A DNA stretch of 64,000 bases from the NCBI RefSeq assembly GCF_004295665.1, contig NZ_CP034759.1, forward strand, positions 372,001 to 436,000, in the 5' to 3' direction. Below, piece by piece: positions 1 to 64,000 of this stretch (position 1 is the first letter of the stretch; the number at the start of each line of letters is the position of its first letter). The translations under genes and the position numbers were made by a program. This DNA is from Litorilituus sediminis (GTDB lineage Bacteria > Pseudomonadota > Gammaproteobacteria > Enterobacterales > Alteromonadaceae). The notes below the pieces were generated by a model. The model was not told the DNA's origin. It saw only the letters and a list, made by a program, of their open reading frames with translations, and searched no databases.

Positions 1-155
1 GTCACATTGTTGATACAAGACTCAGTGATATTCAAGCTGCAGAGGCGATGTTTACTTGTAATTCTGTCATGGGGATTATGCCGGTTAAGTCATATAATGG
101 TAAAGCACTTTCTATTCAGCCGAGCCTTCAATTAAGAGAAACAATCAGGTGTTAA
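1..155 (+). CDS. pabC: Aminodeoxychorismate lyase, C-terminal end (5' truncated by window edge)
   Basis: The reading frame is open from base 3 to a TAA at 153-155 and encodes the last 50 residues. They include AAEAMFTCNSVMGIMPV, which matches the conserved C-terminal segment of 4-amino-4-deoxychorismate lyase (fold-type IV PLP enzymes, typically DEVFLTNSLMGVxPV). The enzyme releases pyruvate from aminodeoxychorismate to make p-aminobenzoate for folate synthesis in the cytoplasm. The start lies outside the window. It overlaps the downstream mltG by 7 bases, the usual pabC-mltG-tmk-holB order of gammaproteobacteria, and that supports the call despite the short fragment. Confidence 0.8.
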   Translation, partial: HIVDTRLSDIQAAEAMFTCNSVMGIMPVKSYNGKALSIQPSLQLRETIRC

Positions 156-1156
156 AAAAAATCGCATTCCTCTTTTTACTATGCGCACTTATGGTATCGG
201 CAGGAATTTATGTATTTATTACCGAGCTAAAAAAGCCATTACTTATACAACAAGCAGAATTGCTTACGGTAAACAAGGGCAGCTCTATTAGTCGCTTTTC
301 TGCAGAGCTTGTTAAAAAAGGTTGGCTAACTGAAAGATTCTGGCTGAGAAACTACGGTAGAATTTTTCCTGAGAAAGTTAAAATCAAAGCGGGTACTTAT
401 CTTGTTCAACCTGGTAGCAACAGTTTTCAATTATTACAGCAGTTAGTACGTGGAGAAGAGCATCAGTTTTCTATAACCTTTATCGAAGGCTCAACATTTA
501 AGGAGTGGTTAGCACAACTTGAGAAACAACCTCATATTAAACACACCTTAAAGGATAAAAGTATTGCAGAGGTTGCTAAGTTACTTGAAATTAATCAGAC
601 AAATCCAGAAGGTTGGTTTTTCCCAGAAACCTACGCCTACACAGCAGGCACGGATGATTTAACTTTGTTACGTCGTGCTTATAGTAAAATGCGTAATGTA
701 CTTGAGTCAGCGTGGTCAAATCGTCAGGCGAACTTGCCCTATAAGAGTGCTTATGAAGCTTTGATCATGGCATCAATTATTGAAAAAGAAACCAGCTATT
801 TACAAGAGCAGGATTTAATTGCTTCAGTCTTTGTTAATAGGTTGAATAAGAAAATGCGTTTGCAAACCGATCCAACCATTATTTATGGTTTAGGTGATCG
901 TTATCAAGGTGATATTACCTATGCACATAAACGCGAAAAAACAGCGTATAATACTTATCGCATTGATGGTTTACCGCCAACACCAATCGCAATGCCGGGC
1001 TTATCGGCGATTATTGCATCTGTTAACCCAGCAAGCAGTGATTATTTTTATTTTGTGAGTAATGGTCAAGGTAAACATGTTTTTAGCAAAAATTTGTCTG
1101 AGCACAATGCAGCGGTAAAACGTTATTTAGAATATATGAGAAACAAGCAGGAATAA
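149..1156 (+). CDS. mltG: Endolytic murein transglycosylase MltG (YceG-like)
   Basis: A protein of 335 aa, normal for MltG. It has an N-terminal membrane anchor at about residues 4-26, a LysM-like region, and the YceG catalytic domain with the IIEKET motif (catalytic Glu) and the LQTDPTIIYGLG and YNTYRIDGLPPTPIAMPG signatures. MltG cleaves nascent peptidoglycan strands at the inner membrane and sets glycan chain length. The start is GTG at 149, inside the end of pabC. The hydrophobic anchor begins immediately afterwards, so no longer form is needed. The gap to tmk is only 9 bases, indicating one operon with pabC, tmk, holB, the PilZ gene and tatD. Confidence 0.95.
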   Translation: MLKKIAFLFLLCALMVSAGIYVFITELKKPLLIQQAELLTVNKGSSISRFSAELVKKGWLTERFWLRNYGRIFPEKVKIKAGTYLVQPGSNSFQLLQQLVRGEEHQFSITFIEGSTFKEWLAQLEKQPHIKHTLKDKSIAEVAKLLEINQTNPEGWFFPETYAYTAGTDDLTLLRRAYSKMRNVLESAWSNRQANLPYKSAYEALIMASIIEKETSYLQEQDLIASVFVNRLNKKMRLQTDPTIIYGLGDRYQGDITYAHKREKTAYNTYRIDGLPPTPIAMPGLSAIIASVNPASSDYFYFVSNGQGKHVFSKNLSEHNAAVKRYLEYMRNKQE

Positions 1157-1165
1157 TACTAAGGT

Positions 1166-1798
1166 ATGTCTAAGGGTAAATTTATTGTTGTAGAAGGGAT
1201 GGAAGGTGCTGGTAAATCTTCGGCTATTCATGTTATTGAAGCGCTTTTACAACAACATCATATTGAATATATCAATACAAGAGAGCCAGGTGGCACACCA
1301 TTGGCTGAAACGTTGAGAACGCTAATTAAGGCGACCGATCATCAAGAAACCATTACCCAAGAAACTGAATTGTTATTAATGTATGCCAGCAGAAGTCAAT
1401 TACTTGCTAATAGAATTTTACCGGCATTAAATCAAGGTCAATGGGTAATAGGAGATCGTCACGATTTAAGCTCTCGCGCTTATCAAGGTGGCGGCCGTGA
1501 GTTTGATGATGAAGTGATGGAATCTATTAGTCGGGTGACATTGCAAGGGTTTAAACCAGATTTAACTTTATATTTAGATCTTGATCCAGAAATTGGTTTA
1601 TCAAGAGCAAAAGCGAGAGGTGAGCTTGATAGAATTGAGCAGGAAAAAATAGATTTTTTTCACCGTGTTAGAAATAAATATCAAGATTTAGCCAGTAAAG
1701 ATAGTACTATTGTGACGATTAATGCTGAACAAAGCATGGAATTAGTACATCAGGATATTATCAATACTGTTCAGCAATTTATAACCAAGCAAGGGTAA
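1166..1798 (+). CDS. tmk: Thymidylate kinase
   Basis: A protein of 210 aa, typical for bacterial TMP kinase. It has the P-loop [10 protein letters not shown] at residues 10-19, the [11 protein letters not shown] segment (dTMP-binding DR/REPGGT), the [16 protein letters not shown] segment and a lid region with [12 protein letters not shown]. It phosphorylates dTMP to dTDP with ATP in the cytoplasm. The ATG at 1166 directly precedes [19 protein letters not shown], the expected N-terminus. It lies between mltG and holB with gaps of about 10 bases, so transcription is almost certainly polycistronic. Confidence 0.97.
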
Positions 1799-1808
1799 GA
1801 CCAAGTTT

Positions 1809-2756
1809 ATGTCTTTTAAAGTGCAACTCACTGCGCAATTACAAGCGAATAAACTACCCCATGCAATTTTGTTACATGGTCCGATAGGTAGTGGCAAAAC
1901 AGCATTAGCACATTGGCTAACTTCAGTACTTGCTTGCCATCAGCCGGAATTTAATGGAGCAGAAATTAATGCCTGTCAGCATTGTAAAGCTTGCTTATTA
2001 ATTAAGAGCCAAACCTATCCTGATCACCTGACGTTAATGTCTCATGGGGCAAGTTTAGGTGTCGATGATATTCGCCATGCTAATAGCTTTCTTGAAAAAA
2101 CAGCGCAACTAGGTGGTTATAAAACGGTATTGATTCCAGATGCGCAAGCCATGACCATTGCCGCAGCTAATGCACTATTGAAAACACTTGAAGAGCCAAG
2201 CAAAAACAGTTTATTGATTTTGATGGTTCGTGATATGGATATGCTACTACCGACGATTATAAGTCGATGTCATGTTTTATCGATTCGCTCTGTTGTAGGT
2301 AAGGCACTATTAGAAAAGCTTGGTTCACAAGCATTAGCTCATGGTGATACTTTAAAAAGTGAAGAAAACTTTTATAATTTAACTCATCTAGCTGAGCTTA
2401 CAGATAGCGAAGTTTATCAAGACTATATTGAATTTCGTCAGCAATATATTGCTTTTTTACATGGTCAAACAAGTGAGCATAATTTACTGCAACAAGCGCT
2501 GCAAACACCCCATGCGATTCGTTGGTTAGAAAAAATAACCTGTAATTTATTGCGCCAAGCCCAATGGCCACAAAATGATAAGCAAACTGATACAGCAGAA
2601 ATTAATTTATCAATTGAGGTGTTTAATCAATTATATAAAGTTATAATTAAGCACACTAAGGTAATAAAATCATATACGCAGTCTAATGAGCAATTTGTTG
2701 TAGAGCAGCTTTTGATGGCCTTAAATGATATTGTCAAAAGTAGTACAAGGAGATAA
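1809..2756 (+). CDS. holB: DNA polymerase III subunit delta'
   Basis: A protein of 315 aa with an AAA+ clamp-loader fold. It has a P-loop GPIGSGKT at about residues 24-31, a four-cysteine zinc module (C43, then CQHCKAC around residues 56-62), and the sensor region LLKTLEEPSKNSLLIL followed by IISRCH (SRC motif). The delta' subunit is the rigid stator of the clamp loader that opens the beta clamp. The C-terminal third diverges, as usual for HolB. It sits 10 bases after tmk and 3 bases before the PilZ-domain gene, as in Shewanella, Vibrio and Pseudomonas relatives. Confidence 0.93.
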   Translation: MSFKVQLTAQLQANKLPHAILLHGPIGSGKTALAHWLTSVLACHQPEFNGAEINACQHCKACLLIKSQTYPDHLTLMSHGASLGVDDIRHANSFLEKTAQLGGYKTVLIPDAQAMTIAAANALLKTLEEPSKNSLLILMVRDMDMLLPTIISRCHVLSIRSVVGKALLEKLGSQALAHGDTLKSEENFYNLTHLAELTDSEVYQDYIEFRQQYIAFLHGQTSEHNLLQQALQTPHAIRWLEKITCNLLRQAQWPQNDKQTDTAEINLSIEVFNQLYKVIIKHTKVIKSYTQSNEQFVVEQLLMALNDIVKSSTRR

Positions 2757-2759
2757 TAC

Positions 2760-3086
2760 TTGGTTCCTTTAAATGTAGAGTTTCATACAGAACGTGATTT
2801 ATATTTAGCTTTTATGCCTTTTTTAAAAGAAGGTGGCATTTTCGTTCGCACTCCACGTGTTTATGAATTAGGAGCTGAAGTTGAGCTTAATGTGTTATTG
2901 CCTGATTCACTTGAGCCTTCTGTGGTTAAAGGCGAGGTTTGTTGGCTTACCCCCATTGGTGCGCAAAATGGCACGCCACCGGGTGTCGGTGTGAGTTTTG
3001 TAGAAGATCCAGATAAGATAAGACACCAAATTGAGCAAGCAATCGCTCGTCACTTGAATTCTTCAGAGCCGACACTGACTATGTAG
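2760..3086 (+). CDS. PilZ domain protein (type IV pilus-associated PilZ-like)
   Basis: A protein of 108 aa that is essentially a single PilZ domain (LNVEFHTERDLYLAFMPFLKEG followed by GGIFVRTPRVYELGAEVELNVLLPD and GVGVSFVED, given here in parts). Its position after holB is that of pilZ in Pseudomonas and other gammaproteobacteria, where the protein supports type IV pilus assembly and does not itself bind c-di-GMP. In line with that, the RxxxR and D/NxSxxG ligand motifs are not evident. The start is TTG at 2760, five bases after an AGGAGA ribosome-binding site, and no ATG fits better. The function in pilus biogenesis is inferred from family and context. Confidence 0.85.
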   Translation: MVPLNVEFHTERDLYLAFMPFLKEGGIFVRTPRVYELGAEVELNVLLPDSLEPSVVKGEVCWLTPIGAQNGTPPGVGVSFVEDPDKIRHQIEQAIARHLNSSEPTLTM

Positions 3087-3161
3087 TGTCAGGCTATCTT
3101 GCTATTGAGTGCTATTCTGCACTTACCTTGTTAGTTTTTATATTTACTAGTAGGAGATACC

Positions 3162-3935
3162 TTGTATATCGACTCTCACTGTCATCTCGATCGATTAGAT
3201 TTATCATTACATGACAACAATTTAGATAATGTTATTGCCGCGGCAACAAAAGCACAAGTAACTGAAATGCTTTGTGTCAGCGTAACGCTAAAAGATTTTC
3301 CTAGCATGTTAGAGAAAACCAAACATTACGATAATGTTATGTTGACTTGCGGGGCTCATCCGCTCAATCAAGAAGGCGCGATAAACCCTGAAGAGTTAAA
3401 CAAGTTAGCACAACATGACAAAGTGATTGCCATTGGTGAAACCGGCTTAGATTACTTCTATGCACCCGAAACTAAAGCATTGCAATTAGATTCATTTAAA
3501 AAACATATTGGTGTTGCTAAAGCGCTGAATAAGCCTTTGATCATCCACACCAGAGATGCACAGCAAGATACCTTAAATATGTTGCGACAAGAAGGTGCAG
3601 ATTCAGTTGGTGGTATTTTACATTGCTTTACTGAAAGCTGGGAGATGGCAGAGCAGGCGATTGACTTAGGTTTTTATATTTCGTTTTCTGGCATTGTCAC
3701 CTTTAAAAATGCTAAAGCATTAAGAGAAGTTGCAGCACTTGTACCAGAGGATAAATTCTTAATTGAAACAGATGCGCCTTATCTAGCCCCAGTACCACAT
3801 AGGGGGAAAGAAAACCAACCTGCTTATGTTGTTGAGGTAGCTAAACACCTAGCCAGCATCCGTGGTCAATCAGTTCAGAGTATTGCTGAGCAATCCACTG
3901 ATAATTTTAACCGCTTATTTAAACGAAACGGTTAA
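3162..3935 (+). CDS. TatD family metal-dependent hydrolase (YcfH-like)
   Basis: A protein of 257 aa with the TatD/YcfH amidohydrolase fold. Visible are the metal ligands DSHCHLD (residues 4-10), the GETGLDYFYAP segment, HTRDA, LHCFTES and the C-terminal ETDAPYLAPVPHRGKENQP signature. These are cytoplasmic Mg-dependent hydrolases; related members are 3'-5' exonucleases or D-aminoacyl-tRNA hydrolases, so the exact substrate is open. TTG at 3162 is the start (MYIDSHCHLD) with TAGGAGA just upstream. It is the last gene of the pabC-holB-pilZ run, where ycfH is also found in E. coli. Confidence 0.92.
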   Translation: MYIDSHCHLDRLDLSLHDNNLDNVIAAATKAQVTEMLCVSVTLKDFPSMLEKTKHYDNVMLTCGAHPLNQEGAINPEELNKLAQHDKVIAIGETGLDYFYAPETKALQLDSFKKHIGVAKALNKPLIIHTRDAQQDTLNMLRQEGADSVGGILHCFTESWEMAEQAIDLGFYISFSGIVTFKNAKALREVAALVPEDKFLIETDAPYLAPVPHRGKENQPAYVVEVAKHLASIRGQSVQSIAEQSTDNFNRLFKRNG

Positions 3936-3962
3936 AGATTAGTATTTTAAGTTGATAAAAAA

Positions 3963-3989
3963 AAGTCCAAAACATACAGTTTTGGACTT
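3963..3989 (-). terminator. Perfect 10-bp hairpin followed by a U-tract on the minus strand
   Basis: Arms 3963-3972 and 3980-3989 (AAGTCCAAAA / TTTTGGACTT) are perfectly complementary with a 7-base loop. Read on the minus strand the stem runs straight into eight T residues, the layout of a Rho-independent terminator. On the plus strand the A-tract comes first and no T-tract follows, so it is a poor terminator for tatD. The nearest minus-strand gene ends about 350 bases upstream at 4346. Confidence 0.6.
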
Positions 3990-4345
3990 AAAGGAATGGC
4001 TCAAGGGGTTTGAGCCGTGCGCTAATTTCAAAAAACACTACGAAGGAAAAACATAATACAAATGCGAGCAATCAAGCATTTTGTAATAGGATAACCTTAG
4101 TTACAGCCTTAATAGCAACAACAAAATACTCAAGGTGTAAATTAAGTGTAGTGTAACTTTTAAATTTGTCTAATTTTTATTTCTATCTTGTCTAATTATT
4201 TGATTAATACACGGAAATTTGATTTCGTTGTTTGCTGTTTGTAACTGTACTGCACAGTTTATCAGCTGGCTGTAAACTGCTTTCTCACAAGTTATGCACA
4301 GCTGATAATTAGGGGTTTATGTTAGTTTTAGCTATTTCGATAGAA
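3990..4345. other. Gene-free interval between convergent tatD and the KefB-like gene
   Basis: No convincing coding region. It contains a second small hairpin at 3998-4016 (GGCTCAA / TTGAGCC, 5-base loop) next to the terminator-like hairpin, and two overlapping inverted repeats at 4255-4279 (CAGTTTA/TAAACTG) and 4259-4308 (TTATCAGCTG/CAGCTGATAA). One DnaA-box-like nonamer (TTATGCACA, 4292-4300) is present but isolated. The interval could hold the 3' untranslated region of the minus-strand antiporter gene or an unannotated small RNA; no promoter was convincing. Confidence 0.4.
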
Positions 4346-5926
4346 TTAGCTAGCGAGTTCTTTATTCTTTAACATTGCTAAACTTTCTTCTGCAAAACCT
4401 ACACCAGCTTCGTTATAAAAGTTGAATACTTTGTTGATACCAAAGTCTTCAAGTGTTTTACGTTCATCATCGTAACGGGCGACAGCGGCAATTTGTCCCT
4501 GATAATTGGCGGCTTTTAATTGCTGGGTGATGCTTAAACTATCTTGTACTGATGGTAGAGCGAGCAATACCAACTTAATTTTGCTTAAGTCTATGCTTTC
4601 CCAAAAGTGAATATCTTCCGCATCGCCATAATATGCTTGTGTACCTTCACGCGTTAACCAATTGATTTTATCTTTATCGGCGTCTAATCCCCATGCGTGC
4701 TGCGATTCATGTGCGTTGATGGCGTTATAAGCACCCATACCGACACGACCCATACCAATAATAACGATAGGGCGTTGGCATGGCTGACTAAAGCTATCTT
4801 CACTGAGTTTTTCACTACGTTCAAAGCGACTAAGGAGATGACGATATTTACCAAATGTTGTATGGGCATGACTGTATATCACGTTGGTGATGATAAAAGA
4901 AATGGCGACCGTGAGTGCTAAAATAACTAGCCATTCATTACTTAGCCATCCAGCAGTAACGCTAAGTGATGCAACAATTAAACCGAATTCACTAAAATTA
5001 CTTAAGGCAAGTGCACTTAAGAATGACGTTCGACAACGTAGTTTTAATAAACTAAATAGAGCAAAGAAAAGCGCAAATTTAATTGGCACTAACAGCATAA
5101 ACATCATCGCCAAACCTAACATTTCAAGTGTTGGTTTTGCAGTAAAGCCAATTGATAGGAAAAAACCAATTAGAAATAAGTCTTTAAAACTCATTAAGGC
5201 TTTATTGAGTTCGGTTGCTTTAATATGGTTCGCTAAAAACATACCGATTAATAAAGCACCTAGATCTCCTTTGATATTTACCAATTCAAATAACTCATAA
5301 CTACCTAATGCTAAAAAGAAACCTGTCAGTGGGATCAGCTCGCCATGGCCAACATAATTGATAATTTTATTAATCAGCGGTTTAACAAAAAATAGCAGTA
5401 GCAGAGCAAAGGCCCAAATAGAAGGGATTTTCCCAGTTGCAGCCACTAAGAAAACAACAGCAAAGATATCTTGAATAACGAGTATGCCGACAGCAAGCCT
5501 GCCGTGACGTGTTCGCATTTCGCCGTTTTCTTCTAACAGCTTAACAACACATACGGTACTGCTAAAACTCAGGGCAAAGGCTATTAGTAGTGCTGTTTGA
5601 AAATCTAACGATGCGAAATAATTAAAGCCTATGAAAGCAAATAGTTTAATGCTAGTAATAGCAATGACTATCCACAATGTTGTATGTAATGAGCAGCCTA
5701 GCCAAACTTCAGGCTTTAGTAAGCTTTTTACATTAAGTTTTAAACCTATAGTAAAAAGCATTAGCGTAATGCCTAAATCGCTCAATTTGCTCAAGGTATC
5801 ATCTGCTTGATAACCGATAAAGTTAAGTATAAACCCTGCGGCCAGATAACCAATTGATGGTGGTAGCGAGCCAGATTTAGCGGCTAAGCCACAGACGAAA
5901 GCAAAAAGAATCCAAATAAAATCCAT
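4346..5926 (-). CDS. CPA2-type cation:proton antiporter with TrkA-N domain (KefB/YbaL-like)
   Basis: A protein of 526 aa. Residues 1-375 carry about 11-12 hydrophobic segments of the Na+/H+ exchanger (CPA2) fold, including the SIGYLAAGFIL and LSFSSTVCVVKLLEE motifs. Residues about 388-510 form a Rossmann-type TrkA-N domain with PIVIIGMGRVGMGAYNAI (GxGxxG). The family exports K+ or Na+ in exchange for protons at the inner membrane, with nucleotide control through the TrkA-N domain. It lacks a TrkA-C domain and has no KefG/KefF partner next to it, so glutathione gating as in KefB/KefC is not shown. It is transcribed alone. The ATG at 5926 starts directly at the first membrane helix. Confidence 0.85.
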   Translation of the reverse strand: MDFIWILFAFVCGLAAKSGSLPPSIGYLAAGFILNFIGYQADDTLSKLSDLGITLMLFTIGLKLNVKSLLKPEVWLGCSLHTTLWIVIAITSIKLFAFIGFNYFASLDFQTALLIAFALSFSSTVCVVKLLEENGEMRTRHGRLAVGILVIQDIFAVVFLVAATGKIPSIWAFALLLLFFVKPLINKIINYVGHGELIPLTGFFLALGSYELFELVNIKGDLGALLIGMFLANHIKATELNKALMSFKDLFLIGFFLSIGFTAKPTLEMLGLAMMFMLLVPIKFALFFALFSLLKLRCRTSFLSALALSNFSEFGLIVASLSVTAGWLSNEWLVILALTVAISFIITNVIYSHAHTTFGKYRHLLSRFERSEKLSEDSFSQPCQRPIVIIGMGRVGMGAYNAINAHESQHAWGLDADKDKINWLTREGTQAYYGDAEDIHFWESIDLSKIKLVLLALPSVQDSLSITQQLKAANYQGQIAAVARYDDERKTLEDFGINKVFNFYNEAGVGFAEESLAMLKNKELAS

Positions 5927-6147
5927 AAGGTTACTCTAAACACGTGAATGTATTGTTGCTACCATTGTTTTTATGATGTTTTTTAATGGTATAGGCATAA
6001 AAATAATAGCGCTAAGTTTACATTATTTTAGCGTAATTAAACTAGAGGCTGTTGATATTTGAATTTATTTTTATTCTTAGATTGAAGTGTGTAGGCTGTT
6101 ATCTATATCAGTGGTGCTTATAAGACTAACAGCCTGATATACAAATA

Positions 6148-6771
6148 TTAGCTGTTAGTAAGCCAAGTGTTGATTTCTCGGTACATAAAGTCTCTGATAA
6201 TGGGTTGTGCTTTCGCATTCGGGTGTAGATTATCTTTTAGCATAAGCTCAGGATTTACCGCGACTTCTAGCATAAAATAGGGCATTAAATAAGCGCCAGT
6301 GTTTTGGGCAACGCTTTGATAACTTTTTATAAACATATTGCGGTAACGATTACCTAAATTAGGTGGTATTTGAATTTCCATTAGCGCTACTTTAGCGCCT
6401 GCTTGTTGGCTTTTATGAACAAGCTCAGTTAAGTGCTTTTGTAATAGTTTTACCGGAAAGCCTCGGATACCATCATTACCACCGAGTTCAATTAAAACAT
6501 GGCTAGGTTGGTGTACTTTAAGCCATTGATCTACCTTTAACAGAGCATTATCAGTTGTTTGTCCGCTAATTGCCGTATTAATAATGGTGATGTTCGCTTG
6601 TTGTTCATCATATTTATTTTGTAACAAATCAACCCAAGCTTGTGCTTGCTCTAGACCATAGCCAGCGCTTAAGCTGTCACCTATAAGTAAAATTTTCTGC
6701 TGGGTGGCGTTTGCAATACTTGGTAAAGCCAGCAGGAAAATCAATATGAATTTTAGGAAAAAACGAGTCAT
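6148..6771 (-). CDS. tesA: Thioesterase I / lysophospholipase L1 / arylesterase (GDSL family)
   Basis: A protein of 207 aa with a signal peptide at residues 1-22 (cleavage after IANA), so it is periplasmic. The SGNH-hydrolase blocks are all present: block I LLIGDSLSAGYG (nucleophile Ser), a Gly in the SGQTTDNA block II, block III ELGGNDG, and block V DNLHPN with the catalytic Asp and His. TesA hydrolyses acyl thioesters and lysophospholipids. It diverges from ybbA exactly as in E. coli; the two start codons overlap inside one CATG, so each gene's 5' control region lies within the other gene. Confidence 0.93.
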   Translation of the reverse strand: MTRFFLKFILIFLLALPSIANATQQKILLIGDSLSAGYGLEQAQAWVDLLQNKYDEQQANITIINTAISGQTTDNALLKVDQWLKVHQPSHVLIELGGNDGIRGFPVKLLQKHLTELVHKSQQAGAKVALMEIQIPPNLGNRYRNMFIKSYQSVAQNTGAYLMPYFMLEVAVNPELMLKDNLHPNAKAQPIIRDFMYREINTWLTNS

Positions 6772-7483
6772 GTCAGTACTTTCTCAGTTAAATGTTATTC
6801 AAGTTTCAGGGCTTACCAAATCGGTAAACACCTTGGAAGGAAGCCTTACTATCCTTAGCGATATCAGCTTTGCTGTCAAGTCAGGAGAATCTGTTGCGAT
6901 TGTTGGCGCATCTGGCTCGGGTAAGTCAACATTATTGAGTTTACTCGCAGGCTTAGATGTTGCTTCAAGTGGAGAGATCCACCTTGATGGTGAAGCATTA
7001 TCAAAGCTGGGTGAAGAGGCGAGGGCAAAAATTCGCGCAGATAAAGTCGGCTTTGTATTTCAGTCATTTATGTTGGTTCAAAGTTTAACCGCACTAGAAA
7101 ATGTTATGTTGCCTGCAGAATTAGCTTCGGCGCCTAATGCCAAGCAACAAGCATTAGAGCTACTTGAGAAGGTGGGTCTTTCTCATAGGTTAGGGCATTA
7201 TCCTTCACAATTATCAGGTGGTGAACAGCAGCGTGTTGCCATTGCGAGAGCTTTTATCGGCGAGCCTAAGATATTATTTGCCGATGAGCCGTCTGCAAAT
7301 TTAGACAGCAAAAACGGTCATTTGATTGAAAAGTTATTATTCGACCTAAACAAGCAAAATGGCACAACATTGATTTTAGTTACACACGATGAACAACTAG
7401 CGCAGCAATGTCAGCGTATCATTCATATTGAGGGCGGCCAACTTGAGGATATTCGCCAAGGAGTATCAGTCAATGTGGGTTAA
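6770..7483 (+). CDS. ybbA: ABC transporter ATP-binding protein YbbA
   Basis: A protein of 237 aa from ATG 6770, chosen because AGGA lies 11 bases upstream and the protein then starts MSVLSQLNVIQV; a longer in-frame start at 6704 would run antisense through the tesA signal peptide. It has Walker A GASGSGKST, Q-loop FVFQSFML, signature LSGGEQQR, Walker B ILFADEPSANLD and the H-loop VTHD. This is the LolD/MacB-type ATPase family. It pairs with the next gene, a large FtsX-type permease, overlapping it by 11 bases. The substrate of YbbAP is not established; a lipid-related role is suggested by the tesA neighbour. Confidence 0.93.
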   Translation: MSVLSQLNVIQVSGLTKSVNTLEGSLTILSDISFAVKSGESVAIVGASGSGKSTLLSLLAGLDVASSGEIHLDGEALSKLGEEARAKIRADKVGFVFQSFMLVQSLTALENVMLPAELASAPNAKQQALELLEKVGLSHRLGHYPSQLSGGEQQRVAIARAFIGEPKILFADEPSANLDSKNGHLIEKLLFDLNKQNGTTLILVTHDEQLAQQCQRIIHIEGGQLEDIRQGVSVNVG

Positions 7484-9974
7484 GTTAGCGGTTAAGTTAT
7501 TTTTACGAGAATTTAAGCGTGGTGAGTTAACTATTATTTTTGCAGCAATTGCCTTAGCTGTATTAACGGTTTTTAGCTTATCTTCAATTACAGAGCGAAT
7601 CGGGCTAAATATTGATCAAAAAACCAGTGACTTTATTGCCGCAGATCGCCGTTTATCAAGTAACCATGCCTTTCAGCCAGAAATATTAACAAAGGCATCA
7701 GATTTTGGCTTAGCTACGGCAAAAATGTTGTATTTTGATTCAATGTTATTTGCTAATGATGAGCTTGTACTGTCGTCTGTTAAAGCAACAACAGCTGGTT
7801 ATCCGTTACGTGGCAAGCTTATAGTTAAAACTAGTTTAATCGGTGAAGAGCATGAAGTAGCGGCTGGCCCTACGCCAGGCAACGTTTGGTTAAGTGAGGG
7901 ATTATTTTACTCGTTAGGGGTAAAAGTTGGTGATGAAGTCGAACTTGGCGCAGGTGTTTTTACCGTATCTAAAGTTCTGGTAACTGAGCCAGATGCACCA
8001 TTTTTTTCGTTATCAGGTAATAAGCGTGTTTTATTAAACTATGATGATATTGAAAAGACACAAACTGTGCAGCCGGGCAGTAGAGTGTTTCATCGCTTAT
8101 TGTTTGCCGGAACAGAGCAACAGCTAACAGATTATTATTCATGGTTAAAGCCGAATTTAAAAAGTAATCAAAACTGGGAAGGGATCAAAGACAGGCAATC
8201 ACCTCTTGGTGAAAATTTAGCGCGCTCTGAACGATTTTTATTATTGGCGGGTTTATTTGGCATTATGTTAGCTGCGGTAGCTATGGCTGTATCAGCTAAA
8301 CGTTACTGTGAAAGGCAGTATGATCCTGTTGCTATGATGAAAACATTAGGAGGTAGTCGAGGTACTATTCGAAAAATATTTCTCTTACATCTTAGCTTAG
8401 TGACCTTGAGCTCTATTGTAGTTGGTTTGTTGTTGGGCTTTGTTCTACAGCATATTGGCGCAAGTTATCTTGCACAATTTATGGGCACTGTATTACCAGC
8501 AGCAGGTATGAAACCTTGGCTTTTATCTTGTGTGGTTGGTGTTTTATGTGCGTTGATGTTTTCTTTAAAGCCTCTTTTGGATTTATTTGATATTCCACCG
8601 CTTCGCGTGTTACGCCGCAATTTAGGTGATAGCTTAACCTTGAGTAAGGTGCATCTTAGTTTATCCATGTTAACCATATTAGTCCTTATGTGGGTATTTA
8701 GTGGTGAAATCGTAACAACCTTAATTTTGTTTGGCTCAACTTTAGTGGTTATCGCTGTTTTATTTGCGATATCGCGAGGGCTGTTTTTTGCAGGCAGACG
8801 TTTAGGATTAAGGCCTGGCAGTAGTTGGTCGTTAGCTATTGCTACCTTGCAAAAGCGCGCCAATGCCAATGCTGTTCAGCTAATTAGTTTTGCACTGGCA
8901 ATTAAGTTGATGTTGTTTCTTGTCGTTTTAAAAAATGACATGATTGCCGATTGGCAAATGCAGGTGCCTGAAGATGCTCCTAATATGTTTATTATTAATA
9001 TTGCAGAGCATGAAGTGCAGCCTATTCAAGAATTTTTTGTTCAGCGCAACATTCCTCATGAAGCCTTTTACCCTGTTTTTAGTGGTCGAGTTGATGCGGT
9101 TAATGGCGAGCCTTATGCTCGTAGAATTTCAAAACAGGAAGGAGAGCAGCAAGAAGAGCAAGCAAGAGAAGGGGTTAGCCGAGAGCCAAATTTAACTTGG
9201 CTTGATGAAGTGCCTGAAGGTAATGAAATTGTTGAAGGGAAATGGTTTAGTAATACCGACGAGATTGAAGTGTCTGTATTTGAAGGTTGGCGAGATGTAC
9301 TTGGTTTAGAGCTAGGAGACGTTATAACGCTTTTAGTCAATGAACAGCCTATAGAAGCCAGAGTAACTAGCTTTAGAAGTGTTGATTGGGGCACGATTAA
9401 ACCCAACTTTGTCATGATTTTAAGCCCAAACATTGCAGGGCAAGTACCAGTGACTTATTTTAGCGCAGCACAACTTCAAGCGCATCATACTAAAGATATC
9501 AATGCGTTATTAAAACGTTTACCTACGGTGAGCATGATAGATATTAAAGCGCGTATAGAGCAAGCTCAATCGATTATTGCGCAAGTATCATTAGCCATTG
9601 GTTTTGTGCTATCTATTGTGCTGATTAGCGGTGCATTAGTGCTAATATCTCAGGTTCAAGCAAGCTTGGCTGAACGTATGCAAGAAGTTGTTATTTTGCG
9701 TACATTAGGCGCGAGAGCACGGTTAATAAAATTAGCCACTTTATACGAGTTTTTACTCTTGGGGGCTATTGCTGGCCTAGTGGCTGCAGTTGTAAGTGAT
9801 ATTGCTTTATTAATCATTCAGCAGCAGTTATTTAGCGTTGATGGTAGGTTACACCCTTATATTTGGCTTTTAGGGCCGGCAACGGGGGCACTGTTTGTTG
9901 CTGTAATAGGTTACTTTATGGTGGCAAACACCATGAGGCAAAATACCCAAGGTTTGCTAAGGAAAATTGCTTGA
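7473..9974 (+). CDS. ybbP: ABC transporter permease YbbP (FtsX-like)
   Basis: A protein of 833 aa, the usual size for YbbP. The start is ATG 7473 (MWVKLAVKLFLREFKRGE), with AGGAG at 7459-7463; an in-frame upstream ATG inside ybbA has no ribosome-binding site. It has an N-terminal membrane helix, a periplasmic region, a first FtsX block (about residues 250-395), a central hydrophobic pair, a second large periplasmic domain (about residues 500-690) and a C-terminal FtsX block with about three helices. It forms an inner-membrane ABC transporter with YbbA. The central region is rich in charged repeats (QEGEQQEEQAREG), a detail not seen in its neighbours. Confidence 0.9.
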   Translation: MWVKLAVKLFLREFKRGELTIIFAAIALAVLTVFSLSSITERIGLNIDQKTSDFIAADRRLSSNHAFQPEILTKASDFGLATAKMLYFDSMLFANDELVLSSVKATTAGYPLRGKLIVKTSLIGEEHEVAAGPTPGNVWLSEGLFYSLGVKVGDEVELGAGVFTVSKVLVTEPDAPFFSLSGNKRVLLNYDDIEKTQTVQPGSRVFHRLLFAGTEQQLTDYYSWLKPNLKSNQNWEGIKDRQSPLGENLARSERFLLLAGLFGIMLAAVAMAVSAKRYCERQYDPVAMMKTLGGSRGTIRKIFLLHLSLVTLSSIVVGLLLGFVLQHIGASYLAQFMGTVLPAAGMKPWLLSCVVGVLCALMFSLKPLLDLFDIPPLRVLRRNLGDSLTLSKVHLSLSMLTILVLMWVFSGEIVTTLILFGSTLVVIAVLFAISRGLFFAGRRLGLRPGSSWSLAIATLQKRANANAVQLISFALAIKLMLFLVVLKNDMIADWQMQVPEDAPNMFIINIAEHEVQPIQEFFVQRNIPHEAFYPVFSGRVDAVNGEPYARRISKQEGEQQEEQAREGVSREPNLTWLDEVPEGNEIVEGKWFSNTDEIEVSVFEGWRDVLGLELGDVITLLVNEQPIEARVTSFRSVDWGTIKPNFVMILSPNIAGQVPVTYFSAAQLQAHHTKDINALLKRLPTVSMIDIKARIEQAQSIIAQVSLAIGFVLSIVLISGALVLISQVQASLAERMQEVVILRTLGARARLIKLATLYEFLLLGAIAGLVAAVVSDIALLIIQQQLFSVDGRLHPYIWLLGPATGALFVAVIGYFMVANTMRQNTQGLLRKIA

Positions 9975-10056
9975 AATTGACAATATTGCTTTGCTATTGA
10001 TAAAAATAGCTCATTGCTAAAAATATCAACAAAGGTCAACGCGCCCTAGACTTCTG

Positions 10057-10089
10057 CGCTCAATAACTTAAGTAATTGGGCGTTTTTTT
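10057..10089 (+). terminator. Rho-independent terminator after ybbP
   Basis: Stem CGCTCAAT (10057-10064) pairs with ATTGGGCG (10075-10082) with one G-T pair and a 10-base loop. It is followed by seven T residues at 10083-10089. It lies about 80 bases past the ybbP stop and fits termination of the ybbA-ybbP transcript. Confidence 0.75.
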
Positions 10090-10159
10090 ATTGTGTTAAT
10101 CGTTTACCTTGTTTGAATATCAAAGTTATTCAGCCTAACTCTTAACAAATTGAGGTTAT

Positions 10160-10519
10160 TTACCATGACCCAATAATAAAATCTAAATTTGCCATGGTAA
10201 AACAAAAAATAAATGCAGCTAATAATGCTGCCTGAAAAAGAGAGTAATTATTCTTTTTCGTTTCTAAAAACTTTTTGACACAAAAAGCTAGAAAAAAAGT
10301 GACGAAAAAGCCACCTAAAAGGCCATAAAACAACCATGTTTCTATTGCACCACTAAGTATGTCAGTAAAGGTTTTATCTGAATTCGAATGGTTTGAAAAA
10401 GGGCCAATATAACCTAAAAATGGCGCAGGATATCGATAGAGTAAAGAAAGTAGAAACTGTATAGGCAAGCTAAGTAATATAGAAAAAACACCGCATCCAA
10501 AATACTTAGCTTCATTCAT
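10160..10519 (-). CDS. Unknown small membrane protein
   Basis: A 119-aa protein with no family I recognise. It has three hydrophobic segments (about residues 9-28, 62-82 and 94-114), a polar loop with SNHSNSDKT between the first two, and a basic stretch KKFLETKKNN after the second. This predicts an inner-membrane protein. It lies downstream, on the same strand, of a relic phospholipase A2-like segment and a small exported protein. In that setting it could be an immunity partner of a lipase toxin, but this is speculation from gene order only. The start ATG at 10519 gives the first helix directly. Confidence 0.55.
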   Translation of the reverse strand: MNEAKYFGCGVFSILLSLPIQFLLSLLYRYPAPFLGYIGPFSNHSNSDKTFTDILSGAIETWLFYGLLGGFFVTFFLAFCVKKFLETKKNNYSLFQAALLAAFIFCFTMANLDFIIGSW

Positions 10520-10608
10520 AATATTATTACCAATATTGACTTAATTAGGCTGTAATGAAAAAGAATAGTTTCCATAATAAGTGCCTGTCCATGACCTGTT
10601 AAGGACTT

Positions 10609-10779
10609 CTACTTTGCGATAAAACGGCACATGTTATCTTTGAGCGCTTTATCACAAACTGATTTAGATGTTCCTGCATCGTAACAAACATCATGTGATT
10701 GGTGTGTTAAAGGATACAAATCAGGAACAGCAAAGTACCAGTCAGAGCCATAGCCGACACTTAATGAAGTTGATAAATT
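10609..10779 (-). pseudogene. Phospholipase A2-like domain fragment without its own start codon
   Basis: Reading the minus strand in the same frame as the upstream 138-aa gene, past its TAG (10780-10782), gives 56 further residues to a stop at 10609-10611. They contain GYGSDWYFAVPD, then HQSHDVCYDAG, then CDKALKDNM. This is the pattern of bacterial PLA2-like domains: a calcium-loop-like glycine stretch, the catalytic His-Asp with CY (HDxCY), and a later Cys-Asp. No ATG, GTG or usable TTG precedes the motif. It is either a decayed remnant or the C-terminus of the upstream gene cut off by a nonsense codon. The match is from memory of the motif, not from a search. Confidence 0.55.
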
Positions 10780-11196
10780 CTAGTTAACATCACTATATTC
10801 AGTTTCACTTGATTGCTTTTGTAAAACGCTTGCTGTAATAGCGTCATATCTTTCAAAGATTAAATTAAAAAATATTCTCTCAATTTTGGATATTGGACTC
10901 TTGCGTTTATTACCTTCGCTATCAATGGCGACTACAACGGCTATTTTTTTATCCGTATCAAGTACATATTTAGCTTCAGGAAACATGTTAGTACAATACT
11001 CAAAAGTATTAAATCTGCTTGCACAAAAAGTAATATCATCGCCCGATATGGTATTATTTAACAGCAAGACGTCTTCGACATATTCTTCTATGACTTTATT
11101 TCGTATAGTGTTTTCATTTAATAAGCCAGCAGATGAAATAGATGGCAACAGTATAAGAGCAAACAAAAATATACGTATTATTAATGGCTTTTTCAT
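10780..11196 (-). CDS. Small exported protein of unknown function
   Basis: A 138-aa protein not assigned to a known family. It starts with a clear signal peptide (MKKPLIIRIFLFALILLPSISSA, residues about 1-23 with cleavage after SSA), so the mature product is periplasmic or secreted. The mature part has two cysteines (TFCASRFNTFEYC) that could form a disulfide, and is otherwise mixed polar. The reading frame continues in frame beyond its TAG stop into a phospholipase A2-like segment. The gene could therefore be the 5' part of a 195-codon gene interrupted by a stop, or an independent gene. Flanking DNA is AT-rich and the patch has no housekeeping genes. Confidence 0.5.
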   Translation of the reverse strand: MKKPLIIRIFLFALILLPSISSAGLLNENTIRNKVIEEYVEDVLLLNNTISGDDITFCASRFNTFEYCTNMFPEAKYVLDTDKKIAVVVAIDSEGNKRKSPISKIERIFFNLIFERYDAITASVLQKQSSETEYSDVN

Positions 11197-11453
11197 TATT
11201 TAATTCCTTTTAAAGTTAATATCAATCGAGCCTCAAATAGCGATAATTATTAAACGCTGTCACCCTAAATAAATAGAACTTTATATAGTCAGTACCTCAG
11301 TTACTCGACTGGCGACACTTATTTATTCATGTTGTTATTTTAGTATATGATTTACTAATTAACTTTGTAAACGGCATTGTTAGTGGAAGATTCTAGTGAT
11401 GAAAAATTATTTCGGGTATAGTAGCGAGATTGATTTTCAAGGAATGCTAGTTC

Positions 11454-12530
11454 ATGGTATCTAACGTTAAAAATAACCCAATGGTTAAAGGATTTGTCAC
11501 GGTAGCGGCAATTTTTATTATTTTTGCTGGCATTAAAACCGCCGCTAATATTTTAGTACCATTTTTATTGTCATTGTTTATCGCCATTATATGTAATCCT
11601 TTGGTAGCAAAAGCGAGCGAGTATAAAATCCCTAAAGCCATCTCGGTAATTTTTGTCATAGCGGCATTTGTTATCATTGCACTATCGTTAACCGGGCTTG
11701 TTGGCAAATCACTCAATGAGTTATCTCAGCACATTCCTCAATATCGAGAACAATTAAAAGCTCAATTTGTTTGGTTAAGCAGTTTTTTTGAACGATATGA
11801 TATTAATATTTCTATCTCGGTCCTAACCCAGTATTTTGATCCCGCAGCAGCAATGGGCTTAGCAGCAGATATGTTAAGTGGTTTTGGCTCTGTTATGGCG
11901 AATTTGTTCTTAATCGTTTTAACGGTTGTTTTTATGCTCTTTGAAGCTTCATCGTTTCCACATAAGTTACATTTTGCTATGGATGATCCGCAAATGAGGC
12001 TTAATCAAATCGAGCGATTTTTATCATCAGTGAATCACTATATCGCGATTAAAACCTTAGTGAGTCTAGCAACGGGTTGTATTGTTTCTTTGATGTTGTG
12101 GGCCTTTGGCTTAGACTTCTTCTTACTTTGGGGCGTATTGGCTTTCCTTTTAAACTACATTCCTAATATCGGCTCTATTATTGCCGCGGTACCACCGATG
12201 ACATTAGCTTTGTTACAGCTTGGCGTTCCTGAGGCTGGCTTTATTGGTTTAGGCTATATAGGTATTAATATGGTCATGGGCAATATTATTGAGCCAAGGT
12301 ATTTAGGTAAAGGGCTTGGTCTATCAACACTGGTGGTGTTTTTATCGTTAATCTTTTGGGGTTGGTTACTTGGCACTGTAGGCATGCTGTTAAGTGTGCC
12401 GTTAACTATGATATTAAAAATTGGTTTGGAAAACTCACCAGAAGGTCGATGGCTTGCAGTATTGTTAAGTGATGAGCAGGAAGTGGTAGAAAAGTCTCAG
12501 CAAGCTTTAGCTTCTTCTGAAAGTAGCTAA
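11454..12530 (+). CDS. AI-2E family transporter (PerM/YdiK-like permease)
   Basis: A 358-aa membrane protein with about seven to eight hydrophobic segments and the family signatures FAFLLNYIPNIGSIIAAVPP-like (here LAFLLNYIPNIGSIIAAVPP) and GNIIEPRYLGKGLGLSTLVV. The family includes TqsA (AI-2 export), YdiK, PerM and Na+/H+ antiporters, so the substrate is not fixed by sequence. The ATG at 11454 follows AAGGA by a normal spacing. A TATAGT hexamer at 11418-11423 may be its -10 element. It is transcribed alone, and it is convergent with the LprI-like gene 16 bases away, with no obvious terminator between them. Confidence 0.88.
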   Translation: MVSNVKNNPMVKGFVTVAAIFIIFAGIKTAANILVPFLLSLFIAIICNPLVAKASEYKIPKAISVIFVIAAFVIIALSLTGLVGKSLNELSQHIPQYREQLKAQFVWLSSFFERYDINISISVLTQYFDPAAAMGLAADMLSGFGSVMANLFLIVLTVVFMLFEASSFPHKLHFAMDDPQMRLNQIERFLSSVNHYIAIKTLVSLATGCIVSLMLWAFGLDFFLLWGVLAFLLNYIPNIGSIIAAVPPMTLALLQLGVPEAGFIGLGYIGINMVMGNIIEPRYLGKGLGLSTLVVFLSLIFWGWLLGTVGMLLSVPLTMILKIGLENSPEGRWLAVLLSDEQEVVEKSQQALASSESS

Positions 12531-12546
12531 AACTTGCTAGCGCCTG

Positions 12547-12957
12547 TTATTGTGCAGTAGCAGGCTGCTCCGTTAAGCTGTTGATACGTGCCTGACTAAG
12601 GTTAATGTAGCATTTTTTATAAGCTATACTGGCACCTTTTTCAGGAGAGACAGCTAAATAACGCCAACGACAATTATTTTCGCGAAAGGTGATAAAATTA
12701 CTTTGCGCTCGCTTAAACATTTTTAAGGCTGAGTAGCGACCATTGACCAGTGCTTTCTCTTCTAAATTAAACACATGGTGATTTACCCAAGTTTGCAATT
12801 CTCTATCGAGAGAATCGATCACACCATCATAGCAGCGCTCCAGTGCTTTATCATCGCTTTGCTGGCAGTTTTCAATTTTATCAACAGCATAGGCTGATGG
12901 CATTAGTAATGTTGCTATGGAAATTGAGAGATTAAAACTAAGTGTTGATAATTTCAT
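12547..12957 (-). CDS. LprI-like exported protein (lysozyme inhibitor LprI N-terminal family)
   Basis: A 136-aa protein with an N-terminal signal peptide (residues 1-24, cleavage after AYA). The mature domain has four cysteines and the pattern FKRAQSNFITFRENNCRWR followed by KKCYINLSQARINSL. This matches the DUF1311/LprI family, in which a Cys-rich helical domain ends in T/S-xx-R-xx-L. Mycobacterial LprI inhibits lysozyme; for proteobacterial members the role is mostly untested. The product is likely periplasmic. Recognition is from the C-terminal pattern, so the family call is moderate. Confidence 0.65.
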   Translation of the reverse strand: MKLSTLSFNLSISIATLLMPSAYAVDKIENCQQSDDKALERCYDGVIDSLDRELQTWVNHHVFNLEEKALVNGRYSALKMFKRAQSNFITFRENNCRWRYLAVSPEKGASIAYKKCYINLSQARINSLTEQPATAQ

Positions 12958-12988
12958 TAGTTTATTTGCTCACCTCGTTAATTAAAAT

Positions 12989-13022
12989 AAAGCGATTGAT
13001 AAGTGATTTTATCAATCGCTTT
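12989..13022 (-). terminator. Strong 14-bp hairpin terminator after yciI
   Basis: Arms 12989-13002 (AAAGCGATTGATAA) and 13009-13022 are perfectly complementary with a 6-base loop. It sits 9 bases past the yciI stop on the minus strand and is followed there by ATTTTAATT; it also lies just upstream of the LprI-like gene start. It probably ends the yciB-yciI transcript. Confidence 0.7.
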
Positions 13023-13030
13023 TCTGATTG

Positions 13031-13333
13031 TTATGCCGGTAAAACTTTTTTATAAGGTTTAACTGTTACTTGTTTATAGACACCAGCAGCGATGTAAGGG
13101 TCTTGATCTGCCCATTCCTTGGCTTGTGCTAAGGATTGAAATTCTGCAATGATCAGTGAACCGGTAAAACCTGCTTCACCCGGATCATTGCTATCTATAG
13201 CAGGGCAAGGGCCAGCGACAAGTAAGCGTCCTTGATTTTGTAATTCAGATAAGCGCGCTAAATGGTGCTCCCTAACTGATAATCTTAGTTCAAGTGAGTT
13301 TTCGACATCTTCGCTGTATATTAGGTAGTACAT
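13031..13333 (-). CDS. yciI: YciI family protein
   Basis: A 100-aa protein with the dimeric alpha-beta ferredoxin-like YciI fold. It begins [17 protein letters not shown], has REHHLARL (conserved His), LLVAGPCP and the [22 protein letters not shown] segment with a conserved His/Asp pair region. YciI proteins are small cytoplasmic proteins with a putative Asp/His active site and no firmly known substrate. It lies downstream of yciB on the same strand, the same partnership as in E. coli. Family assignment is firm, function unknown. Confidence 0.92.
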
Positions 13334-13393
13334 GTATTATCCATTTATAATTGTAGGTAATGAGTGATATTTTCCAAATAATCATTAAAAGCG

Positions 13394-13957
13394 TTATTCA
13401 GCTTTCGTTTTACTTGCTTGCTCATCTTCTTCTTGTGGTAAGTATTTATAGACGAACAAAATAGAACTAATAGCGAAAATAAAGGTTAGAGCAGTTAGGC
13501 CAAATACTTTAAAGTTCACCCAAGTTTCTAATGCAAAGTTATAAGCAACGTATAAATTTAATCCACCACAAAATAAAAAGAATCCTGCCCAGGCTAAGTT
13601 CAATCTTGCCCAAATATGCTCAGGTAGTGTCATGGCATCACTTAGGAATTTTTTAATTAGGTTCTTCTTAAAGCCGTAGTAACTAACTAAAAGACCAGCA
13701 GCAAAGAAGCCATTTATGATGGTGACTTTCCATTTTATAAAGGCATCATTTTTAAAGAATATAGTTAGGCCGCCAAAAATTAGCACAACAAAAAACACCA
13801 CTAGGTGTTGTGTTGGTATTTTTTCTTTTCTTACTAGGTAATAAAGCATTTGTAATGCAGAGGTAACAATGAGGGAAGCGGTTGCCCAATAAACATCGGC
13901 TAGCTTGTAAGTGATCAGAAAAACAATCAGAGGTATGTATTCAAAAAAAATCTGCAT
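13394..13957 (-). CDS. yciB: Inner membrane-spanning protein YciB (septation protein A family)
   Basis: A 187-aa protein from ATG 13957, chosen because family members begin MxxFxxxxPLxxFFxxYKL (here MQIFFEYIPLIVFLITYKLADVY in two overlapping parts). A start at 14017 would add 20 residues not seen in the family. Signatures are FGGLTIFFKNDAFIKWK, LNLAWAGFFLFCGGLN and WVNFKVFGLTALTFIF, with five to six membrane helices. YciB (IspA/IspZ) takes part in cell envelope integrity and division. It precedes yciI. The chosen start codon lies in the 3' arm of a 10-bp hairpin, so translation may be structure-controlled. Confidence 0.93.
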   Translation of the reverse strand: MQIFFEYIPLIVFLITYKLADVYWATASLIVTSALQMLYYLVRKEKIPTQHLVVFFVVLIFGGLTIFFKNDAFIKWKVTIINGFFAAGLLVSYYGFKKNLIKKFLSDAMTLPEHIWARLNLAWAGFFLFCGGLNLYVAYNFALETWVNFKVFGLTALTFIFAISSILFVYKYLPQEEDEQASKTKAE

Positions 13958-13989
13958 ATCAAGTGTTACTAAAAATAATGATATGCAGA
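13951..13989 (-). promoter_or_regulatory. Inverted repeat enclosing the yciB start codon
   Basis: TCTGCATATC at 13951-13960 and GATATGCAGA at 13980-13989 are perfect inverted copies separated by 19 bases. On the minus-strand mRNA the 3' arm contains the yciB ATG (13957-13955), so folding would hide the start codon. No terminator-like T-tract follows. A regulatory role is inferred from geometry alone. Confidence 0.45.
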
Positions 13990-14052
13990 TTTTAACGAAT
14001 GCAGCCGTATTAGCCAAACAATATCAGAAGAATTTTGCTAGCCTTACGAGTA

Positions 14053-15270
14053 TTAGGCGTTGTAGCCAAACGGGTCATCAATTGAGTGTGCTGGCTCGGT
14101 AAACCATTTTGGACCATTATCTGTCATATAAAAATGATCTTCTAAGCGAATACCAAACTCATCAGGCAATACTAACATTGGCTCGTTTGAGAATGACATC
14201 CCTTTAGCCAGTGGTGTTTTATCACTGCGAACTAAATATGGCCATTCATGAATATCAAGACCGATACCGTGCCCAGTACGGTGAGGACAGCCTGGTGTTT
14301 GATAATCAGGACCTAAACCTTGGCTTGCAAGGTACTCTCTTGCCGCTACATCAACCTCACCACAAGGGACGCCAATTTTTGCTGCATTAAATGCTGCAAT
14401 TTGGGCATCTTTTTCAATTTGCCACATATCGCGTTGCCTTTGGTTCGCTTCACCAAATACATAAGTACGAGTGATATCTGAGTTGTATCCTTCCACTTGA
14501 CAACCCGTATCAATTAATACGACGTCATTTAACTCAAGCGCTTTAGGTGTTTTAACACCATGTGGGAATGAAGAGTCTTTACCAAAGAGAACGATACAAA
14601 AATATGAACCGGCAGGTGCGCCAAGCTTAATATGTGCTTGGTTGATAAAACTCGTTACTTCAGCCGTAGTAATACCTTCATATAAAATACGTGCTACCGC
14701 TTTATGTACTTCTAATGTCATATCTTTTGCACGTTGCAATAATGCAATTTCGCTATCAGATTTTTGGCTACGACATGTTGCCGTGATAACTTTGGCATCA
14801 ACTAAAGTTAATTCTGGGCTGACATTTTTAATGCCATTGGCAATGAAAAAGGATGAAGATTCATCAATGGCTAAAACGCCATTTTCTACACCAAACTGCT
14901 GTAGTAATTGTTGGGTTAGGGCATAAGGGCTTTCATGCTCATGCCAGCCGTGCACTTCACCTGTTAAGGTCATGTGTTGTTTAATGGTATCAATTTCAAA
15001 GTTTGGCACAATATAATGAATAGCACCTTGCTTTGTTACTAAAGCGCCAACCATACGTTCACTTGGGTACCAACGTGTACCAGTGAAGTAGTATAAGTTT
15101 GTACCGGCATTTAGATACATGGCATCAATATTATGCTCTTGCATCAATTGAGTTGCATTATCAATGCGTTGTTTAAATTCGCTTGTTGATATTGGCACAA
15201 TATCTGTTGTCATATTGCTCAGTTTTTCTAACTCTATTGCAGCTGTTGAGCCGCCAACGCCAATTGTCAT
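14053..15270 (-). CDS. M24 family metallopeptidase (Xaa-Pro aminopeptidase-like)
   Basis: A 405-aa protein with the creatinase/aminopeptidase P 'pita-bread' architecture. The N-terminal domain (about residues 28-165) has LYYFTGTRWYPSERM. The C-terminal M24 domain (about residues 178-395) has the metal ligands in VVLIDTGCQVEGYNSDITRT (two Asp), GCPHRTGHGIGLDIHEWP (His), SNEPMLVLPDEFGIRLEDHF (two Glu). It is likely a cytoplasmic dimetal proline dipeptidase or aminopeptidase. No signal peptide is evident, though the first 24 residues are poorly conserved. The start at 15270 is the longest reasonable ATG. It is transcribed alone, divergent from the nor block. Confidence 0.87.
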   Translation of the reverse strand: MTIGVGGSTAAIELEKLSNMTTDIVPISTSEFKQRIDNATQLMQEHNIDAMYLNAGTNLYYFTGTRWYPSERMVGALVTKQGAIHYIVPNFEIDTIKQHMTLTGEVHGWHEHESPYALTQQLLQQFGVENGVLAIDESSSFFIANGIKNVSPELTLVDAKVITATCRSQKSDSEIALLQRAKDMTLEVHKAVARILYEGITTAEVTSFINQAHIKLGAPAGSYFCIVLFGKDSSFPHGVKTPKALELNDVVLIDTGCQVEGYNSDITRTYVFGEANQRQRDMWQIEKDAQIAAFNAAKIGVPCGEVDVAAREYLASQGLGPDYQTPGCPHRTGHGIGLDIHEWPYLVRSDKTPLAKGMSFSNEPMLVLPDEFGIRLEDHFYMTDNGPKWFTEPAHSIDDPFGYNA

Positions 15271-15389
15271 TATCTTTACCTCTGTTTATATTGATAATCA
15301 ATAATCATCGAAATATACAATATACATCAATATTTCAGTAGTCGCAGGTTTTATTTTGTTTTTACTTTGTGTTAGCCAATATTTGCTGC

Positions 15390-15403
15390 TTGATCTTTAT
15401 CAA
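15390..15403. promoter_or_regulatory. FNR/DNR-type box upstream of norQ (TTGAT-N4-ATCAA)
   Basis: TTGATCTTTATCAA is an exact match to the CRP/FNR-superfamily consensus TTGAT-N4-ATCAA used by FNR, ANR and DNR. Its centre is 86 bases before the norQ ATG at 15483. These regulators activate denitrification and NO-detoxification genes under low oxygen or NO, consistent with the genes that follow. Which family member acts here cannot be told from the site. Confidence 0.75.
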
Positions 15404-15482
15404 CTAAGTGGCCTGCTATGCTTGTGCTTTAGCTTATAGCAGAGTACTTTACTGTCAAGTTTTCAAGGAATTTAGCAATATT

Positions 15483-16265
15483 ATGAGTAACAGTAATTTA
15501 TTTTACCAAGAACAAAGTAACGAAGTATCGTTGTTTAACTATGCATTCGAGCATGAACTACCGGTATTAATTAAAGGCCCAACCGGATGTGGTAAAACAC
15601 GTTTTGTTGCCCATATGGCAGAAAAGCTTAATAAGCCACTTTATACGGTTGCTTGTCATGACGATTTAACTGCTGCCGATCTTGTTGGTAGACACCTGAT
15701 TGGCCCACAAGGAACCTATTGGCAAGATGGCCCTTTAACTAAGGCCGTTCGAGAAGGTGGGATTTGTTACCTTGATGAAGTTGTTGAAGCGCGTAAAGAT
15801 ACCACAGTAGTTTTGCACCCGTTAGCAGATGATAGACGCGTATTACCGCTAGAACGTACAGGTGAGCTTTTAGAAGCTGCACCAGGTTTTATGTTAGTTG
15901 TTTCATACAACCCAGGTTATCAGAACTTACTCAAAGGTATGAAGCCAAGTACTCGTCAGCGTTTTGTCGCACTGCGTTTTGATTATCCTTCGGCTGAATT
16001 AGAACAGCAAATCTTAATTAAAGAGGCAGGCGCAGATCCGCATTTAGCTTTTAAACTTGTTGAGCTGGCAACGGCATTGCGTAGACTTGAGCAAAATGAT
16101 TTAGATGAAGTTGCTTCAACACGTTTACTTATTTACGCAGCCCGTATGATTGGCTCAGGTATGGCACCTTTGGAAGTGTGTCGTTGTTGTTTAGCTGAAC
16201 CCTTGTCAGATGATCCGCAAACCGTTAAAGCACTAATGGACGTTGCCAAAATCTATTTCGATTAG
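15483..16265 (+). CDS. norQ: NorQ/NirQ-type MoxR AAA+ ATPase (nitric oxide reductase activation)
   Basis: A 260-aa protein from ATG 15483 (MSNSNLFYQEQSNEV), preferred over a 25-residue upstream extension that has no ribosome-binding site. It has Walker A KGPTGCGKTRF, the pore segment CHDDLTAADLVGRHLIGP, Walker B GGICYLDEVVEA, and the NPGYQNLLKGMKPSTRQRF sensor region typical of CbbQ/NirQ/NorQ ATPases. NorQ works with the VWA protein NorD to insert or activate the FeB centre of NorB. Here norQ is followed by norE, norF, an unknown gene and norD, but norC and norB are absent. A perfect FNR-type box lies upstream. Confidence 0.9.
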   Translation: MSNSNLFYQEQSNEVSLFNYAFEHELPVLIKGPTGCGKTRFVAHMAEKLNKPLYTVACHDDLTAADLVGRHLIGPQGTYWQDGPLTKAVREGGICYLDEVVEARKDTTVVLHPLADDRRVLPLERTGELLEAAPGFMLVVSYNPGYQNLLKGMKPSTRQRFVALRFDYPSAELEQQILIKEAGADPHLAFKLVELATALRRLEQNDLDEVASTRLLIYAARMIGSGMAPLEVCRCCLAEPLSDDPQTVKALMDVAKIYFD

Positions 16266-16291
16266 ATTTTGCATCTCAACCATTAAATATG

Positions 16292-16327
16292 TGATAGCAA
16301 GCAGACACTGTACTTAGCTTGCTATCA
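16292..16327 (+). promoter_or_regulatory. 11-bp inverted repeat at the norQ-norE junction
   Basis: TGATAGCAAGC (16292-16302) and GCTTGCTATCA (16317-16327) are perfectly complementary with a 14-base loop. The 3' arm ends on the first base of the likely norE ATG. No T-tract follows directly, so it looks like an mRNA processing or translation-control structure rather than a terminator. Its function is inferred. Confidence 0.45.
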
Positions 16328-16971
16328 TGTCAATTTTATCTCTATCAAATGTTATGAATTCTCAGACAATCGTTAGCCAGCAAAATAAAGAGCTCTCAAG
16401 CTCAACTCCAGCCCAGCATGTAGCTAAATTGCCGGGTGACTTAGCTATGTGGTTTTTTATTCTGGCAGAGTTAACTGTTTTTGCGATATTTTTTATTGGT
16501 TTTGCAATAGCAGAATATCAATCACCCGACATGTTTAGCCAAGGTAAGCAACAGCTGCACCAAAGTGCTGGGTTAATTAATACCATTGCGTTAATTACCA
16601 GTAGTTTATTTGTGGCGTTAGCATTAGCGCAAATGCATTTAAATAAAGGTAAGCAAGCTGCGCTGTTACTGATTCTGGCAAACCTTATTGCTGTCATTTA
16701 TATCGTAGTAAAAATATGGGAGTACCAGGCACTTTTTTCTCAAGGTATCACGATAGAAACCAATACCTTCTTTACCTTATATTTCCTTATTACCATGTTT
16801 CACTTAATGCATGTGCTATTGGGTATGGTGATTCTTATTTATATTGCCAAGCGAGCTGTTTCAGGCGCATACGATAAAGGTAAAGTATCTGGGTTTGAAT
16901 CCGGTGCAAGTTATTGGCATATGGTTGATTTATTGTGGATTATTTTATTTCCGCTTATCTATGTAATCTAA
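16327..16971 (+). CDS. norE: NorE-like cytochrome c oxidase subunit III family protein
   Basis: A 214-aa protein of the haem-copper oxidase subunit III family with five or six helices. It contains LPGDLAMWFFILAELTVFAIF near residues 35-55, an HLMHVLLGM segment, and the C-terminal YWHMVDLLWIILFPLIYVI pattern. NorE is a membrane accessory protein that raises NO reductase activity in Paracoccus and Pseudomonas. Position after norQ and before a norF-like gene matches those clusters. The start at 16327 touches a hairpin; an internal Met at 16354 is an alternative, and neither has a clear ribosome-binding site. Confidence 0.85.
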   Translation: MSILSLSNVMNSQTIVSQQNKELSSSTPAQHVAKLPGDLAMWFFILAELTVFAIFFIGFAIAEYQSPDMFSQGKQQLHQSAGLINTIALITSSLFVALALAQMHLNKGKQAALLLILANLIAVIYIVVKIWEYQALFSQGITIETNTFFTLYFLITMFHLMHVLLGMVILIYIAKRAVSGAYDKGKVSGFESGASYWHMVDLLWIILFPLIYVI

Positions 16972-16996
16972 TGAATGGATACTGAGTGTAAAAGTT

Positions 16997-17263
16997 ATGT
17001 TTACTATACAAGAGACGACTAAAAAAGCGCTGATAAGCTGGCTCTGGTTAATTGTACTGACTTTCTTATCCGCCTATTTAGATCGTTTTATCGGTTATGG
17101 TTGGCTTGTTGTAAGTACAGCACTTTTTGTTGTTTTTCTTAAAGGGCAGCAAATTATCGATATATTTATGGAATTGAAGCATGCGCCGCGATTTTGGCGT
17201 ATGCTATTATTAAGTTATGTATTGCTTATCCCTTTGATTCTAACACTAATATACTTAATTTAA
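16997..17263 (+). CDS. norF: NorF-like small membrane protein (cytochrome c oxidase subunit IV-type)
   Basis: An 88-aa protein with three hydrophobic helices (about residues 11-28, 32-48 and 67-87) and the segment KGQQIIDIFMELKHAPRFWR, which matches the prokaryotic cytochrome c oxidase subunit IV/NorF pattern (KxxxIxxxFMELRxAPxxWR). NorF is associated with NO reductase function in Paracoccus; its exact task is unclear. It lies 25 bases downstream of norE on the same strand. The ATG at 16997 is the only reasonable start. Confidence 0.75.
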   Translation: MFTIQETTKKALISWLWLIVLTFLSAYLDRFIGYGWLVVSTALFVVFLKGQQIIDIFMELKHAPRFWRMLLLSYVLLIPLILTLIYLI

Positions 17264-17285
17264 GTCAAGGCAAAAGGACAATGTT

Positions 17286-17684
17286 ATGATTGGCTCATCA
17301 AAACCTAGTACAAAATTCTCTGTAGTTTGTCAGTCACTGTATCTTGCCAATTTATTACTTTTGCCCGGTGTTTTCTTTTGCGTTTTACTTTATTTTTTTT
17401 ACCGATACGTGACATTAGCAGAAAGGGGCAAAGCGGTAGATAAAACATGGCAGCTTAAAACTTTGGGGATAGGTAAAATTCATTTATACCGAAGTGTACA
17501 GCTTTCATTTTTAGCTGGGATTATGCTAGTTATTTTACCCTTGCTGGTTGTATTACTGTCTGAAAAATTTGAAGCCTCGGTAATGGTTATGTTGTTCTAT
17601 TTTATTACCTTGCATGCCGCATTTGTGCTTATTGGTATGTTAAATTTATCGCGCGCCATGGCAAAAAAATTACCTTTGTTTTAA
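17286..17684 (+). CDS. Unknown membrane protein in the nor accessory block
   Basis: A 132-aa protein I do not recognise. It has a first helix at about residues 17-41 (ANLLLLPGVFFCVLLYFFY), a basic cytoplasmic loop with WQLKTLGIGKIHLYRS, two further helices at about 69-92 and 97-120, and ends KKLPLF. This predicts a three-helix inner-membrane protein. It lies 22 bases after norF and 120 bases before norD, where norC and norB sit in Pseudomonas. It shows no haem-binding CxxCH motif and is far too short for NorB, so it does not replace them. A role in NO reductase assembly is inferred from position only. Confidence 0.6.
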   Translation: MIGSSKPSTKFSVVCQSLYLANLLLLPGVFFCVLLYFFYRYVTLAERGKAVDKTWQLKTLGIGKIHLYRSVQLSFLAGIMLVILPLLVVLLSEKFEASVMVMLFYFITLHAAFVLIGMLNLSRAMAKKLPLF

Positions 17685-17729
17685 TTTAGAACAGCTAATC
17701 CTAGTAAAGTAAATCATTTCTATTAACAC

Positions 17730-17770
17730 TTGACCCATATCACAACAATACTTGAATTTATTGCTACAAT
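17730..17770 (+). promoter_or_regulatory. FNR-like box and -10 element upstream of norD
   Basis: TTGACCCATATCAC (17730-17743) matches TTGAT-N4-ATCAA at 8 of 10 specific positions. A TACAAT hexamer lies at 17765-17770, its centre 31 bases after the box centre, which is the geometry of a class II FNR-activated promoter (box at about -41). The norD ATG is at 17805. The combination suggests that norD has its own low-oxygen or NO-responsive promoter in addition to read-through from norQ. Confidence 0.6.
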
Positions 17771-17804
17771 GGCAGCATAACTTAGTAAGAAAATTAGAAG
17801 TGTT

Positions 17805-19658
17805 ATGGAAGAATGGGTTGGCGAAATTTGGCATAAATACATTACCAGAAAGGCAAATCCAGAATTTGATCAAGCAAGGGTGAGTTTTGATCAAGTCAGT
17901 AAGTCAGTTGGTATGGTTTTTCGTGCTTTAGGCGGTGATATTGTTAAGCGCGTTGAAGCTGCCTCAAGTCGTGAGTACTTAACTCGAAAGTCCTTTTTAC
18001 AAAAAATTTCCGGTGATAGCCAGCTTGTGAGTCTTGCATGGCAAGATGACGAAAGTTTGCGCTTGCCTGAATCATTAGCTGTATTTCCCACACCAGAGCT
18101 TAATTATGATCTTTATATTTGGTTAGCAGTATTAGCCGCTCATCACGATGGTCAATTTAGGCATTGGGCTAAAGATAATCAGCAATTAGTGGTTGATGTA
18201 CTTGAACAGTACCCAAGCCTAAGAGCAAGATATCAACGTTTAGCGAGTGCTTTTGTTGAGCTTCGCCCGAGTATTGACTCGCTTCCTAAAGCTGAAAAAG
18301 AGATGGAGCAGGCGATACAGCAGGGGATTCTAAAGCCGGGCTCTGTGACAGAATTTCCTTTAGTTAACTTTGCCCCGAAAGCTGTGTATTTGTGGCTTTA
18401 TCCTTCAGCGAGTTCAGAGGATGTCATACAAGCTCGCTATGATGATAAAGAATCAGAACAGAGTGATGACGAAAAGAATAAAAAGAATGCTAAGAAAACC
18501 AATAATGCTCGTAAGAAAGCTGAGCGGGTAGAATCGCCAGATGAACGTAATGGCATGATGATTTTTCGACTAGAAAGCATGTTTTCATGGAGTGAGTTTT
18601 CAAAACTGGATCGAGGCAGTGATGACAGTGACGAAGATGATGAAGACTACCAGCGAACGATAGAAGATTTAGACAAAATCACCTTATCTCAGCAACAAGA
18701 GCAAACTAAAAGTGGCCAAATAAAGGTAGATCTTGATTTACCTTCGGCATCAGAAGACGATATTCCCTTAGGAGAAGGTATTAAATTGCCAGAGTGGGAT
18801 TATCGCAAGCAGCACTTAGTTGAAGAGCGTTGTTTATTACAACCTATGCTGCCAAGAGACGCCAAAGCGGCATCTTTACCTCACCGTTTGCAAAGAACAG
18901 CAAAATCAATTCAGGCACAATTTGAGCAATTACGTAGTGTACGCTATTGGTTAAAGGCGCAACCTCAAGGAGAAGAGTTAGACTTAAGTGCTTGGTTAGA
19001 CTTTCATGTTGAAAGTAAAACTTCTGCTACTGCTGAAAAAGGATTGTTTCAATCATTTCGCGGCAACCACAGGGATATGTCTTGTTTATTGCTCGCTGAT
19101 TTATCCATGTCAACAGATGCCCACTTAGATGACGATAACCGCGTAATTGATGTCGTTCAAGATAGCCTGTTACTTTTTGGTGAAGCGCTGAGTTCGGTAG
19201 GTGATAACTTTGCAATGTATGGCTTTTCATCAGTAAGGCGCACTAATGTACGCTTTACTATGCTGAAGAATTTTAATGAAGCCTATAGTAATCATGTAAG
19301 AGGGCGTATTCAGGCAATAAAACCTGGGTTTTATACTCGTATGGGGGCTGCTATTAGGCAAGCAACTAAGGTCATTAATGAACAAAAAACCACAGAAAAA
19401 TTATTGCTAATTTTAACGGATGGCAAACCCAACGATATAGATCATTATGAAGGTCGTTTTGGTATAGAAGATACCCATCAAGCAATTTGTGAGGCGAAAC
19501 GATTAGGTATTAAACCGTTTTGCATTACTATCGATGTAGATGCACAAGACTATTTACCTTATTTATTCGGTAGTGATGGTTTTACGCAAATATTAAGGCC
19601 TGCACAGCTGCCAACACGACTACCACAGCTGTATCATCAGCTGACATCACAAAACTAA
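17805..19658 (+). CDS. norD: NorD-type VWA domain protein
   Basis: A 617-aa protein, normal for NorD. The N-terminal half is helical, followed by a highly charged linker (about residues 205-310, rich in Asp, Glu and Lys). The C-terminal von Willebrand A domain (about residues 425-610) has a MIDAS motif CLLLADLSMSTDAHL (DxSxS) and LILTDGKPNDIDHYEG with the later MIDAS Asp. NorD pairs with the NorQ ATPase to activate cytochrome-c-dependent NO reductase. It has its own FNR-like promoter. The ATG at 17805 gives MEEWVGEIWHKYIT. NorB and NorC are not encoded nearby, so the client must be elsewhere in the genome or different. Confidence 0.92.
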   Translation: MEEWVGEIWHKYITRKANPEFDQARVSFDQVSKSVGMVFRALGGDIVKRVEAASSREYLTRKSFLQKISGDSQLVSLAWQDDESLRLPESLAVFPTPELNYDLYIWLAVLAAHHDGQFRHWAKDNQQLVVDVLEQYPSLRARYQRLASAFVELRPSIDSLPKAEKEMEQAIQQGILKPGSVTEFPLVNFAPKAVYLWLYPSASSEDVIQARYDDKESEQSDDEKNKKNAKKTNNARKKAERVESPDERNGMMIFRLESMFSWSEFSKLDRGSDDSDEDDEDYQRTIEDLDKITLSQQQEQTKSGQIKVDLDLPSASEDDIPLGEGIKLPEWDYRKQHLVEERCLLQPMLPRDAKAASLPHRLQRTAKSIQAQFEQLRSVRYWLKAQPQGEELDLSAWLDFHVESKTSATAEKGLFQSFRGNHRDMSCLLLADLSMSTDAHLDDDNRVIDVVQDSLLLFGEALSSVGDNFAMYGFSSVRRTNVRFTMLKNFNEAYSNHVRGRIQAIKPGFYTRMGAAIRQATKVINEQKTTEKLLLILTDGKPNDIDHYEGRFGIEDTHQAICEAKRLGIKPFCITIDVDAQDYLPYLFGSDGFTQILRPAQLPTRLPQLYHQLTSQN

Positions 19659-19689
19659 GAGTTACTTTACTGAATCTTAAGGAATTAAC

Positions 19690-19872
19690 ATGAAGCATTG
19701 CCTTTATTGTCAGACTGAAAATGATGAGCAAGCAGAAAACTGTAAGCATTGTGGTATGAACTTACCCACGAAACATCCACAAGATAGAAAGACTAAGTTA
19801 AGTTTCTTCGTTAAAGCATTTTGGCTTATTGTGATTTTCAGTTTAATTATGGTGATTTACCTACCTAGATAG
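19690..19872 (+). CDS. Small zinc-ribbon membrane protein (DnrP-like)
   Basis: A 60-aa protein. An N-terminal zinc ribbon with two CxxC knuckles (CLYCQTENDEQAENCKHCG) at residues 4-22 is followed by a polar linker, and one membrane helix at about residues 38-57. It is likely anchored in the inner membrane with the zinc ribbon in the cytoplasm. Proteins of this layout are annotated as DnrP in some gammaproteobacteria; I rely on memory for that name. It follows norD by 31 bases with its own AAGGAA ribosome-binding site and ends inside a terminator hairpin, so it is the last gene of the nor block. Confidence 0.65.
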   Translation: MKHCLYCQTENDEQAENCKHCGMNLPTKHPQDRKTKLSFFVKAFWLIVIFSLIMVIYLPR

Positions 19873-19895
19873 TGCATTTATTGCACTATCTTTTT
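19868..19895 (+). terminator. Rho-independent terminator closing the nor block
   Basis: GATAGTGCA (19868-19876) pairs perfectly with TGCACTATC (19882-19890) across a 5-base loop and is followed by TTTTT. The stop codon of the zinc-ribbon gene (19870-19872) lies in the 5' arm. It separates the nor block from the chemosensory cluster. Confidence 0.85.
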
Positions 19896-19927
19896 ACTAA
19901 ATAACTCGCCTAAGTCGTTAAAATTGT

Positions 19928-20104
19928 AAGTTAAAATATATTTTACTTGCAGATTTTCAAAACTCTGCTAGCAGAATTCTTCTGTTAGCTATTCTATTCG
20001 TCATTATATTTGCATGTATTATTTTTCTTTAATTTCAGTTATTTATATTGATTTGTTGATTTTTGTTGCTGCTTTCTTGCTTTAGCAAAAATCTGGCATA
20101 TAGT
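19928..20104 (+). promoter_or_regulatory. Upstream region of the chemosensory cluster: palindromes and candidate sigma-70 promoter
   Basis: A 255-base gap without genes (19896-20150). It holds a 14-bp palindrome TAAAATATATTTTA (19932-19945), a GCAGA/TCTGC repeat (19949-19953/19964-19968), the 12-bp palindrome TCTGCTAGCAGA (19964-19975), and a 10-bp hairpin with a 3-base loop (19967-19976/19980-19989). A candidate promoter is TTGCTT (20077-20082), 16-base spacer, TATAGT (20099-20104). Transcription would start near 20111. All are assignments by eye; no regulator is identified. Confidence 0.4.
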
Positions 20105-20150
20105 TAAAAACAAAGCAAAAAATAACAAAAAGACTGAAATGGAAGACACC

Positions 20151-20426
20151 ATGATTAAGTTGCCCAGTGAGCTAACAATCGCTCAAGTTGATGCCTATCA
20201 AAAAGAAATCATTCCTTTAATTGAAGAAAGTAAGTCTATTACCATTGATGACAGTGAATTAGTCAGGGTTGACACTATAGGTGTGCAATTCATCTTAGCC
20301 GTAGTTACCTATATCTTAGCTCAGGGTAAGAGCATTACTTGGCAATCTAAATCAAAAATCTTAAAAGAAAGTATTAAGCAACTTGGGATCAGTGATGCAA
20401 TTTTATTGCAATACGTCATGGACTGA
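20151..20426 (+). CDS. STAS domain protein (first STAS of the cluster)
   Basis: A 91-aa protein that is one STAS domain (MlaB/anti-sigma-factor-antagonist fold). The loop that in SpoIIAA carries the phosphorylatable serine reads VRVDTIGVQFIL, with Thr-Ile in place of Ser-Ser or Ser-Ala. ATG 20151 is preferred because GGAAG lies 5 bases upstream; an in-frame ATG at 20139 adds four residues and lacks a site. It opens the chemosensory cluster immediately before cheY-cheA. STAS proteins occur at this place in some gammaproteobacterial che clusters. It may report array activity to a partner-switching protein such as the one encoded at 31201, which is inference. Confidence 0.8.
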   Translation: MIKLPSELTIAQVDAYQKEIIPLIEESKSITIDDSELVRVDTIGVQFILAVVTYILAQGKSITWQSKSKILKESIKQLGISDAILLQYVMD

Positions 20427-20488
20427 TTTCTATAGTAAAGCCCTAAGTAATAGCAGTACCTTAAATAATCATTAATGAGGAAATATGC

Positions 20489-20851
20489 ATGACAAAAGTG
20501 TTAGTTGTAGATGACTCAAACTCTATCCGAGATATGGTCAGCTTTACCTTGAAAAGTGCAGGTTATCAAACCGTAGAAGCTAAAGACGGTCAAGAAGGGT
20601 TAAATCAAGCAAAATCAGGAGCTTTTGATTTAGTCATTTCAGATGTCAATATGCCGAATATGGACGGTATTACCCTTTGCACAGAGCTTCGTAAGTTACC
20701 AAGTTTTAAATTTACACCGGTTTTAATGCTGACAACTGAGAGCTCAACGGATATGAAAATGCGAGGTAAAGCAGCAGGGGCAACAGGGTGGTTAGTGAAA
20801 CCTTTTAACCCAGAAAAACTTTTGGCAACAATTAAGCGTGTGGTTAGGTAA
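20489..20851 (+). CDS. cheY: CheY-like single-domain response regulator
   Basis: A 120-aa receiver domain. It has the acidic pocket VVDDSNS (D8-D9), phospho-acceptor Asp52 (ISDVNMPNMDG), the switch Thr in LMLTTESS and the conserved Lys in WLVKPFNP. It carries no output domain. It is followed after 6 bases by cheA, so it is the most likely direct target of this CheA. The ATG at 20489 follows GAGGAAATATGC. As it is not among flagellar genes, its target need not be the flagellar motor. Confidence 0.93.
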   Translation: MTKVLVVDDSNSIRDMVSFTLKSAGYQTVEAKDGQEGLNQAKSGAFDLVISDVNMPNMDGITLCTELRKLPSFKFTPVLMLTTESSTDMKMRGKAAGATGWLVKPFNPEKLLATIKRVVR

Positions 20852-20857
20852 CTCATT

Positions 20858-22945
20858 ATGTCAGTCGATCTTTCACAATTTATTCCCAGCTTTCTAGAAG
20901 AGAGCTTTGAAGGTTTAGAGATCATGGAGTCAGGTTTACTCAATCTAAAACCAGGGGATAACGAAGTCATTCATTCCATTTTTCGCGCAGCGCATTCAAT
21001 TAAAGGTGGCGCTGGTACCTTTGGCTTTGAAAATGTTACTGACTTTACCCATTTGGTAGAAACCTTACTTGATGAAATGCGTGATGGCAGACGCGAAATC
21101 ACCAAAGAAGATACGGAAATACTCTTAGAATCTGTAGATTGCATGCGTTTATTAATTGAAGCTGCACGTGATGGTGAAGATTATGATAGTGAAAAGATTG
21201 AAAGTACTTCTAAACGTTTGACGATCACGCTAGGTGAAGGCTGTGCTCGCGATGAATCTTCAGAGCCAGAGCAAGCACAACAAGCAAGTCATAATGCACA
21301 ATATCACATTAACTTTGTCCCAGAACATTGCCTTGCCAAAACGGGTAACGATCCATTATTTCTGTTTAATGCCTTGACCGAACTTGGTAATTTATCACTG
21401 GCTGCCAATACCAGTGAATTACCTGCATTAACAGATATTGACCCACAAGAATTGTATTTAAGTTGGCAACTTACATTAGCAACAGATGCTAGCGAAGACG
21501 ATATTAAAGAAATATTTGAATGGGTTGAAGATGAGTGTTTACTTGAGATCACTCAGCAAGCTGCGCCAAACACAAACACACCCGCAGAAGCTAACCGTAC
21601 TGATGATCTCCCTGTCGAGACAACAACACAGCCGGAGCAACAAGCCGCTGTTGACAAAGATGATGCAAGTACCAATGTAGCCGAGAAAGATAAAGGTAAA
21701 GCAAAATCAAAAGCTAAGTCAGATGTAGGCTCAATAAGAGTCGGGGTAGATAAAGTTGATAGCTTAATTAATTTGGTTGGTGAATTAGTTATCACCCAAT
21801 CTATGTTATCTGAGCTTGGCAGTGATTTTCACATGTCGAAAATTGAAAAGCTTACCAGTGGTCTAGAGCAGTTATTACAAAACACGAAAGAGTTACAAGA
21901 AAGTGTCATGCGCATTCGCATGTTACCTATTAGCTTTGCTTTTAATCGCTTTCCACGTTTAGTTCACGATTTGTCCATAAAAACAGGAAAAGAAGTTGAG
22001 CTGGTAATTAAAGGTGAGCAAACAGAGCTTGATAAAACGGTTATGGAGCAAATAGGCGACCCCTTGGTACATTTGGTTCGTAATGCGGTCGATCACGGTA
22101 TTGAGCCAGCAGAAGTGAGAATAGCAGCAGGGAAAAAGCAGCAAGGTACTATTTCTCTCGATGCTTATCATCAAGGCGGTAATATTGTTATTGAAATATC
22201 GGATGATGGTGGCGGTATTGATAGAAATGCTGTTTTTAACAAGGCGTTTGAAAAAGGCCTAATAGAAAGCAATGCCTCGTTATCTGATAGCCAAGTATAT
22301 GACCTATTATTCGAGCCAGGATTTTCTACTGCCAGTGAAGTTACCGACATCTCAGGTAGAGGCGTTGGTATGGATGTTGTTAAACGTAACATTCAAGCAC
22401 TCGGAGGACGTATTCAAGTCGAGTCTACAAAAGGCCAAGGCAGTACTTTTAAAGTCAATTTGCCCTTAACGCTAGCCATATTAGATGGACAGTTAGTCAA
22501 GGTCGGCAGTGAAACTTACATTATCCCATTAATATCAATTGTTGAGTCACTACAAATAGATAAAGAATTATTAAACCGAGTTTCTGGTGATATGGTTTTG
22601 TATAGGCTAAGAGACGATAACGTACCAATTCTTCCTATTTATCAATTGTTTAATTTAGAAGCTGATTTCACTGAACTTGACAACGCGTTACTGGTTGTGG
22701 TTGAAGCAGATGGTCAGAAGGTTGGGCTAATGGTGGATGATTTATTAGCTCAGCAGCAGGTTGTTATTAAAAGCCTTAAAGATAATTATCAACAAGTTGC
22801 TGGCGTCTCTGGTGCGACGATATTAGGTGATGGCTCAGTGGCTATGATCCTTGATATACCCGGAATGATTCAAATGGCGCTGAATAATGCCCAACATGCT
22901 CAAACTCTACAAACTAAAGCTTCATATGGAGAACTTATGTCATGA
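20858..22945 (+). CDS. cheA: Chemotaxis histidine kinase CheA
   Basis: A 695-aa protein with full CheA domain order. P1 HPt has phospho-acceptor His46 in FRAAHSIKGGAGTFGF. A P2-like domain covers about residues 145-230. P3 dimerisation begins at GSIRVGVDKVDSLINLVGEL (about residue 288). The P4 ATPase has the N box HLVRNAVDHGIEP, G1 ISDDGGGID and G2 GRGVGMDVVK. The C-terminal P5 CheW-like domain includes GATILGDGSVAMILDIPG. It phosphorylates CheY and CheB in response to receptors. It overlaps cheW by 4 bases (ATGA). It belongs to an Aer2/CheD-containing type of array by context. No key residue appears to be missing. Confidence 0.96.
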   Translation: MSVDLSQFIPSFLEESFEGLEIMESGLLNLKPGDNEVIHSIFRAAHSIKGGAGTFGFENVTDFTHLVETLLDEMRDGRREITKEDTEILLESVDCMRLLIEAARDGEDYDSEKIESTSKRLTITLGEGCARDESSEPEQAQQASHNAQYHINFVPEHCLAKTGNDPLFLFNALTELGNLSLAANTSELPALTDIDPQELYLSWQLTLATDASEDDIKEIFEWVEDECLLEITQQAAPNTNTPAEANRTDDLPVETTTQPEQQAAVDKDDASTNVAEKDKGKAKSKAKSDVGSIRVGVDKVDSLINLVGELVITQSMLSELGSDFHMSKIEKLTSGLEQLLQNTKELQESVMRIRMLPISFAFNRFPRLVHDLSIKTGKEVELVIKGEQTELDKTVMEQIGDPLVHLVRNAVDHGIEPAEVRIAAGKKQQGTISLDAYHQGGNIVIEISDDGGGIDRNAVFNKAFEKGLIESNASLSDSQVYDLLFEPGFSTASEVTDISGRGVGMDVVKRNIQALGGRIQVESTKGQGSTFKVNLPLTLAILDGQLVKVGSETYIIPLISIVESLQIDKELLNRVSGDMVLYRLRDDNVPILPIYQLFNLEADFTELDNALLVVVEADGQKVGLMVDDLLAQQQVVIKSLKDNYQQVAGVSGATILGDGSVAMILDIPGMIQMALNNAQHAQTLQTKASYGELMS

Positions 22946-23469
22946 ATTTACAAGCAATGGCACACGAAATTCCCGTTGAAGGTGAACAAACACTTGAAGG
23001 TATAGATTTTATCACCAGTGGCGATCAGTACCTTACTTTTATGCTTTCTAATGAACAATATGCCGTAGATATTTTATGTGTTGAAGAGATCCGCAGCTGG
23101 GAAAAGCCAACTATCATTCCTAATTCTCCGAGCCATATAAAAGGTGTGATCAATATGCGCGGCGTAATAGTGCCTATTGTAGATCTTCGCTTAAAGTTCA
23201 ATTTAGGTGCGGCGGCATACAGTGAAACAACCGTTGTTATTGTGTTGACATATCAAGGCGAGCAATCTACGCGCACTATAGGTTTTGTTGTTGATGCGGT
23301 TTCAGACGTATTGAATGTTGAGGAGTGTGAAATTAAACCTGCGCCGGCGTTTGGTAGCTGTGTACCTCAACAATATATCGATGGACTTATTAACGCCGAA
23401 GCTAAAGTCGTCACCTTATTAGATGTCGGTAATTTACAGAAAATAGAAAAAAATCAGATACATAGCTAA
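22942..23469 (+). CDS. cheW: Chemotaxis coupling protein CheW (first copy)
   Basis: A 175-aa CheW domain protein with an N-terminal extension of about 25 residues. It has QYLTFMLSNEQYAVDILCVEEIRSW and the conserved HIKGVINMRGVIVPIVDLR block, then GFVVDAVSDVLNV. CheW bridges receptor tips and CheA P5 in the array. The start ATG at 22942 overlaps the cheA stop. A second, similar CheW follows after a short gap, so the array may use two couplers. Confidence 0.94.
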   Translation: MNLQAMAHEIPVEGEQTLEGIDFITSGDQYLTFMLSNEQYAVDILCVEEIRSWEKPTIIPNSPSHIKGVINMRGVIVPIVDLRLKFNLGAAAYSETTVVIVLTYQGEQSTRTIGFVVDAVSDVLNVEECEIKPAPAFGSCVPQQYIDGLINAEAKVVTLLDVGNLQKIEKNQIHS

Positions 23470-23492
23470 TAGTAAGTTTGATAGGCATACCT

Positions 23493-24011
23493 ATGATTGA
23501 CAGTGAACAGGAATATTTAACCTTTATGTTGCAAGGCGAAGAGTATGGAATTGATATTCTTTGTGTGCAAGAGATACGAGTATGGAGCTCAGTAACAGAG
23601 TTGCCAAATAAACCTAGCTATTTAAAAGGCGTGATTAACTTGAGAGGCGTGATCATCCCAATCATAGACCTTAGGCTAAGGTTTGGTCATCAACCACTAG
23701 ATTATGATGATCAAACTGTCACCGTGATTTTGCGTCAACAAAAAGAAAATAGAACCATGGTTGTTGGCCTCGTTGTAGACGCAGTATCTGAAGTTTATAA
23801 ATTTGAACCACAATCAATTCGACCAGCACCAGCATTTGGTAGCCAAATAGATAGTTGCTTTTTAAAAGGCTTAGCAACCGCAGAAGATAAATTAATCATT
23901 CTACTTGATAGTGACACACTTTTAAGTGAAGACGATTTGTACAGTATTGAGCAGCAGAAAAATACAGAACACGAGAGCAATGATGCAGAAGATAACATGA
24001 TAGCAAGTTAA
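23493..24011 (+). CDS. Chemotaxis coupling protein CheW (second copy)
   Basis: A 172-aa CheW domain protein, clearly paralogous to the preceding one (EYLTFMLQGEEYGIDILCVQEIR; YLKGVINLRGVIIPIIDLR; GLVVDAVSEVYKF; IRPAPAFGS). It has an acidic C-terminal tail not shared by the first copy. ATG 23493 is chosen over TTG 23478 because only the former has a plausible site (TAGGC) at suitable distance. Tandem cheW genes directly before a receptor gene suggest specialised coupling for this receptor, but the division of labour is unknown. Confidence 0.92.
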   Translation: MIDSEQEYLTFMLQGEEYGIDILCVQEIRVWSSVTELPNKPSYLKGVINLRGVIIPIIDLRLRFGHQPLDYDDQTVTVILRQQKENRTMVVGLVVDAVSEVYKFEPQSIRPAPAFGSQIDSCFLKGLATAEDKLIILLDSDTLLSEDDLYSIEQQKNTEHESNDAEDNMIAS

Positions 24012-24089
24012 TTTAAGTAGAGTAGTTGTACTTAAGTTACGGGTTGCATCTTTATGCACATGGTGAACTTTAAAACAGGATAGTACTTT

Positions 24090-26888
24090 ATGACACCAAA
24101 ACAAATAAGTTTAGTCCAGCAAAGCTGGAAAAAGGTCTTGCCGATTGCACCAAAGGCAGCAGAAATCTTTTATCAAACACTATTTGAAATGGACCCTTCT
24201 TTAGCAAGCTTATTTCCCGAAGATTTAAGCGAGCAACACAAGAAGTTAATGGCCATGCTTGATACTGCTGTTAAGTTACTTGATGATCCTGAAAAACTCA
24301 TTCCTGCATTAGAAAAGCTTGGTGTAAAACATCTAGATTATGGTACTCAGACTGAGCACTATGAAACTGTTGGCGCGGCTTTGATCAAAACATTAGCGAT
24401 AGGGCTAGATAAAGAATTTACAGCCTCTGTTAAAAGAGCATGGACAGCGGTATATAAAACACTCTCATCTACCATGATAAATGCCGCTAATGCAGCAAAA
24501 AATTTGGATGAAACCAACTCTAAACCTAATAAAACTAAAGGCTCGGCAATGGATATGAAGACTCAACATAGCAATGACTTAGCAGTTCGTTTACAAGGTG
24601 CATTAGATCAATCAACTACTGCCTTTATGATGATTAATCGAGACTTTGAAATAACCTACTTTAACAAAGCAACCTTAGCGTTATTAAAAAAGCACGAACA
24701 AACGTTTGCCAAGAAATGGCCTGGCTTTACAGCCAATGAAGATGATTTAATGGCCACTAATATTGATATTTTTCATCATAATCCTGCTCATCAGCGTAAG
24801 TTATTATCGGATCCCAATAACCTCCCTTATAAAACTGATATTTATATTGAGCATTTAACTATTGAGCTCAATGTCACTGCTATTTCAGATAGCAAGGGTG
24901 AATATATTGGTAATTCATTGGAATGGGCTGATGTTACAGAGGTGAGAGCGAAACAAAATCAAGCGGCGCAACTCTTAGGAGCAATAGAGCAATCTGCAAC
25001 CGCTAATATGATGATAGATCGTGATTTTAATATTACCTATGCCAATGTAGCATCATTGAAATTATTAAAAGAGCATGAAGCAACATTTGCAAGTATCTGG
25101 CCTGGTTTTTCCGCTGATGCTGATAGTTTAATAGGCTTGAATATAGACATGTTTCACAAGAGCCCTGAACATCAACGGAAACTATTAGCAGATCCAAATA
25201 ACTTGCCTTATAAAACTGATATTAAAATTGCTCATTTAATTTTTGAGTTAAATGTTAGCGCAATTCGTGACTCAAGCGGGGAGTATATAGGGAATTCGTT
25301 AGAGTGGCAGGATGTAACAGAGCAAAGAGCTAAGTCAGTTGAAGTGGGCCGCCTAACGTCTGCAGTTGAGGGTATGACCACCAATTTGATGATGGCAGAT
25401 CTTAAAGGCAATATTGTTTATGCAAACCCTGCTGTGACGGAGATGTTACGTAAGAGGGAGGCACAGCTTAGAACTGTATTACCTTCATTTAGTGTTGATA
25501 CTATGGTGGGTAGTAACTTTGATAGCTTCCACCGCAATCCGGCACATCAACAAAACCTGCTTGGTAACGCGGATAATATGCCTTATACCACGGAAATCAG
25601 TGTTGTTGGATTAACCTTTGAATTAACAGCAATTGCGTTAAGAGACGAAGATGGTAACCATGTAGGTAATGCCGTTCAATGGTTAGATTTAACGGAAGAG
25701 AAGGATGCACAAGGTCAAATTGAGAATATGATCACCGATGCTATTTCCGGTAAGCTTGATAGTAGAATTGCTACTGAAAGCTATGAAGGCTTTATGAAAA
25801 TTTTAGGTGATAATATCAACAATTTAATGGATGCTATTGTTGAACCTATCACTGATGCTATCAATATAGCGCAAGCACTAGCAGATGGTGATTTAACTCA
25901 GTCTATGAGTAATGATTATGGTGGTGAGTTCCTTGCTTTAGCAAATGCGATGAATGGCTCAATTGAAAATTTGACCAATATGGTAACAGAGATCCGAAAT
26001 GCATCGACCAATGTGTTTGACTCAGCCAGAGAAATTGCACAAGGAAATAATGAGCTTAGTCATAGAACAGAGTCACAAGCATCAAGCCTTGAAGAAACCG
26101 CTTCAGCAATGGAAGAGTTAACCAGTACTGTTCAGCAAAATGCAGAAAACACAACAGAGGCGAGTAAGTTATCTAATTCGGTTATGGAAAAAGCCAGTAA
26201 TGGTGGCTCCGTGGTGCGAAATGCCATTACTGCGATGAGCGACATTAACAAATCAAGCAAGAAGATTGCCGATATCATCAGTGTTATTGATGAAATAGCC
26301 TTTCAAACTAATTTATTAGCACTTAATGCTGCCGTTGAGGCCGCGAGAGCTGGTGAGCAAGGGCGTGGATTTGCGGTTGTAGCCGCTGAAGTAAGAAATT
26401 TAGCGCAACGCTCAGCAGGCGCTGCCAAAGAAATTAAAGGTTTGATTAATGATAGCGTTGAAGCTGTAGGTCAAGGAACAAAATTAGTTGATGAAACAGG
26501 GCAAACATTTAGTGAGTTAGTCACATCAATAGAGGAAGTGAGTAAGATGATTTCTGATATTGATAGCGCAGGTAAAGAGCAATCTGCTGGCATAGGTGAA
26601 GTGAGTGCAGCAGTAAGCCAAATGGATGAGATGACGCAGCAAAATGCCGCGCTTGTCGAAGAGGCCGCAGCATCAAGTAAGTCGATGGAAGAACAATCTC
26701 AGGCATTATTAGAACAGGTTTCTTTCTTTAATGATGGCTCAAGTGAAGTCAATGCTACGCAGGTAATTCGTTCTCCTCGAGAGGCAAAGTCTAATTTTAG
26801 CCCGTCAACAACAATACCTACGCCGGCGAATAATCGTAAAGTTAAGCGACCCGTTACCCCAATAGATCAAGAGTGGGAAGAGTTTTAG
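24090..26888 (+). CDS. Soluble chemoreceptor: globin - three PAS - MCP signalling domain
   Basis: A 932-aa receptor with no membrane helix. Residues 1-130 are a haemoglobin-like globin of the Vitreoscilla/flavohaemoglobin type: Tyr28 at B10 in AEIFYQTLF, Phe42 at CD1 in SLFP, proximal His81 in [14 protein letters not shown]. Three tandem PAS domains follow (about 165-285, 292-410, 418-535), each with F-H-x-x-P-x-H-Q (His229, His356, His481) and a late Trp (W279, W406, W531). Those positions resemble the haem His and ligand-site Trp of Aer2 PAS domains, as I remember them. A HAMP-like linker (about 545-640) leads to the methyl-accepting domain with hairpin tip [20 protein letters not shown]. 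The C-terminus EWEEF fits the CheR-docking pentapeptide. cheR follows directly. Confidence 0.9.
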
Positions 26889-26900
26889 GGATTGGTGAAT

Positions 26901-27785
26901 ATGGTAAATTATACCAATCATGATAAAAGTGCAGCACAGCGCGCTGAAGTTGTTAGACTCAGTGATGATGATTTTAATTTTATCTGCACATTTGTTTATC
27001 AATCGACAGGGATTGTCTTAAATGCCAATAAAAGAGAAATGGTCTATCGACGATTAACCCGTATTATTCGCGATAGAAAACTTAAGTCATTTAGTGATTA
27101 CTGTGCTTTGCTAAAAGAAAATAGCGAGCAGGAGAAAAACTATTTTATCAATGCAATAACAACAAATTTAACCAGTTTTTTTCGGGAAGAGCATCACTTT
27201 GATTATTTAACTGAGCATGAACTACCTCAGTTGAAAAAGTTAAAGCGTGTTGATAGTACAGGTAAAAATCGCCTTCGAATTTGGTCATGCGCAAGCTCAA
27301 CGGGAGAAGAGCCTTATAGTATTGCTATGACAATCTTTGAAGCATTGAAGCAAGAACTAAATCAATGGGATGCAAAAATATTAGCAACAGACATTGATAG
27401 TAATGTTTTGGCTAAGGGAAAAGCTGGCGTGTATGATTTTAAACGAATTGAGCACTTGCCTCTGGCATTAAAAAAGATGTATTTCTATCAAAGTAATGAT
27501 GGAAATCAGCACTATGTCAAGGTACATGAAAAGCTGCAAAACCTTATTACCTTTAAGTTGTTAAACCTCCTGCATAGCTGGCCGATGAAAGGACCATTTG
27601 ATGTTATTTTTTGTCGTAATGTCATTATTTATTTTGATAAAAAAACCCAGCAAGAGCTTTTTTCACGTTTCTATGAATTGTTAACGCCAGGCGGGTTATT
27701 GTTTTTGGGACACAGTGAGAGTTTAGGCCATTACCAACAGTACTTTGAGTGTGTTGGCAGAACAATCTTTCGAAAACCTAAATAA
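26901..27785 (+). CDS. cheR: Chemotaxis protein methyltransferase CheR
   Basis: A 294-aa protein with the all-alpha N-terminal CheR domain (LTSFFREEHHF) and the SAM-dependent methyltransferase domain (RIWSCASSTGEEPYSIAM, then ATDIDSNVLAKGKAGVY and FDVIFCRNVIIYF). It methylates receptor glutamates in the cytoplasm. ATG 26901 gives MVNYTNHD; an in-frame TTG at 26892 is less likely because it sits too close to the AGGG site. It directly follows the receptor that ends in a pentapeptide tether, which would recruit this CheR through its beta-subdomain. Confidence 0.95.
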   Translation: MVNYTNHDKSAAQRAEVVRLSDDDFNFICTFVYQSTGIVLNANKREMVYRRLTRIIRDRKLKSFSDYCALLKENSEQEKNYFINAITTNLTSFFREEHHFDYLTEHELPQLKKLKRVDSTGKNRLRIWSCASSTGEEPYSIAMTIFEALKQELNQWDAKILATDIDSNVLAKGKAGVYDFKRIEHLPLALKKMYFYQSNDGNQHYVKVHEKLQNLITFKLLNLLHSWPMKGPFDVIFCRNVIIYFDKKTQQELFSRFYELLTPGGLLFLGHSESLGHYQQYFECVGRTIFRKPK

Positions 27786-27787
27786 TC

Positions 27788-28471
27788 ATGCACTTGTTGA
27801 AAGAGGTTCATGTGGATAGAACAAATCACCCACTAGTAGAGCAATGCTTAGCAACTTGTTTACCTGAGTTTAGTGAAATAAATCATTATTGGGATAAGCA
27901 AAGAGATATGGTCGTTGCCAAAATTTTACCAGGTGAGTTCTATATGACCACAGATAATGTCGCTATAGCAACGACCTTAGGCTCTTGTATTTCAGCGTGC
28001 ATCTGGGATTGTCGTACACATATTGGCGGTATGAATCATTTTATGCTGCCGATCACCAATAAGGAGTTACACGAAATTAACTGGGGGCAACGTGAAAAGA
28101 CATCTGATGCTACCCGTTATGGGAATTTTGCTATGGAGCACCTGATTAATACTATTTTAAAAGCGGGTGGTCGTAGAGCAAATTTAAGGGCAAAGCTATT
28201 TGGTGGTGCAAAAGTGTTAAATCAAATGTCAGATGTTGGTAAACGTAATATTGACTTTGCTTTAGCGTATTTAGCACAAGAAAACATTCAAATTGAAAGC
28301 AGTGATATAGGTGATATTTTTCCAAGGAAAGTTATTTTTGAACCCAGTAGTGGTCGGGCTTTTGTTAAGCGATTAGACAACTTACATAATGATACCATTA
28401 CTAAACGAGAAATTGATTACCGCAGTAAAATTGAGCATCAACCTAAAGAAGGTGAGGTTGAATTATTTTAA
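27788..28471 (+). CDS. cheD: Chemoreceptor glutamine deamidase CheD
   Basis: A 227-aa protein. CheD core motifs are present: ATTLGSCISACIWD with the catalytic Cys, GGMNHFMLP with the catalytic His, and KLFGGAKVL. CheD deamidates receptor glutamines to glutamates that CheR can methylate. The N-terminal 40 residues and a C-terminal tail extend beyond the core. The tail ends EGEVELF, a pattern shared with two other proteins of this cluster. It lies 2 bases after cheR. No cheC, the usual CheD partner in Bacillus, is seen. Confidence 0.94.
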   Translation: MHLLKEVHVDRTNHPLVEQCLATCLPEFSEINHYWDKQRDMVVAKILPGEFYMTTDNVAIATTLGSCISACIWDCRTHIGGMNHFMLPITNKELHEINWGQREKTSDATRYGNFAMEHLINTILKAGGRRANLRAKLFGGAKVLNQMSDVGKRNIDFALAYLAQENIQIESSDIGDIFPRKVIFEPSSGRAFVKRLDNLHNDTITKREIDYRSKIEHQPKEGEVELF

Positions 28472-28535
28472 TAGGGAGCAGGTGCCACAGTTATAAATAA
28501 TATTGCTCGCATGTATTTAAAATAGGGTTAACATC

Positions 28536-29636
28536 ATGGATAAAATTAAAGTACTGGTGGTTGATGATTCTTCAGTTATTCGAAGTATTGTAAAAGAATC
28601 ACTTAGTGCAGCTAAACACATTGAGGTTGTTGGCGAGGCAGAAGACCCTTTTGTCGCTAGGGAGTTGATTAAGAAACTTAACCCCGATGTGTTAACGCTA
28701 GATGTTGAAATGCCAAAAATGGACGGCATCACCTTTTTACATAATTTGATGCGATTAAGGCCTATGCCAGTTGTTATGTTGTCAACGTTAACAACAAAAG
28801 GAGCCGATATAACGCTACAGGCGCTTGAGATAGGCGCGGTTGACTTTATAGCTAAGCCAAGCGTTCAAGATTTATTAGCAACACAAAAAAGTTTTCAAGA
28901 AACGATTATTGAGAAAGTAACTCAAGCAGGTAACGTTGATCAAAAGAATTTTAAATTAGCTGATACCATTAGCAAAACTCCGACACGCCAAGGCACTAAT
29001 GCCCCTAAAAAATATCAAGGGTGTGCTCGAAATAACCACCTAATAGCCATTGGTGCATCCACAGGTGGTACAGAAGCCATAAAAGAAATATTAACTAAGC
29101 TACCAGAAAATAGCCCTCCGGTTGTTATTGCCCAGCATATTCCTAAGACCTTTAGTTTGCGTTTTGCTGAGCGTGTCAATGCCCTTTGTCATATCCAAGT
29201 GCAAGAAGCAGGTCATGGTCAAAAAATTAAGGTAGGTAATGCTTATATCGCACCTGGTGATAAGCACTTAGTTGTAGTGCAAAAAAATGGCGCTTTGTTT
29301 TGTACGTTAGAAGATGGGCCTGAGGTAAATCGGCATAAACCCGCGGTTGATGTTTTGTTTGAATCATTAACAGAATTTGCCAATAACGTTCAGGCGATAT
29401 TGCTAACGGGTATGGGGCAAGATGGTGCACAGGGAATGCTGCAATTAAGGCAAGCAGGCGCACGAACTGTTATTCAAGATAAGGCGACAAGTTTAATTTG
29501 GGGAATGCCAGGAAAAGCCTTTGCGCTTGACGCTCATACGGTTCAATTACCGCTAGCAGAAATAACCGCTAATGTTTTGGCGTTTAGTCAATTAACGCGA
29601 GAGCAAATGAAAGAGGCGTTATATGCACATCAATAA
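28536..29636 (+). CDS. cheB: Chemotaxis methylesterase CheB
   Basis: A 366-aa protein with a receiver domain (Asp56 in [12 protein letters not shown], Lys in IAKPS) and a methylesterase domain with the catalytic triad in [10 protein letters not shown] (Ser), VIAQHIP (His) and [10 protein letters not shown] (Asp). It removes methyl groups from receptors and deamidates glutamine when phosphorylated by CheA. The ATG at 28536 opens with the receiver core [13 protein letters not shown]. The last 14 bases overlap the start of the next gene, indicating translational coupling. Confidence 0.96.
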
Positions 29637-30810
29637 GAAGTTATATATTTTTTTACAATTAGTCATTTTGTTACTCGTTATTAATCAACTATTCTTTCAA
29701 GTAAATTGGCTGTTTTATCTTTGTGTAATTGCTTGTTTTAGCTCTGTTTTATTACTTTGGTTTAAACAAGAAAGTCCCATTAAACAATATGCTCAGCTTG
29801 ACAGCAGTCAAATGCCAGAGGTGGATAATCAGTTAATTCATGAAGTGATTAATGAATTACAAATCTTTTTACATCAAGAGATTAGTATTATTGAAAATGA
29901 AATCACTCGAACAGCATCTTTAGTGGAAGAAGCCATTCAAGGGATATCTGATAGCTTTAAAAGCTTAGAAAGCTTGACTGAACAACAACAAGACATGATT
30001 AAAGAATTGATTAATCAAAATCATGATATGGGTGATGAAGAAGGAACGAGTTTAGAAAGTTTTGTGGAAAACTCAAATAAGACTTTAGATGACTTTGTTA
30101 ATGTGATTGTAAATACCAGTAAACAAAGTTTAGAAACCATGAGTTATACCGATGATATGGTGTCACAGTTTGATGGTATTTTTAGCATTCTTGCACAAGT
30201 AGAAGGGCTGGCAACACAAACGAATTTATTAGCACTAAATGCTGCGATAGAGGCAGCACGCGCTGGCGATGCGGGCAGAGGGTTTGCGGTTGTTGCCAAT
30301 GAAGTTCGTTCTTTGTCGGTGGACTCTACTGAACTGAATCAAGAAATACGTAATGAGATAAATCAAGCCAAGGAAATAATCGCTAAGCTGAGAGTTTCTG
30401 TTGAAACTATGGCATCAGCTGATATGACGTCTACACTGGAAGCAAAAGATAGAATGTCGGTGATGATGAAACATGTGGAAGAGGTAAATAAATACACTAA
30501 TACAAGCATTGATGATTTGGGCATTATTATTCCGAAAGTTAATGAGGCGGTATCTTTAGGTATAAGATCATTGCAATTTGAAGATTTAACGCGGCAATCA
30601 CTGCAATCTTTGCAATTTAATCTCGAGAGTATTCACAGTGTTAGTGATGTGTTGGCTCAATTTGGTCCTAATAAAGATATTAATGTTCATCAGCAATTAT
30701 TGGACTTGAAAGAAAAGTGTCAAAACGTTTACCAAAAAACCAAGCATGAAGAAGCAAACCGTAGCGTGAAGCAATTTGATTTAAATGAAGGTGACGTGGA
30801 GTTGTTTTAA
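29623..30810 (+). CDS. Membrane-anchored mini-chemoreceptor without a sensory domain
   Basis: A 395-aa protein. Residues about 8-26 and 29-46 form a tight membrane hairpin with essentially no periplasmic loop. The rest is coiled-coil with a conserved receptor hairpin tip ([35 protein letters not shown]). The methylation regions are short and the C-terminal half ([31 protein letters not shown]) differs from ordinary receptors. It ends NEGDVELF, like CheD and the 388-aa receiver protein of this cluster. It overlaps cheB by 14 bases. It may scaffold or tune the array at the membrane; no ligand is suggested. Confidence 0.82.
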
Positions 30811-30863
30811 TTAAATTAGTTTACTTAATTTATAGCTAATACTTGATAGGGAGAGTTACAAAT

Positions 30864-31169
30864 ATGACAGTTTCTACTAATGTAATCGATGAAGGTAGGC
30901 AGTTAGTGATTTCGATAAAAGAGCGATTTGACTTTTCTCTGCACCAAGAGTTTCGAGATGCATACAGCCATTATGATAAACCTGACACTACCTATATTTT
31001 GGACTTAAGCCAAACGGATTATATGGATAGCTCTGCTTTGGGCATGATTTTGTTGCTTAAAGATCATGTTGAGATGAATGCCGGTCAGCTGATTATTAGT
31101 AAACCGAGTGAAACCGTAAACAAGATCCTTGAAATAGCACAATTCCATCGATTAATAACAATTGAATAG
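30864..31169 (+). CDS. STAS domain anti-sigma factor antagonist (second STAS of the cluster)
   Basis: A 101-aa protein with one STAS domain. The canonical phosphorylation loop is present: DLSQTDYMDSSALGMILLL, with Ser-Ser after Asp as in SpoIIAA and RsbV. ATG 30864 is preferred because GGGAGAG precedes it; the longer TTG start at 30843 would bury this site. It lies 31 bases before a REC-PP2C-kinase protein, the pairing seen for HsbA and HsbR in Pseudomonas. There HsbR phosphorylates or dephosphorylates the STAS protein to release an anti-sigma factor or a diguanylate cyclase. That parallel is known for the family; its use here is inference. Confidence 0.88.
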   Translation: MTVSTNVIDEGRQLVISIKERFDFSLHQEFRDAYSHYDKPDTTYILDLSQTDYMDSSALGMILLLKDHVEMNAGQLIISKPSETVNKILEIAQFHRLITIE

Positions 31170-31200
31170 TTACTCATCGGTTAGTTTCCAAGGATAGTAA

Positions 31201-32922
31201 ATGGCTAAAAATCAAATGTTTGCGCTAGTGGTAGATGACTCTCAGACTCAATGTAAGGTATTAACCGTATTGCTTGAGGAGGAGGGCTATCAAGTTATTG
31301 TTGCCAATGATGGTGCAACTGGTGTTGAACGTTATATTAAACATCAACCCGACTTGGTATTGATGGATATCAATATGCCCGTCATGAATGGCTTTGATGC
31401 AGCAAGGAAAATTAAACAGCTATCAGGTGAAGGTAATTTAGCGCCATTAATCTTTATTACCAGTATGGATAGCGACGAAGCTTTTATAAATAGTGTTGAT
31501 GCCGGGGGAGATGGTATTTTAGTCAGGCCTTTTTCACCACCAGTTTTCAAAGCTAAAATTAAATCAATTCAACGTATAAGCAATCTTTACCAGCAAGTAA
31601 AAAACTTACAGCAAGAGCAACAAAGTGATGCTGAGTTAGCTGAAAAAATGATGTCTGAAGTCATAGAAGCGAGAAACTTTGCTTTAGATAAAGTAAGCGT
31701 TATTAAAAAGGCCGCAACCATATTTAGTGGTGATATTCAATTGACAGCCTTATGCCCTAATGGTGATGTTAATGTTTTATTAGGTGATTTTACGGGCCAT
31801 GGTTTGCGTTCATCAATTGGGGCAATACCTGTTGCAGAAACCTTTAGAGCTATGACCAAAAAAGGTTTTTCCATATTGGAAATTGTCGCTCAGTTAAATA
31901 AGCAGTTGCATAATTTATTACCCAGTGACTTATTTTTTGCTGCTTGTTTTGCTTGTATCTCCGAGCATGAAAAATCGGCTTATATTTTTAATGCCGGTAT
32001 GCCTGATGGTTATATCATCTCAACCACAGGACAAATAAAGTACCGACTTCCCTCAAACCACCCACCTTTAGGTATTTTAAAGACCTTGTTACCAGATGCA
32101 CAGTTGAGTATTTATGACACTAGTGATGATGATCGTTTAGTGTTTATTTCTGACGGTATAATTGAAGCAAGAAATGAACAAGGGCAACTGTTCGGTGTAG
32201 AACGCTTTGAAAAGGCTGCGACTGCAGGTGCTGCACAAAACGCTATTGTTAACAATGTAAACAATTCTCTGCAAGACTTTTGTCATAATATGCCACAAGA
32301 AGATGATATTTCATTAGTGGATATCCCCTGTACTGGCTGGCAATCATCAGCCCAAACAAGCAAAGTTGTTATCCCACAAAGTATCAATAATGATGATATG
32401 TATGATGATGCCAACCCAAGTTGGTCATGGAGTATGGAGTTAACGGGAGCATCATTAAAAACAGTAAACCCAATACCACTTGTGATGAACCAGGTTAATG
32501 AGATTGAAGGTGCAGGGGAGCATTGGCATAACTTATATACTATTTTAACTGAGCTGTTTGTTAATGCCCTTGATCATGGTGTGTTAGGACTAAGCTCTTC
32601 ACTAAAAGATTCTGCACAAGGTTTTAGCCAATACTTTAATGAAAGAACTAAACGTTTAGAGAGCTTAACAACTGGCTTTGTCAGTATTGCATTAAGATAT
32701 TACCCTTTCGACCGGGGTGGCAAGATGGTGGTAGTTATTCGTGACAGTGGTACTGGCTTTGAAATATTGGATGTCATCCGAGATAACAGTGTTGCTGTTG
32801 AAAGTGGCGCAAGTTTAAGTGGTCGGGGAATAGAACTGGTTAATCAGCTTTGTGACACCTTAGAGTATCAAAACGCTGGCGCAACTGTTACTGCCAGTTA
32901 CGTATGGCATTTGCCTAGTTAG
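31201..32922 (+). CDS. REC - PP2C phosphatase (SpoIIE/RsbU) - RsbW-like kinase protein (HsbR-like)
   Basis: A 573-aa three-domain protein. Residues about 5-125 are a receiver (VVDDSQTQ, phospho-acceptor Asp56 in LMDINMPVMNGF). Residues about 175-385 are a SpoIIE-type phosphatase (GDIQLTA, LLGDFTGHGLRSS, FISDGIIEARNEQGQLFG, QEDDISLV). Residues about 430-573 are a GHKL kinase domain (TELFVNALDHGVLG, RDSGTGF, SGRGIELVNQLCD). It likely sets the phosphorylation state of the STAS protein encoded just upstream, under control of phosphorylation of its receiver by the cluster's kinases. All catalytic motifs look intact. The start ATG 31201 follows AAGGATAGTAA. Confidence 0.9.
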   Translation: MAKNQMFALVVDDSQTQCKVLTVLLEEEGYQVIVANDGATGVERYIKHQPDLVLMDINMPVMNGFDAARKIKQLSGEGNLAPLIFITSMDSDEAFINSVDAGGDGILVRPFSPPVFKAKIKSIQRISNLYQQVKNLQQEQQSDAELAEKMMSEVIEARNFALDKVSVIKKAATIFSGDIQLTALCPNGDVNVLLGDFTGHGLRSSIGAIPVAETFRAMTKKGFSILEIVAQLNKQLHNLLPSDLFFAACFACISEHEKSAYIFNAGMPDGYIISTTGQIKYRLPSNHPPLGILKTLLPDAQLSIYDTSDDDRLVFISDGIIEARNEQGQLFGVERFEKAATAGAAQNAIVNNVNNSLQDFCHNMPQEDDISLVDIPCTGWQSSAQTSKVVIPQSINNDDMYDDANPSWSWSMELTGASLKTVNPIPLVMNQVNEIEGAGEHWHNLYTILTELFVNALDHGVLGLSSSLKDSAQGFSQYFNERTKRLESLTTGFVSIALRYYPFDRGGKMVVVIRDSGTGFEILDVIRDNSVAVESGASLSGRGIELVNQLCDTLEYQNAGATVTASYVWHLPS

Positions 32923-33000
32923 GAAAGTATACGCTATTAGTTAATGTAATGAGTGACATGAGTTGATTTGTAAGTAGTGAAAATTAAGAAGGATTTGAAT

Positions 33001-34167
33001 ATGGTAAAGCACAATATATTGATTATTGATGACGATATTGATTACTTGAAGTTACTTGCAGAAAGTTTAGAAGATATTTTTGAAGTGAAATGCGCGAGCA
33101 ATCTAGCGGTTGCTGAAGATTTATTAAAGGAGAACTTGGCCTTTGATATTGCCTTAGTTGATGAAAATATTGGTCTTGAAAAGGGCTCTAGCTGGATTAA
33201 AAAGCATCATGGTACAAAGAATGCGCCTACCTCCTTTGTATTATATTCTGGGCTGGCGAGTGAAGAAGCTATATTGCGCGGTTTAGAGTGCGGTGCAGAT
33301 GATTTTCTCGCTAAACCTATCTCACTTATTGCCTTACATTCAAAATTAGAAAAATTAATTGAATATCAAGATAAAATTCACGATTTTGAAGATGAAATCA
33401 AATCTAAAGAGAACGTCATTAATATTTCAATGGCGCAGGCTTCTAAATACGGTAGCTGCATGCAGCTTACTTCAAAATTAAATCGCTGTTTTTCCACAGA
33501 AGAAATTCGGGATGAGGTTTTTTCTTATCTTTACAGTATGGGCTTACATGGTTGTATCGCTTTTTATCCTATTAATGAAAAACCGACATTTTTTAATGCT
33601 CAAAAGGGCGTGTGTTCACCCGTAGAAATTGAAGTGATGGAGCTATTAAAAGTAAAGCCTAGACTTTATCGATTTGGCTCTAGAACGATATTCAATCATA
33701 ACTTGGTTTCTGTATTAATTTTAAATTTAGAAGATGGCACCATAGATACTGATATTTATATTGATGCACTTGCCTCAGTAATCGAGTGTATTGGCGCGAG
33801 AATGGCGTTTATAACCTATAAAAACTCACTTATTGATGTGCAGGAACAAATTAAACAGGCTGTTTCAACGACCAAAAAAATGGTTGAGATTTCAAAGCAT
33901 CATCAGCAAGAGGTGATGAATGAAATAGTACAAAAAATGGGAACTAGCTTTCATATTCTCGATATGACGCAAGAGCAAGAAGATTACTTGACAGATATGG
34001 TGCATGGCGCGTTAAAAAAACATTCGCAAGATGACATAAACTTTATGGAAGTGTCTCAGCTGCTTGATCAAGCATTGCACAGCGTTGATAAGCTACAAAT
34101 GCTTAATACCGAGCAAGCTTGTGATTCAATTCATCAAGAATTTGATGAGGAGGATGAGTTATTTTGA
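33001..34167 (+). CDS. Receiver-domain protein with unrecognised C-terminal region
   Basis: A 388-aa protein. Residues about 5-120 are a receiver (IIDDDIDYL, probable phospho-acceptor Asp54 in ALVDENIGLEKGS, Lys in FLAKPISL). The remaining 260 residues match no family I know. They contain a cysteine-bearing segment (GSCMQLTSKLNRCF), a region with GAF-like alternation (VEIEVMELLKVKPRLYRF; VSVLILNLEDG), a helical stretch with a QEDYLTDMVHGALKK segment, and an acidic tail ending EEDELF. ATG 33001 is chosen because AAGGA precedes it by 8 bases; GTG 32977 is upstream. It overlaps the next gene (TTGA), so it is probably co-translated with the hybrid kinase. Confidence 0.75.
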   Translation: MVKHNILIIDDDIDYLKLLAESLEDIFEVKCASNLAVAEDLLKENLAFDIALVDENIGLEKGSSWIKKHHGTKNAPTSFVLYSGLASEEAILRGLECGADDFLAKPISLIALHSKLEKLIEYQDKIHDFEDEIKSKENVINISMAQASKYGSCMQLTSKLNRCFSTEEIRDEVFSYLYSMGLHGCIAFYPINEKPTFFNAQKGVCSPVEIEVMELLKVKPRLYRFGSRTIFNHNLVSVLILNLEDGTIDTDIYIDALASVIECIGARMAFITYKNSLIDVQEQIKQAVSTTKKMVEISKHHQQEVMNEIVQKMGTSFHILDMTQEQEDYLTDMVHGALKKHSQDDINFMEVSQLLDQALHSVDKLQMLNTEQACDSIHQEFDEEDELF

Positions 34168-36338
34168 AAGCACAATCATTACATCTAGCACATAAAGTTC
34201 TTGAAGGCGTTGATGAAGCGTATTGGGAATGGGATCTAGTTAAAGACACCATATACTATTCAGCTCAACTGATGAAGTTGCTTGGCTATGAAAACGAAGC
34301 ATATATAGGCTCAAGAGACGTTTGGGACAAACATATAAGCCAGGAAGCACTACAAGATATATTGTTTCAGGTTGAAAGGCACTTAAAGGGAGATATTGAT
34401 AAAGTTGACGTTTCTTACCCTTTAAAAAACAATTTAGGCAAAGATTTATGGATACATGCTTTAGGTAAAGTTGTTGAGCGGGTTGATGGTCGAGCAAGTT
34501 TAATGTTTGGTACGGTAAAAGATATTACCGAAACTAAACAGATGATAGGTCAGCTGAAAAAGCAAAATGATTGGTTAATGCTTGCTGAGCGGATCAGTAA
34601 TTCAGGCCATTGGCGCTTTGATTTAAAAGATGAAACGATTATTTGGTCGCCAGAAGTGTTTCGTTTACATGGTGTTTTGGCAAAAACATTTCGGCCTAGT
34701 CTTGAAAATATCCATGACTTTATTATTGCCAAAGACAGAGCAAAATTTAAAGCCTTGATGAGTACAGCGACAGAACATTTCGAACCATTTTATTTGAAAA
34801 CGGCGCTGATTCTTGCCGACGGTAAAAAAGTAAAAGTTGAAATTATTGCTGAAGTTGAACGTAATATAAGCGGTGAAGTACAAGCTATTTTTGGCGTGTA
34901 TAAAGACATTACCCGTAGCGAAGACATGTTCGAGAAATTGAAGTTACTTGCTATGGTGAATTATACCATTCGAGTACCTATTTTCTTCATTGATGATAAT
35001 GACAATGTTGTTTATCAAGACATTTCGCCACATTATGATGGCGCCAGTTCAGTATTGTTCAATTATATTAACTTTAGTATTACTGAATACATGGACTTTA
35101 AAAAGCAAGCGAAAGAGCGAGGGCAAATTAAACAAACCAATATAAGCTTTGATAAATACAATAGTGTTTTTGACTTATCTGTCACTTATGAAGCACAGGA
35201 AGGTATTTATATTTGGATTGTTGAAAACGTGACCGAAAAATTTAGAAAGGAGCAACAGCAAATTATCTCAAACAGGCTGGCGCTGTTAGGTAATACCTTT
35301 GGCAATGTTTCTCATGATATCAATAATGTGTTAGGTGTCGCGCTTGGGGCAATAGAAATGTTAGAGCTTAAAGTAGCTAAAGGGGAGCAAGATATTTCTA
35401 CTTACATTGAGCGTGTTAAAAATGCCATTGATAAGGGAAAAGATGTAACAGAGCGGTTACTCGCCTTTACACGTAAACCAACAGTGAAAGTAGTGAGTTT
35501 TGATCCCATTCAAGATATTAAAGATAACCAATATTTGTTTAAGCAATTGCTTTTAAGCACTATTAACTTAACGTTTGATTTTCCAGACATTAACTGCACT
35601 ATTAATTTCCCTCAAGGAGAGTTTATTAATATCTTGCTTAACTTAGTGCTTAATGCTCAAGATGCTATTCAAGAGAAAGGTCTTAGTGGTCAAATTGAAA
35701 TATCTGCTAATTTAGCAACAGATAATCGATTAGAAGTGCACGTTAAGGACAGTGGTATAGGTATTGAGGAAAAAAATCTAACTAAAGTCTTTGACCCTTT
35801 TTATAGTTCTAAATCGGTTAATAAAGGTAATGGCATTGGTTTAGCGAATGTTTACAACACTATGTATAAGCACAATGGCTTAGTGCAAGTGGAGGGCTAT
35901 AGTGATCTTGGTGGTGCACACTTTACCTTAGTGTTTAAGTGTAAAGAGCTAGCGGGTAAATATCATTGTCCAGATACTCCAAAAGGTACCTTAACTTATC
36001 AAAATACCAACATTTTAGTGTTAGATGATGAGGTGAGTATTGCAGAGTTTGTTGCTTTATTTCTTGAAAGTAAAGGCGCTAACGTTGTTGTTGCCAATAA
36101 CAAACAAGAGCTAATGAGCATTTTATCGAGCAATAGCCACTTTGATATATTTATTACGGATATGATTTTGCCAGACTTAACAGGAAAAGAAGCGGTTAAT
36201 ATGGTTAAAGATAAGTTTAATCAAATTAAAGTGTATTCGATCAGTGGTTATATCGCAATTGAAGACAGAAGTTGGGATTACCCAGTATTAAGGAAGCCTT
36301 TTAATTCAAAAGAGTTAGCAGAGTTTCTAGCACTGTAA
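34164..36338 (+). CDS. PAS-containing hybrid histidine kinase with C-terminal receiver
   Basis: A 724-aa soluble protein. Two PAS domains with PAC motifs (about residues 12-125 ending FGTVKDITETK and 135-252 ending FGVYKDITRSE) and a third PAS-like region (265-360) precede the kinase core. The phospho-acceptor is His384 in GNVSHDINNVLG, an NtrB-type H box with Asp-Ile-Asn-Asn. ATPase motifs are NLVLNAQDAIQ, VKDSGIGI, FDPFYSSK and GNGIGLANV. The receiver (about 615-724) has LVLDDEVSIAEF and ITDMILPDLTG. The start is TTG 34164 overlapping the previous stop. It could feed the HPt domain of the next protein. No membrane segment was found. Confidence 0.88.
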   Translation: MKAQSLHLAHKVLEGVDEAYWEWDLVKDTIYYSAQLMKLLGYENEAYIGSRDVWDKHISQEALQDILFQVERHLKGDIDKVDVSYPLKNNLGKDLWIHALGKVVERVDGRASLMFGTVKDITETKQMIGQLKKQNDWLMLAERISNSGHWRFDLKDETIIWSPEVFRLHGVLAKTFRPSLENIHDFIIAKDRAKFKALMSTATEHFEPFYLKTALILADGKKVKVEIIAEVERNISGEVQAIFGVYKDITRSEDMFEKLKLLAMVNYTIRVPIFFIDDNDNVVYQDISPHYDGASSVLFNYINFSITEYMDFKKQAKERGQIKQTNISFDKYNSVFDLSVTYEAQEGIYIWIVENVTEKFRKEQQQIISNRLALLGNTFGNVSHDINNVLGVALGAIEMLELKVAKGEQDISTYIERVKNAIDKGKDVTERLLAFTRKPTVKVVSFDPIQDIKDNQYLFKQLLLSTINLTFDFPDINCTINFPQGEFINILLNLVLNAQDAIQEKGLSGQIEISANLATDNRLEVHVKDSGIGIEEKNLTKVFDPFYSSKSVNKGNGIGLANVYNTMYKHNGLVQVEGYSDLGGAHFTLVFKCKELAGKYHCPDTPKGTLTYQNTNILVLDDEVSIAEFVALFLESKGANVVVANNKQELMSILSSNSHFDIFITDMILPDLTGKEAVNMVKDKFNQIKVYSISGYIAIEDRSWDYPVLRKPFNSKELAEFLAL

Positions 36339-36410
36339 TTGCTTCTGCTATTGATTGAGAGTGCAATAAAATCCGCTTATATGGTGTTTTTTATAGGAGT
36401 GTAATAATAG

Positions 36411-37760
36411 ATGACCTTACCAACAAAGCACTCAATTTTGGTGGTTGATGATGCCAAAGATACTCAGTTATTGCTCGCATTTGATTTATCAAGCCCTGAG
36501 CGAGAAATAAACTGTTGTGACTCTGGTGAACAAGCGTTACAAATTTTAAAGGATGATAAAGTCGATTTAATCTTACTGGATTTGTATATGCCTGGTATGT
36601 CAGGTTTAGAAACACTACAAGCGATTAAAGCCGATAAGGCGATTGCTGATATCCCAGTGATCATGCTATCTGCTTCTGATAATGAAGATGAGGTTGTTGC
36701 AGCACTTGAATATGGCGCATCGGATTATGTTGTTAAACCTTATGTTGCTAAAGTTTTACTGGCTAGAATTGGTAACGCGTTACGCTTGAGGGATAAAACA
36801 ATTGAGTTAGAATACCTGGCAAGCACGGATTGCTTAACTGGTCTTAATAACAGAGGTCGCTTTTTTGACTTAAGTACAAAAGCGGCAAGCCAAGCAAATA
36901 GAGCAATGCAACCAATTGCTATGGTGATGTTAGATATAGATCATTTCAAGCAGGTTAATGATGACTATGGCCATGCTATCGGTGATAAGGTTTTGCTTGA
37001 GTTTAGCCGCTGTTTTAACCGTGTTTTTAGAGATTATGATATTGTTGGCCGAATTGGTGGAGAAGAATTTGCGGTTTGTTTGCCTAATTGTCATGCAGAT
37101 GAAGCGCTACAAGTTTGTGAACGTTTTAAGCATACGGTTGCCAACACGTTAGTTGAAGTTAACTGTAAATCAACAAAACCTATTACAGTAACGGTGAGTA
37201 TTGGTTTTGCTATTGCTTGCTCTAAACACATTGTCGTTGATGATTTACTTAAACAGGCTGATTTAGCACTATATCAGGCCAAGACAAATGGTCGTAATTG
37301 CGTTGTTAATGGCAGTCAGGCTATAGATAACAATGAAGAGTCTATGCAAACGATAAAGAACTTAACTGAGCTTGAAAGTAAAGAGGAGCAGCTGATAGCT
37401 GAAAGTCATAAGTTGCTTTTAGCGGGAATTGATATTGAGATTGGTATTAGTAATGTTTTAGGCGATACAGAGCTTTTTAATGAAATTTTATTAATGTTTT
37501 ATCAAGATCATCACCTTGATGGTGAAAAGCTGCAACAGGCGTTTGCTGATGGCGATATAAAACGTGCCAAGCATCTTGTTCATACGCTTAAGGGAGTGGC
37601 TTGCTCTGTGGGAGCAATGCATTTATTTGAACTTTCAAAAGCGCTAGATTTAACCATAAATGAAGAAAAAGAAGCTGATTATATAAGCAAATTACAGCTG
37701 TTGTTGCCTGAACTTAGTTTAGTAATGAAGAGTATTGAAGAGCAATTGCAACTCGCTTAA
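36411..37760 (+). CDS. REC - GGDEF - HPt protein (probable diguanylate cyclase)
   Basis: A 449-aa protein. The receiver (about residues 7-122) has Asp57 in LLDLYMPGMSG. The GGDEF domain (about 137-300) has MLDIDHFKQVNDDYGHAIGD and an intact IGGEEF active site (216-220), with a product-inhibition RxxD site (R207-D210). A C-terminal HPt domain (about 345-440) has the phospho-acceptor His391 in HLVHTLKGVACSVGA. It should make c-di-GMP from GTP. Having both a receiver and an HPt, it can take part in a relay with the hybrid kinase encoded upstream. Its stop codon abuts the stop codon of the convergent yfaE with no base between. Confidence 0.93.
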   Translation: MTLPTKHSILVVDDAKDTQLLLAFDLSSPEREINCCDSGEQALQILKDDKVDLILLDLYMPGMSGLETLQAIKADKAIADIPVIMLSASDNEDEVVAALEYGASDYVVKPYVAKVLLARIGNALRLRDKTIELEYLASTDCLTGLNNRGRFFDLSTKAASQANRAMQPIAMVMLDIDHFKQVNDDYGHAIGDKVLLEFSRCFNRVFRDYDIVGRIGGEEFAVCLPNCHADEALQVCERFKHTVANTLVEVNCKSTKPITVTVSIGFAIACSKHIVVDDLLKQADLALYQAKTNGRNCVVNGSQAIDNNEESMQTIKNLTELESKEEQLIAESHKLLLAGIDIEIGISNVLGDTELFNEILLMFYQDHHLDGEKLQQAFADGDIKRAKHLVHTLKGVACSVGAMHLFELSKALDLTINEEKEADYISKLQLLLPELSLVMKSIEEQLQLA

Positions 37761-38018
37761 TTACTCGTCAACTTCTATGCTGATATCGGTAATTGGCATA
37801 CAACAACAGGGAAGAATCTCACCGTCAGCAATAAAAGCTAATGGCTCACCTTTGGGATAGGCGACTTGACCAGACGTTAAGGTAACTCTACATGCACCGC
37901 AAAAGCCATCTCGGCAATGGTAATGGACTTCTATATCGGCACTTTCTAAGCACTCTAACAGCGTTTCTTCTTTATTAAGGTAATTTAGCTCTCTTCCTTG
38001 AACCTTTATTTTGGTCAT
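37761..38018 (-). CDS. yfaE: 2Fe-2S ferredoxin YfaE (NrdB cofactor maintenance)
   Basis: An 85-aa plant-type ferredoxin. Cluster cysteines are in HCRDGFCGACRV (C-x4-C-x2-C) and in the later CCCMP segment. YfaE supplies electrons to NrdB to regenerate its diiron-tyrosyl radical cofactor. It lies immediately downstream of nrdB in the nrdA-nrdB-yfaE order of E. coli. The ATG at 38018 is preceded by normal spacing from nrdB (86 bases). It is convergent with the GGDEF gene with zero spacing and no terminator hairpin was seen between them. Confidence 0.93.
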   Translation of the reverse strand: MTKIKVQGRELNYLNKEETLLECLESADIEVHYHCRDGFCGACRVTLTSGQVAYPKGEPLAFIADGEILPCCCMPITDISIEVDE

Positions 38019-38104
38019 AACGTGTTGATGCTTGTAACGGGCAGTCTCTTCATTGCTAAAAATAAATAATAGAACAAAGAGACAAACCTGAGATTATTGG
38101 TAGC

Positions 38105-39235
38105 TTATAAGTCGAAATCGTCAAAATCATCAGCATCGACAGAAGAGTCTACCTGGCCGACTAAATAACTCGATATTTCAGATTCTTGCGGAGCAACCTG
38201 AACATTATCACTGACTAAATATGCATTCATCCATGGTAACGGGTTACTTTTTATTGCGAAAGGTGCATCGAAACCAAGCGCTGCGAGGCGTTGATTTGAG
38301 ATATATTCGATGTATTGGTTAAGGATTTCTGCATTTAGGCCAATCATTGAGCCATCTTTGAATAAATATTGCGCCCATTCTTTTTCTTGTTCAACAACGT
38401 CTAAAAATATTTGTAAGCCTTGGTCACGCATTTCTTCACTAATAGTTTGCATTTCAGGATCATCTTTTCCTGAAGCCCAATTATTAATGATGTGCTGTGT
38501 ACCCGTTAAATGAAGCGCTTCATCACGTGCAATGAGTTTTATGATTTTTGCATTACCTTCAAGTAATTCTCGCTCGGCAAAAGCAAATGAACAGGCAAAA
38601 CTTACGTAGAAACGGATTGCTTCAAGGGCATTCACTGAACAAACTGCCAAGTATAAACGCTCTTTTAGTTTTCTCGTGGTAACTTCGATTGATTTACCCT
38701 CAACCTCATAAGTGCCTTCACCTTGAGACTGTAATAGCTGTGTCGTTAAGATGACATCATCAAAGTATTTAGCAATGCTGGTTGCGCGTTTTAAAATAGC
38801 AGGATTTACTACGATATCATCAAAAACTTCACCTGGCTCAGTAAATAAGTTACGTAAAATATGCGTATATGAGCGAGAGTGAATCGTTTCACTAAAGGCC
38901 CAAGTTTCGACCCAAGTTTCAACTTCTGGCAATGATACTAATGGCAGTAGCACGGCATTTACTGAACGGGCAGCCATTGAGTCTAAAAGCGTTTGATATT
39001 TTAAGTTTGAGATAAAAATATGCTTTTCAGAATCAGTTAAACTTTGCCAATCCGCTCTATCTTTTGACACATCAATTTCTTCAGGACGCCAGAAAAATGA
39101 TAATTGTTTTTCAATTAACTTTTCAAAAGCATTAAATTTTTGTTGGTCATATCGTGACACATTAACACTGTTGCCTAAGAACATAGGCTCAAGTAAAGCA
39201 TCATTTGGAGTTTGATTAAAGGTAGTATAAGGCAT
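38105..39235 (-). CDS. nrdB: Class Ia ribonucleotide reductase beta subunit
   Basis: A 376-aa protein that starts [19 protein letters not shown] at ATG 39235, the homologous start to E. coli NrdB (MAYTTFSQTKND); a start 36 bases upstream adds unrelated residues. Diiron ligands and radical region are visible in [34 protein letters not shown] and [31 protein letters not shown] (given in parts). The C-terminal docking peptide for NrdA is [20 protein letters not shown]. It carries the tyrosyl radical needed for reduction of ribonucleotides to deoxyribonucleotides. It is in an operon with nrdA and yfaE. Confidence 0.97.
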
Positions 39236-39323
39236 GGTTGTTATTCCTGTACGCCATGTTTGGCATAACAAGGGCTATTTGTATTAGCCCTTGTTATTAA
39301 TTTTTAATGGTAATTTAGTTTTA

Positions 39324-41594
39324 TTAGATTTTACAAGCGCCGCCAGCACAGCCGTCATCTTCAACTTCAACATCGTCAGTCGCACCATCGCGTGTATTAT
39401 GATAATACATGGTTTTAACGCCTAATTTATAGGCGGTTAAGATATCTTTTAGTATCTGTTTTACTGGTACTTTGCCACCTTCAAATTTTGAAGGGTCATA
39501 ATTCGTGTTGGCAGAAATAGTTTGATCAACAAACTTTTGCATAATGCCAATTAATTCAAGGTAGCCATCATTATTTGGAATATTCCACAGTAACTCGTAG
39601 TTATCTTTTAAGTTTTTATAATCAGGTACTACTTGTTTTAAAATACCATCTTTACTGGCTTTTACGCTGATAAGGCCACGTGGTGGCTCAATACCATTGG
39701 TCGCATTTGATATTTGCGATGATGTTTCTGATGGCATTAACGCAGAAACAGTAGAGTTTCTAACACCAAATTCTTTAATGCTGGCGCGTAAGCTTTCCCA
39801 ATCAAGGTGCAATGGCTCACCGGTAATATCATCAATAGATTTCTTATAAGTATCTATTGGTAAAATTCCTTGTGATAAGCGTGTTTCATCAAACTTAGGG
39901 CAAGCACCTTGCTCTTTAGCTAACTGATTCGATGCTTTAAGTAGGTAGTACTGAATTGCTTCAAAAGTACGGTGCGTTAAGTTATTGGCACTGCCATTTG
40001 AGTAGTACATACCATTTTTAGCCAAGTAATAAGCATAGTTAATAACACCTATACCTAAGGTTCTACGACCCATAGTGGCATTTCTTGCTGCTGCAATGGG
40101 GTAGTCTTGGTAATCTAATAAACTATCTAGTGCTCGAACAGCTAAATCAGCTAGACCTTCTAATTCATCTAATGAATCAATAGCGCCTAAGTTAAATGCC
40201 GATAACGTACATAAGGCTATTTCACCCGTTTCATCATTGATGTCATTTAAAGGCTTAGTAGGTAAGGCAATCTCTAAACATAAGTTACTTTGGCGAATAG
40301 CTGCTTTACTTGGTTCAAACGGGCTATGGGTATTACAGTGGTCAACATTCTGCAAATAGATTCGACCTGTGCTAGCACGCTCTTGGGCAAACAAAGTAAA
40401 CAATTCAATCGCTTTAATACGTTTTTTACGAATTGACTCATCGTTTTCATATTGCACATATAACTGTTCAAACTTTTCTTGATCTTCAAAGAAGGCATCA
40501 TATAAGCCAGGGACATCACTTGGGCTAAATAATGTAATAGAGCCACCTTTAATAAGACGTTGATACATCAATTTATTAAATTGAACACCGTAATCTAGGT
40601 GTCTTACCCGGTTTTCTTCAACACCACGGTTATTTTTTAGTACAAGTAAGCTTTCAACTTCTAAATGCCATAGAGGGTAGAACAGGGTAGCCGCGCCACC
40701 ACGTACACCACCTTGAGAGCAGCTTTTAACGGCTGTTTGAAAGTGTTTATAAAACGGAATACAACCTGTGTGAAATGCTTCACCACTACGAATGCTACTA
40801 CCCAGCGCTCTAATACGACCGGCATTAACGCCAATACCAGCTCGTTGAGAAACGTACTTAACAATAGAGCTTGATGTCGCATTAATTGAATCTAAGCTGT
40901 CATCACATTCAATTAATACACAAGACGAAAACTGACGAGTAGGAGTACGTACACCAGCCATGATTGGTGTAGGTAATGAAATTTTAAAACGCGATATCGC
41001 ATGATAAAACTCTTCTACATATTGTAAGCGTGTTTCACTTGGGTATTTTGCAAATAAACAAGCAGAAACCAAGATATATAAAAACTGCGCGCTTTCATAA
41101 ATTTCACCGCTAACACGGTTTTGAACTAAATATTTACCTTCTAGCTGCTTAACTGCGGCATAGCTAAAGTTTAAGTCTCGGCTATGATCAATAAAGCTTT
41201 GCATATGAGCAAAATCACTTTCACTATAATCCGCTAGTAAATGCTGATCGTATTTTCCTGCTTCAACAAGCTTAACAACATGTTCGTAGAGTGTTGGCGG
41301 TTCAAATTGACCATAGGCTTTTTTACGTAAATGAAATACTGCTAATCTTGCCGCTAAATATTGATAGTCAGGCGTGTCTTCTGAGATAAGATCGGCAGCA
41401 GCTTTAATAATAGTCTCATGAATGTCTTCAGTTTTAATGCCATCATAAAATTGAATGTGAGATTTTAACTCAACCTGAGATACAGATACTTGTTCAAGGC
41501 CATCAGCTGCCCACGCTATTACGCGGTGAATTTTTTCTAAATCAATGGCTTCTTTTTCGCCATTTCGTTTGGTTACAAAAAGGTTATTGTTCAT
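39324..41594 (-). CDS. nrdA: Class Ia ribonucleotide reductase alpha subunit
   Basis: A 756-aa protein from ATG 41594 (MNNNLFVTKRNGEKEAIDL), homologous to the E. coli start; a six-residue extension lacks support. The N-terminal ATP-cone (about residues 5-92), the active-site segments QFSSCVLIECDDSLDS, RQSNLCLEIALPT and PSETSSQISNATNGIEPPRG, and the C-terminal redox pair DDGCAGGACKI are all present. It reduces NDPs to dNDPs, with allosteric control by ATP/dATP through the cone. A pair of NrdR-type boxes lies 116-162 bases upstream of the start. It is about 74 percent or more alike over the blocks I could align from memory; that is an impression, not a computed value. Confidence 0.97.
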   Translation of the reverse strand: MNNNLFVTKRNGEKEAIDLEKIHRVIAWAADGLEQVSVSQVELKSHIQFYDGIKTEDIHETIIKAAADLISEDTPDYQYLAARLAVFHLRKKAYGQFEPPTLYEHVVKLVEAGKYDQHLLADYSESDFAHMQSFIDHSRDLNFSYAAVKQLEGKYLVQNRVSGEIYESAQFLYILVSACLFAKYPSETRLQYVEEFYHAISRFKISLPTPIMAGVRTPTRQFSSCVLIECDDSLDSINATSSSIVKYVSQRAGIGVNAGRIRALGSSIRSGEAFHTGCIPFYKHFQTAVKSCSQGGVRGGAATLFYPLWHLEVESLLVLKNNRGVEENRVRHLDYGVQFNKLMYQRLIKGGSITLFSPSDVPGLYDAFFEDQEKFEQLYVQYENDESIRKKRIKAIELFTLFAQERASTGRIYLQNVDHCNTHSPFEPSKAAIRQSNLCLEIALPTKPLNDINDETGEIALCTLSAFNLGAIDSLDELEGLADLAVRALDSLLDYQDYPIAAARNATMGRRTLGIGVINYAYYLAKNGMYYSNGSANNLTHRTFEAIQYYLLKASNQLAKEQGACPKFDETRLSQGILPIDTYKKSIDDITGEPLHLDWESLRASIKEFGVRNSTVSALMPSETSSQISNATNGIEPPRGLISVKASKDGILKQVVPDYKNLKDNYELLWNIPNNDGYLELIGIMQKFVDQTISANTNYDPSKFEGGKVPVKQILKDILTAYKLGVKTMYYHNTRDGATDDVEVEDDGCAGGACKI

Positions 41595-41709
41595 GAAGTA
41601 CCTGCATAGCAATTATTGTTATTTTTCCCTAATAAAAAATCCTACGCGTTTCGAAAAAATGTACAAACATCTTTAATTCAAGCGTTGAAATAACAACTGA
41701 GCATTGAAT

Positions 41710-41756
41710 GCACAATATCTAGGGTTTTTTATAATTCTAGGCACAAGATAATGAGG
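41710..41756 (-). promoter_or_regulatory. NrdR box pair upstream of nrdA
   Basis: Box 1 at 41710-41725 (GCACAATATCTAGGGT) matches the 16-base NrdR consensus ACACwATATATwGTGT at 13 positions. Box 2 at 41741-41756 (GCACAAGATAATGAGG) matches at 11. Their starts are 31 bases apart, about three helical turns, the spacing known for NrdR operators. NrdR represses ribonucleotide reductase genes when dATP is high. A minus-strand promoter probably lies within or next to these boxes. Confidence 0.7.
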
Positions 41757-41769
41757 TTTTAGCTATTTT

Positions 41770-41797
41770 GCAAGTGCTAAAAACACTTGCTTTTTTT
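41770..41797 (+). terminator. Plus-strand Rho-independent terminator with no gene upstream
   Basis: GCAAGTG (41770-41776) and CACTTGC (41784-41790) pair perfectly around a 7-base loop and are followed by seven T residues. Both flanking genes (nrdA, ubiG) are on the minus strand. A perfect TATAAT occurs at 41730-41735 on the plus strand, but the best -35 candidate (TTGAAT, 41704-41709) has a 20-base spacer. A short transcript of about 55 bases is therefore possible but unproven. Confidence 0.55.
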
Positions 41798-41822
41798 AGG
41801 GGATTTGACTTACAAAGTTTGT

Positions 41823-41945
41823 GTTAGTTGCTACTAACCTAGTAGCGTTATTTTATTTGGCATTTAAACAAAATCAATCATTATTTTGATAAAAGTTCCC
41901 ATTAAATTTTTATCAAAATAATTTTTATCTAAAAATTTAATGGGC
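41823..41945 (-). repeat. Two sets of overlapping, mutually exclusive inverted repeats between ubiG and nrdA
   Basis: Set one: GTTAGT/ACTAAC (41823-41828/41833-41838) and GCTACT/AGTAGC (41830-41835/41841-41846) share bases. Set two: a 16-bp perfect repeat (41880-41895/41909-41924, spacer 13) and a 15-bp perfect repeat (41899-41913/41931-41945, spacer 17) share 41909-41913. Only one hairpin of each set can form fully. No T-tract follows either, so they are not standard terminators. They lie 95 bases past the ubiG stop. The interval 41595-42039 holds no coding region. Confidence 0.6.
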
Positions 41946-42039
41946 TAGCTAAATTTTACATAGTAAGATGAAATTTTCTTACAATTCAAAGGTTTATGTT
42001 TTTAGCTCAAACAATAATCAAGTTGTTTATTAATGCACC

Positions 42040-42777
42040 TTATGCCTCAAGCTTCTGACAGCAAATAATGTAATTAACATCAAGAGATGGTGATAAGGTA
42101 TGGTTTTCCGTAAGCGGATTATAATGGATACCGCAGGTATCGATACATTTTAATCCATGTTTTTCAGCCCAGCCAATTAATGTTGATGGACGAATAAATT
42201 TATCGTGATCATGTGTTCCATCAGGTACCAGCTTAAGTAACTTTTCAGCAGCAACAATCGCCAGTAAATAAGCTTTAATGCTTTTATTTAGTGTGGAAAA
42301 AAAGACTAAGCCACCAGGCTTTACCATATCACTACAAGCTTGCACGATAGACTCAGGTGAGGGGACATGCTCTAGCATTTCCATACAAGTGACTATATCA
42401 AAAGTATTGGCGCTGTTATTTGCCTTCTCTTCCGCTGTGATTTTTTCATAGTCAATCTCAAGCTTACTCTCTAAGGCATGAAGTTTGGCAATATTTAATG
42501 GTTCTTCACCCATATCAATACCTGTAACTTTTGCGCCTAACTTGGCAAGAGATTCACTTAAAATACCACCGCCGCAACCAACATCAATGACTTGTTTTTT
42601 AAACAGACCGTTATCATTACCTGAATTTTGTTGCGCTAAGTGCTGACATATATATTGCACTCTCAGCGGATTAATTTGGTGTAATGGCTTAAAGTCACCA
42701 TGTAAATCCCACCACTGGCTGGCAACACTTTCAAATTTTGCAATTTCTTCATTACTTACGTTGAGAGAGTTATTCAT
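42040..42777 (-). CDS. ubiG: Ubiquinone biosynthesis O-methyltransferase
   Basis: A 245-aa class I SAM methyltransferase. It has [20 protein letters not shown] near the N-terminus, motif [17 protein letters not shown], motif post-[27 protein letters not shown] and [12 protein letters not shown], the hallmarks of UbiG. It carries out both O-methylation steps of ubiquinone synthesis, with a membrane-associating segment in the second half. It is divergent from gyrA, the same neighbours as in E. coli (ubiG-gyrA). The ATG at 42777 is the family-consistent start. Confidence 0.96.
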
Positions 42778-43079
42778 TACCTGTTTTATCTCTTTAATTT
42801 AAGGCGTGTCAGGATTCTAAACCAAACTGATTTTTAAACAAAGAAAATAGATCAAAGTTAGCCGCTTTTTCATAGCGATTAGTACGTTTTATAGCCGCTT
42901 GAAAGGGGATGTAATAAAGCAGTATGGCATCGGAAAAAATTGTGCTAGTATGCAGCGTTGATTACTAATTTATAGTAAATAAGATAACAATAAAAATCTT
43001 TGTATTTTAATGGTATTAATGACCTGACAATGTCCATATTCATTGATACCTAGTTTAAGTTAAGGGATACCGTCGATTT
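42778..43079. other. Divergent promoter region between ubiG and gyrA
   Basis: About 300 bases with no open reading frame of note. It must hold the divergent promoters. The gyrA leader just before the start reads TTAAGGGATACCGTCGATTT, so the nearest Shine-Dalgarno-like stretch (AAGGGA) is rather far from the ATG. I saw no strong hairpin, operator or repeat. Confidence 0.5.
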
Positions 43080-45776
43080 ATGTCCGATCTGGCCAAAGAA
43101 ATACTTCCAGTTAATATAGAAGATGAATTAAAAACCTCCTATTTAGATTATGCTATGAGTGTAATTGTAGGGCGTGCTTTACCTGATGTTCGTGATGGGT
43201 TAAAGCCGGTACACCGTCGTGTGTTATACGCAATGGATGTATTAGGAAATGACTGGAATAAAGCCTATAAAAAATCAGCTCGTGTTGTTGGTGATGTAAT
43301 AGGTAAATATCACCCTCATGGTGATACTGCTGTATACGACACCATAGTACGTATGGCGCAACCGTTTTCTATGCGTTATATGCTAGTAGATGGCCAAGGT
43401 AACTTTGGTTCTGTCGATGGTGATAGCGCAGCGGCAATGCGTTATACCGAAATTCGAATGGATAAAATTTCCCATTCAATTCTAGCGGACTTAGATAAAG
43501 AAACCGTTGATTTTGTACCTAACTATGACGGTACTGAGCATATTCCAGCCGTAATGCCAACGCGAATTCCTGCATTATTAGTCAATGGTTCCTCTGGTAT
43601 TGCTGTAGGTATGGCAACCAATATACCTCCACATAACTTAACAGAGGTAATCAATGGTTGTTTAGCGCTTATTGATAACAACGATATTAGTATTGATGAG
43701 TTAATTGAACATATACCAGGTCCTGATTTTCCTACCGCAGGTATTATCAGTGGTCGTGCTGGTATTCAAGAAGCTTACCGCACTGGCCGTGGCAAGATTA
43801 AGATTAGAGCCCGTGCAGAAATTGAAGTAAATGAATCAACAGGTAAAGAGACCATTGTTGTTCACGAGTTACCATATCAAGTAAACAAAGCTCGCCTAAT
43901 TGAAAAAATGGCTGAGCTAGTGAAAGAAAAACGCTTAGAAGGCATTTCAGCTTTACGTGATGAGTCTGATAAAGACGGTATGCGTATGGTAATTGAAGTT
44001 AAGCGAGGTGAAGTAGGTGAAGTCGTTCTTAATAACCTATACAAGCTAACACAAATGCAAGTTTCTTTTGGTTTGAATATGGTTGCCTTAGCAAATGGTC
44101 AGCCGAAAATATTCAACTTAAAAGAAATGTTAGAAGCGTTTGTACTGCACCGCCGTGAAGTGGTTACCCGCCGTACTATCTTCGAACTTCGCAAAGCCAG
44201 AGATAGAGCACATATCTTAGAAGGTTTATCTATCGCATTAGCGAACATTGAACCTATTATTCAATTAATTCAAGAGTCTAACTCAAGAAAAGAAGCCGAA
44301 GAAAAGCTTACCGCTCAAGGTTGGGAGCTTGGTAATGTTAGTGGCATGTTAGAGCGTGCCGGTACACATGCAGCACGCCCAGAATGGTTAGAAGACGAAT
44401 ATGGTATTCGCGATGGCATCTATTACTTAACTGCACAGCAAGCGAAAGCGATTGTTGAATTGCAATTGTATAAGTTAAGTGGCTTAGAGCACGAAAAGAT
44501 TCTAAATGAGTACAAAGAGTTATTAGACCTAATTGCTGAATTAATGCATATTTTAGCTAGCCCTGAGCGTTTAATGGAAGTTATTTGCGAAGAGTTAGAA
44601 GCAATTAAAGAAGAATTTGGTGACGAGCGCCGTACTGAAATCACTAATGCATCGCATGATTTATCATTAGAAGACTTAATTACAGAAGAAGATGTTGTGG
44701 TAACCTTGTCACATGAAGGCTACGTGAAGTATCAGGTATTATCTGATTATGAAGCGCAGCGTCGAGGCGGTAAAGGTAAAGCTGCGACTAAGATGAAAGA
44801 AGAAGATTTCATCGAAAGATTATTAGTTGCTAATACTCACGATACGATTTTATGTTTCTCAAATCGCGGTAAATTGTATTGGTTGAAGGTATTCCAGTTA
44901 CCATTAGCAAGTAGAACATCGCGTGGTCGCCCAATTGTTAATATTCTGCCGTTAGAGCAGGATGAACGTATCACAGCTATCTTGCCAGTTAGAGAGTACG
45001 AAGAAGATAAGTTTATTATCATGGCAACCGCATCTGGTACAGTGAAGAAGACAGCCTTAACTGCGTACTCTAATCAAAGAGCAAATGGTATTATCGCTTT
45101 AAATCTTCGCGATGATGACACTCTTATTGGTGTTGATATTACCGATGGTAATAATGACATTATGCTGTTCTCAGACGCAGGTAAGGTTGTTCGCTTTAAT
45201 GAGAAAGTGAAAGACAGTGAAACGGGTGAAATTAAGATTGATCCAGAAACGGGTGAACAGCGCTGGGCACTGAAACCTATCGGTAGAACCGGTACTGGTG
45301 TTCGCGGTATGAAACTAGAAGGTGATCAAAAAGTTGTATCACTGATTGTACCTAAGAACGATGGGCCAATTTTAACGATTACCGAGAATGGCTTTGGTAA
45401 GCGTACCGACTTAGCTGAATATCCGGCTAAGAGTCGTGCAACTAAGGGTGTTGTATCCATTAAAGTCAGTGAACGTAATGGTCCGGTTGTTGGTGCAGTT
45501 CAAGTAGAAGAGCAAGATGAAATCATGCTTATTACTGATAACGGTACCTTAGTAAGAACACGTGTTAATGAAGTGAGCGTAATTGGTCGAAATACCCAAG
45601 GTGTTCGTATGATACGTACCGCTGATGATGAGCATGTAGTTGCCTTACAACGAATTGATGAGATAGAAGAGCCAGAAGAAATATTAGAAGGTGAAGCTAG
45701 CTCAGAAGATAATGTAAACTCAGAGCAAAGCGCGCAGCAAGAAGCGAGCGACGCGAGTGATGAAGCGCAAGAATAG
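43080..45776 (+). CDS. gyrA: DNA gyrase subunit A
   Basis: An 898-aa protein with the full breakage-reunion domain. The catalytic Tyr is in [10 protein letters not shown]; the segment [19 protein letters not shown] includes Thr83 and Asp87 in E. coli numbering. The C-terminal beta-pinwheel contains the GyrA box QRRGGKG and repeats such as [20 protein letters not shown] and an acidic tail. With GyrB it introduces negative supercoils. Thr at 83 replaces the Ser of E. coli; Thr is also the wild-type residue in some other gammaproteobacteria, so no resistance is claimed. It is transcribed alone and followed by a strong terminator. Confidence 0.98.
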
Positions 45777-45795
45777 CTTCAAACATTATTCTCTT

Positions 45796-45821
45796 AAAAG
45801 GCGGTAATTACCGCCTTTTTT
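45796..45821 (+). terminator. Terminator after gyrA
   Basis: A 24-base perfect palindrome (AAAAGGCGGTAA and TTACCGCCTTTT, 45796-45807 and 45808-45819) ends in a run of T. It lies 20 bases past the gyrA stop. A second small hairpin, GCGCTTT/AAAGCGC at 45859-45865/45869-45875, precedes serC but lacks a T-tract. Confidence 0.85.
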
Positions 45822-45909
45822 ATGCCTTATAGAGGCAAGTTTATTTAGAAAATGAATAGCGCTTTGTTAAAGCGCGCTTATAAAGTCATTAGTGTTAGTA
45901 GGAAGAAAA

Positions 45910-46992
45910 ATGTCAGTCGTTTATAACTTTTGTGCAGGTCCTGCCATGTTGCCAGCACCTGTTATGGCAAAAGCCCAACAAGAATTTCTAAATTGGCAAG
46001 GTACCGGTAGCTCTGTTATGGAGTTAAGTCATCGAAGTGGTATTTATATCGAGATGGCAAAACAAGCAGAAGCCGATCTTCGAGAATTAATGTTAATACC
46101 TGATAATTATAAAGTATTATTTTGTCATGGCGGTGGTCGAGGACAATTTTCTGCTGTGCCTTTAAACTTATTACCAGCAGGTAAATCGGCTGATTATATC
46201 ATTTCAGGCTCTTGGTCAAAATCGGCAGCAAGCGAAGCAAAAAAGTTTGGCGATATTAATGTTATAGATATCACCAAAACAGGTGAAAACACCACGGTAC
46301 AAGAGCCATCAAGCTGGCCATTAAATCCAAATGCCGCTTATGTTCATTATTGTCCTAATGAAACCGTTAATGGCATAGAAATTAATGAAGTGCCTGAAAC
46401 AAACGGTGTTCCCTTAGTTGCAGATATGTCATCGACTATTTTGTCACATGAAATTGATGTGACTAAGTTTGCGTTAATTTATGCAGGGGCACAGAAAAAC
46501 ATAGGTCCTTCAGGTTTAACTATCGTTATAGTCAGAGAAGACTTGCTAGGTCAAGCACAAGCTGCAACCCCTTGTATTATGAATTACAAAACCGCAGCAG
46601 ATAACGACTCTATGTATAACACACCACCGACCTATGCCTGGTATTTAGCGGGCTTAGTATTTCAATGGTTAAAAGAACAGGGCGGTGTCAGTGCAATTGA
46701 ACAGGTCAATAAGGCTAAAGCAGAATTACTATACCGCGTAATTGATGAAAGCGATTTTTATCAAAATCATATTGCCCCTGAATATCGCAGTAAGATGAAT
46801 GTACCATTTTGGTTATCGGATGATTCTTTAAATGGACAATTTTTACAAGAAGCTGAAGAGCAAGGGCTAACAGCATTAAAAGGTCACCGCTCAGTTGGTG
46901 GTATGAGAGCAAGTATTTATAATGCCATGCCGTTAGCAGGAGTTATTGCATTAACTGAGTTTATGAAGAAATTTGAAAAGAGGGTTTGCTAA
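45910..46992 (+). CDS. serC: Phosphoserine aminotransferase
   Basis: A 360-aa class V PLP aminotransferase. From ATG 45910 it begins [18 protein letters not shown], the standard SerC N-terminus; an upstream in-frame TTG adds six unlikely residues. It has [33 protein letters not shown] (in parts), a PLP-lysine segment [19 protein letters not shown] and the C-terminal [16 protein letters not shown]. It makes 3-phosphoserine for serine synthesis and serves in pyridoxal synthesis. aroA follows at once, as in many gammaproteobacteria. Confidence 0.97.
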
Positions 46993-46993
46993 G

Positions 46994-48274
46994 GTGGAGC
47001 AGCTAACATTACAGCCCATTGAAAAAATCAATGGCGAGGTATTTTTACCTGGGTCAAAAAGTTTGTCTAATAGAGCACTTTTAATTGCAGCATTAGCTCA
47101 TGGTACAACTAAAATCACTAACCTTTTGGTCAGTGATGATATTAACCACATGCTCAATGCATTAAAAAGTTTAGGCATTGACTATCAGTTAAGTGATTGT
47201 GGCACAGAATGTACTGTAACGGGTAATGGCGGCTTTTTTAGTGCTACTGAGCCGCTAGAGCTTTACCTAGGTAATGCTGGTACTGCAATGCGACCACTAT
47301 GTGCAGCGCTTGCAGCAAGTCATGGTGAGTTTGTTTTAACTGGCGAGCCACGCATGAAAGAAAGGCCAATTGGCCATTTAGTTGATGCACTTAACCAGTT
47401 AAATGCCGATATTGACTATCTGGAAAATAAAGATTATCCCCCCGTTAAGATAAAAGGTCAGCCACTAAACGGCTCTAAAGTCAGTATTGATGGTTCAATC
47501 TCTAGCCAATTTTTAACGGCGATATTAATGATTGCACCATTACTCGCGACAAATACCGAAATTGAAATTGAAGGTGAGTTAGTTTCTAAGCCCTATATAG
47601 ATATTACTCTAGATATAATGTCGCGTTTTGGTGTGAATGTACAAAATAATGATTATCAATCCTTTGTTGTTAAAGGCGGTCAATCATATCAAGCGTTAGA
47701 GCGCTATATGGTTGAAGGTGATGCTTCTTCTGCTTCATACTTTTTAGCTGCTGGTGCCATTAAAGGCGGCGAAGTTACCGTACATGGTGTCGGTAAATTG
47801 AGCGTTCAAGGCGATAAATACTTTGCTGATGTGCTGGAAAAAATGGGCGCAGAAGTCATATGGCATGATGAATCAATTACTGTAAAAGGTAAGCCATTAA
47901 CTGCGGTTGATCTTGATATGAACCATATCCCTGATGCAGCAATGACCATCGCAACTGCGGCACTTTTTGCTAAAGGTACTACAGTAATTCGCAATATCTA
48001 TAACTGGCGAGTTAAAGAAACAGATCGTTTAAATGCGATGGCAACTGAGCTTCGTAAAGTAGGGGCAGAAGTAGAAGAAGGTGAAGATTATATTACCATT
48101 ACGCCGCCTGAATCATTAACACATGCAGCAATTGATACTTATAACGATCACCGTGTTGCTATGTGTTTTTCGCTAGTGGCCTTAAGTGATACGCCGGTAA
48201 CCATTAATGATCCTAAATGTACAGCGAAAACATTCCCTGATTATTTTGATAAGTTAGCACAAGTTTCCTGTTAA
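46994..48274 (+). CDS. aroA: 3-phosphoshikimate 1-carboxyvinyltransferase (EPSP synthase)
   Basis: A 426-aa protein from GTG 46994 ([16 protein letters not shown]), homologous to the E. coli start MESLTLQPI and preceded by AGAGGG with a 9-base spacer; an in-frame TTG at 46973 has no such site. It has the substrate-binding [48 protein letters not shown] and the C-terminal [14 protein letters not shown]. It joins shikimate-3-phosphate and PEP in aromatic amino acid synthesis. The start lies one base after the serC stop, so the two genes are translationally coupled. Confidence 0.96.
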
Positions 48275-48359
48275 TTTTGTTAGAGAATATTATTTTTAGC
48301 GATTTTACTGGATTAATCCCGTATAATCTCGCCGAATTTTGATGTTAGGAGAATTATGT

Positions 48360-49058
48360 ATGCCGGAAAACACTCCAGTCATTACCATTGATGGACCAAG
48401 TGGAGCTGGTAAGGGCACTGTTGCAAGAATTGTTGCTGATCAATTAGGTTGGCACTTATTAGACAGTGGTGCAATTTACCGTGTTTTAGCAGTAGCAATA
48501 CAGCATCATGAAGTAAGCTTAGATGATGAAGAGCCTTTAATCCCTTTAGCTGCACACTTAGATGTGCAATTTGAAATTAGTAGCCAAGGAGAGAGCAAAG
48601 TAATTTTAGAAGGCGAAAATGTTACCGATACCATACGTACGGAAGAAATAGGTGAGCTAGCCTCGAAGGTAGCGGCGTTTCCACGTGTAAGAGAAGCTCT
48701 ACTTAGAAGACAGCGTGCGTTTAGCGTAGCTCCAGGGCTTGTTGCCGATGGCAGAGACATGGGCACTGTGGTTTTTACCCAAGCTCCAGTTAAAGTATTT
48801 TTAACTGCTAGCGCGGAAGAGCGAGCGCAAAGACGATATAATCAGTTGAAAGAAAAAGGCTTTGATGTTAAAATCACGCGCCTTTTGGCTGACATACGTC
48901 AACGAGATGAGCGAGATCAAAACCGCAAGGTGGCGCCGCTTGTGCCAGCTGAGGGGGCGTTAACACTTGATTCTACTGATCTTTCTATACAGGAAGTTGT
49001 CAATAAAATCTTATCATTTGCGAATGAAAAGTTAACACAAATGCAACACACCTCTTAA
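48360..49058 (+). CDS. cmk: Cytidylate kinase
   Basis: A 232-aa protein from ATG 48360 ([19 protein letters not shown]); TTAGGAGAATT supplies a ribosome-binding site 9 bases before it, while the earlier ATG at 48342 overlaps that site. P-loop [34 protein letters not shown] and [13 protein letters not shown] are the CMP kinase hallmarks. It phosphorylates CMP and dCMP. It lies between aroA and rpsA, the conserved order. Confidence 0.96.
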
Positions 49059-49203
49059 TAGTGTTTTTTAGCGATAATTAGCTATAGTTATGCTACTAAG
49101 AATTTAATTAATGATGCCTACTGTAAGGATGCACTGGGCTATTTTAACAACCCCATGAAACATGAATGTTGAGTGGATTAATAACTGAGTTTATAGACAA
49201 GTT

Positions 49204-50865
49204 ATGACTGAAAATTTTGCACAACTTTTTGAAGAAAGTTTGAAAGAAATCGAAACACGCCCGGGTTCAATTATCCGTGGTACTATCGTTCAAGTTAACA
49301 AAGACAATGTAATTGTTGATGCTGGCTTAAAATCTGAGAGTGTTATCTCAATTGACCAATTTAAAAACTCTGCTGGTGAAGTAGAAGTTGTTGTTGGTGA
49401 TGAAATCGATGTTGCTTTAGACGCTACAGATGATGGTTTCGGTGAAACAATTCTTTCTCGCGAAAAAGCAAAACGCCACGAAGCATGGCAAGTGCTTGAA
49501 AAAGCATACGAAGAAAAAGAAACTGTTATCGGTGTTATCAACGGTAAAGTTAAAGGTGGTTTCACGGTTGAAGTTAGCAACATTCGTGCTTTCTTACCGG
49601 GTTCATTAGTAGATGTACGTCCAGTACGTGACACTGCTCACCTTGAAGGTAAAGATTTAGAATTCAAAGTTATTAAGCTTGATCAAAAGCGTAATAACGT
49701 TGTTGTTTCTCGTCGTGCTGTTATCGAAGCTGAAGGTAGCCAAGAGCGTGACGAATTACTTGAGTCACTAGCTGAAGGTCAAGAAGTTAAAGGTATCGTT
49801 AAGAACCTTACTGATTACGGTGCATTCGTAGACCTAGGCGGTATTGATGGTTTACTACATATCACTGATATGGCTTGGAAGCGTGTTAAGCACCCAAGTG
49901 AAATCGTAAACGTTGGTGATGAGATCCAAGTTAAAGTATTGAAGTTCGACCGTGAGCGTACTCGTGTATCTCTAGGTATGAAGCAGTTAGGCGAAGATCC
50001 ATGGGTAGCTATTGCTAACCGTTACCCAGAAGGTTCTAAGCTTTCTGGTCGCGTAACTAACTTAACTGACTACGGTTGTTTCGTTGAAATCCAAGAAGGC
50101 GTTGAAGGTTTAGTTCACGTTTCTGAAATGGATTGGACTAACAAGAACATCCACCCATCTAAAGTTGTTAACTTAGGTGACACTGTAGAAGTATTAGTAT
50201 TAGAAATTGACGAAGAACGTCGTCGTATTTCTCTTGGTCTTAAGCAATGTATTGCTAACCCATGGGAAGAATTTGCTAAGAACTTCAACAAAGGCGATAA
50301 AGTATCAGGTAAGATCAAGTCAATCACTGACTTTGGTATCTTCATCGGTCTTGACGGTGGTATCGACGGTTTAGTTCACTTATCTGACATTTCTTGGAAC
50401 GGCGGTGAAGAAGCTGTTCGTGATTACAAGAAAGGTGACGAAATCACAGCTATCGTACTTCAAGTTGACCCAGAGCGTGAGCGTATTTCATTAGGCGTTA
50501 AGCAAGCTGAAGACGATCCTTTCAATATGTATCTGACAGATAAGAAAAAAGGTGCTATTGTTACAGGTAAGGTTGTAGAAGTTGATGCTAAAGGCGCTAA
50601 AGTTGAATTAGCAGAAAGCGTTGAAGGTTACCTACGTGTAGCTGACATTTCTGTTGATCGCGTTGAAGATGCAACAACTGTTCTTTCAGTTGGTGATGAT
50701 GTTGAAGCTAAGTTTATGGGTGTGGATCGTAAGAACCGTACTATTAGCTTATCAATCAAAGCGAAAGATCAAGCTGACGAACGTGAAGCTATGGATAACT
50801 TAAACCAAGCTGAAGAAACTGGTTTAAGTGCTATGGCAGCAGCGTTTAAAAACGCTCAAAACTAA
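49204..50865 (+). CDS. rpsA: Ribosomal protein bS1
   Basis: A 553-aa protein with six consecutive S1 (OB-fold) domains, for example [75 protein letters not shown] and [19 protein letters not shown]1 binds mRNA on the 30S subunit and promotes initiation. Codon choice shifts to a highly expressed pattern (GGT, GTA, AAC, CGT), unlike the neighbours. The first two domains bind the ribosome. ATG 49204 opens [13 protein letters not shown]. ihfB follows after a weak hairpin. Confidence 0.98.
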
Positions 50866-50893
50866 TATACATTAGTTACTTTTACAACTAAGC

Positions 50894-50920
50894 GAGAAGG
50901 GTGAATTGCTCTTCTCATTT
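50894..50920 (+). terminator. Weak terminator-like hairpin between rpsA and ihfB
   Basis: GAGAAGGG (50894-50901) pairs with CTCTTCTC (50909-50916) with one G-T pair and a 7-base loop, followed by ATTTTCTTAA. The T-tract is interrupted, so it may attenuate rather than stop transcription into ihfB. Confidence 0.45.
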
Positions 50921-50979
50921 TCTTAACCTTAGCGCGAAGCTAACTTTAGCGCGGTGCTACGTGAATACTGGAGGGTCAA

Positions 50980-51267
50980 ATGACCAAATCAGAACTCATT
51001 GAGAGACTGGCAGATAAATTATCACATTTATCAGCTAAAGATGTTGAAAAGTCTATTAAAGAAATTCTTGAATTGATGGCGCAATCTTTATCTAAAGGTG
51101 AGCGTATAGAAATTAGAGGTTTTGGTAGTTTTTCATTACATTATAGAGCACCAAGAGTTGGCAGAAACCCAAAAACTGGTGAGTCTGTAGAGTTAAGTGG
51201 TAAATATGTTCCACACTTCAAGCCTGGTAAAGAATTACGCGAAAGAGTGAATCTTTCTGCAGCTTAA
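50980..51267 (+). CDS. ihfB: Integration host factor subunit beta
   Basis: A 95-aa HU/IHF-family protein. It has [14 protein letters not shown], the DNA-binding signature [21 protein letters not shown] and the C-terminal [12 protein letters not shown]. It forms a heterodimer with IhfA that bends DNA at specific sites, including promoters of chemotaxis and anaerobic genes. It has its own ribosome-binding site (GGAGG) 6 bases before ATG 50980. The rpsA-ihfB order is conserved. Confidence 0.97.
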
Positions 51268-51297
51268 ATTGCAAAGTGATTATAGAAATTAGATAAT

Positions 51298-51329
51298 AAA
51301 CGGCGTGCATATTTGTACGCCGTTTTTTT
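51298..51329 (+). terminator. Terminator after ihfB
   Basis: AAACGGCGTGCA (51298-51309) pairs with TGTACGCCGTTT (51314-51325) with one G-T pair and a 4-base loop, then T residues to 51329. It lies 31 bases past the ihfB stop and just before lapA. Confidence 0.85.
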
Positions 51330-51359
51330 ATTTAAATTCAACAAATAAGGTAATATAAC

Positions 51360-51605
51360 GTGAGACTATATATCACATTATTTTTGATTATCGTGTTAAT
51401 CGCCATTGCATTTATTTTCGGCAGTCAGAATGAGCAAATGTTAACGTTAAATTACCTGATTGCTCGCAGTGAAATGACGGTTGCCGCAGCAGTTAGTCTA
51501 TTTACCGGCATAGGCTTTGTATTAGGCTTACTGATCACGATTTTATGGCGACTTATTCGCAAAGGCAAAAAAGCGATTGCCAATAAACAAATTCAAGAAC
51601 AATAA
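51360..51605 (+). CDS. lapA: Lipopolysaccharide assembly protein A (YciS/LapA domain)
   Basis: An 81-aa protein with two membrane helices (about residues 3-20 and 39-62) joined by SQNEQMLTLNYLIARSEM, then a basic cytoplasmic tail (RLIRKGKKAIANKQIQEQ). This is the LapA/DUF1049 layout. LapA works with LapB at the inner membrane in control of LPS synthesis and LpxC turnover. The start is GTG 51360. lapB follows after 11 bases. Confidence 0.92.
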   Translation: MRLYITLFLIIVLIAIAFIFGSQNEQMLTLNYLIARSEMTVAAAVSLFTGIGFVLGLLITILWRLIRKGKKAIANKQIQEQ

Positions 51606-51616
51606 ATACCAACTCC

Positions 51617-52786
51617 ATGATTGAATTACTTTTTTTACTTTTACCTGTTGCCATGGCCTATGGTTGGTTTATGGGGCGTAATAGTGTTAAGCAAAATCAG
51701 CAAACGGCAAAGCAAGATTTATCAATTAAGTATTCAACAGGATTAAACTATTTACTTTCTAATCAAGAAGATAAAGCTATAGACTCATTACTTGATGCCT
51801 TAAAAGTAGAAGATGATAGCGTAGAAGCGCATTTTGCTATGGCAAACTTATTTCGCAAACGCGGTGAGTTAGACCGAGCATTAAAAGTGCATGAGCATCT
51901 AGTAAGATTAGGGCACTTACCAACGAAAGATAAGCAACAAGCAGTATATGAATTAGGCAAAGATTTTTTAAGCGCTGGTTTATATGATCGGGCAGAAAAA
52001 ATGTTTTCTAAACTTTTAAAGTCGAAAACGTATGGCTTAAAGTCATTAACATTTTTACTGCAAATATATCAATCAACCAAAGATTGGCAGCAAGGTTTAA
52101 CACATAAAAAGCTGGCACTTAAACTTGCCGACAAACGCATTTTACACACCCTAGCAAATTTTTACTGTGAACTGGCAACCTCAGCATTTGAGCAAGACAA
52201 GTATCGAGAAGTCATTGAGTTGTTAGAAGAGGCATTAATTTTAGATCCCAACTCGTGTCGGGCAAATTGGCTCATGGCTAAGATCTATGAAAATCATCAG
52301 CAATGTCATCAAGCGGCGCAATGTTATCAAGATATTTATCATCAAGATAAAGAGTTTTTCCCAGATGTTATTGAGCCAATGTTTGTTTGTTACCAAAAAC
52401 TTGATGCCGAAGATGAGTTTTACAAGTTTATTAAAAAAGTTTATGACGAAACAGCAAGTTCAAGTGCATTAATTTGTTATTTAACTTATGTCAGTCAACA
52501 ACATGGTGATGGTAAAGCAAAAGAATTTATTTTAACTGCGTTAAAGCGAAGACCAACTATTCGCGGTTTTCAACACTTTGTCAAAATGCAAATGAAACAA
52601 TCTGATGACGTTGTTAACAATACAAGTTTAGATTTAATTAAAGAATTAATTAGTGAATATATCAATATAAAACATAGGTATAGTTGCCGAAGTTGCGGTT
52701 TTAATAGCTCGACTCATTATTGGTCATGTCCTTCTTGTCATGAGTGGGAGCAGTTAAAACCAGTACGTGGCCTAGAAGGTGAATAA
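51617..52786 (+). CDS. lapB: Lipopolysaccharide assembly protein B (YciM)
   Basis: A 389-aa protein. A short N-terminal membrane anchor (residues 1-17, ending with WFMGRNS) is followed by tandem TPR repeats (about residues 40-320), and a C-terminal rubredoxin-like metal site with two CxxC pairs (YSCRSCGFNSSTHYWSCPSC). LapB links FtsH to LpxC degradation and coordinates LPS assembly. Length and domain order match E. coli LapB. It is in an operon with lapA and next to pyrF, as in E. coli. Confidence 0.95.
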   Translation: MIELLFLLLPVAMAYGWFMGRNSVKQNQQTAKQDLSIKYSTGLNYLLSNQEDKAIDSLLDALKVEDDSVEAHFAMANLFRKRGELDRALKVHEHLVRLGHLPTKDKQQAVYELGKDFLSAGLYDRAEKMFSKLLKSKTYGLKSLTFLLQIYQSTKDWQQGLTHKKLALKLADKRILHTLANFYCELATSAFEQDKYREVIELLEEALILDPNSCRANWLMAKIYENHQQCHQAAQCYQDIYHQDKEFFPDVIEPMFVCYQKLDAEDEFYKFIKKVYDETASSSALICYLTYVSQQHGDGKAKEFILTALKRRPTIRGFQHFVKMQMKQSDDVVNNTSLDLIKELISEYINIKHRYSCRSCGFNSSTHYWSCPSCHEWEQLKPVRGLEGE

Positions 52787-52864
52787 ACACCAATAGCAAC
52801 TATATTTAATTAAGCTTATAAACAGCTACGGCTGTTTGAAAGAAATAAAGAATAGGAAAAATAC

Positions 52865-53563
52865 ATGAACGATCCAAAAGTTGTTGTCGCATTAGACTTT
52901 GATAAAAAAGCAGACGCTTTATCTTTCGTTGATAAAATTGAACCAAGTGATGCTCGTCTCAAAGTAGGCAAGGAGATGTTTACTTATTTCGGGCCTGAGT
53001 TTGTAAAGCAATTAACAGGTAAGGGCTTTGATGTTTTTTTAGATTTAAAATTTCACGATATTCCAAATACAGTCGCTAAAGCTGTTACTGCAGCAGCTGA
53101 TCTTGGTGTGTGGATGGTTAACGTTCACGCCAGTGGCGGTGAACAAATGATGGTTAAATCGCGTGAAGCGCTAAGTCAATTTGGTGACGATGCGCCATTA
53201 CTGATTGCTGTCACGGTTTTAACCAGTATGGGTCAAGAAGATTTAAACGGGCTAGGGATAGCAAAAACACCGGCTGAGCAAGTTATGTCATTGGCAAGTC
53301 TTACACAAAAAAGTGGCTTAGACGGGGTTGTTTGTTCTGCTTGGGAAGCTGAGCAGCTTAAAACAAACTTTGGCAAAGATTTTAAATTAATTACGCCAGG
53401 CATTCGTCCTGCTGGAGCAAGTACTGATGATCAAAAGCGCATCATGACGCCAGAGCAAGCTATAAATGTTGGTGTAGACTACTTAGTGATTGGTCGACCA
53501 ATTACTAAGGCTGCTGATCCACAAAGTGTACTTCAACAAATTAACTTATCCATTAAGAGCTAA
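52865..53563 (+). CDS. pyrF: Orotidine 5'-phosphate decarboxylase
   Basis: A 232-aa TIM-barrel protein. It has [28 protein letters not shown], the catalytic [17 protein letters not shown] (Lys and Asp pairs), and TPGIRPAG and [12 protein letters not shown] phosphate loops. It converts OMP to UMP in pyrimidine synthesis. ATG 52865 follows AGGAAAA. A bidirectional terminator follows. Confidence 0.97.
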
Positions 53564-53604
53564 CTGGTATTAGCTATTAATTGCAATTAATATTCCCGAT
53601 CACA

Positions 53605-53636
53605 AAAAAGGGTTAAGCTTTCGCTTAACCCTTTTT
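53605..53636. terminator. Bidirectional terminator between convergent pyrF and gapA
   Basis: AAAAAGGGTTAAGC (53605-53618) pairs with GCTTAACCCTTTTT (53623-53636) across a TTTC loop. The A-tract on one side and T-tract on the other allow termination in both directions. It lies between the stops of pyrF (53563) and gapA (53662). Confidence 0.85.
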
Positions 53637-53661
53637 ATTTGATGAAATTTAATTACAAAAT

Positions 53662-54684
<1,023 letters not shown>

Positions 54685-54689
54685 TTATA

Positions 54690-54704
54690 TGTAGTAAAAT
54701 TACA
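54690..54704. promoter_or_regulatory. HexR-type operator next to gapA
   Basis: TGTAGTAAAATTACA fits the HexR palindrome TGTARTwwwAYTACA at every defined position (as I recall the consensus from gammaproteobacteria). It lies 24 bases before the gapA start codon on the minus strand. HexR senses 2-keto-3-deoxy-6-phosphogluconate and controls glycolytic and pentose-phosphate genes in Shewanella and relatives. Confidence 0.65.
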
Positions 54705-54773
54705 TCATTTTAAAAATAATTCAAGTTAAAGATGATTTTTACTAACATAAATTTAATTTTAGTCAGTTATTTT

Positions 54774-54788
54774 TGTAATTTTACTAAA
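54774..54788. promoter_or_regulatory. Second HexR-like operator, between gapA and gnd
   Basis: TGTAATTTTACTAAA fits the same palindrome with one mismatch at the penultimate position. Thirteen bases (54774-54786) form a perfect inverted copy of 54692-54704. It lies 132 bases before the gnd start at 54920. Confidence 0.5.
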
Positions 54789-54919
54789 TAATTGCTTTTT
54801 AAGTGCAGAAAACTTGTTTTTTTGAACGATACTTTTGAAATTGCATGTTAGAATAGCGCGCAAATAATCATAATAAAAAAATAACTAACATCACTCTCGA
54901 CCTTAGAAAGGAAAGATTT

Positions 54920-56452
54920 ATGACGCAAGATAAAGTTTTATGTGACATTGGCTTTATTGGTTTAGGCGTAATGGGTAAAAACCTCGTATTAAACTTAGCA
55001 GATAATGGCTTTAATATTGCCGCTTTTGATTTATCTGATGAGAAGGTTCAGTCGGCAATAGCACAAGATGAACTGGAAAACACCACTGGCAAGCAGCGAG
55101 TTTTTGGCTGCTCTTCATACACCGAATTATTATCTCAGCTAAAGGCACCGCATCTTATTGTACTTAGTGTTCCAGCCGGTAGCCCTGTAGACCAAGTCTG
55201 TGAAAACCTCATTGGTGCAGGCATACAGCCAGACGATATTATTATTGATACGGGTAATAGCTTGTGGGTAGATACCGTAGCAAGAGAAGAAAAATACAAA
55301 AGTAACTTCTTATTATTTTCTTCAGCAGTATCTGGTGGTGAAGTGGGGGCTCGATTTGGTCCTTCATTAATGCCAAGTGGCTCACCTTATGCTTGGGCGA
55401 GAGTTAAACCTATTTGGGAAGCGATTGCAGCGAAAGTAGATGCGACAACAGGTAAGCCGTTAGAACGTACCAATCCTGGTGAAATCATTGAAGAAGGTGA
55501 GCCTTGTGCTGCATACATAGGCCCAGCAGGTGCTGGCCATTACGTGAAAATGGTCCATAACGGCATTGAATATGCTGATATGCAAATTATTTGTGAAGCC
55601 TATCATGTACTCAGATCAGGCTTAGGTTTATCTACCCTAGAAATTGCTGATATTTTTGAAAAGTGGAATAGCGGCCCGCTAGATAGTTACTTGATGGAGA
55701 TCTCTGTTGAGGTATTACGCCAAGATTGTTCTGATACTAACACGCCTTTAGTTGATTTAATTCTCGATAAAGCAGGACAAAAAGGCACAGGTTTATGGAC
55801 AGCCATGAGCAGTTTAGAAGTTGGTTGCCCTGCACCAACCATTGCACAAGCTGTGTACGCCCGTTCAATATCATCATTTAAAGCGTTAAGAGTTGAAGCA
55901 AGTACACAATTAAATGGACCTGTTGTTACAGAGCTTAGTGCAGAAGAAAAAGCACAACAAATCGAACAGCTACATGATGCGATATACTGCGCTAAAATTT
56001 GTGCCTATGCTCAAGGCTTTCAACTAATGAAGTTAGCGGCTAAAGAACATGGCTGGACATTAGACTTTGCTAGTATTGCTAAGATTTGGCGCGCTGGTTG
56101 TATCATTCGTGCGGTATTTTTACAGTCGATCACAGAAGCCTTTGAGCGTAATGAAACGTTAGAGAACTTATTGTTAGATAGGTTCTTTATTGAACAACTA
56201 AATGAGCGTCAATTGAATTGGCGTAAATCAATTTGTTCTGCCACAATGCAAGGTATACCAACAGGAGCGTTATCATCAGCACTTGCTTATTATGACTCGG
56301 TGAGAACAGAAGTGTTACCAGCAAACTTATTGCAAGCACAGCGTGACTTCTTTGGTGCGCACACCTTTGAGCGTGTTGATAAACCAGCAGGTAAGAAGTT
56401 TCATGTTGAATGGTCTGATGAAAAACGCCAAACAATTCAAATTGATGGTTAG
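54920..56452 (+). CDS. gnd: 6-phosphogluconate dehydrogenase (decarboxylating)
   Basis: A 510-aa protein, somewhat longer than the common 470-aa form because of extra residues around 145-175. It has the NADP-binding IGFIGLGVMGKNLVLNLAD, the SAVSGGEVGARFGPSLMPSG segment, the catalytic GAGHYVKMVHNGIEYADMQ (Lys and Asn), DKAGQKGTGLWT and the C-terminal AYYDSVRTEVLPANLLQAQRDFFGAHTF (in parts). It oxidises 6-phosphogluconate to ribulose-5-phosphate with NADP. It is divergent from gapA around HexR-like boxes. The MsrB-like gene starts 5 bases after its stop and is likely co-transcribed. Confidence 0.95.
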   Translation: MTQDKVLCDIGFIGLGVMGKNLVLNLADNGFNIAAFDLSDEKVQSAIAQDELENTTGKQRVFGCSSYTELLSQLKAPHLIVLSVPAGSPVDQVCENLIGAGIQPDDIIIDTGNSLWVDTVAREEKYKSNFLLFSSAVSGGEVGARFGPSLMPSGSPYAWARVKPIWEAIAAKVDATTGKPLERTNPGEIIEEGEPCAAYIGPAGAGHYVKMVHNGIEYADMQIICEAYHVLRSGLGLSTLEIADIFEKWNSGPLDSYLMEISVEVLRQDCSDTNTPLVDLILDKAGQKGTGLWTAMSSLEVGCPAPTIAQAVYARSISSFKALRVEASTQLNGPVVTELSAEEKAQQIEQLHDAIYCAKICAYAQGFQLMKLAAKEHGWTLDFASIAKIWRAGCIIRAVFLQSITEAFERNETLENLLLDRFFIEQLNERQLNWRKSICSATMQGIPTGALSSALAYYDSVRTEVLPANLLQAQRDFFGAHTFERVDKPAGKKFHVEWSDEKRQTIQIDG

Positions 56453-56457
56453 TTAAA

Positions 56458-56832
56458 TTGCACGACGACGATTATAAAGACAAGTTAAGTGAAGCGGCAT
56501 ATCGAGTATGCCGTTTAGCTGCTACTGAGCAACCGTTTACTGGTGAGTATAACGATCATTGGTTAGCGGGTGATTATCTTTGTGTTTGCTGTGAAAGGCT
56601 ACTATTTTCTAGCAGGCACAAATTTAATGCCGGCTGTGGCTGGCCTAGTTTTTATCAAAGTGCTGATAGCGCGATAGAATATCGCCAAGATAGCTCACAT
56701 AATATGGTTCGTACAGAAGTGCGCTGCGCTAACTGTCAATCCCATTTAGGTCATGTCTTTGATGATGGTCCACAGCCCACGGGCAAACGCTACTGTATCA
56801 ACTCCGTTAGTTTACTTTTCAAAGCGAGCTAA
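56458..56832 (+). CDS. msrB: Peptide methionine-R-sulfoxide reductase (MsrB-like)
   Basis: A 124-aa MsrB domain. Two zinc-binding CxxC pairs are seen (YLCVCCERL and RCANCQSH), with the core GCGWPSFY, RTEVRCANCQSHLGHVFDDGP and the catalytic Cys in GKRYCINS. It reduces methionine-R-sulfoxide. The start is TTG 56458, five bases after the gnd stop; no ATG fits. The C-terminus overlaps the convergent lipoprotein gene by 4 bases. Cytoplasmic location is likely, as no signal peptide is present. Confidence 0.9.
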   Translation: MHDDDYKDKLSEAAYRVCRLAATEQPFTGEYNDHWLAGDYLCVCCERLLFSSRHKFNAGCGWPSFYQSADSAIEYRQDSSHNMVRTEVRCANCQSHLGHVFDDGPQPTGKRYCINSVSLLFKAS

Positions 56833-57635
56833 AACTTTGGAGCAGTAAACTTACCATCATAGATTTTATCCAGTGTGCTATCAGCAACCTTATCTAGAAA
56901 GTCACCATTTAAGCCATATTGCTCTTTATAAAGATTGAGGGATTGCTCGGCAATCTCTCTTTCTTTTCTGTCCGTTTCTACTTCCTGGTAAATCTTCAAC
57001 CAAATATAGGCTTGCTCATACTTTTCTTTATTAGTAAAAATCGTGGTTAGTGTTTGAAATATTTCCGGATCAAGTACTGTGCCTGGCTCATATAATTCAA
57101 GTGCATGAAATAACAAAGCTAATGTTTTTTTAATGTCTCGTTTTACATAATGCGTTGCTAAGTGATATTGCGCGGTGGTATTTTCTAGCATACTGCTGCC
57201 TTCCATCTTCAAAAACTTTTCTAAGGCAACGGTGTCGGTATATCTAGTCCAGTGATAAAACAAAAGGTGAGGGTGCTCAGAAGTCGCTGTTTCATCTGAT
57301 AATTCAGCTAATGCAGCTTTCGCTTTGAGTAAATTATTGGTTCGGTAAGTTTTCTTTTCTTTGAGTTTTCGATGCTCAATTTGTGAAGCTAAACTCATAC
57401 ATTTTATATAGTCTTCATAGGCAACCAATAAATGAAATTTATGCACATCCTGCGCTTTTTCTTTTAAATCTAATCGCGCAAAGGCAACATTGATTCGCTC
57501 AGCTTTACACCAACTGTCTTGAGTAAACTCTGAACAAATATCTTCATGTTCTTGACAAAGATCAGCCAAACTTTTGCTGTTATCACAGCCAATTAAACAT
57601 AAAGGTAAAACTAGAGCAAAAATGATGGTTTTCAT
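56829..57635 (-). CDS. Predicted lipoprotein of unknown function (DUF2989-like)
   Basis: A 268-aa protein with a lipoprotein signal peptide (lipobox LCLIGC, Cys17). The mature part is helical with several cysteines near the N-terminus (LCQEHEDICSEFTQDSWCK) and TPR-like helix pairs (AQYHLATHYVKRDIKKTLALL). I associate it with the DUF2989 lipoproteins of Alteromonadales from memory. It is probably anchored in the outer membrane. Function is unknown. It is transcribed alone, opposite the MsrB-like gene. Confidence 0.65.
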   Translation of the reverse strand: MKTIIFALVLPLCLIGCDNSKSLADLCQEHEDICSEFTQDSWCKAERINVAFARLDLKEKAQDVHKFHLLVAYEDYIKCMSLASQIEHRKLKEKKTYRTNNLLKAKAALAELSDETATSEHPHLLFYHWTRYTDTVALEKFLKMEGSSMLENTTAQYHLATHYVKRDIKKTLALLFHALELYEPGTVLDPEIFQTLTTIFTNKEKYEQAYIWLKIYQEVETDRKEREIAEQSLNLYKEQYGLNGDFLDKVADSTLDKIYDGKFTAPKF

Positions 57636-57801
57636 TCGACAATCTTTTTACAAAATTCATTAAAAATAATCATGTAATCTATGGAGAAATATTTCACACT
57701 ACATTACAATACGCAGGATTTTAAAGCACCCGCTATTATTATACAGTTTACTCACTAATAATAGACTATCGTTCAATTGACTGACATAAAAGGTTCAAGC
57801 A

Positions 57802-59253
57802 ATGACATCTCATCTTGAGGAAAAATATCAAGCAAGCTGGCAAGAGCGTCAAACGTTCGCTGAAAATATGCAACCAATCATAGGACAATTATTCAGAAAT
57901 AAAGGTATCGAAATTTCTGTTTACGGTCGTCCGCTATTAAATGCTTCTCCTATTGATATCATTAAAGCGCACAAATCAGTCGCTTTACATGAAGAAAGCA
58001 AGTTACGTTTGCGTGAAAGCTTCCCATTTGTAGAAGCCCTTAGCAAAATGACTTTAGCACCAGCACGCATCGATATCGGTAAACTTGCTTATGCTTACCT
58101 TTATCAAGGTCAAGCAAATGACTTGTCAATTGAGCAATACCTAGAAAAAGAATTAACACCTGTAACACGTGAAAATATTGATCAAGAAAGCCAAGACGTT
58201 GTTCTTTACGGTTTTGGTCGTATTGGTCGTTTATTAGCTCGTCTTTTAATCGAACAAACAGGTCCTAACGCTAAGCTTAACTTACGCGCTATCGTTATTC
58301 GCCCAGCAAAAGGCGATGATGATTTAGAAAAACGTGCTAGCTTACTTCGTCGTGACTCTGTTCACGGTGCTTTTAACGGTAGCATTACGGTTGATAAAGA
58401 AAACAACGTAATTAAAGCAAATGGTGCTTTTATTAAAGTTATCTACGCTTCATCTCCATCAGAAGTTGATTACACAGCTCATGGTATTGATAATGCTCTT
58501 GTTGTTGATAACACAGGTATTTGGAGTGATGAAGAAGGTTTAGGCCAACACTTACAATCAAAAGGTGTTGCTAAAGTATTATTAACGGCTCCAGCTAAAG
58601 GTGACATTAAAAACATCGTATACGGTGTTAACCATGACATGATCTTAGCTGAAGACAAAATTGTTTCAGCAGCAAGCTGTACAACTAACGCTATCACACC
58701 TGTATTGAAAGCGATTAACGATGAGTTTGGTATTAAGAACGGTCACGTTGAAACAGTTCACTCATACACTAATGATCAAAACTTAATTGATAACTACCAC
58801 AAAGCTCCACGTCGTGGTCGCAGTGCACCATTAAACATGGTAATTAGTACTACAGGTGCGGCAAAAGCTGTATCTAAAGCACTACCTGAGCTTAAAGGTT
58901 TATTAACAGGTAACGCGATTCGTGTTCCTACGCCAAACGTATCAATGGCTATCATGAACTTAAACCTTAAAAAAGCGACTGACAAAGAAGCATTAAATGA
59001 TTACTTACGTAACATTTCATTAAATTCTGAGCTGCAAAATCAAGTTGATTACACAGCGTCTACTGAAATTGTTTCAACTGACTTAGTTGGTTCACGTTAC
59101 GCAGGTGTTGTTGATTCACAAGCAACTATCGTAGATGCTGATCGCGCTGTATTATACGTATGGTACGATAACGAATTTGGTTATAGCTGTCAGGTTGTTC
59201 GCGTAATGCTTGAAATGGCTGGCATCACAGTACCAACATTACCGGCAAACTAA
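57802..59253 (+). CDS. Glyceraldehyde-3-phosphate dehydrogenase, long form
   Basis: A 483-aa protein. The first 125 residues are an extra helical domain found in a long GAPDH subgroup of Vibrio/Alteromonadales. The NAD-binding domain then begins at VVLYGFGRIGRLLARLL, the catalytic Cys lies in SAASCTTNAITPVLKAI, with HSYTNDQNLIDNYHKA and the C-terminal VWYDNEFGYSCQVVRVM. Its cofactor and metabolic role (glycolytic or gluconeogenic) cannot be told from sequence alone. Codon usage resembles highly expressed genes such as rpsA. A 9-bp inverted repeat lies upstream at 57733-57764. Confidence 0.9.
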   Translation: MTSHLEEKYQASWQERQTFAENMQPIIGQLFRNKGIEISVYGRPLLNASPIDIIKAHKSVALHEESKLRLRESFPFVEALSKMTLAPARIDIGKLAYAYLYQGQANDLSIEQYLEKELTPVTRENIDQESQDVVLYGFGRIGRLLARLLIEQTGPNAKLNLRAIVIRPAKGDDDLEKRASLLRRDSVHGAFNGSITVDKENNVIKANGAFIKVIYASSPSEVDYTAHGIDNALVVDNTGIWSDEEGLGQHLQSKGVAKVLLTAPAKGDIKNIVYGVNHDMILAEDKIVSAASCTTNAITPVLKAINDEFGIKNGHVETVHSYTNDQNLIDNYHKAPRRGRSAPLNMVISTTGAAKAVSKALPELKGLLTGNAIRVPTPNVSMAIMNLNLKKATDKEALNDYLRNISLNSELQNQVDYTASTEIVSTDLVGSRYAGVVDSQATIVDADRAVLYVWYDNEFGYSCQVVRVMLEMAGITVPTLPAN

Positions 59254-59284
59254 TTAAATAGTTTATTTAGTTAATTAGCTATTT

Positions 59285-59312
59285 AAAACGCTCACTTTTG
59301 GTGAGCGTTTTT
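59285..59312 (+). terminator. Terminator after the long-form GAPDH gene
   Basis: AAAACGCTCAC (59285-59295) pairs with GTGAGCGTTTT (59301-59311) around TTTTG, then T. It lies 31 bases past the stop. Confidence 0.85.
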
Positions 59313-59321
59313 GTTTATGAT

Positions 59322-59357
59322 CAACTATAAATATTAAAGCAACTATAAATACTAAAG
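59322..59357 (+). repeat. Tandem 18-bp duplication
   Basis: CAACTATAAATATTAAAG at 59322-59339 is followed immediately by CAACTATAAATACTAAAG at 59340-59357, differing at one base. It lies in the gap between the GAPDH terminator and the small gene at 59418. It could arise by replication slippage; a regulatory role is not indicated. Confidence 0.7.
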
Positions 59358-59417
59358 GTTTAGCAGTGCTTGCCGATACAAAGCCAGTAGTAAAAATAAA
59401 TTGATTGTGAGTAGCCG

Positions 59418-59621
59418 ATGTCATTAATAATTAACGAACAAACCCCAAGTGTTGCCAATGAGCAATCACCTGGCCAACAAGCGATAACCGCTAAGTTAGC
59501 GAAATCACATCAAGAAATTCAGGGACAAATGGCGTTAGAGTTAATTCAGTCAGCAGATATTAATGTCACAACACCATCTTTACCTGCCAACCTTGGCAAT
59601 AGCATCAATATAAAAGTCTAA
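59418..59621 (+). CDS. Small protein of unknown function
   Basis: A 67-aa protein without a signal peptide or membrane helix. It is rich in Gln, Ser and Ala, with a helical central part ([19 protein letters not shown]) and a C-terminal LGNSINIKV reminiscent of short putative motility proteins (YjfB-like), a weak resemblance from memory. The ATG at 59418 is preceded by a poor ribosome-binding site (GTAGCCG). It overlaps the convergent tusE by 4 bases. It may be real given its amphipathic composition, but function is unknown. Confidence 0.45.
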
Positions 59622-59950
59622 ATACACCTAGCAGGCTTAGGTAGCCCTGCATATTTAGTTGCTTGCTTGGCAGGGCCTTCAGGAAATAATCGGTATAGGT
59701 AACGGCTGCTTGATTTTTCTTCACCAAATTCAGCCTTCATCGCTTTTGTTAGTGCGCGAATAGCCGGTGAAGTGTTGTAGGTTAAATAAAACTCACGAAC
59801 AAAATTAATCACTTCCCAATGCGCAGGGGTTAATGCAAAATCATCGGCCTTTGCCATAATTACTGCCAATTCTGGCTGCCATAGGGTGTGATCTAGTAGG
59901 TAGCCTTGCTTATCGGTTTCTATTTCTTGGTTATTGAAAATTATTGCCAT
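59618..59950 (-). CDS. tusE: Sulfurtransferase TusE (DsrC family)
   Basis: A 110-aa DsrC/TusE protein. It has [33 protein letters not shown] and the C-terminal PKPARCI with the sulfur-accepting penultimate Cys. TusE takes persulfide sulfur from TusD and passes it to MnmA for 2-thiolation of tRNA wobble uridine. It overlaps tusB by 10 bases and is last in tusD-C-B-E. Confidence 0.94.
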
Positions 59951-60234
59951 GTCATTGTTCTATCTAATTGAAAGGTTAATTGCACCAGGTCGTTATTGGA
60001 GATTGCCTCAATTGAGTTTGGAATTGCAATTGCACGTGCGCTGGCATGGTGCGCCATTACTTTAACTTCAAGGCCTGGTAATTGGCTTTGCGTATTCATG
60101 AGCGCAGGGTGGTTTACATTATAACTGCCGTCATCTATGAAAACTAATACATCACTTTCACAAATAATATCTAAGCATTGCTGTAATTCATTACTTTGAA
60201 AGCCACTGTTGCGCACAATATGTAAAATTGCCAT
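59941..60234 (-). CDS. tusB: Sulfurtransferase complex subunit TusB
   Basis: A 97-aa DsrH/TusB-family protein ([33 protein letters not shown]). It is a structural part of the TusBCD hexamer. It lies 4 bases after tusC and overlaps tusE. Assignment rests on the N-terminal pattern plus position. Confidence 0.9.
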
Positions 60235-60238
60235 ATCA

Positions 60239-60595
60239 TTAAAACCTTAATATTGTTTTGTGTTCATTAAGCTTTGCGGCAAAGGTTTCACTGCCTAACA
60301 CTTCTACACCGTCAATATGAAAATCATTGCTCATACTACGTTGTGATAAAGAAGTATCACACACATAGATATGTTCAATGTCGTAAAAGTCAAAGGCGGC
60401 GAAGGTTTTTAGATAATCTTTAATGGAAATTAGGCTAGCATCTTGTTCAGCTTTTAGCTGAAATACACCATCGCCTTGAAAAAACAACGAGACACCTTGC
60501 TCATAAGAGGCGAATATCAGCGCAATATCAAGGGCTTCTTTACCTGAGCTGCTACCGAAGGGAGCTTTACTGTTTACTATGGCTAATTCATTCAT
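60239..60595 (-). CDS. tusC: Sulfurtransferase complex subunit TusC
   Basis: A 118-aa DsrF/TusC-family protein (SSGKEALDIALIFASYEQGVSLFFQGDGVFQL in parts; YICDTSL-like YVCDTSLSQRSM). It lacks the catalytic Cys role of TusD and serves in the hexamer. It is located between tusD and tusB with gaps of 16 and 4 bases. Confidence 0.92.
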   Translation of the reverse strand: MNELAIVNSKAPFGSSSGKEALDIALIFASYEQGVSLFFQGDGVFQLKAEQDASLISIKDYLKTFAAFDFYDIEHIYVCDTSLSQRSMSNDFHIDGVEVLGSETFAAKLNEHKTILRF

Positions 60596-60611
60596 CGTGG
60601 TTAACTTGCTA

Positions 60612-60989
60612 TTAAAATTGGATTAATCGATCAGCTGAGCTGGTTAACTCTACAAGTTCACCTAAGCCAGAGACGATAAAAGCACTATTAAGATTGTTCA
60701 CTCTATCTGATGGTGTGTCATCGCAATAAATTCCGTGCTTATCTGCTGCCGTAACACATAAATGTAATGGCAGTGCGTATTCTTTGTTGAGTCTTAGCCA
60801 GTGTTTCACTGCTTGAAACTCATCACTGGCAATCTCTACATTGGCATTAGCGTGTAGAACACCTTGTTGATAGAAAAATACACCTATAAGCTCAACACCT
60901 TGTTTTAAGGCGGCCTCAACATACTCAATAGCACTAACCGTTAAGTTAGAGTGAGGAGGGGTAGTCACCATTACCGCTAATCTTTTCAC
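60612..60989 (-). CDS. tusD: Sulfurtransferase TusD
   Basis: A 125-aa DsrE/TusD-family protein. The active Cys is in LHLCVTAADKHGI at about residue 78, and GVFFYQQGVLHAN is the conserved loop. It accepts sulfur from TusA and transfers it to TusE. It is the first gene of the tus operon, just after the terminator of the upstream YccA-like gene. Confidence 0.93.
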   Translation of the reverse strand: MKRLAVMVTTPPHSNLTVSAIEYVEAALKQGVELIGVFFYQQGVLHANANVEIASDEFQAVKHWLRLNKEYALPLHLCVTAADKHGIYCDDTPSDRVNNLNSAFIVSGLGELVELTSSADRLIQF

Positions 60990-61012
60990 AAACTTACCTA
61001 TAAATTTTACGC

Positions 61013-61045
61013 AAAAAAAAGCCCCGTTTTCACGAGGCTTTTTAT
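61013..61045 (-). terminator. Terminator between the YccA-like gene and tusD
   Basis: AAAAAGCCCCG (61016-61026) pairs with CGAGGCTTTTT (61033-61043) with one C-A mismatch around a 6-base loop. A- and T-tracts flank both sides. It lies 40 bases past the stop of the minus-strand gene at 61085, so it likely ends that transcript and the tus operon starts after it. Confidence 0.7.
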
Positions 61046-61084
61046 TATATCATAAGGTGGATTGCTTAATAGCTTTGCAGCAAA

Positions 61085-61753
61085 TTAATCATCACCATTA
61101 AATACACCTAATAAGTGAAGTAGGTGTACGAAGATGTTGTAAATATTTAAGTATAAAGAAATAGTCGCGCGAATATAGTTACGCTCACCACCATTAATTA
61201 TACGGCTAGTATCAAACAAGATTAAGCCAGACATTACCATAATAACTGCAGCGCTAATTGCTAAAGACAAAGCAGGAATTTGGAAGAAGATATTCGCTAA
61301 GCTCGCTACCAATACTACGATTAAGCCAACCATTAAGAAGCCACCCATAAATGAGAAGTCTTTCTTACTTGTTAGGGCATAACCTGAAAGCGCGAAGAAT
61401 ATTAATGCAGTACCGCCAAGTGCTTGCATAATTAAAGCACCGCCATTAGGCATAGCAGCATAAACATTCAGCATTGGACCTAAAGAGGCACCCATTAAGC
61501 CAGTAAACGCAAATATCCAGTAAATACCACTTGCTGAGTCGGCTTTCTTATTAACAACGAACATTAAACCAAAAGCAACTAACATCATCACAAGCGCTGC
61601 CATGTGCGATAAATTCATCGCCATAGATATACCAGCGGTTACGGCACTAAAAGCTAGCGTCATTGATAATAACATATAGGTATTTTTCAATACCTTATTA
61701 ATTTCAATAGCAGAGCTTTGACTTGCTGTTTGAAAATTCATATTAGATTGCAT
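61085..61753 (-). CDS. yccA: Bax inhibitor-1/YccA family membrane protein
   Basis: A 222-aa protein with seven predicted membrane helices and the family pattern NKVLKNTYMLLSMTLAFSAVTAG, AGLSLGP-like GASLGPML, and a C-terminal NYIRATISLYLNIYNIFVHLL with a terminal Asp-Asp (NGDD). In E. coli YccA is a substrate and modulator of FtsH. It is adjacent to the tus operon, as in E. coli (yccA next to tusE). Transcribed alone. The ATG at 61753 is chosen; an internal Met at residue 5 is possible. Confidence 0.93.
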   Translation of the reverse strand: MQSNMNFQTASQSSAIEINKVLKNTYMLLSMTLAFSAVTAGISMAMNLSHMAALVMMLVAFGLMFVVNKKADSASGIYWIFAFTGLMGASLGPMLNVYAAMPNGGALIMQALGGTALIFFALSGYALTSKKDFSFMGGFLMVGLIVVLVASLANIFFQIPALSLAISAAVIMVMSGLILFDTSRIINGGERNYIRATISLYLNIYNIFVHLLHLLGVFNGDD

Positions 61754-61983
61754 AATCTTTCCTTTAAAAATTATTATACTTCTTAGATAAGGTCATTTTC
61801 GTTAAGTTCAAGGTTTAATTGATACTTAGCTAAATAACCAACTCTGTGACATATTATGGCACGGTGTTTTTGAAATTACTACGTATAAACCTAGCCAATT
61901 TAAGCTATATTTTGTGTTTATTTGTAACTAATACAAATAATACTAAAACAAAAGTTATTAAAAATTAAATATTTATTAAACCT

Positions 61984-62598
61984 CTATATTTGTTGCCAAG
62001 CTAAGCCTAGTGATTCATAACTATCAATGATTTCTTGTTTACGATAACAATCATTACTGTGATCGTTAATTAAGCCTGCTGCCTGCAGGTGAGCATAAAT
62101 TGTTGTCGAACCAACAAATTTAAAACCACGCTTTTTCAAATCTTTACTTAGGGCATCTGATACATGGTTAGTAGCAGGGTAGTCTTCAAGGTTATCAATA
62201 TTGCTTACCTGAACTTTGTTATCAACAAATGCCCATATGTATTTCACAAAACTGCCAAATTCTTGTTGAATAGCAATAAATTGCTTAGCGTTATTGACAG
62301 TTGCAGCTATTTTTCCTTTATGGCGAATAATACCGGTATCTTCTACTAAGCGTGCTTCATCTTCTGGCGTAAATGCTGCTACCTTGTTTACATCAAAATT
62401 AGCAAAGGCTTTTCGATAACCTTCGCGACGTTTCAAAATGGTATACCAACTTAATCCTGCCTGGGCAGATTCAAGTACCAAGTATTCAAACATTTTATTG
62501 TCATCTAATACTGGCACGCCCCATTCTTTATCATGGTAGTCAACATAATCTGCTTTTGAGGTATCTAACCAAGGGCAGCGACAACTATTTTTTTCCAT
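61984..62598 (-). CDS. tag: DNA-3-methyladenine glycosylase I
   Basis: A 204-aa Tag protein. It has CPWLDTSKADYVDYHDKEWG with the zinc-ligand Cys and His, YLVLESAQAGLSWYTILKRR with the catalytic Glu region, FVGSTTIYAHLQAAGLINDH and the second Cys in HSNDCYR. It removes 3-methyladenine from DNA in base excision repair. The ATG at 62598 follows AAGGAATAAAAA. It stands alone upstream of a tRNA gene on the other strand. Confidence 0.95.
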   Translation of the reverse strand: MEKNSCRCPWLDTSKADYVDYHDKEWGVPVLDDNKMFEYLVLESAQAGLSWYTILKRREGYRKAFANFDVNKVAAFTPEDEARLVEDTGIIRHKGKIAATVNNAKQFIAIQQEFGSFVKYIWAFVDNKVQVSNIDNLEDYPATNHVSDALSKDLKKRGFKFVGSTTIYAHLQAAGLINDHSNDCYRKQEIIDSYESLGLAWQQI

Positions 62599-62775
62599 TT
62601 TTTATTCCTTAAAAGGCCAAGAATTGTTTGAATTCAAAGCAAGTTGTTTAATTTAATAGCAAATAAACATAAAACCACAAAAATTAGTGAAATAGTGCTT
62701 TACAAGCTTTTATAGAGACTTTAATATTCGCCTCGTTCTCAAGCAAGCATTGTTTACAACTTACTTGAAACGATT

Positions 62776-62866
62776 GGTGAGATGGCTGAGTGGTCGAAAG
62801 CACTGGTCTTGAAAACCAGCAAGGGTTTGTAGCCCTTCTAGGGTTCAAATCCCTATCTCACCGCCA
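62776..62866 (+). tRNA. serT: tRNA-Ser (anticodon UGA)
   Basis: A 91-base type II tRNA. Acceptor GGTGAGA pairs with TCTCACC, followed by G and an encoded CCA. The anticodon loop CTTGAAA gives TGA between CTGGT and ACCAG. The long variable arm (AAGGGTTTGTAGCCCTT) is typical of serine tRNAs and the T-arm is GGGTTCAAATCCC. It reads UCA and related codons. A strong terminator follows at once, and an IS5-family element is inserted about 30 bases downstream. Confidence 0.97.
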
Positions 62867-62873
62867 TACAGAG

Positions 62874-62904
62874 AAGCCCGTTACGAAAGTAACGGGCTTT
62901 TTTC
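62874..62904 (+). terminator. Terminator after tRNA-Ser
   Basis: AAGCCCGTTAC (62874-62884) pairs with GTAACGGGCTT (62889-62899) around GAAA, followed by a T-run. It lies 7 bases past the tRNA CCA end. Confidence 0.9.
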
Positions 62905-62935
62905 GTTCTAGTCTTTTTTTTTCTATTCATTCCTA

Positions 62936-63819
62936 GGGGCTGTTGATCTTTCGCGAGTGTTTTTTGAGCGGCATGGTAAAGCGTTATAATTTGCTTCGCC
63001 AAAAGTAAACTAACAACTCAATACCATGCCTAGACTAATGCTAACTGATAAGCGGTGGTTAAAGCTACTTCAAGTAATGAAGAGCACTGGCCGCATATAC
63101 AACAAACCAAAACACAGAATGACGTTTGAGGGGATATTATATCGACTGAGAACAGGCATCCCGTGGCGCGATTTACCAACAGAGTTTGGCGGCTGGAGTA
63201 GCATTTATCGTCGCTTTAATTTGTGGTCGAAGAAAGGCTTATTGAATATGCTATTCAATGAGTTAGCCAAACTTTCAGATTATGATTGGGTCTTTCTTGA
63301 TGGTTCTATAGTTCGAGCACACCAACACAGTACAGGGGCTGCTACTGACAATTCTGAACAAATAGGAAAAAGTCGAGGGGGAAATTCAACTAAAATTCAC
63401 TTGGCAGTGGATAGTGGTGGTTTGCCAATTTGCTTTGAGCTATCAGAAGGTCAACGACACGACATCGTTCATGCAGAAAGTTTGGTAGCGCAGTTAGATG
63501 ATGTAAATACCGTAGTTTGTGATAAAGGGTATGACAGTGAGCCATTTCGCAAATTTGTTCGAGAGCTGGGCGGGGTAACGGTTATTGCCAAACGTAATTA
63601 CGGACAAGACATAGATAAAACAAGCATGGATTGGTGCTTATACAAATATCGTCATTTGGTTGAAAATGCATTTGCGAGAATCAAGCATTTTAGAGCTATT
63701 TCAACGAGATATGATAAATTAGGAAGGAATTATGCCAGCATGGTATCGCTGGCATTTATGTTAATGTGGCTACCGATGTACTGCTGAACAAGATATGTAC
63801 AGCAAAGATCAACAACCCC
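62936..63819 (+). mobile_element. IS5-family insertion sequence, complete
   Basis: An 884-base element. The ends are imperfect inverted repeats: GGGGCTGTTGATCTTT (62936-62951) and, read inward on the other strand from 63819, GGGGTTGTTGATCTTT, 15 of 16 identical. The element is flanked by the dinucleotide TA on both sides (62934-62935, 63820-63821), as in IS5-family (IS427-type) targeting of CTAG. One intact transposase gene fills it. The exact IS name needs a database comparison. Confidence 0.85.
63026..63787 (+). CDS. IS5-family transposase
   Basis: A 253-aa DDE transposase in a single, uninterrupted frame. An N-terminal DUF4096-type region (RMTFEGILYRLRTGIPWRDLP; WSSIYRRFNLWSKKG) precedes the catalytic core: first Asp in FLDGSIVRAHQHS, second Asp in VCDKGYDSE, Glu in VENAFARIKHFR. 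Many IS427-group elements use a frameshift between two frames; this one does not. It cuts and pastes the flanking element. The gene appears functional. Confidence 0.9.
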   Translation: MPRLMLTDKRWLKLLQVMKSTGRIYNKPKHRMTFEGILYRLRTGIPWRDLPTEFGGWSSIYRRFNLWSKKGLLNMLFNELAKLSDYDWVFLDGSIVRAHQHSTGAATDNSEQIGKSRGGNSTKIHLAVDSGGLPICFELSEGQRHDIVHAESLVAQLDDVNTVVCDKGYDSEPFRKFVRELGGVTVIAKRNYGQDIDKTSMDWCLYKYRHLVENAFARIKHFRAISTRYDKLGRNYASMVSLAFMLMWLPMYC

Positions 63820-63821
63820 TA

Positions 63822-64000
63822 GCAATTAGTTTAACTATTTCTCAAAAAGAACATTTCAGAACTTTATAAATACGCACTGTAATGGCGTGTAATGTTCATT
63901 GCAAAAATACTATGCCATAGTCCGCCTAATTAATTGAGTAGTTACAATTTCAATTGTTGTATTTACTTTTACTGATATAAAGGCTGTAGTAACGGTGAAT
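63822..64000. other. Unassigned sequence at the right edge
   Basis: About 180 bases after the insertion element. No open reading frame or clear structure was found. It is presumably the continuation of the intergenic DNA that followed the tRNA before the element inserted. Confidence 0.4.

Follow-up and report, generated by a model that had tools for sequence, protein, structure and literature searches.

The receptor encoded at positions 24090-26888 of the window, by which we mean the whole 64,000-nucleotide stretch of the Litorilituus sediminis genome analysed here, is by its sequence an Aer2-like protein with three haem-PAS domains and an additional N-terminal globin. Our preferred reading, to which we give a chance slightly better than even, is that it is a cytosolic receptor of the Aer2 type, working in an F7 stage-1 array, with a class-1 globin fused N-terminally, and that this globin would act as a second, tighter O2/NO input within the array. 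The Aer2 core, the F7 stage-1 gene order, the intact pocket, purifying selection and the disordered linker are all visible in the sequences and the predicted structure; that the globin is a true gas input at all we rate at about even.

The reading frame (+) encodes 932 amino acids, ends in EWEEF and shows no apparent membrane span in its hydropathy profile; the protein is read as soluble. Pfam matched Globin (PF00042; residues 27-129, E 5.5e-15), PAS, HAMP_2 (574-628) and MCPsignal (693-849), and the receptor divides as follows:

24090..24485, +, class-1 globin, receptor residues 1-132 (B10 Tyr28, CD1 Phe42, E7 Gln49, E11 Leu53, F8 His81, Tyr91, Trp118)
24486..24581, +, residues 133-164: last turns of the globin's final helix, disordered part at 142-161, beginning of the helix leading into PAS1 (pLDDT, divergence)
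24582..24956, +, haem-PAS1, residues 165-289, with His229 and Trp279 (profile built in this analysis, Foldseek)
24966..25337, +, haem-PAS2, residues 293-416, with His356 and Trp406 (profile built in this analysis)
25344..25712, +, haem-PAS3, residues 419-541, with His481 and Trp531 (profile built in this analysis, alignment)
25725..26009, +, HAMP region, residues about 546-640 (Pfam: one HAMP at 574-628)
26166..26636, +, MCP signalling domain, residues 693-849 (Pfam MCPsignal, 8.8e-55)
26637..26888, +, C-terminal tail whose EWEEF end is the CheR-tether pentapeptide x-[HFYW]-x2-[HFYW], plus stop codon (sequence)

A soluble chemoreceptor with a globin and three PAS domains had been proposed here in an initial annotation made from the letters alone, and this was confirmed, with Tyr28, Phe42 and His81 lying in the pocket. 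Its assignment of the N-terminus to the haemoglobin type, and not to the class of the globin-coupled sensors, also held: PF00042 scored 56.3 bits against a cut-off of 22 bits in the test for a class-1 globin, whereas the protoglobin-type family PF11563 of the HemAT-class sensors was not matched in the receptor at E 0.01. In HMM comparisons the N-terminus matched globin models (PF00042 at 27-129; NF009805, limited to residues 4-137), and Pfam and NCBIfam scans detected no FAD/NAD reductase domains behind the globin, which is thus not a flavohaemoglobin (Hmp). The closest solved globins were Hell's Gate globin I and HGbRL (1.7e-23 and 5.9e-23), both from Methylacidiphilum, of which Hell's Gate globin I binds O2 very tightly. 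This globin has the same pocket residues as the window globin (Tyr B10, Gln E7 and Leu E11); it is a stand-alone protein and HGbRL is a Roadblock/LC7 fusion, so that neither sits on a receptor, unlike the window globin. Pocket and predicted fold together suggest that the receptor globin would bind haem and gas.

All three PAS domains of the receptor carry an FH-x-x-P-x-HQ segment and a late Trp, and the alignment, with proximal His and distal Trp in three of three, bore out the Aer2 type claimed for them earlier. PAS1 and PAS2 are 69% identical, while PAS3 is 38-40% identical to either. The His of the "FH" pair falls, in an alignment mapped by hand, on His234 of P. aeruginosa Aer2, the haem ligand reported for that protein in the accessible part of PMC13401364; the role of the Trp is stated in the accessible part of PMC9855816. 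The receptor PAS matched the Aer2 structures 6ceq and 3vol; the PAS fold is assigned from Foldseek, the VIA-align structure rows covering residues 1-139 only. The NCBIfam equivalog for the Vibrio aerotaxis transducer Aer2 (NF041847), a model of 804 positions, matched residues 146-932 with its positions 15-804; the score of 1073.9 bits is below its cut-off of 1200 bits, so the receptor is not filed under that equivalog. Up to four haems on one chain, as initially annotated, is supported as a prediction from sequence, and the receptor may be a graded O2/NO sensor. By analogy with Aer2, two HAMPs may follow the last PAS, the length of the region permitting two. The C-terminal pentapeptide is a feature of Aer2-like F7 receptors, counted in 96 of 130 in the accessible text of PMC7184735. 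Residues 142-161 have a pLDDT below 50 in the predicted structure and form a disordered linker from globin to PAS1; this linker is 42% identical between the window receptor (read as L041) and its same-genus counterpart L042, a pair whose globins are 86% identical. The predicted model has a pTM of 0.45, at which domain packing is not readable from it.

The receptor gene is embedded in the following cluster:

20139..20426, +, STAS protein (anti-sigma-factor antagonist), first gene of the F7 stage-1 cluster, 5' of cheY (STAS_2, 1.1e-8)
20489..20851, +, CheY (Pfam Response_reg, 3.7e-30)
20858..22945, +, CheA, globin insert absent in this genome (Pfam Hpt, H-kinase_dim, HATPase_c, CheW)
22942..23469, +, CheW 1 (Pfam CheW, 5.7e-34)
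23478..24011, +, CheW 2 (Pfam CheW, 6.8e-36)
26892..27785, +, CheR (Pfam CheR, 2.2e-63)
27788..28471, +, CheD, ends in GEVELF (sequence, Pfam)
28536..29636, +, CheB (Pfam CheB_methylest, 8.2e-57)
29623..30810, +, receptor taken as McpA-like from its gene order; hydrophobic segment at the N-terminus (KD19 2.37, residue 7), ends in GDVELF (Pfam MCPsignal)
30843..31169, +, STAS protein, CrsA-like by gene order (Pfam STAS, 6.5e-13)
31201..32922, +, response regulator - SpoIIE phosphatase - HATPase_c_2, CrsR-like by gene order (Pfam)

The order STAS-cheY-cheA-cheW-cheW-receptor-cheR-cheD-cheB-mcpA-STAS-phosphatase is the complete F7 "stage 1" order given in the accessible part of PMC7184735, which describes what the early F7 system does as unknown. 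A CrsA/CrsR-type layout is present, in that a STAS protein adjoins a receiver-SpoIIE-HATPase regulator within the che cluster. The Che1 cluster of S. oneidensis likewise holds Aer2, McpA, CheA/W/Y/R/D/B, a STAS protein and a regulator, and its CrsA/CrsR pair is a partner switch on RpoS (PMC9855816, accessible part); by analogy, RpoS availability is a likely output of the window cluster. Aer2so of S. oneidensis has two PAS domains compared with three in the window, and the word "globin" does not occur in the accessible part of the Che1 paper (PMC9855816).

Some further features of the locus and genome were observed. CheD and the McpA-like protein share a C-terminal motif resembling G[DE][VI][ED]LF (window ends 28471 and 30810), and a regulator at 32977-34167 ends in EEDELF. 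An [ED][LIV]F tail was present on 40 of 43 CheD ends and in 30 of 48 rows obtained with the McpA query; of the 15 other McpA-query rows shown, 12 carry tails of the WEEF type and so belong to Aer2-like receptors. The McpA tail is described as conserved, with an unclear role, in the accessible part of PMC7184735, and our guess is that the tails of CheD, the McpA-like receptor and the regulator are a shared docking site. Upstream of the che cluster, at 15408-19658, lie genes for a NorQ/CbbQ-type ATPase, a COX3-like protein and a VWA protein, the last two presumably NorE- and NorD-like, respectively, by name. Of 48 loci, many with little upstream sequence, 5 have a VWA gene next to the cluster (among these 5, L034 and L078 are one genome and the others are same-genus genomes), and a nitric-oxide link via the VWA/NorQ-like genes is a weak lead. 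Rfam detected the antisense overlapping sRNA pair SdsR/RyeB and SraC/RyeA at 3953-4176. Genome-wide, MCPsignal had 31 matches (30 above the cut-off), and a search of the same genome found no other PF00042 match, hence no flavohaemoglobin of that family there.

The Aer2 proteins of V. cholerae (two PAS domains) and V. vulnificus (three) and Aer2so of S. oneidensis share with the window receptor the haem-PAS His and Trp, HAMP, MCP domain and an F7-type cluster. The Vibrio Aer2 and Aer2so layouts, as described in the accessible parts of the sources, are without a globin, whereas the window receptor has globin and linker ahead of PAS1. HemAT also carries an N-terminal globin on a soluble MCP; its globin, however, is of the protoglobin class PF11563 (accessible part of PMC6194562) and not PF00042, and its parts are globin, linker and signalling domain only (accessible part of PMC13401364). 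The initial annotation had known of no described receptor with this exact domain order, and this did not hold. The order recurs in relatives, and a 2018 survey (Sharma et al., PMC6194562, accessible part) lists seven PAS+globin+MCPsignal proteins in 8,075 genomes, among them Corallococcus Cc_4972 and proteins of Colwellia sp. MT41 and Glaciecola nitratireducens. Moreover, minus its globin the window protein is a three-PAS Aer2-like receptor, comparable to the three-PAS Aer2 of V. vulnificus (PMC13401364, accessible part). Cc_4972 has the same Pfam domain set and is reported as cytosolic, but its globin is given as Bac_globin PF01152 in the accessible part of PMC6194562, as opposed to PF00042 in the window; the Colwellia sp. 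MT41 protein is probably an orthologue of the window receptor. "Aer2" does not occur in the accessible main text of PMC6194562, nor "Colwellia" or "hemoglobin" in that of PMC7184735. The globin-PAS-HAMP-MCP order is thus not unique to the window, and the domain set is already in print because PMC6194562 counted such proteins, Colwellia sp. MT41 included. The receptor is an Aer2 variant with an already tallied domain set, and what may be new lies in partner-protein globins, pocket decay and the PAS series. A globin in CheW, in CheA or on STAS, repeated pocket decay and a series of PAS numbers were not found in the literature searched, from which subscription journals were mostly absent; for CheW or CheA with a globin, no title or abstract opening among the papers listed dealt with such a protein.

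Frames with a globin + PAS + MCP signature were confirmed by hand count in at least 31 of the 295 genomes of the window's family, six of them with a decayed pocket. With the globin of another receptor as query, at least 40 of 340 sampled Gammaproteobacteria, from at least 23 family codes, proved to have a globin-matching open frame no shorter than 590 aa, a hand count that was selected on frame size with the MCP domain verified in part, and that takes in the window's own genome and G413, which has internal stops. Thirty loci from this search yielded 30 frames in which a globin is combined with one or more PAS; the MCP signature is seen in 4 of them, and the other 26 leave the fetched piece, several of the latter being whole in the set of 61 receptors described below. 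Among the matches listed for a phylum sample of 398 genomes, the globin+PAS rows all belong to the window's family (G000, G039, G002, G001 and, twice, G027); a further globin match came from G886, in a frame of 1108 aa that contains a stop. One globin-PAS-MCP receptor was present in a Myxococcota MAG (L037).

Variation was followed in 61 distinct receptors, the window's own being L041; L038, L040, L056 and L064 (within L031-L114) had no frame with MCP and PAS motifs and were left out. A globin was present in 56 of the 61, which is not a population rate because the set was gathered by similarity to window residues 1-560; L039, L068, L091, L092 and L114 had no globin match. The complete set of six pocket residues (Tyr B10, Phe CD1, Gln E7, Leu E11, His F8, Tyr91) is kept in 49 of the 56 globin-bearing receptors. 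L086 deviates at E11 only, L050-L055 at three or more pocket positions, and L052 and L055 lack the proximal His; since the pocket of L050-L055 is partly lost and five of the 61 receptors are globin-less, the globin is not essential everywhere. In the receptor tree, the intact-pocket L033 groups with L052-L054, beside L050/L051, and L055 lies elsewhere; by these placements the number of pocket changes appears to be no less than two and is probably three. The intact globins of relatives evolve, as far as codon comparisons tell, under purifying selection (dN/dS 0.026 for L045/L048, 0.128 for L081/L082, 0.095 for L034/L077 and 0.120 for L049/L088), while globins with a changed pocket gave 0.106 (L050/L051) and 0.429 (L053/L054); the window/L042 pair is saturated in dS and yields no dN/dS. 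L052 and L053 are 35% identical in the globin and 90% in PAS. The number of PAS domains in the globin-bearing receptors of the set ranges from 2 to 7 by profile, with a single PAS in L186 outside it; the added copies in Colwellia and its kin are spaced 127 aa apart, with a last step of 125. Among individual layouts, a 1448-aa receptor frame (L035:7971-12314) holds a globin and seven Aer2-type PAS domains, and two orthologues (L091:5528-8287, -, and L092:5151-7940, -) have one PAS and no globin, L091 with a HAMP ahead of the PAS that resembles the P. aeruginosa Aer2 layout. A 592-aa globin - PAS - MCP receptor (L183:3094-4869, +) had no HAMP detected by Pfam.

The same kind of globin was also found in partner proteins. 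Across 64 loci (2,062 frames), 50 globin frames had an MCP signature and 13 did not. The 13 include a receptor cut by a contig end (L184:8173), a stand-alone 148-aa globin (L187) and the receptor L183; the remainder are six stand-alone-like or extension/double-globin frames and four partner-protein fusions. The long globin frames of L176, L177, L178, L179, L180 and L182 look like spurious upstream extensions of stand-alone globins, and in L173, L174 and L175 proteins of about 310 aa show, by eye, a globin followed by a second globin-like stretch. Genomes with a partner-protein globin are five in all, namely two for CheW, two for STAS and one for CheA. In L105:7982-8923 (-) and L189:9034-9975 (+), a 314-aa CheW carries a globin within a surface loop, so that Pfam reports Globin together with a CheW match split in two, and the gene lies directly upstream of a globin-PAS-MCP receptor. 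No CheA, CheR, CheD or CheB matches were found around it within 15 kb (L105) and 18 kb (L189); as only CheW and receptor match the window's che genes there, the pair is not shown in an F7 cluster. L105 and L189 represent two species that share a genus code, with 59% identity, and a third genome of the family (G1029) has a 209-aa CheW frame, apparently without insert, beside a globin frame. A 315-aa globin + STAS protein (L098:9086-10030, -) is encoded in a full F7 cluster, flanked there by cheW and the receptor gene, its STAS part being 32% identical to the window's upstream STAS; a second copy (G639, L217) with 74% identity, from another species under that genus code and likewise counted as lying in an F7 locus, follows cheA and cheW. 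An 838-aa CheA (L184:4368-6881, +) has the globin between P2 region and dimerisation domain, in the order cheY, CheA-globin, cheW, globin receptor, contig end, which we counted as an F7 locus. With no second genome of its family or order in the set, this case rests on one contig of one MAG that is 86% complete and 6% contaminated. Four of the five partner-protein globins were aligned, and these retain Tyr, Phe, Gln and His in the pocket; in BLAST the partner-protein globins are 47-54% identical to the best-scoring receptor globin of a broad group (B, below) compared with 33-42% to stand-alone globins; the two CheW globins are nearest each other, at 51%.

The origin of the receptor globin was examined in a 79-row globin tree from which the six decayed globins were left out. 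The window's group (A; 24 rows, 99/89) falls among stand-alone globins, while the broad group (B) joins the CheA, CheW and STAS globins (29 rows, 100/99) across a long branch of about 1.6. Among the matches listed, the window globin is up to 54% identical to stand-alone globins, with 44-54% for the majority of the better matches, compared with 33% to the broad-group globin of L059, which itself reaches 43% with stand-alone globins. These relations suggest two recruitments of the receptor globin; holding A, B and the partner-protein globins as one clade was not rejected (p-AU 0.25), and we therefore make no claim of two origins. For L080, a separate origin was suggested both by FastTree and by the 79-row tree but was dropped, as A and L080 as one clade have the higher likelihood. 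In the receptor tree, built by a quick method with same-genus L042, L044 and L087 in it but without the window row (dropped as a copy of L041), the receptors of the window's family have as neighbours L135-L137, three-PAS receptors from the same order that lack a globin. The tree requires globin presence to change five times, two of these changes being forced by starred branches. A wider view, which we advance tentatively as possible rather than probable, is that in several gammaproteobacterial lineages the haem globin is a mobile sensory module of Aer2/F7 signalling, found on the receptor, in a CheW loop, in a CheA linker and on a STAS output protein, so that gas would be read at receptor, coupling protein, kinase and output; the receptor globin would have been recruited at least twice.

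The original work on V. vulnificus Aer2 reportedly differs from a description of its PAS1 as "largely indispensable", and neither is relied on here. That description stands in the accessible part of PMC13401364, which also describes O2 sensing by the PAS haems of other Aer2 proteins through PAS3 and HAMP to CheA. By this precedent, O2 on the PAS haems of the window receptor would act through PAS3 and HAMP on CheA, and CheA, by analogy to Che1, on CheY and on the STAS/regulator-phosphatase pair that would set RpoS availability. The globin, binding haem, would add the second and tighter O2/NO input, most likely through ligand-dependent contacts or local gas binding and not through a rigid helix to PAS1, since the linker is flexible and changes fast and related globins occur in three other covalent settings. 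The flexible linker would also suit a globin that is a tethered gas buffer or NO scavenger, holding O2 or NO at the PAS haems in a useful range, and so would the pocket shared with the tight O2 binder Hell's Gate globin I, the same kind of globin in CheW, CheA and STAS settings, the single PF00042 match of the genome and the NorQ/CbbQ-like, COX3-like and presumably NorD-like genes just upstream. However, catalytic NO removal would need a partner because the reductase domain is absent, a VWA gene accompanies just 5 of the 48 clusters, and a few array-bound globins should buffer little gas, and we consider this role somewhat unlikely.

That the domain is retained for fold or assembly only, much as stressosome RsbR proteins contain haem-free globin folds, appears very unlikely to us: L050-L055 do keep the domain with an altered pocket, L052 and L055 even without the proximal His, and L050/L051 still have a low dN/dS, but the six pocket residues persist in 49 of 56 receptors, and one decayed lineage shows relaxed selection (the L053/L054 dN/dS of 0.43 and the L052-L053 divergence confined largely to the globin), which is what loss of a haem function would predict. 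The intact MCP domain and CheR tether would also fit a receptor for ordinary flagellar aerotaxis whose globin widens the O2 range, and Aer2 of other species gives tumbling responses in E. coli (accessible part of PMC13401364). Yet F7 stage-1 organisms also hold F6, which steers the flagellum in many of them (accessible part of PMC7184735), and the window's genome has two more long frames of CheA size, of 723 and 740 aa, each containing a CheW domain, so we regard this as quite unlikely.

Chemosensory arrays are thought to receive their input at the receptors, and a globin inside CheW or CheA would mean that gas enters as a signal through the coupling protein or through the kinase. Receptors with 2 to 7 haem-PAS domains, intact or decayed globins and globin-less orthologues constitute natural variants for asking what each haem contributes. 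The presence of O2/NO-type sensors and a partner switch in one cluster points to gas control of a stress response, which is testable. Overall, haem sensors of several kinds may together serve a single signalling array in reading gases.
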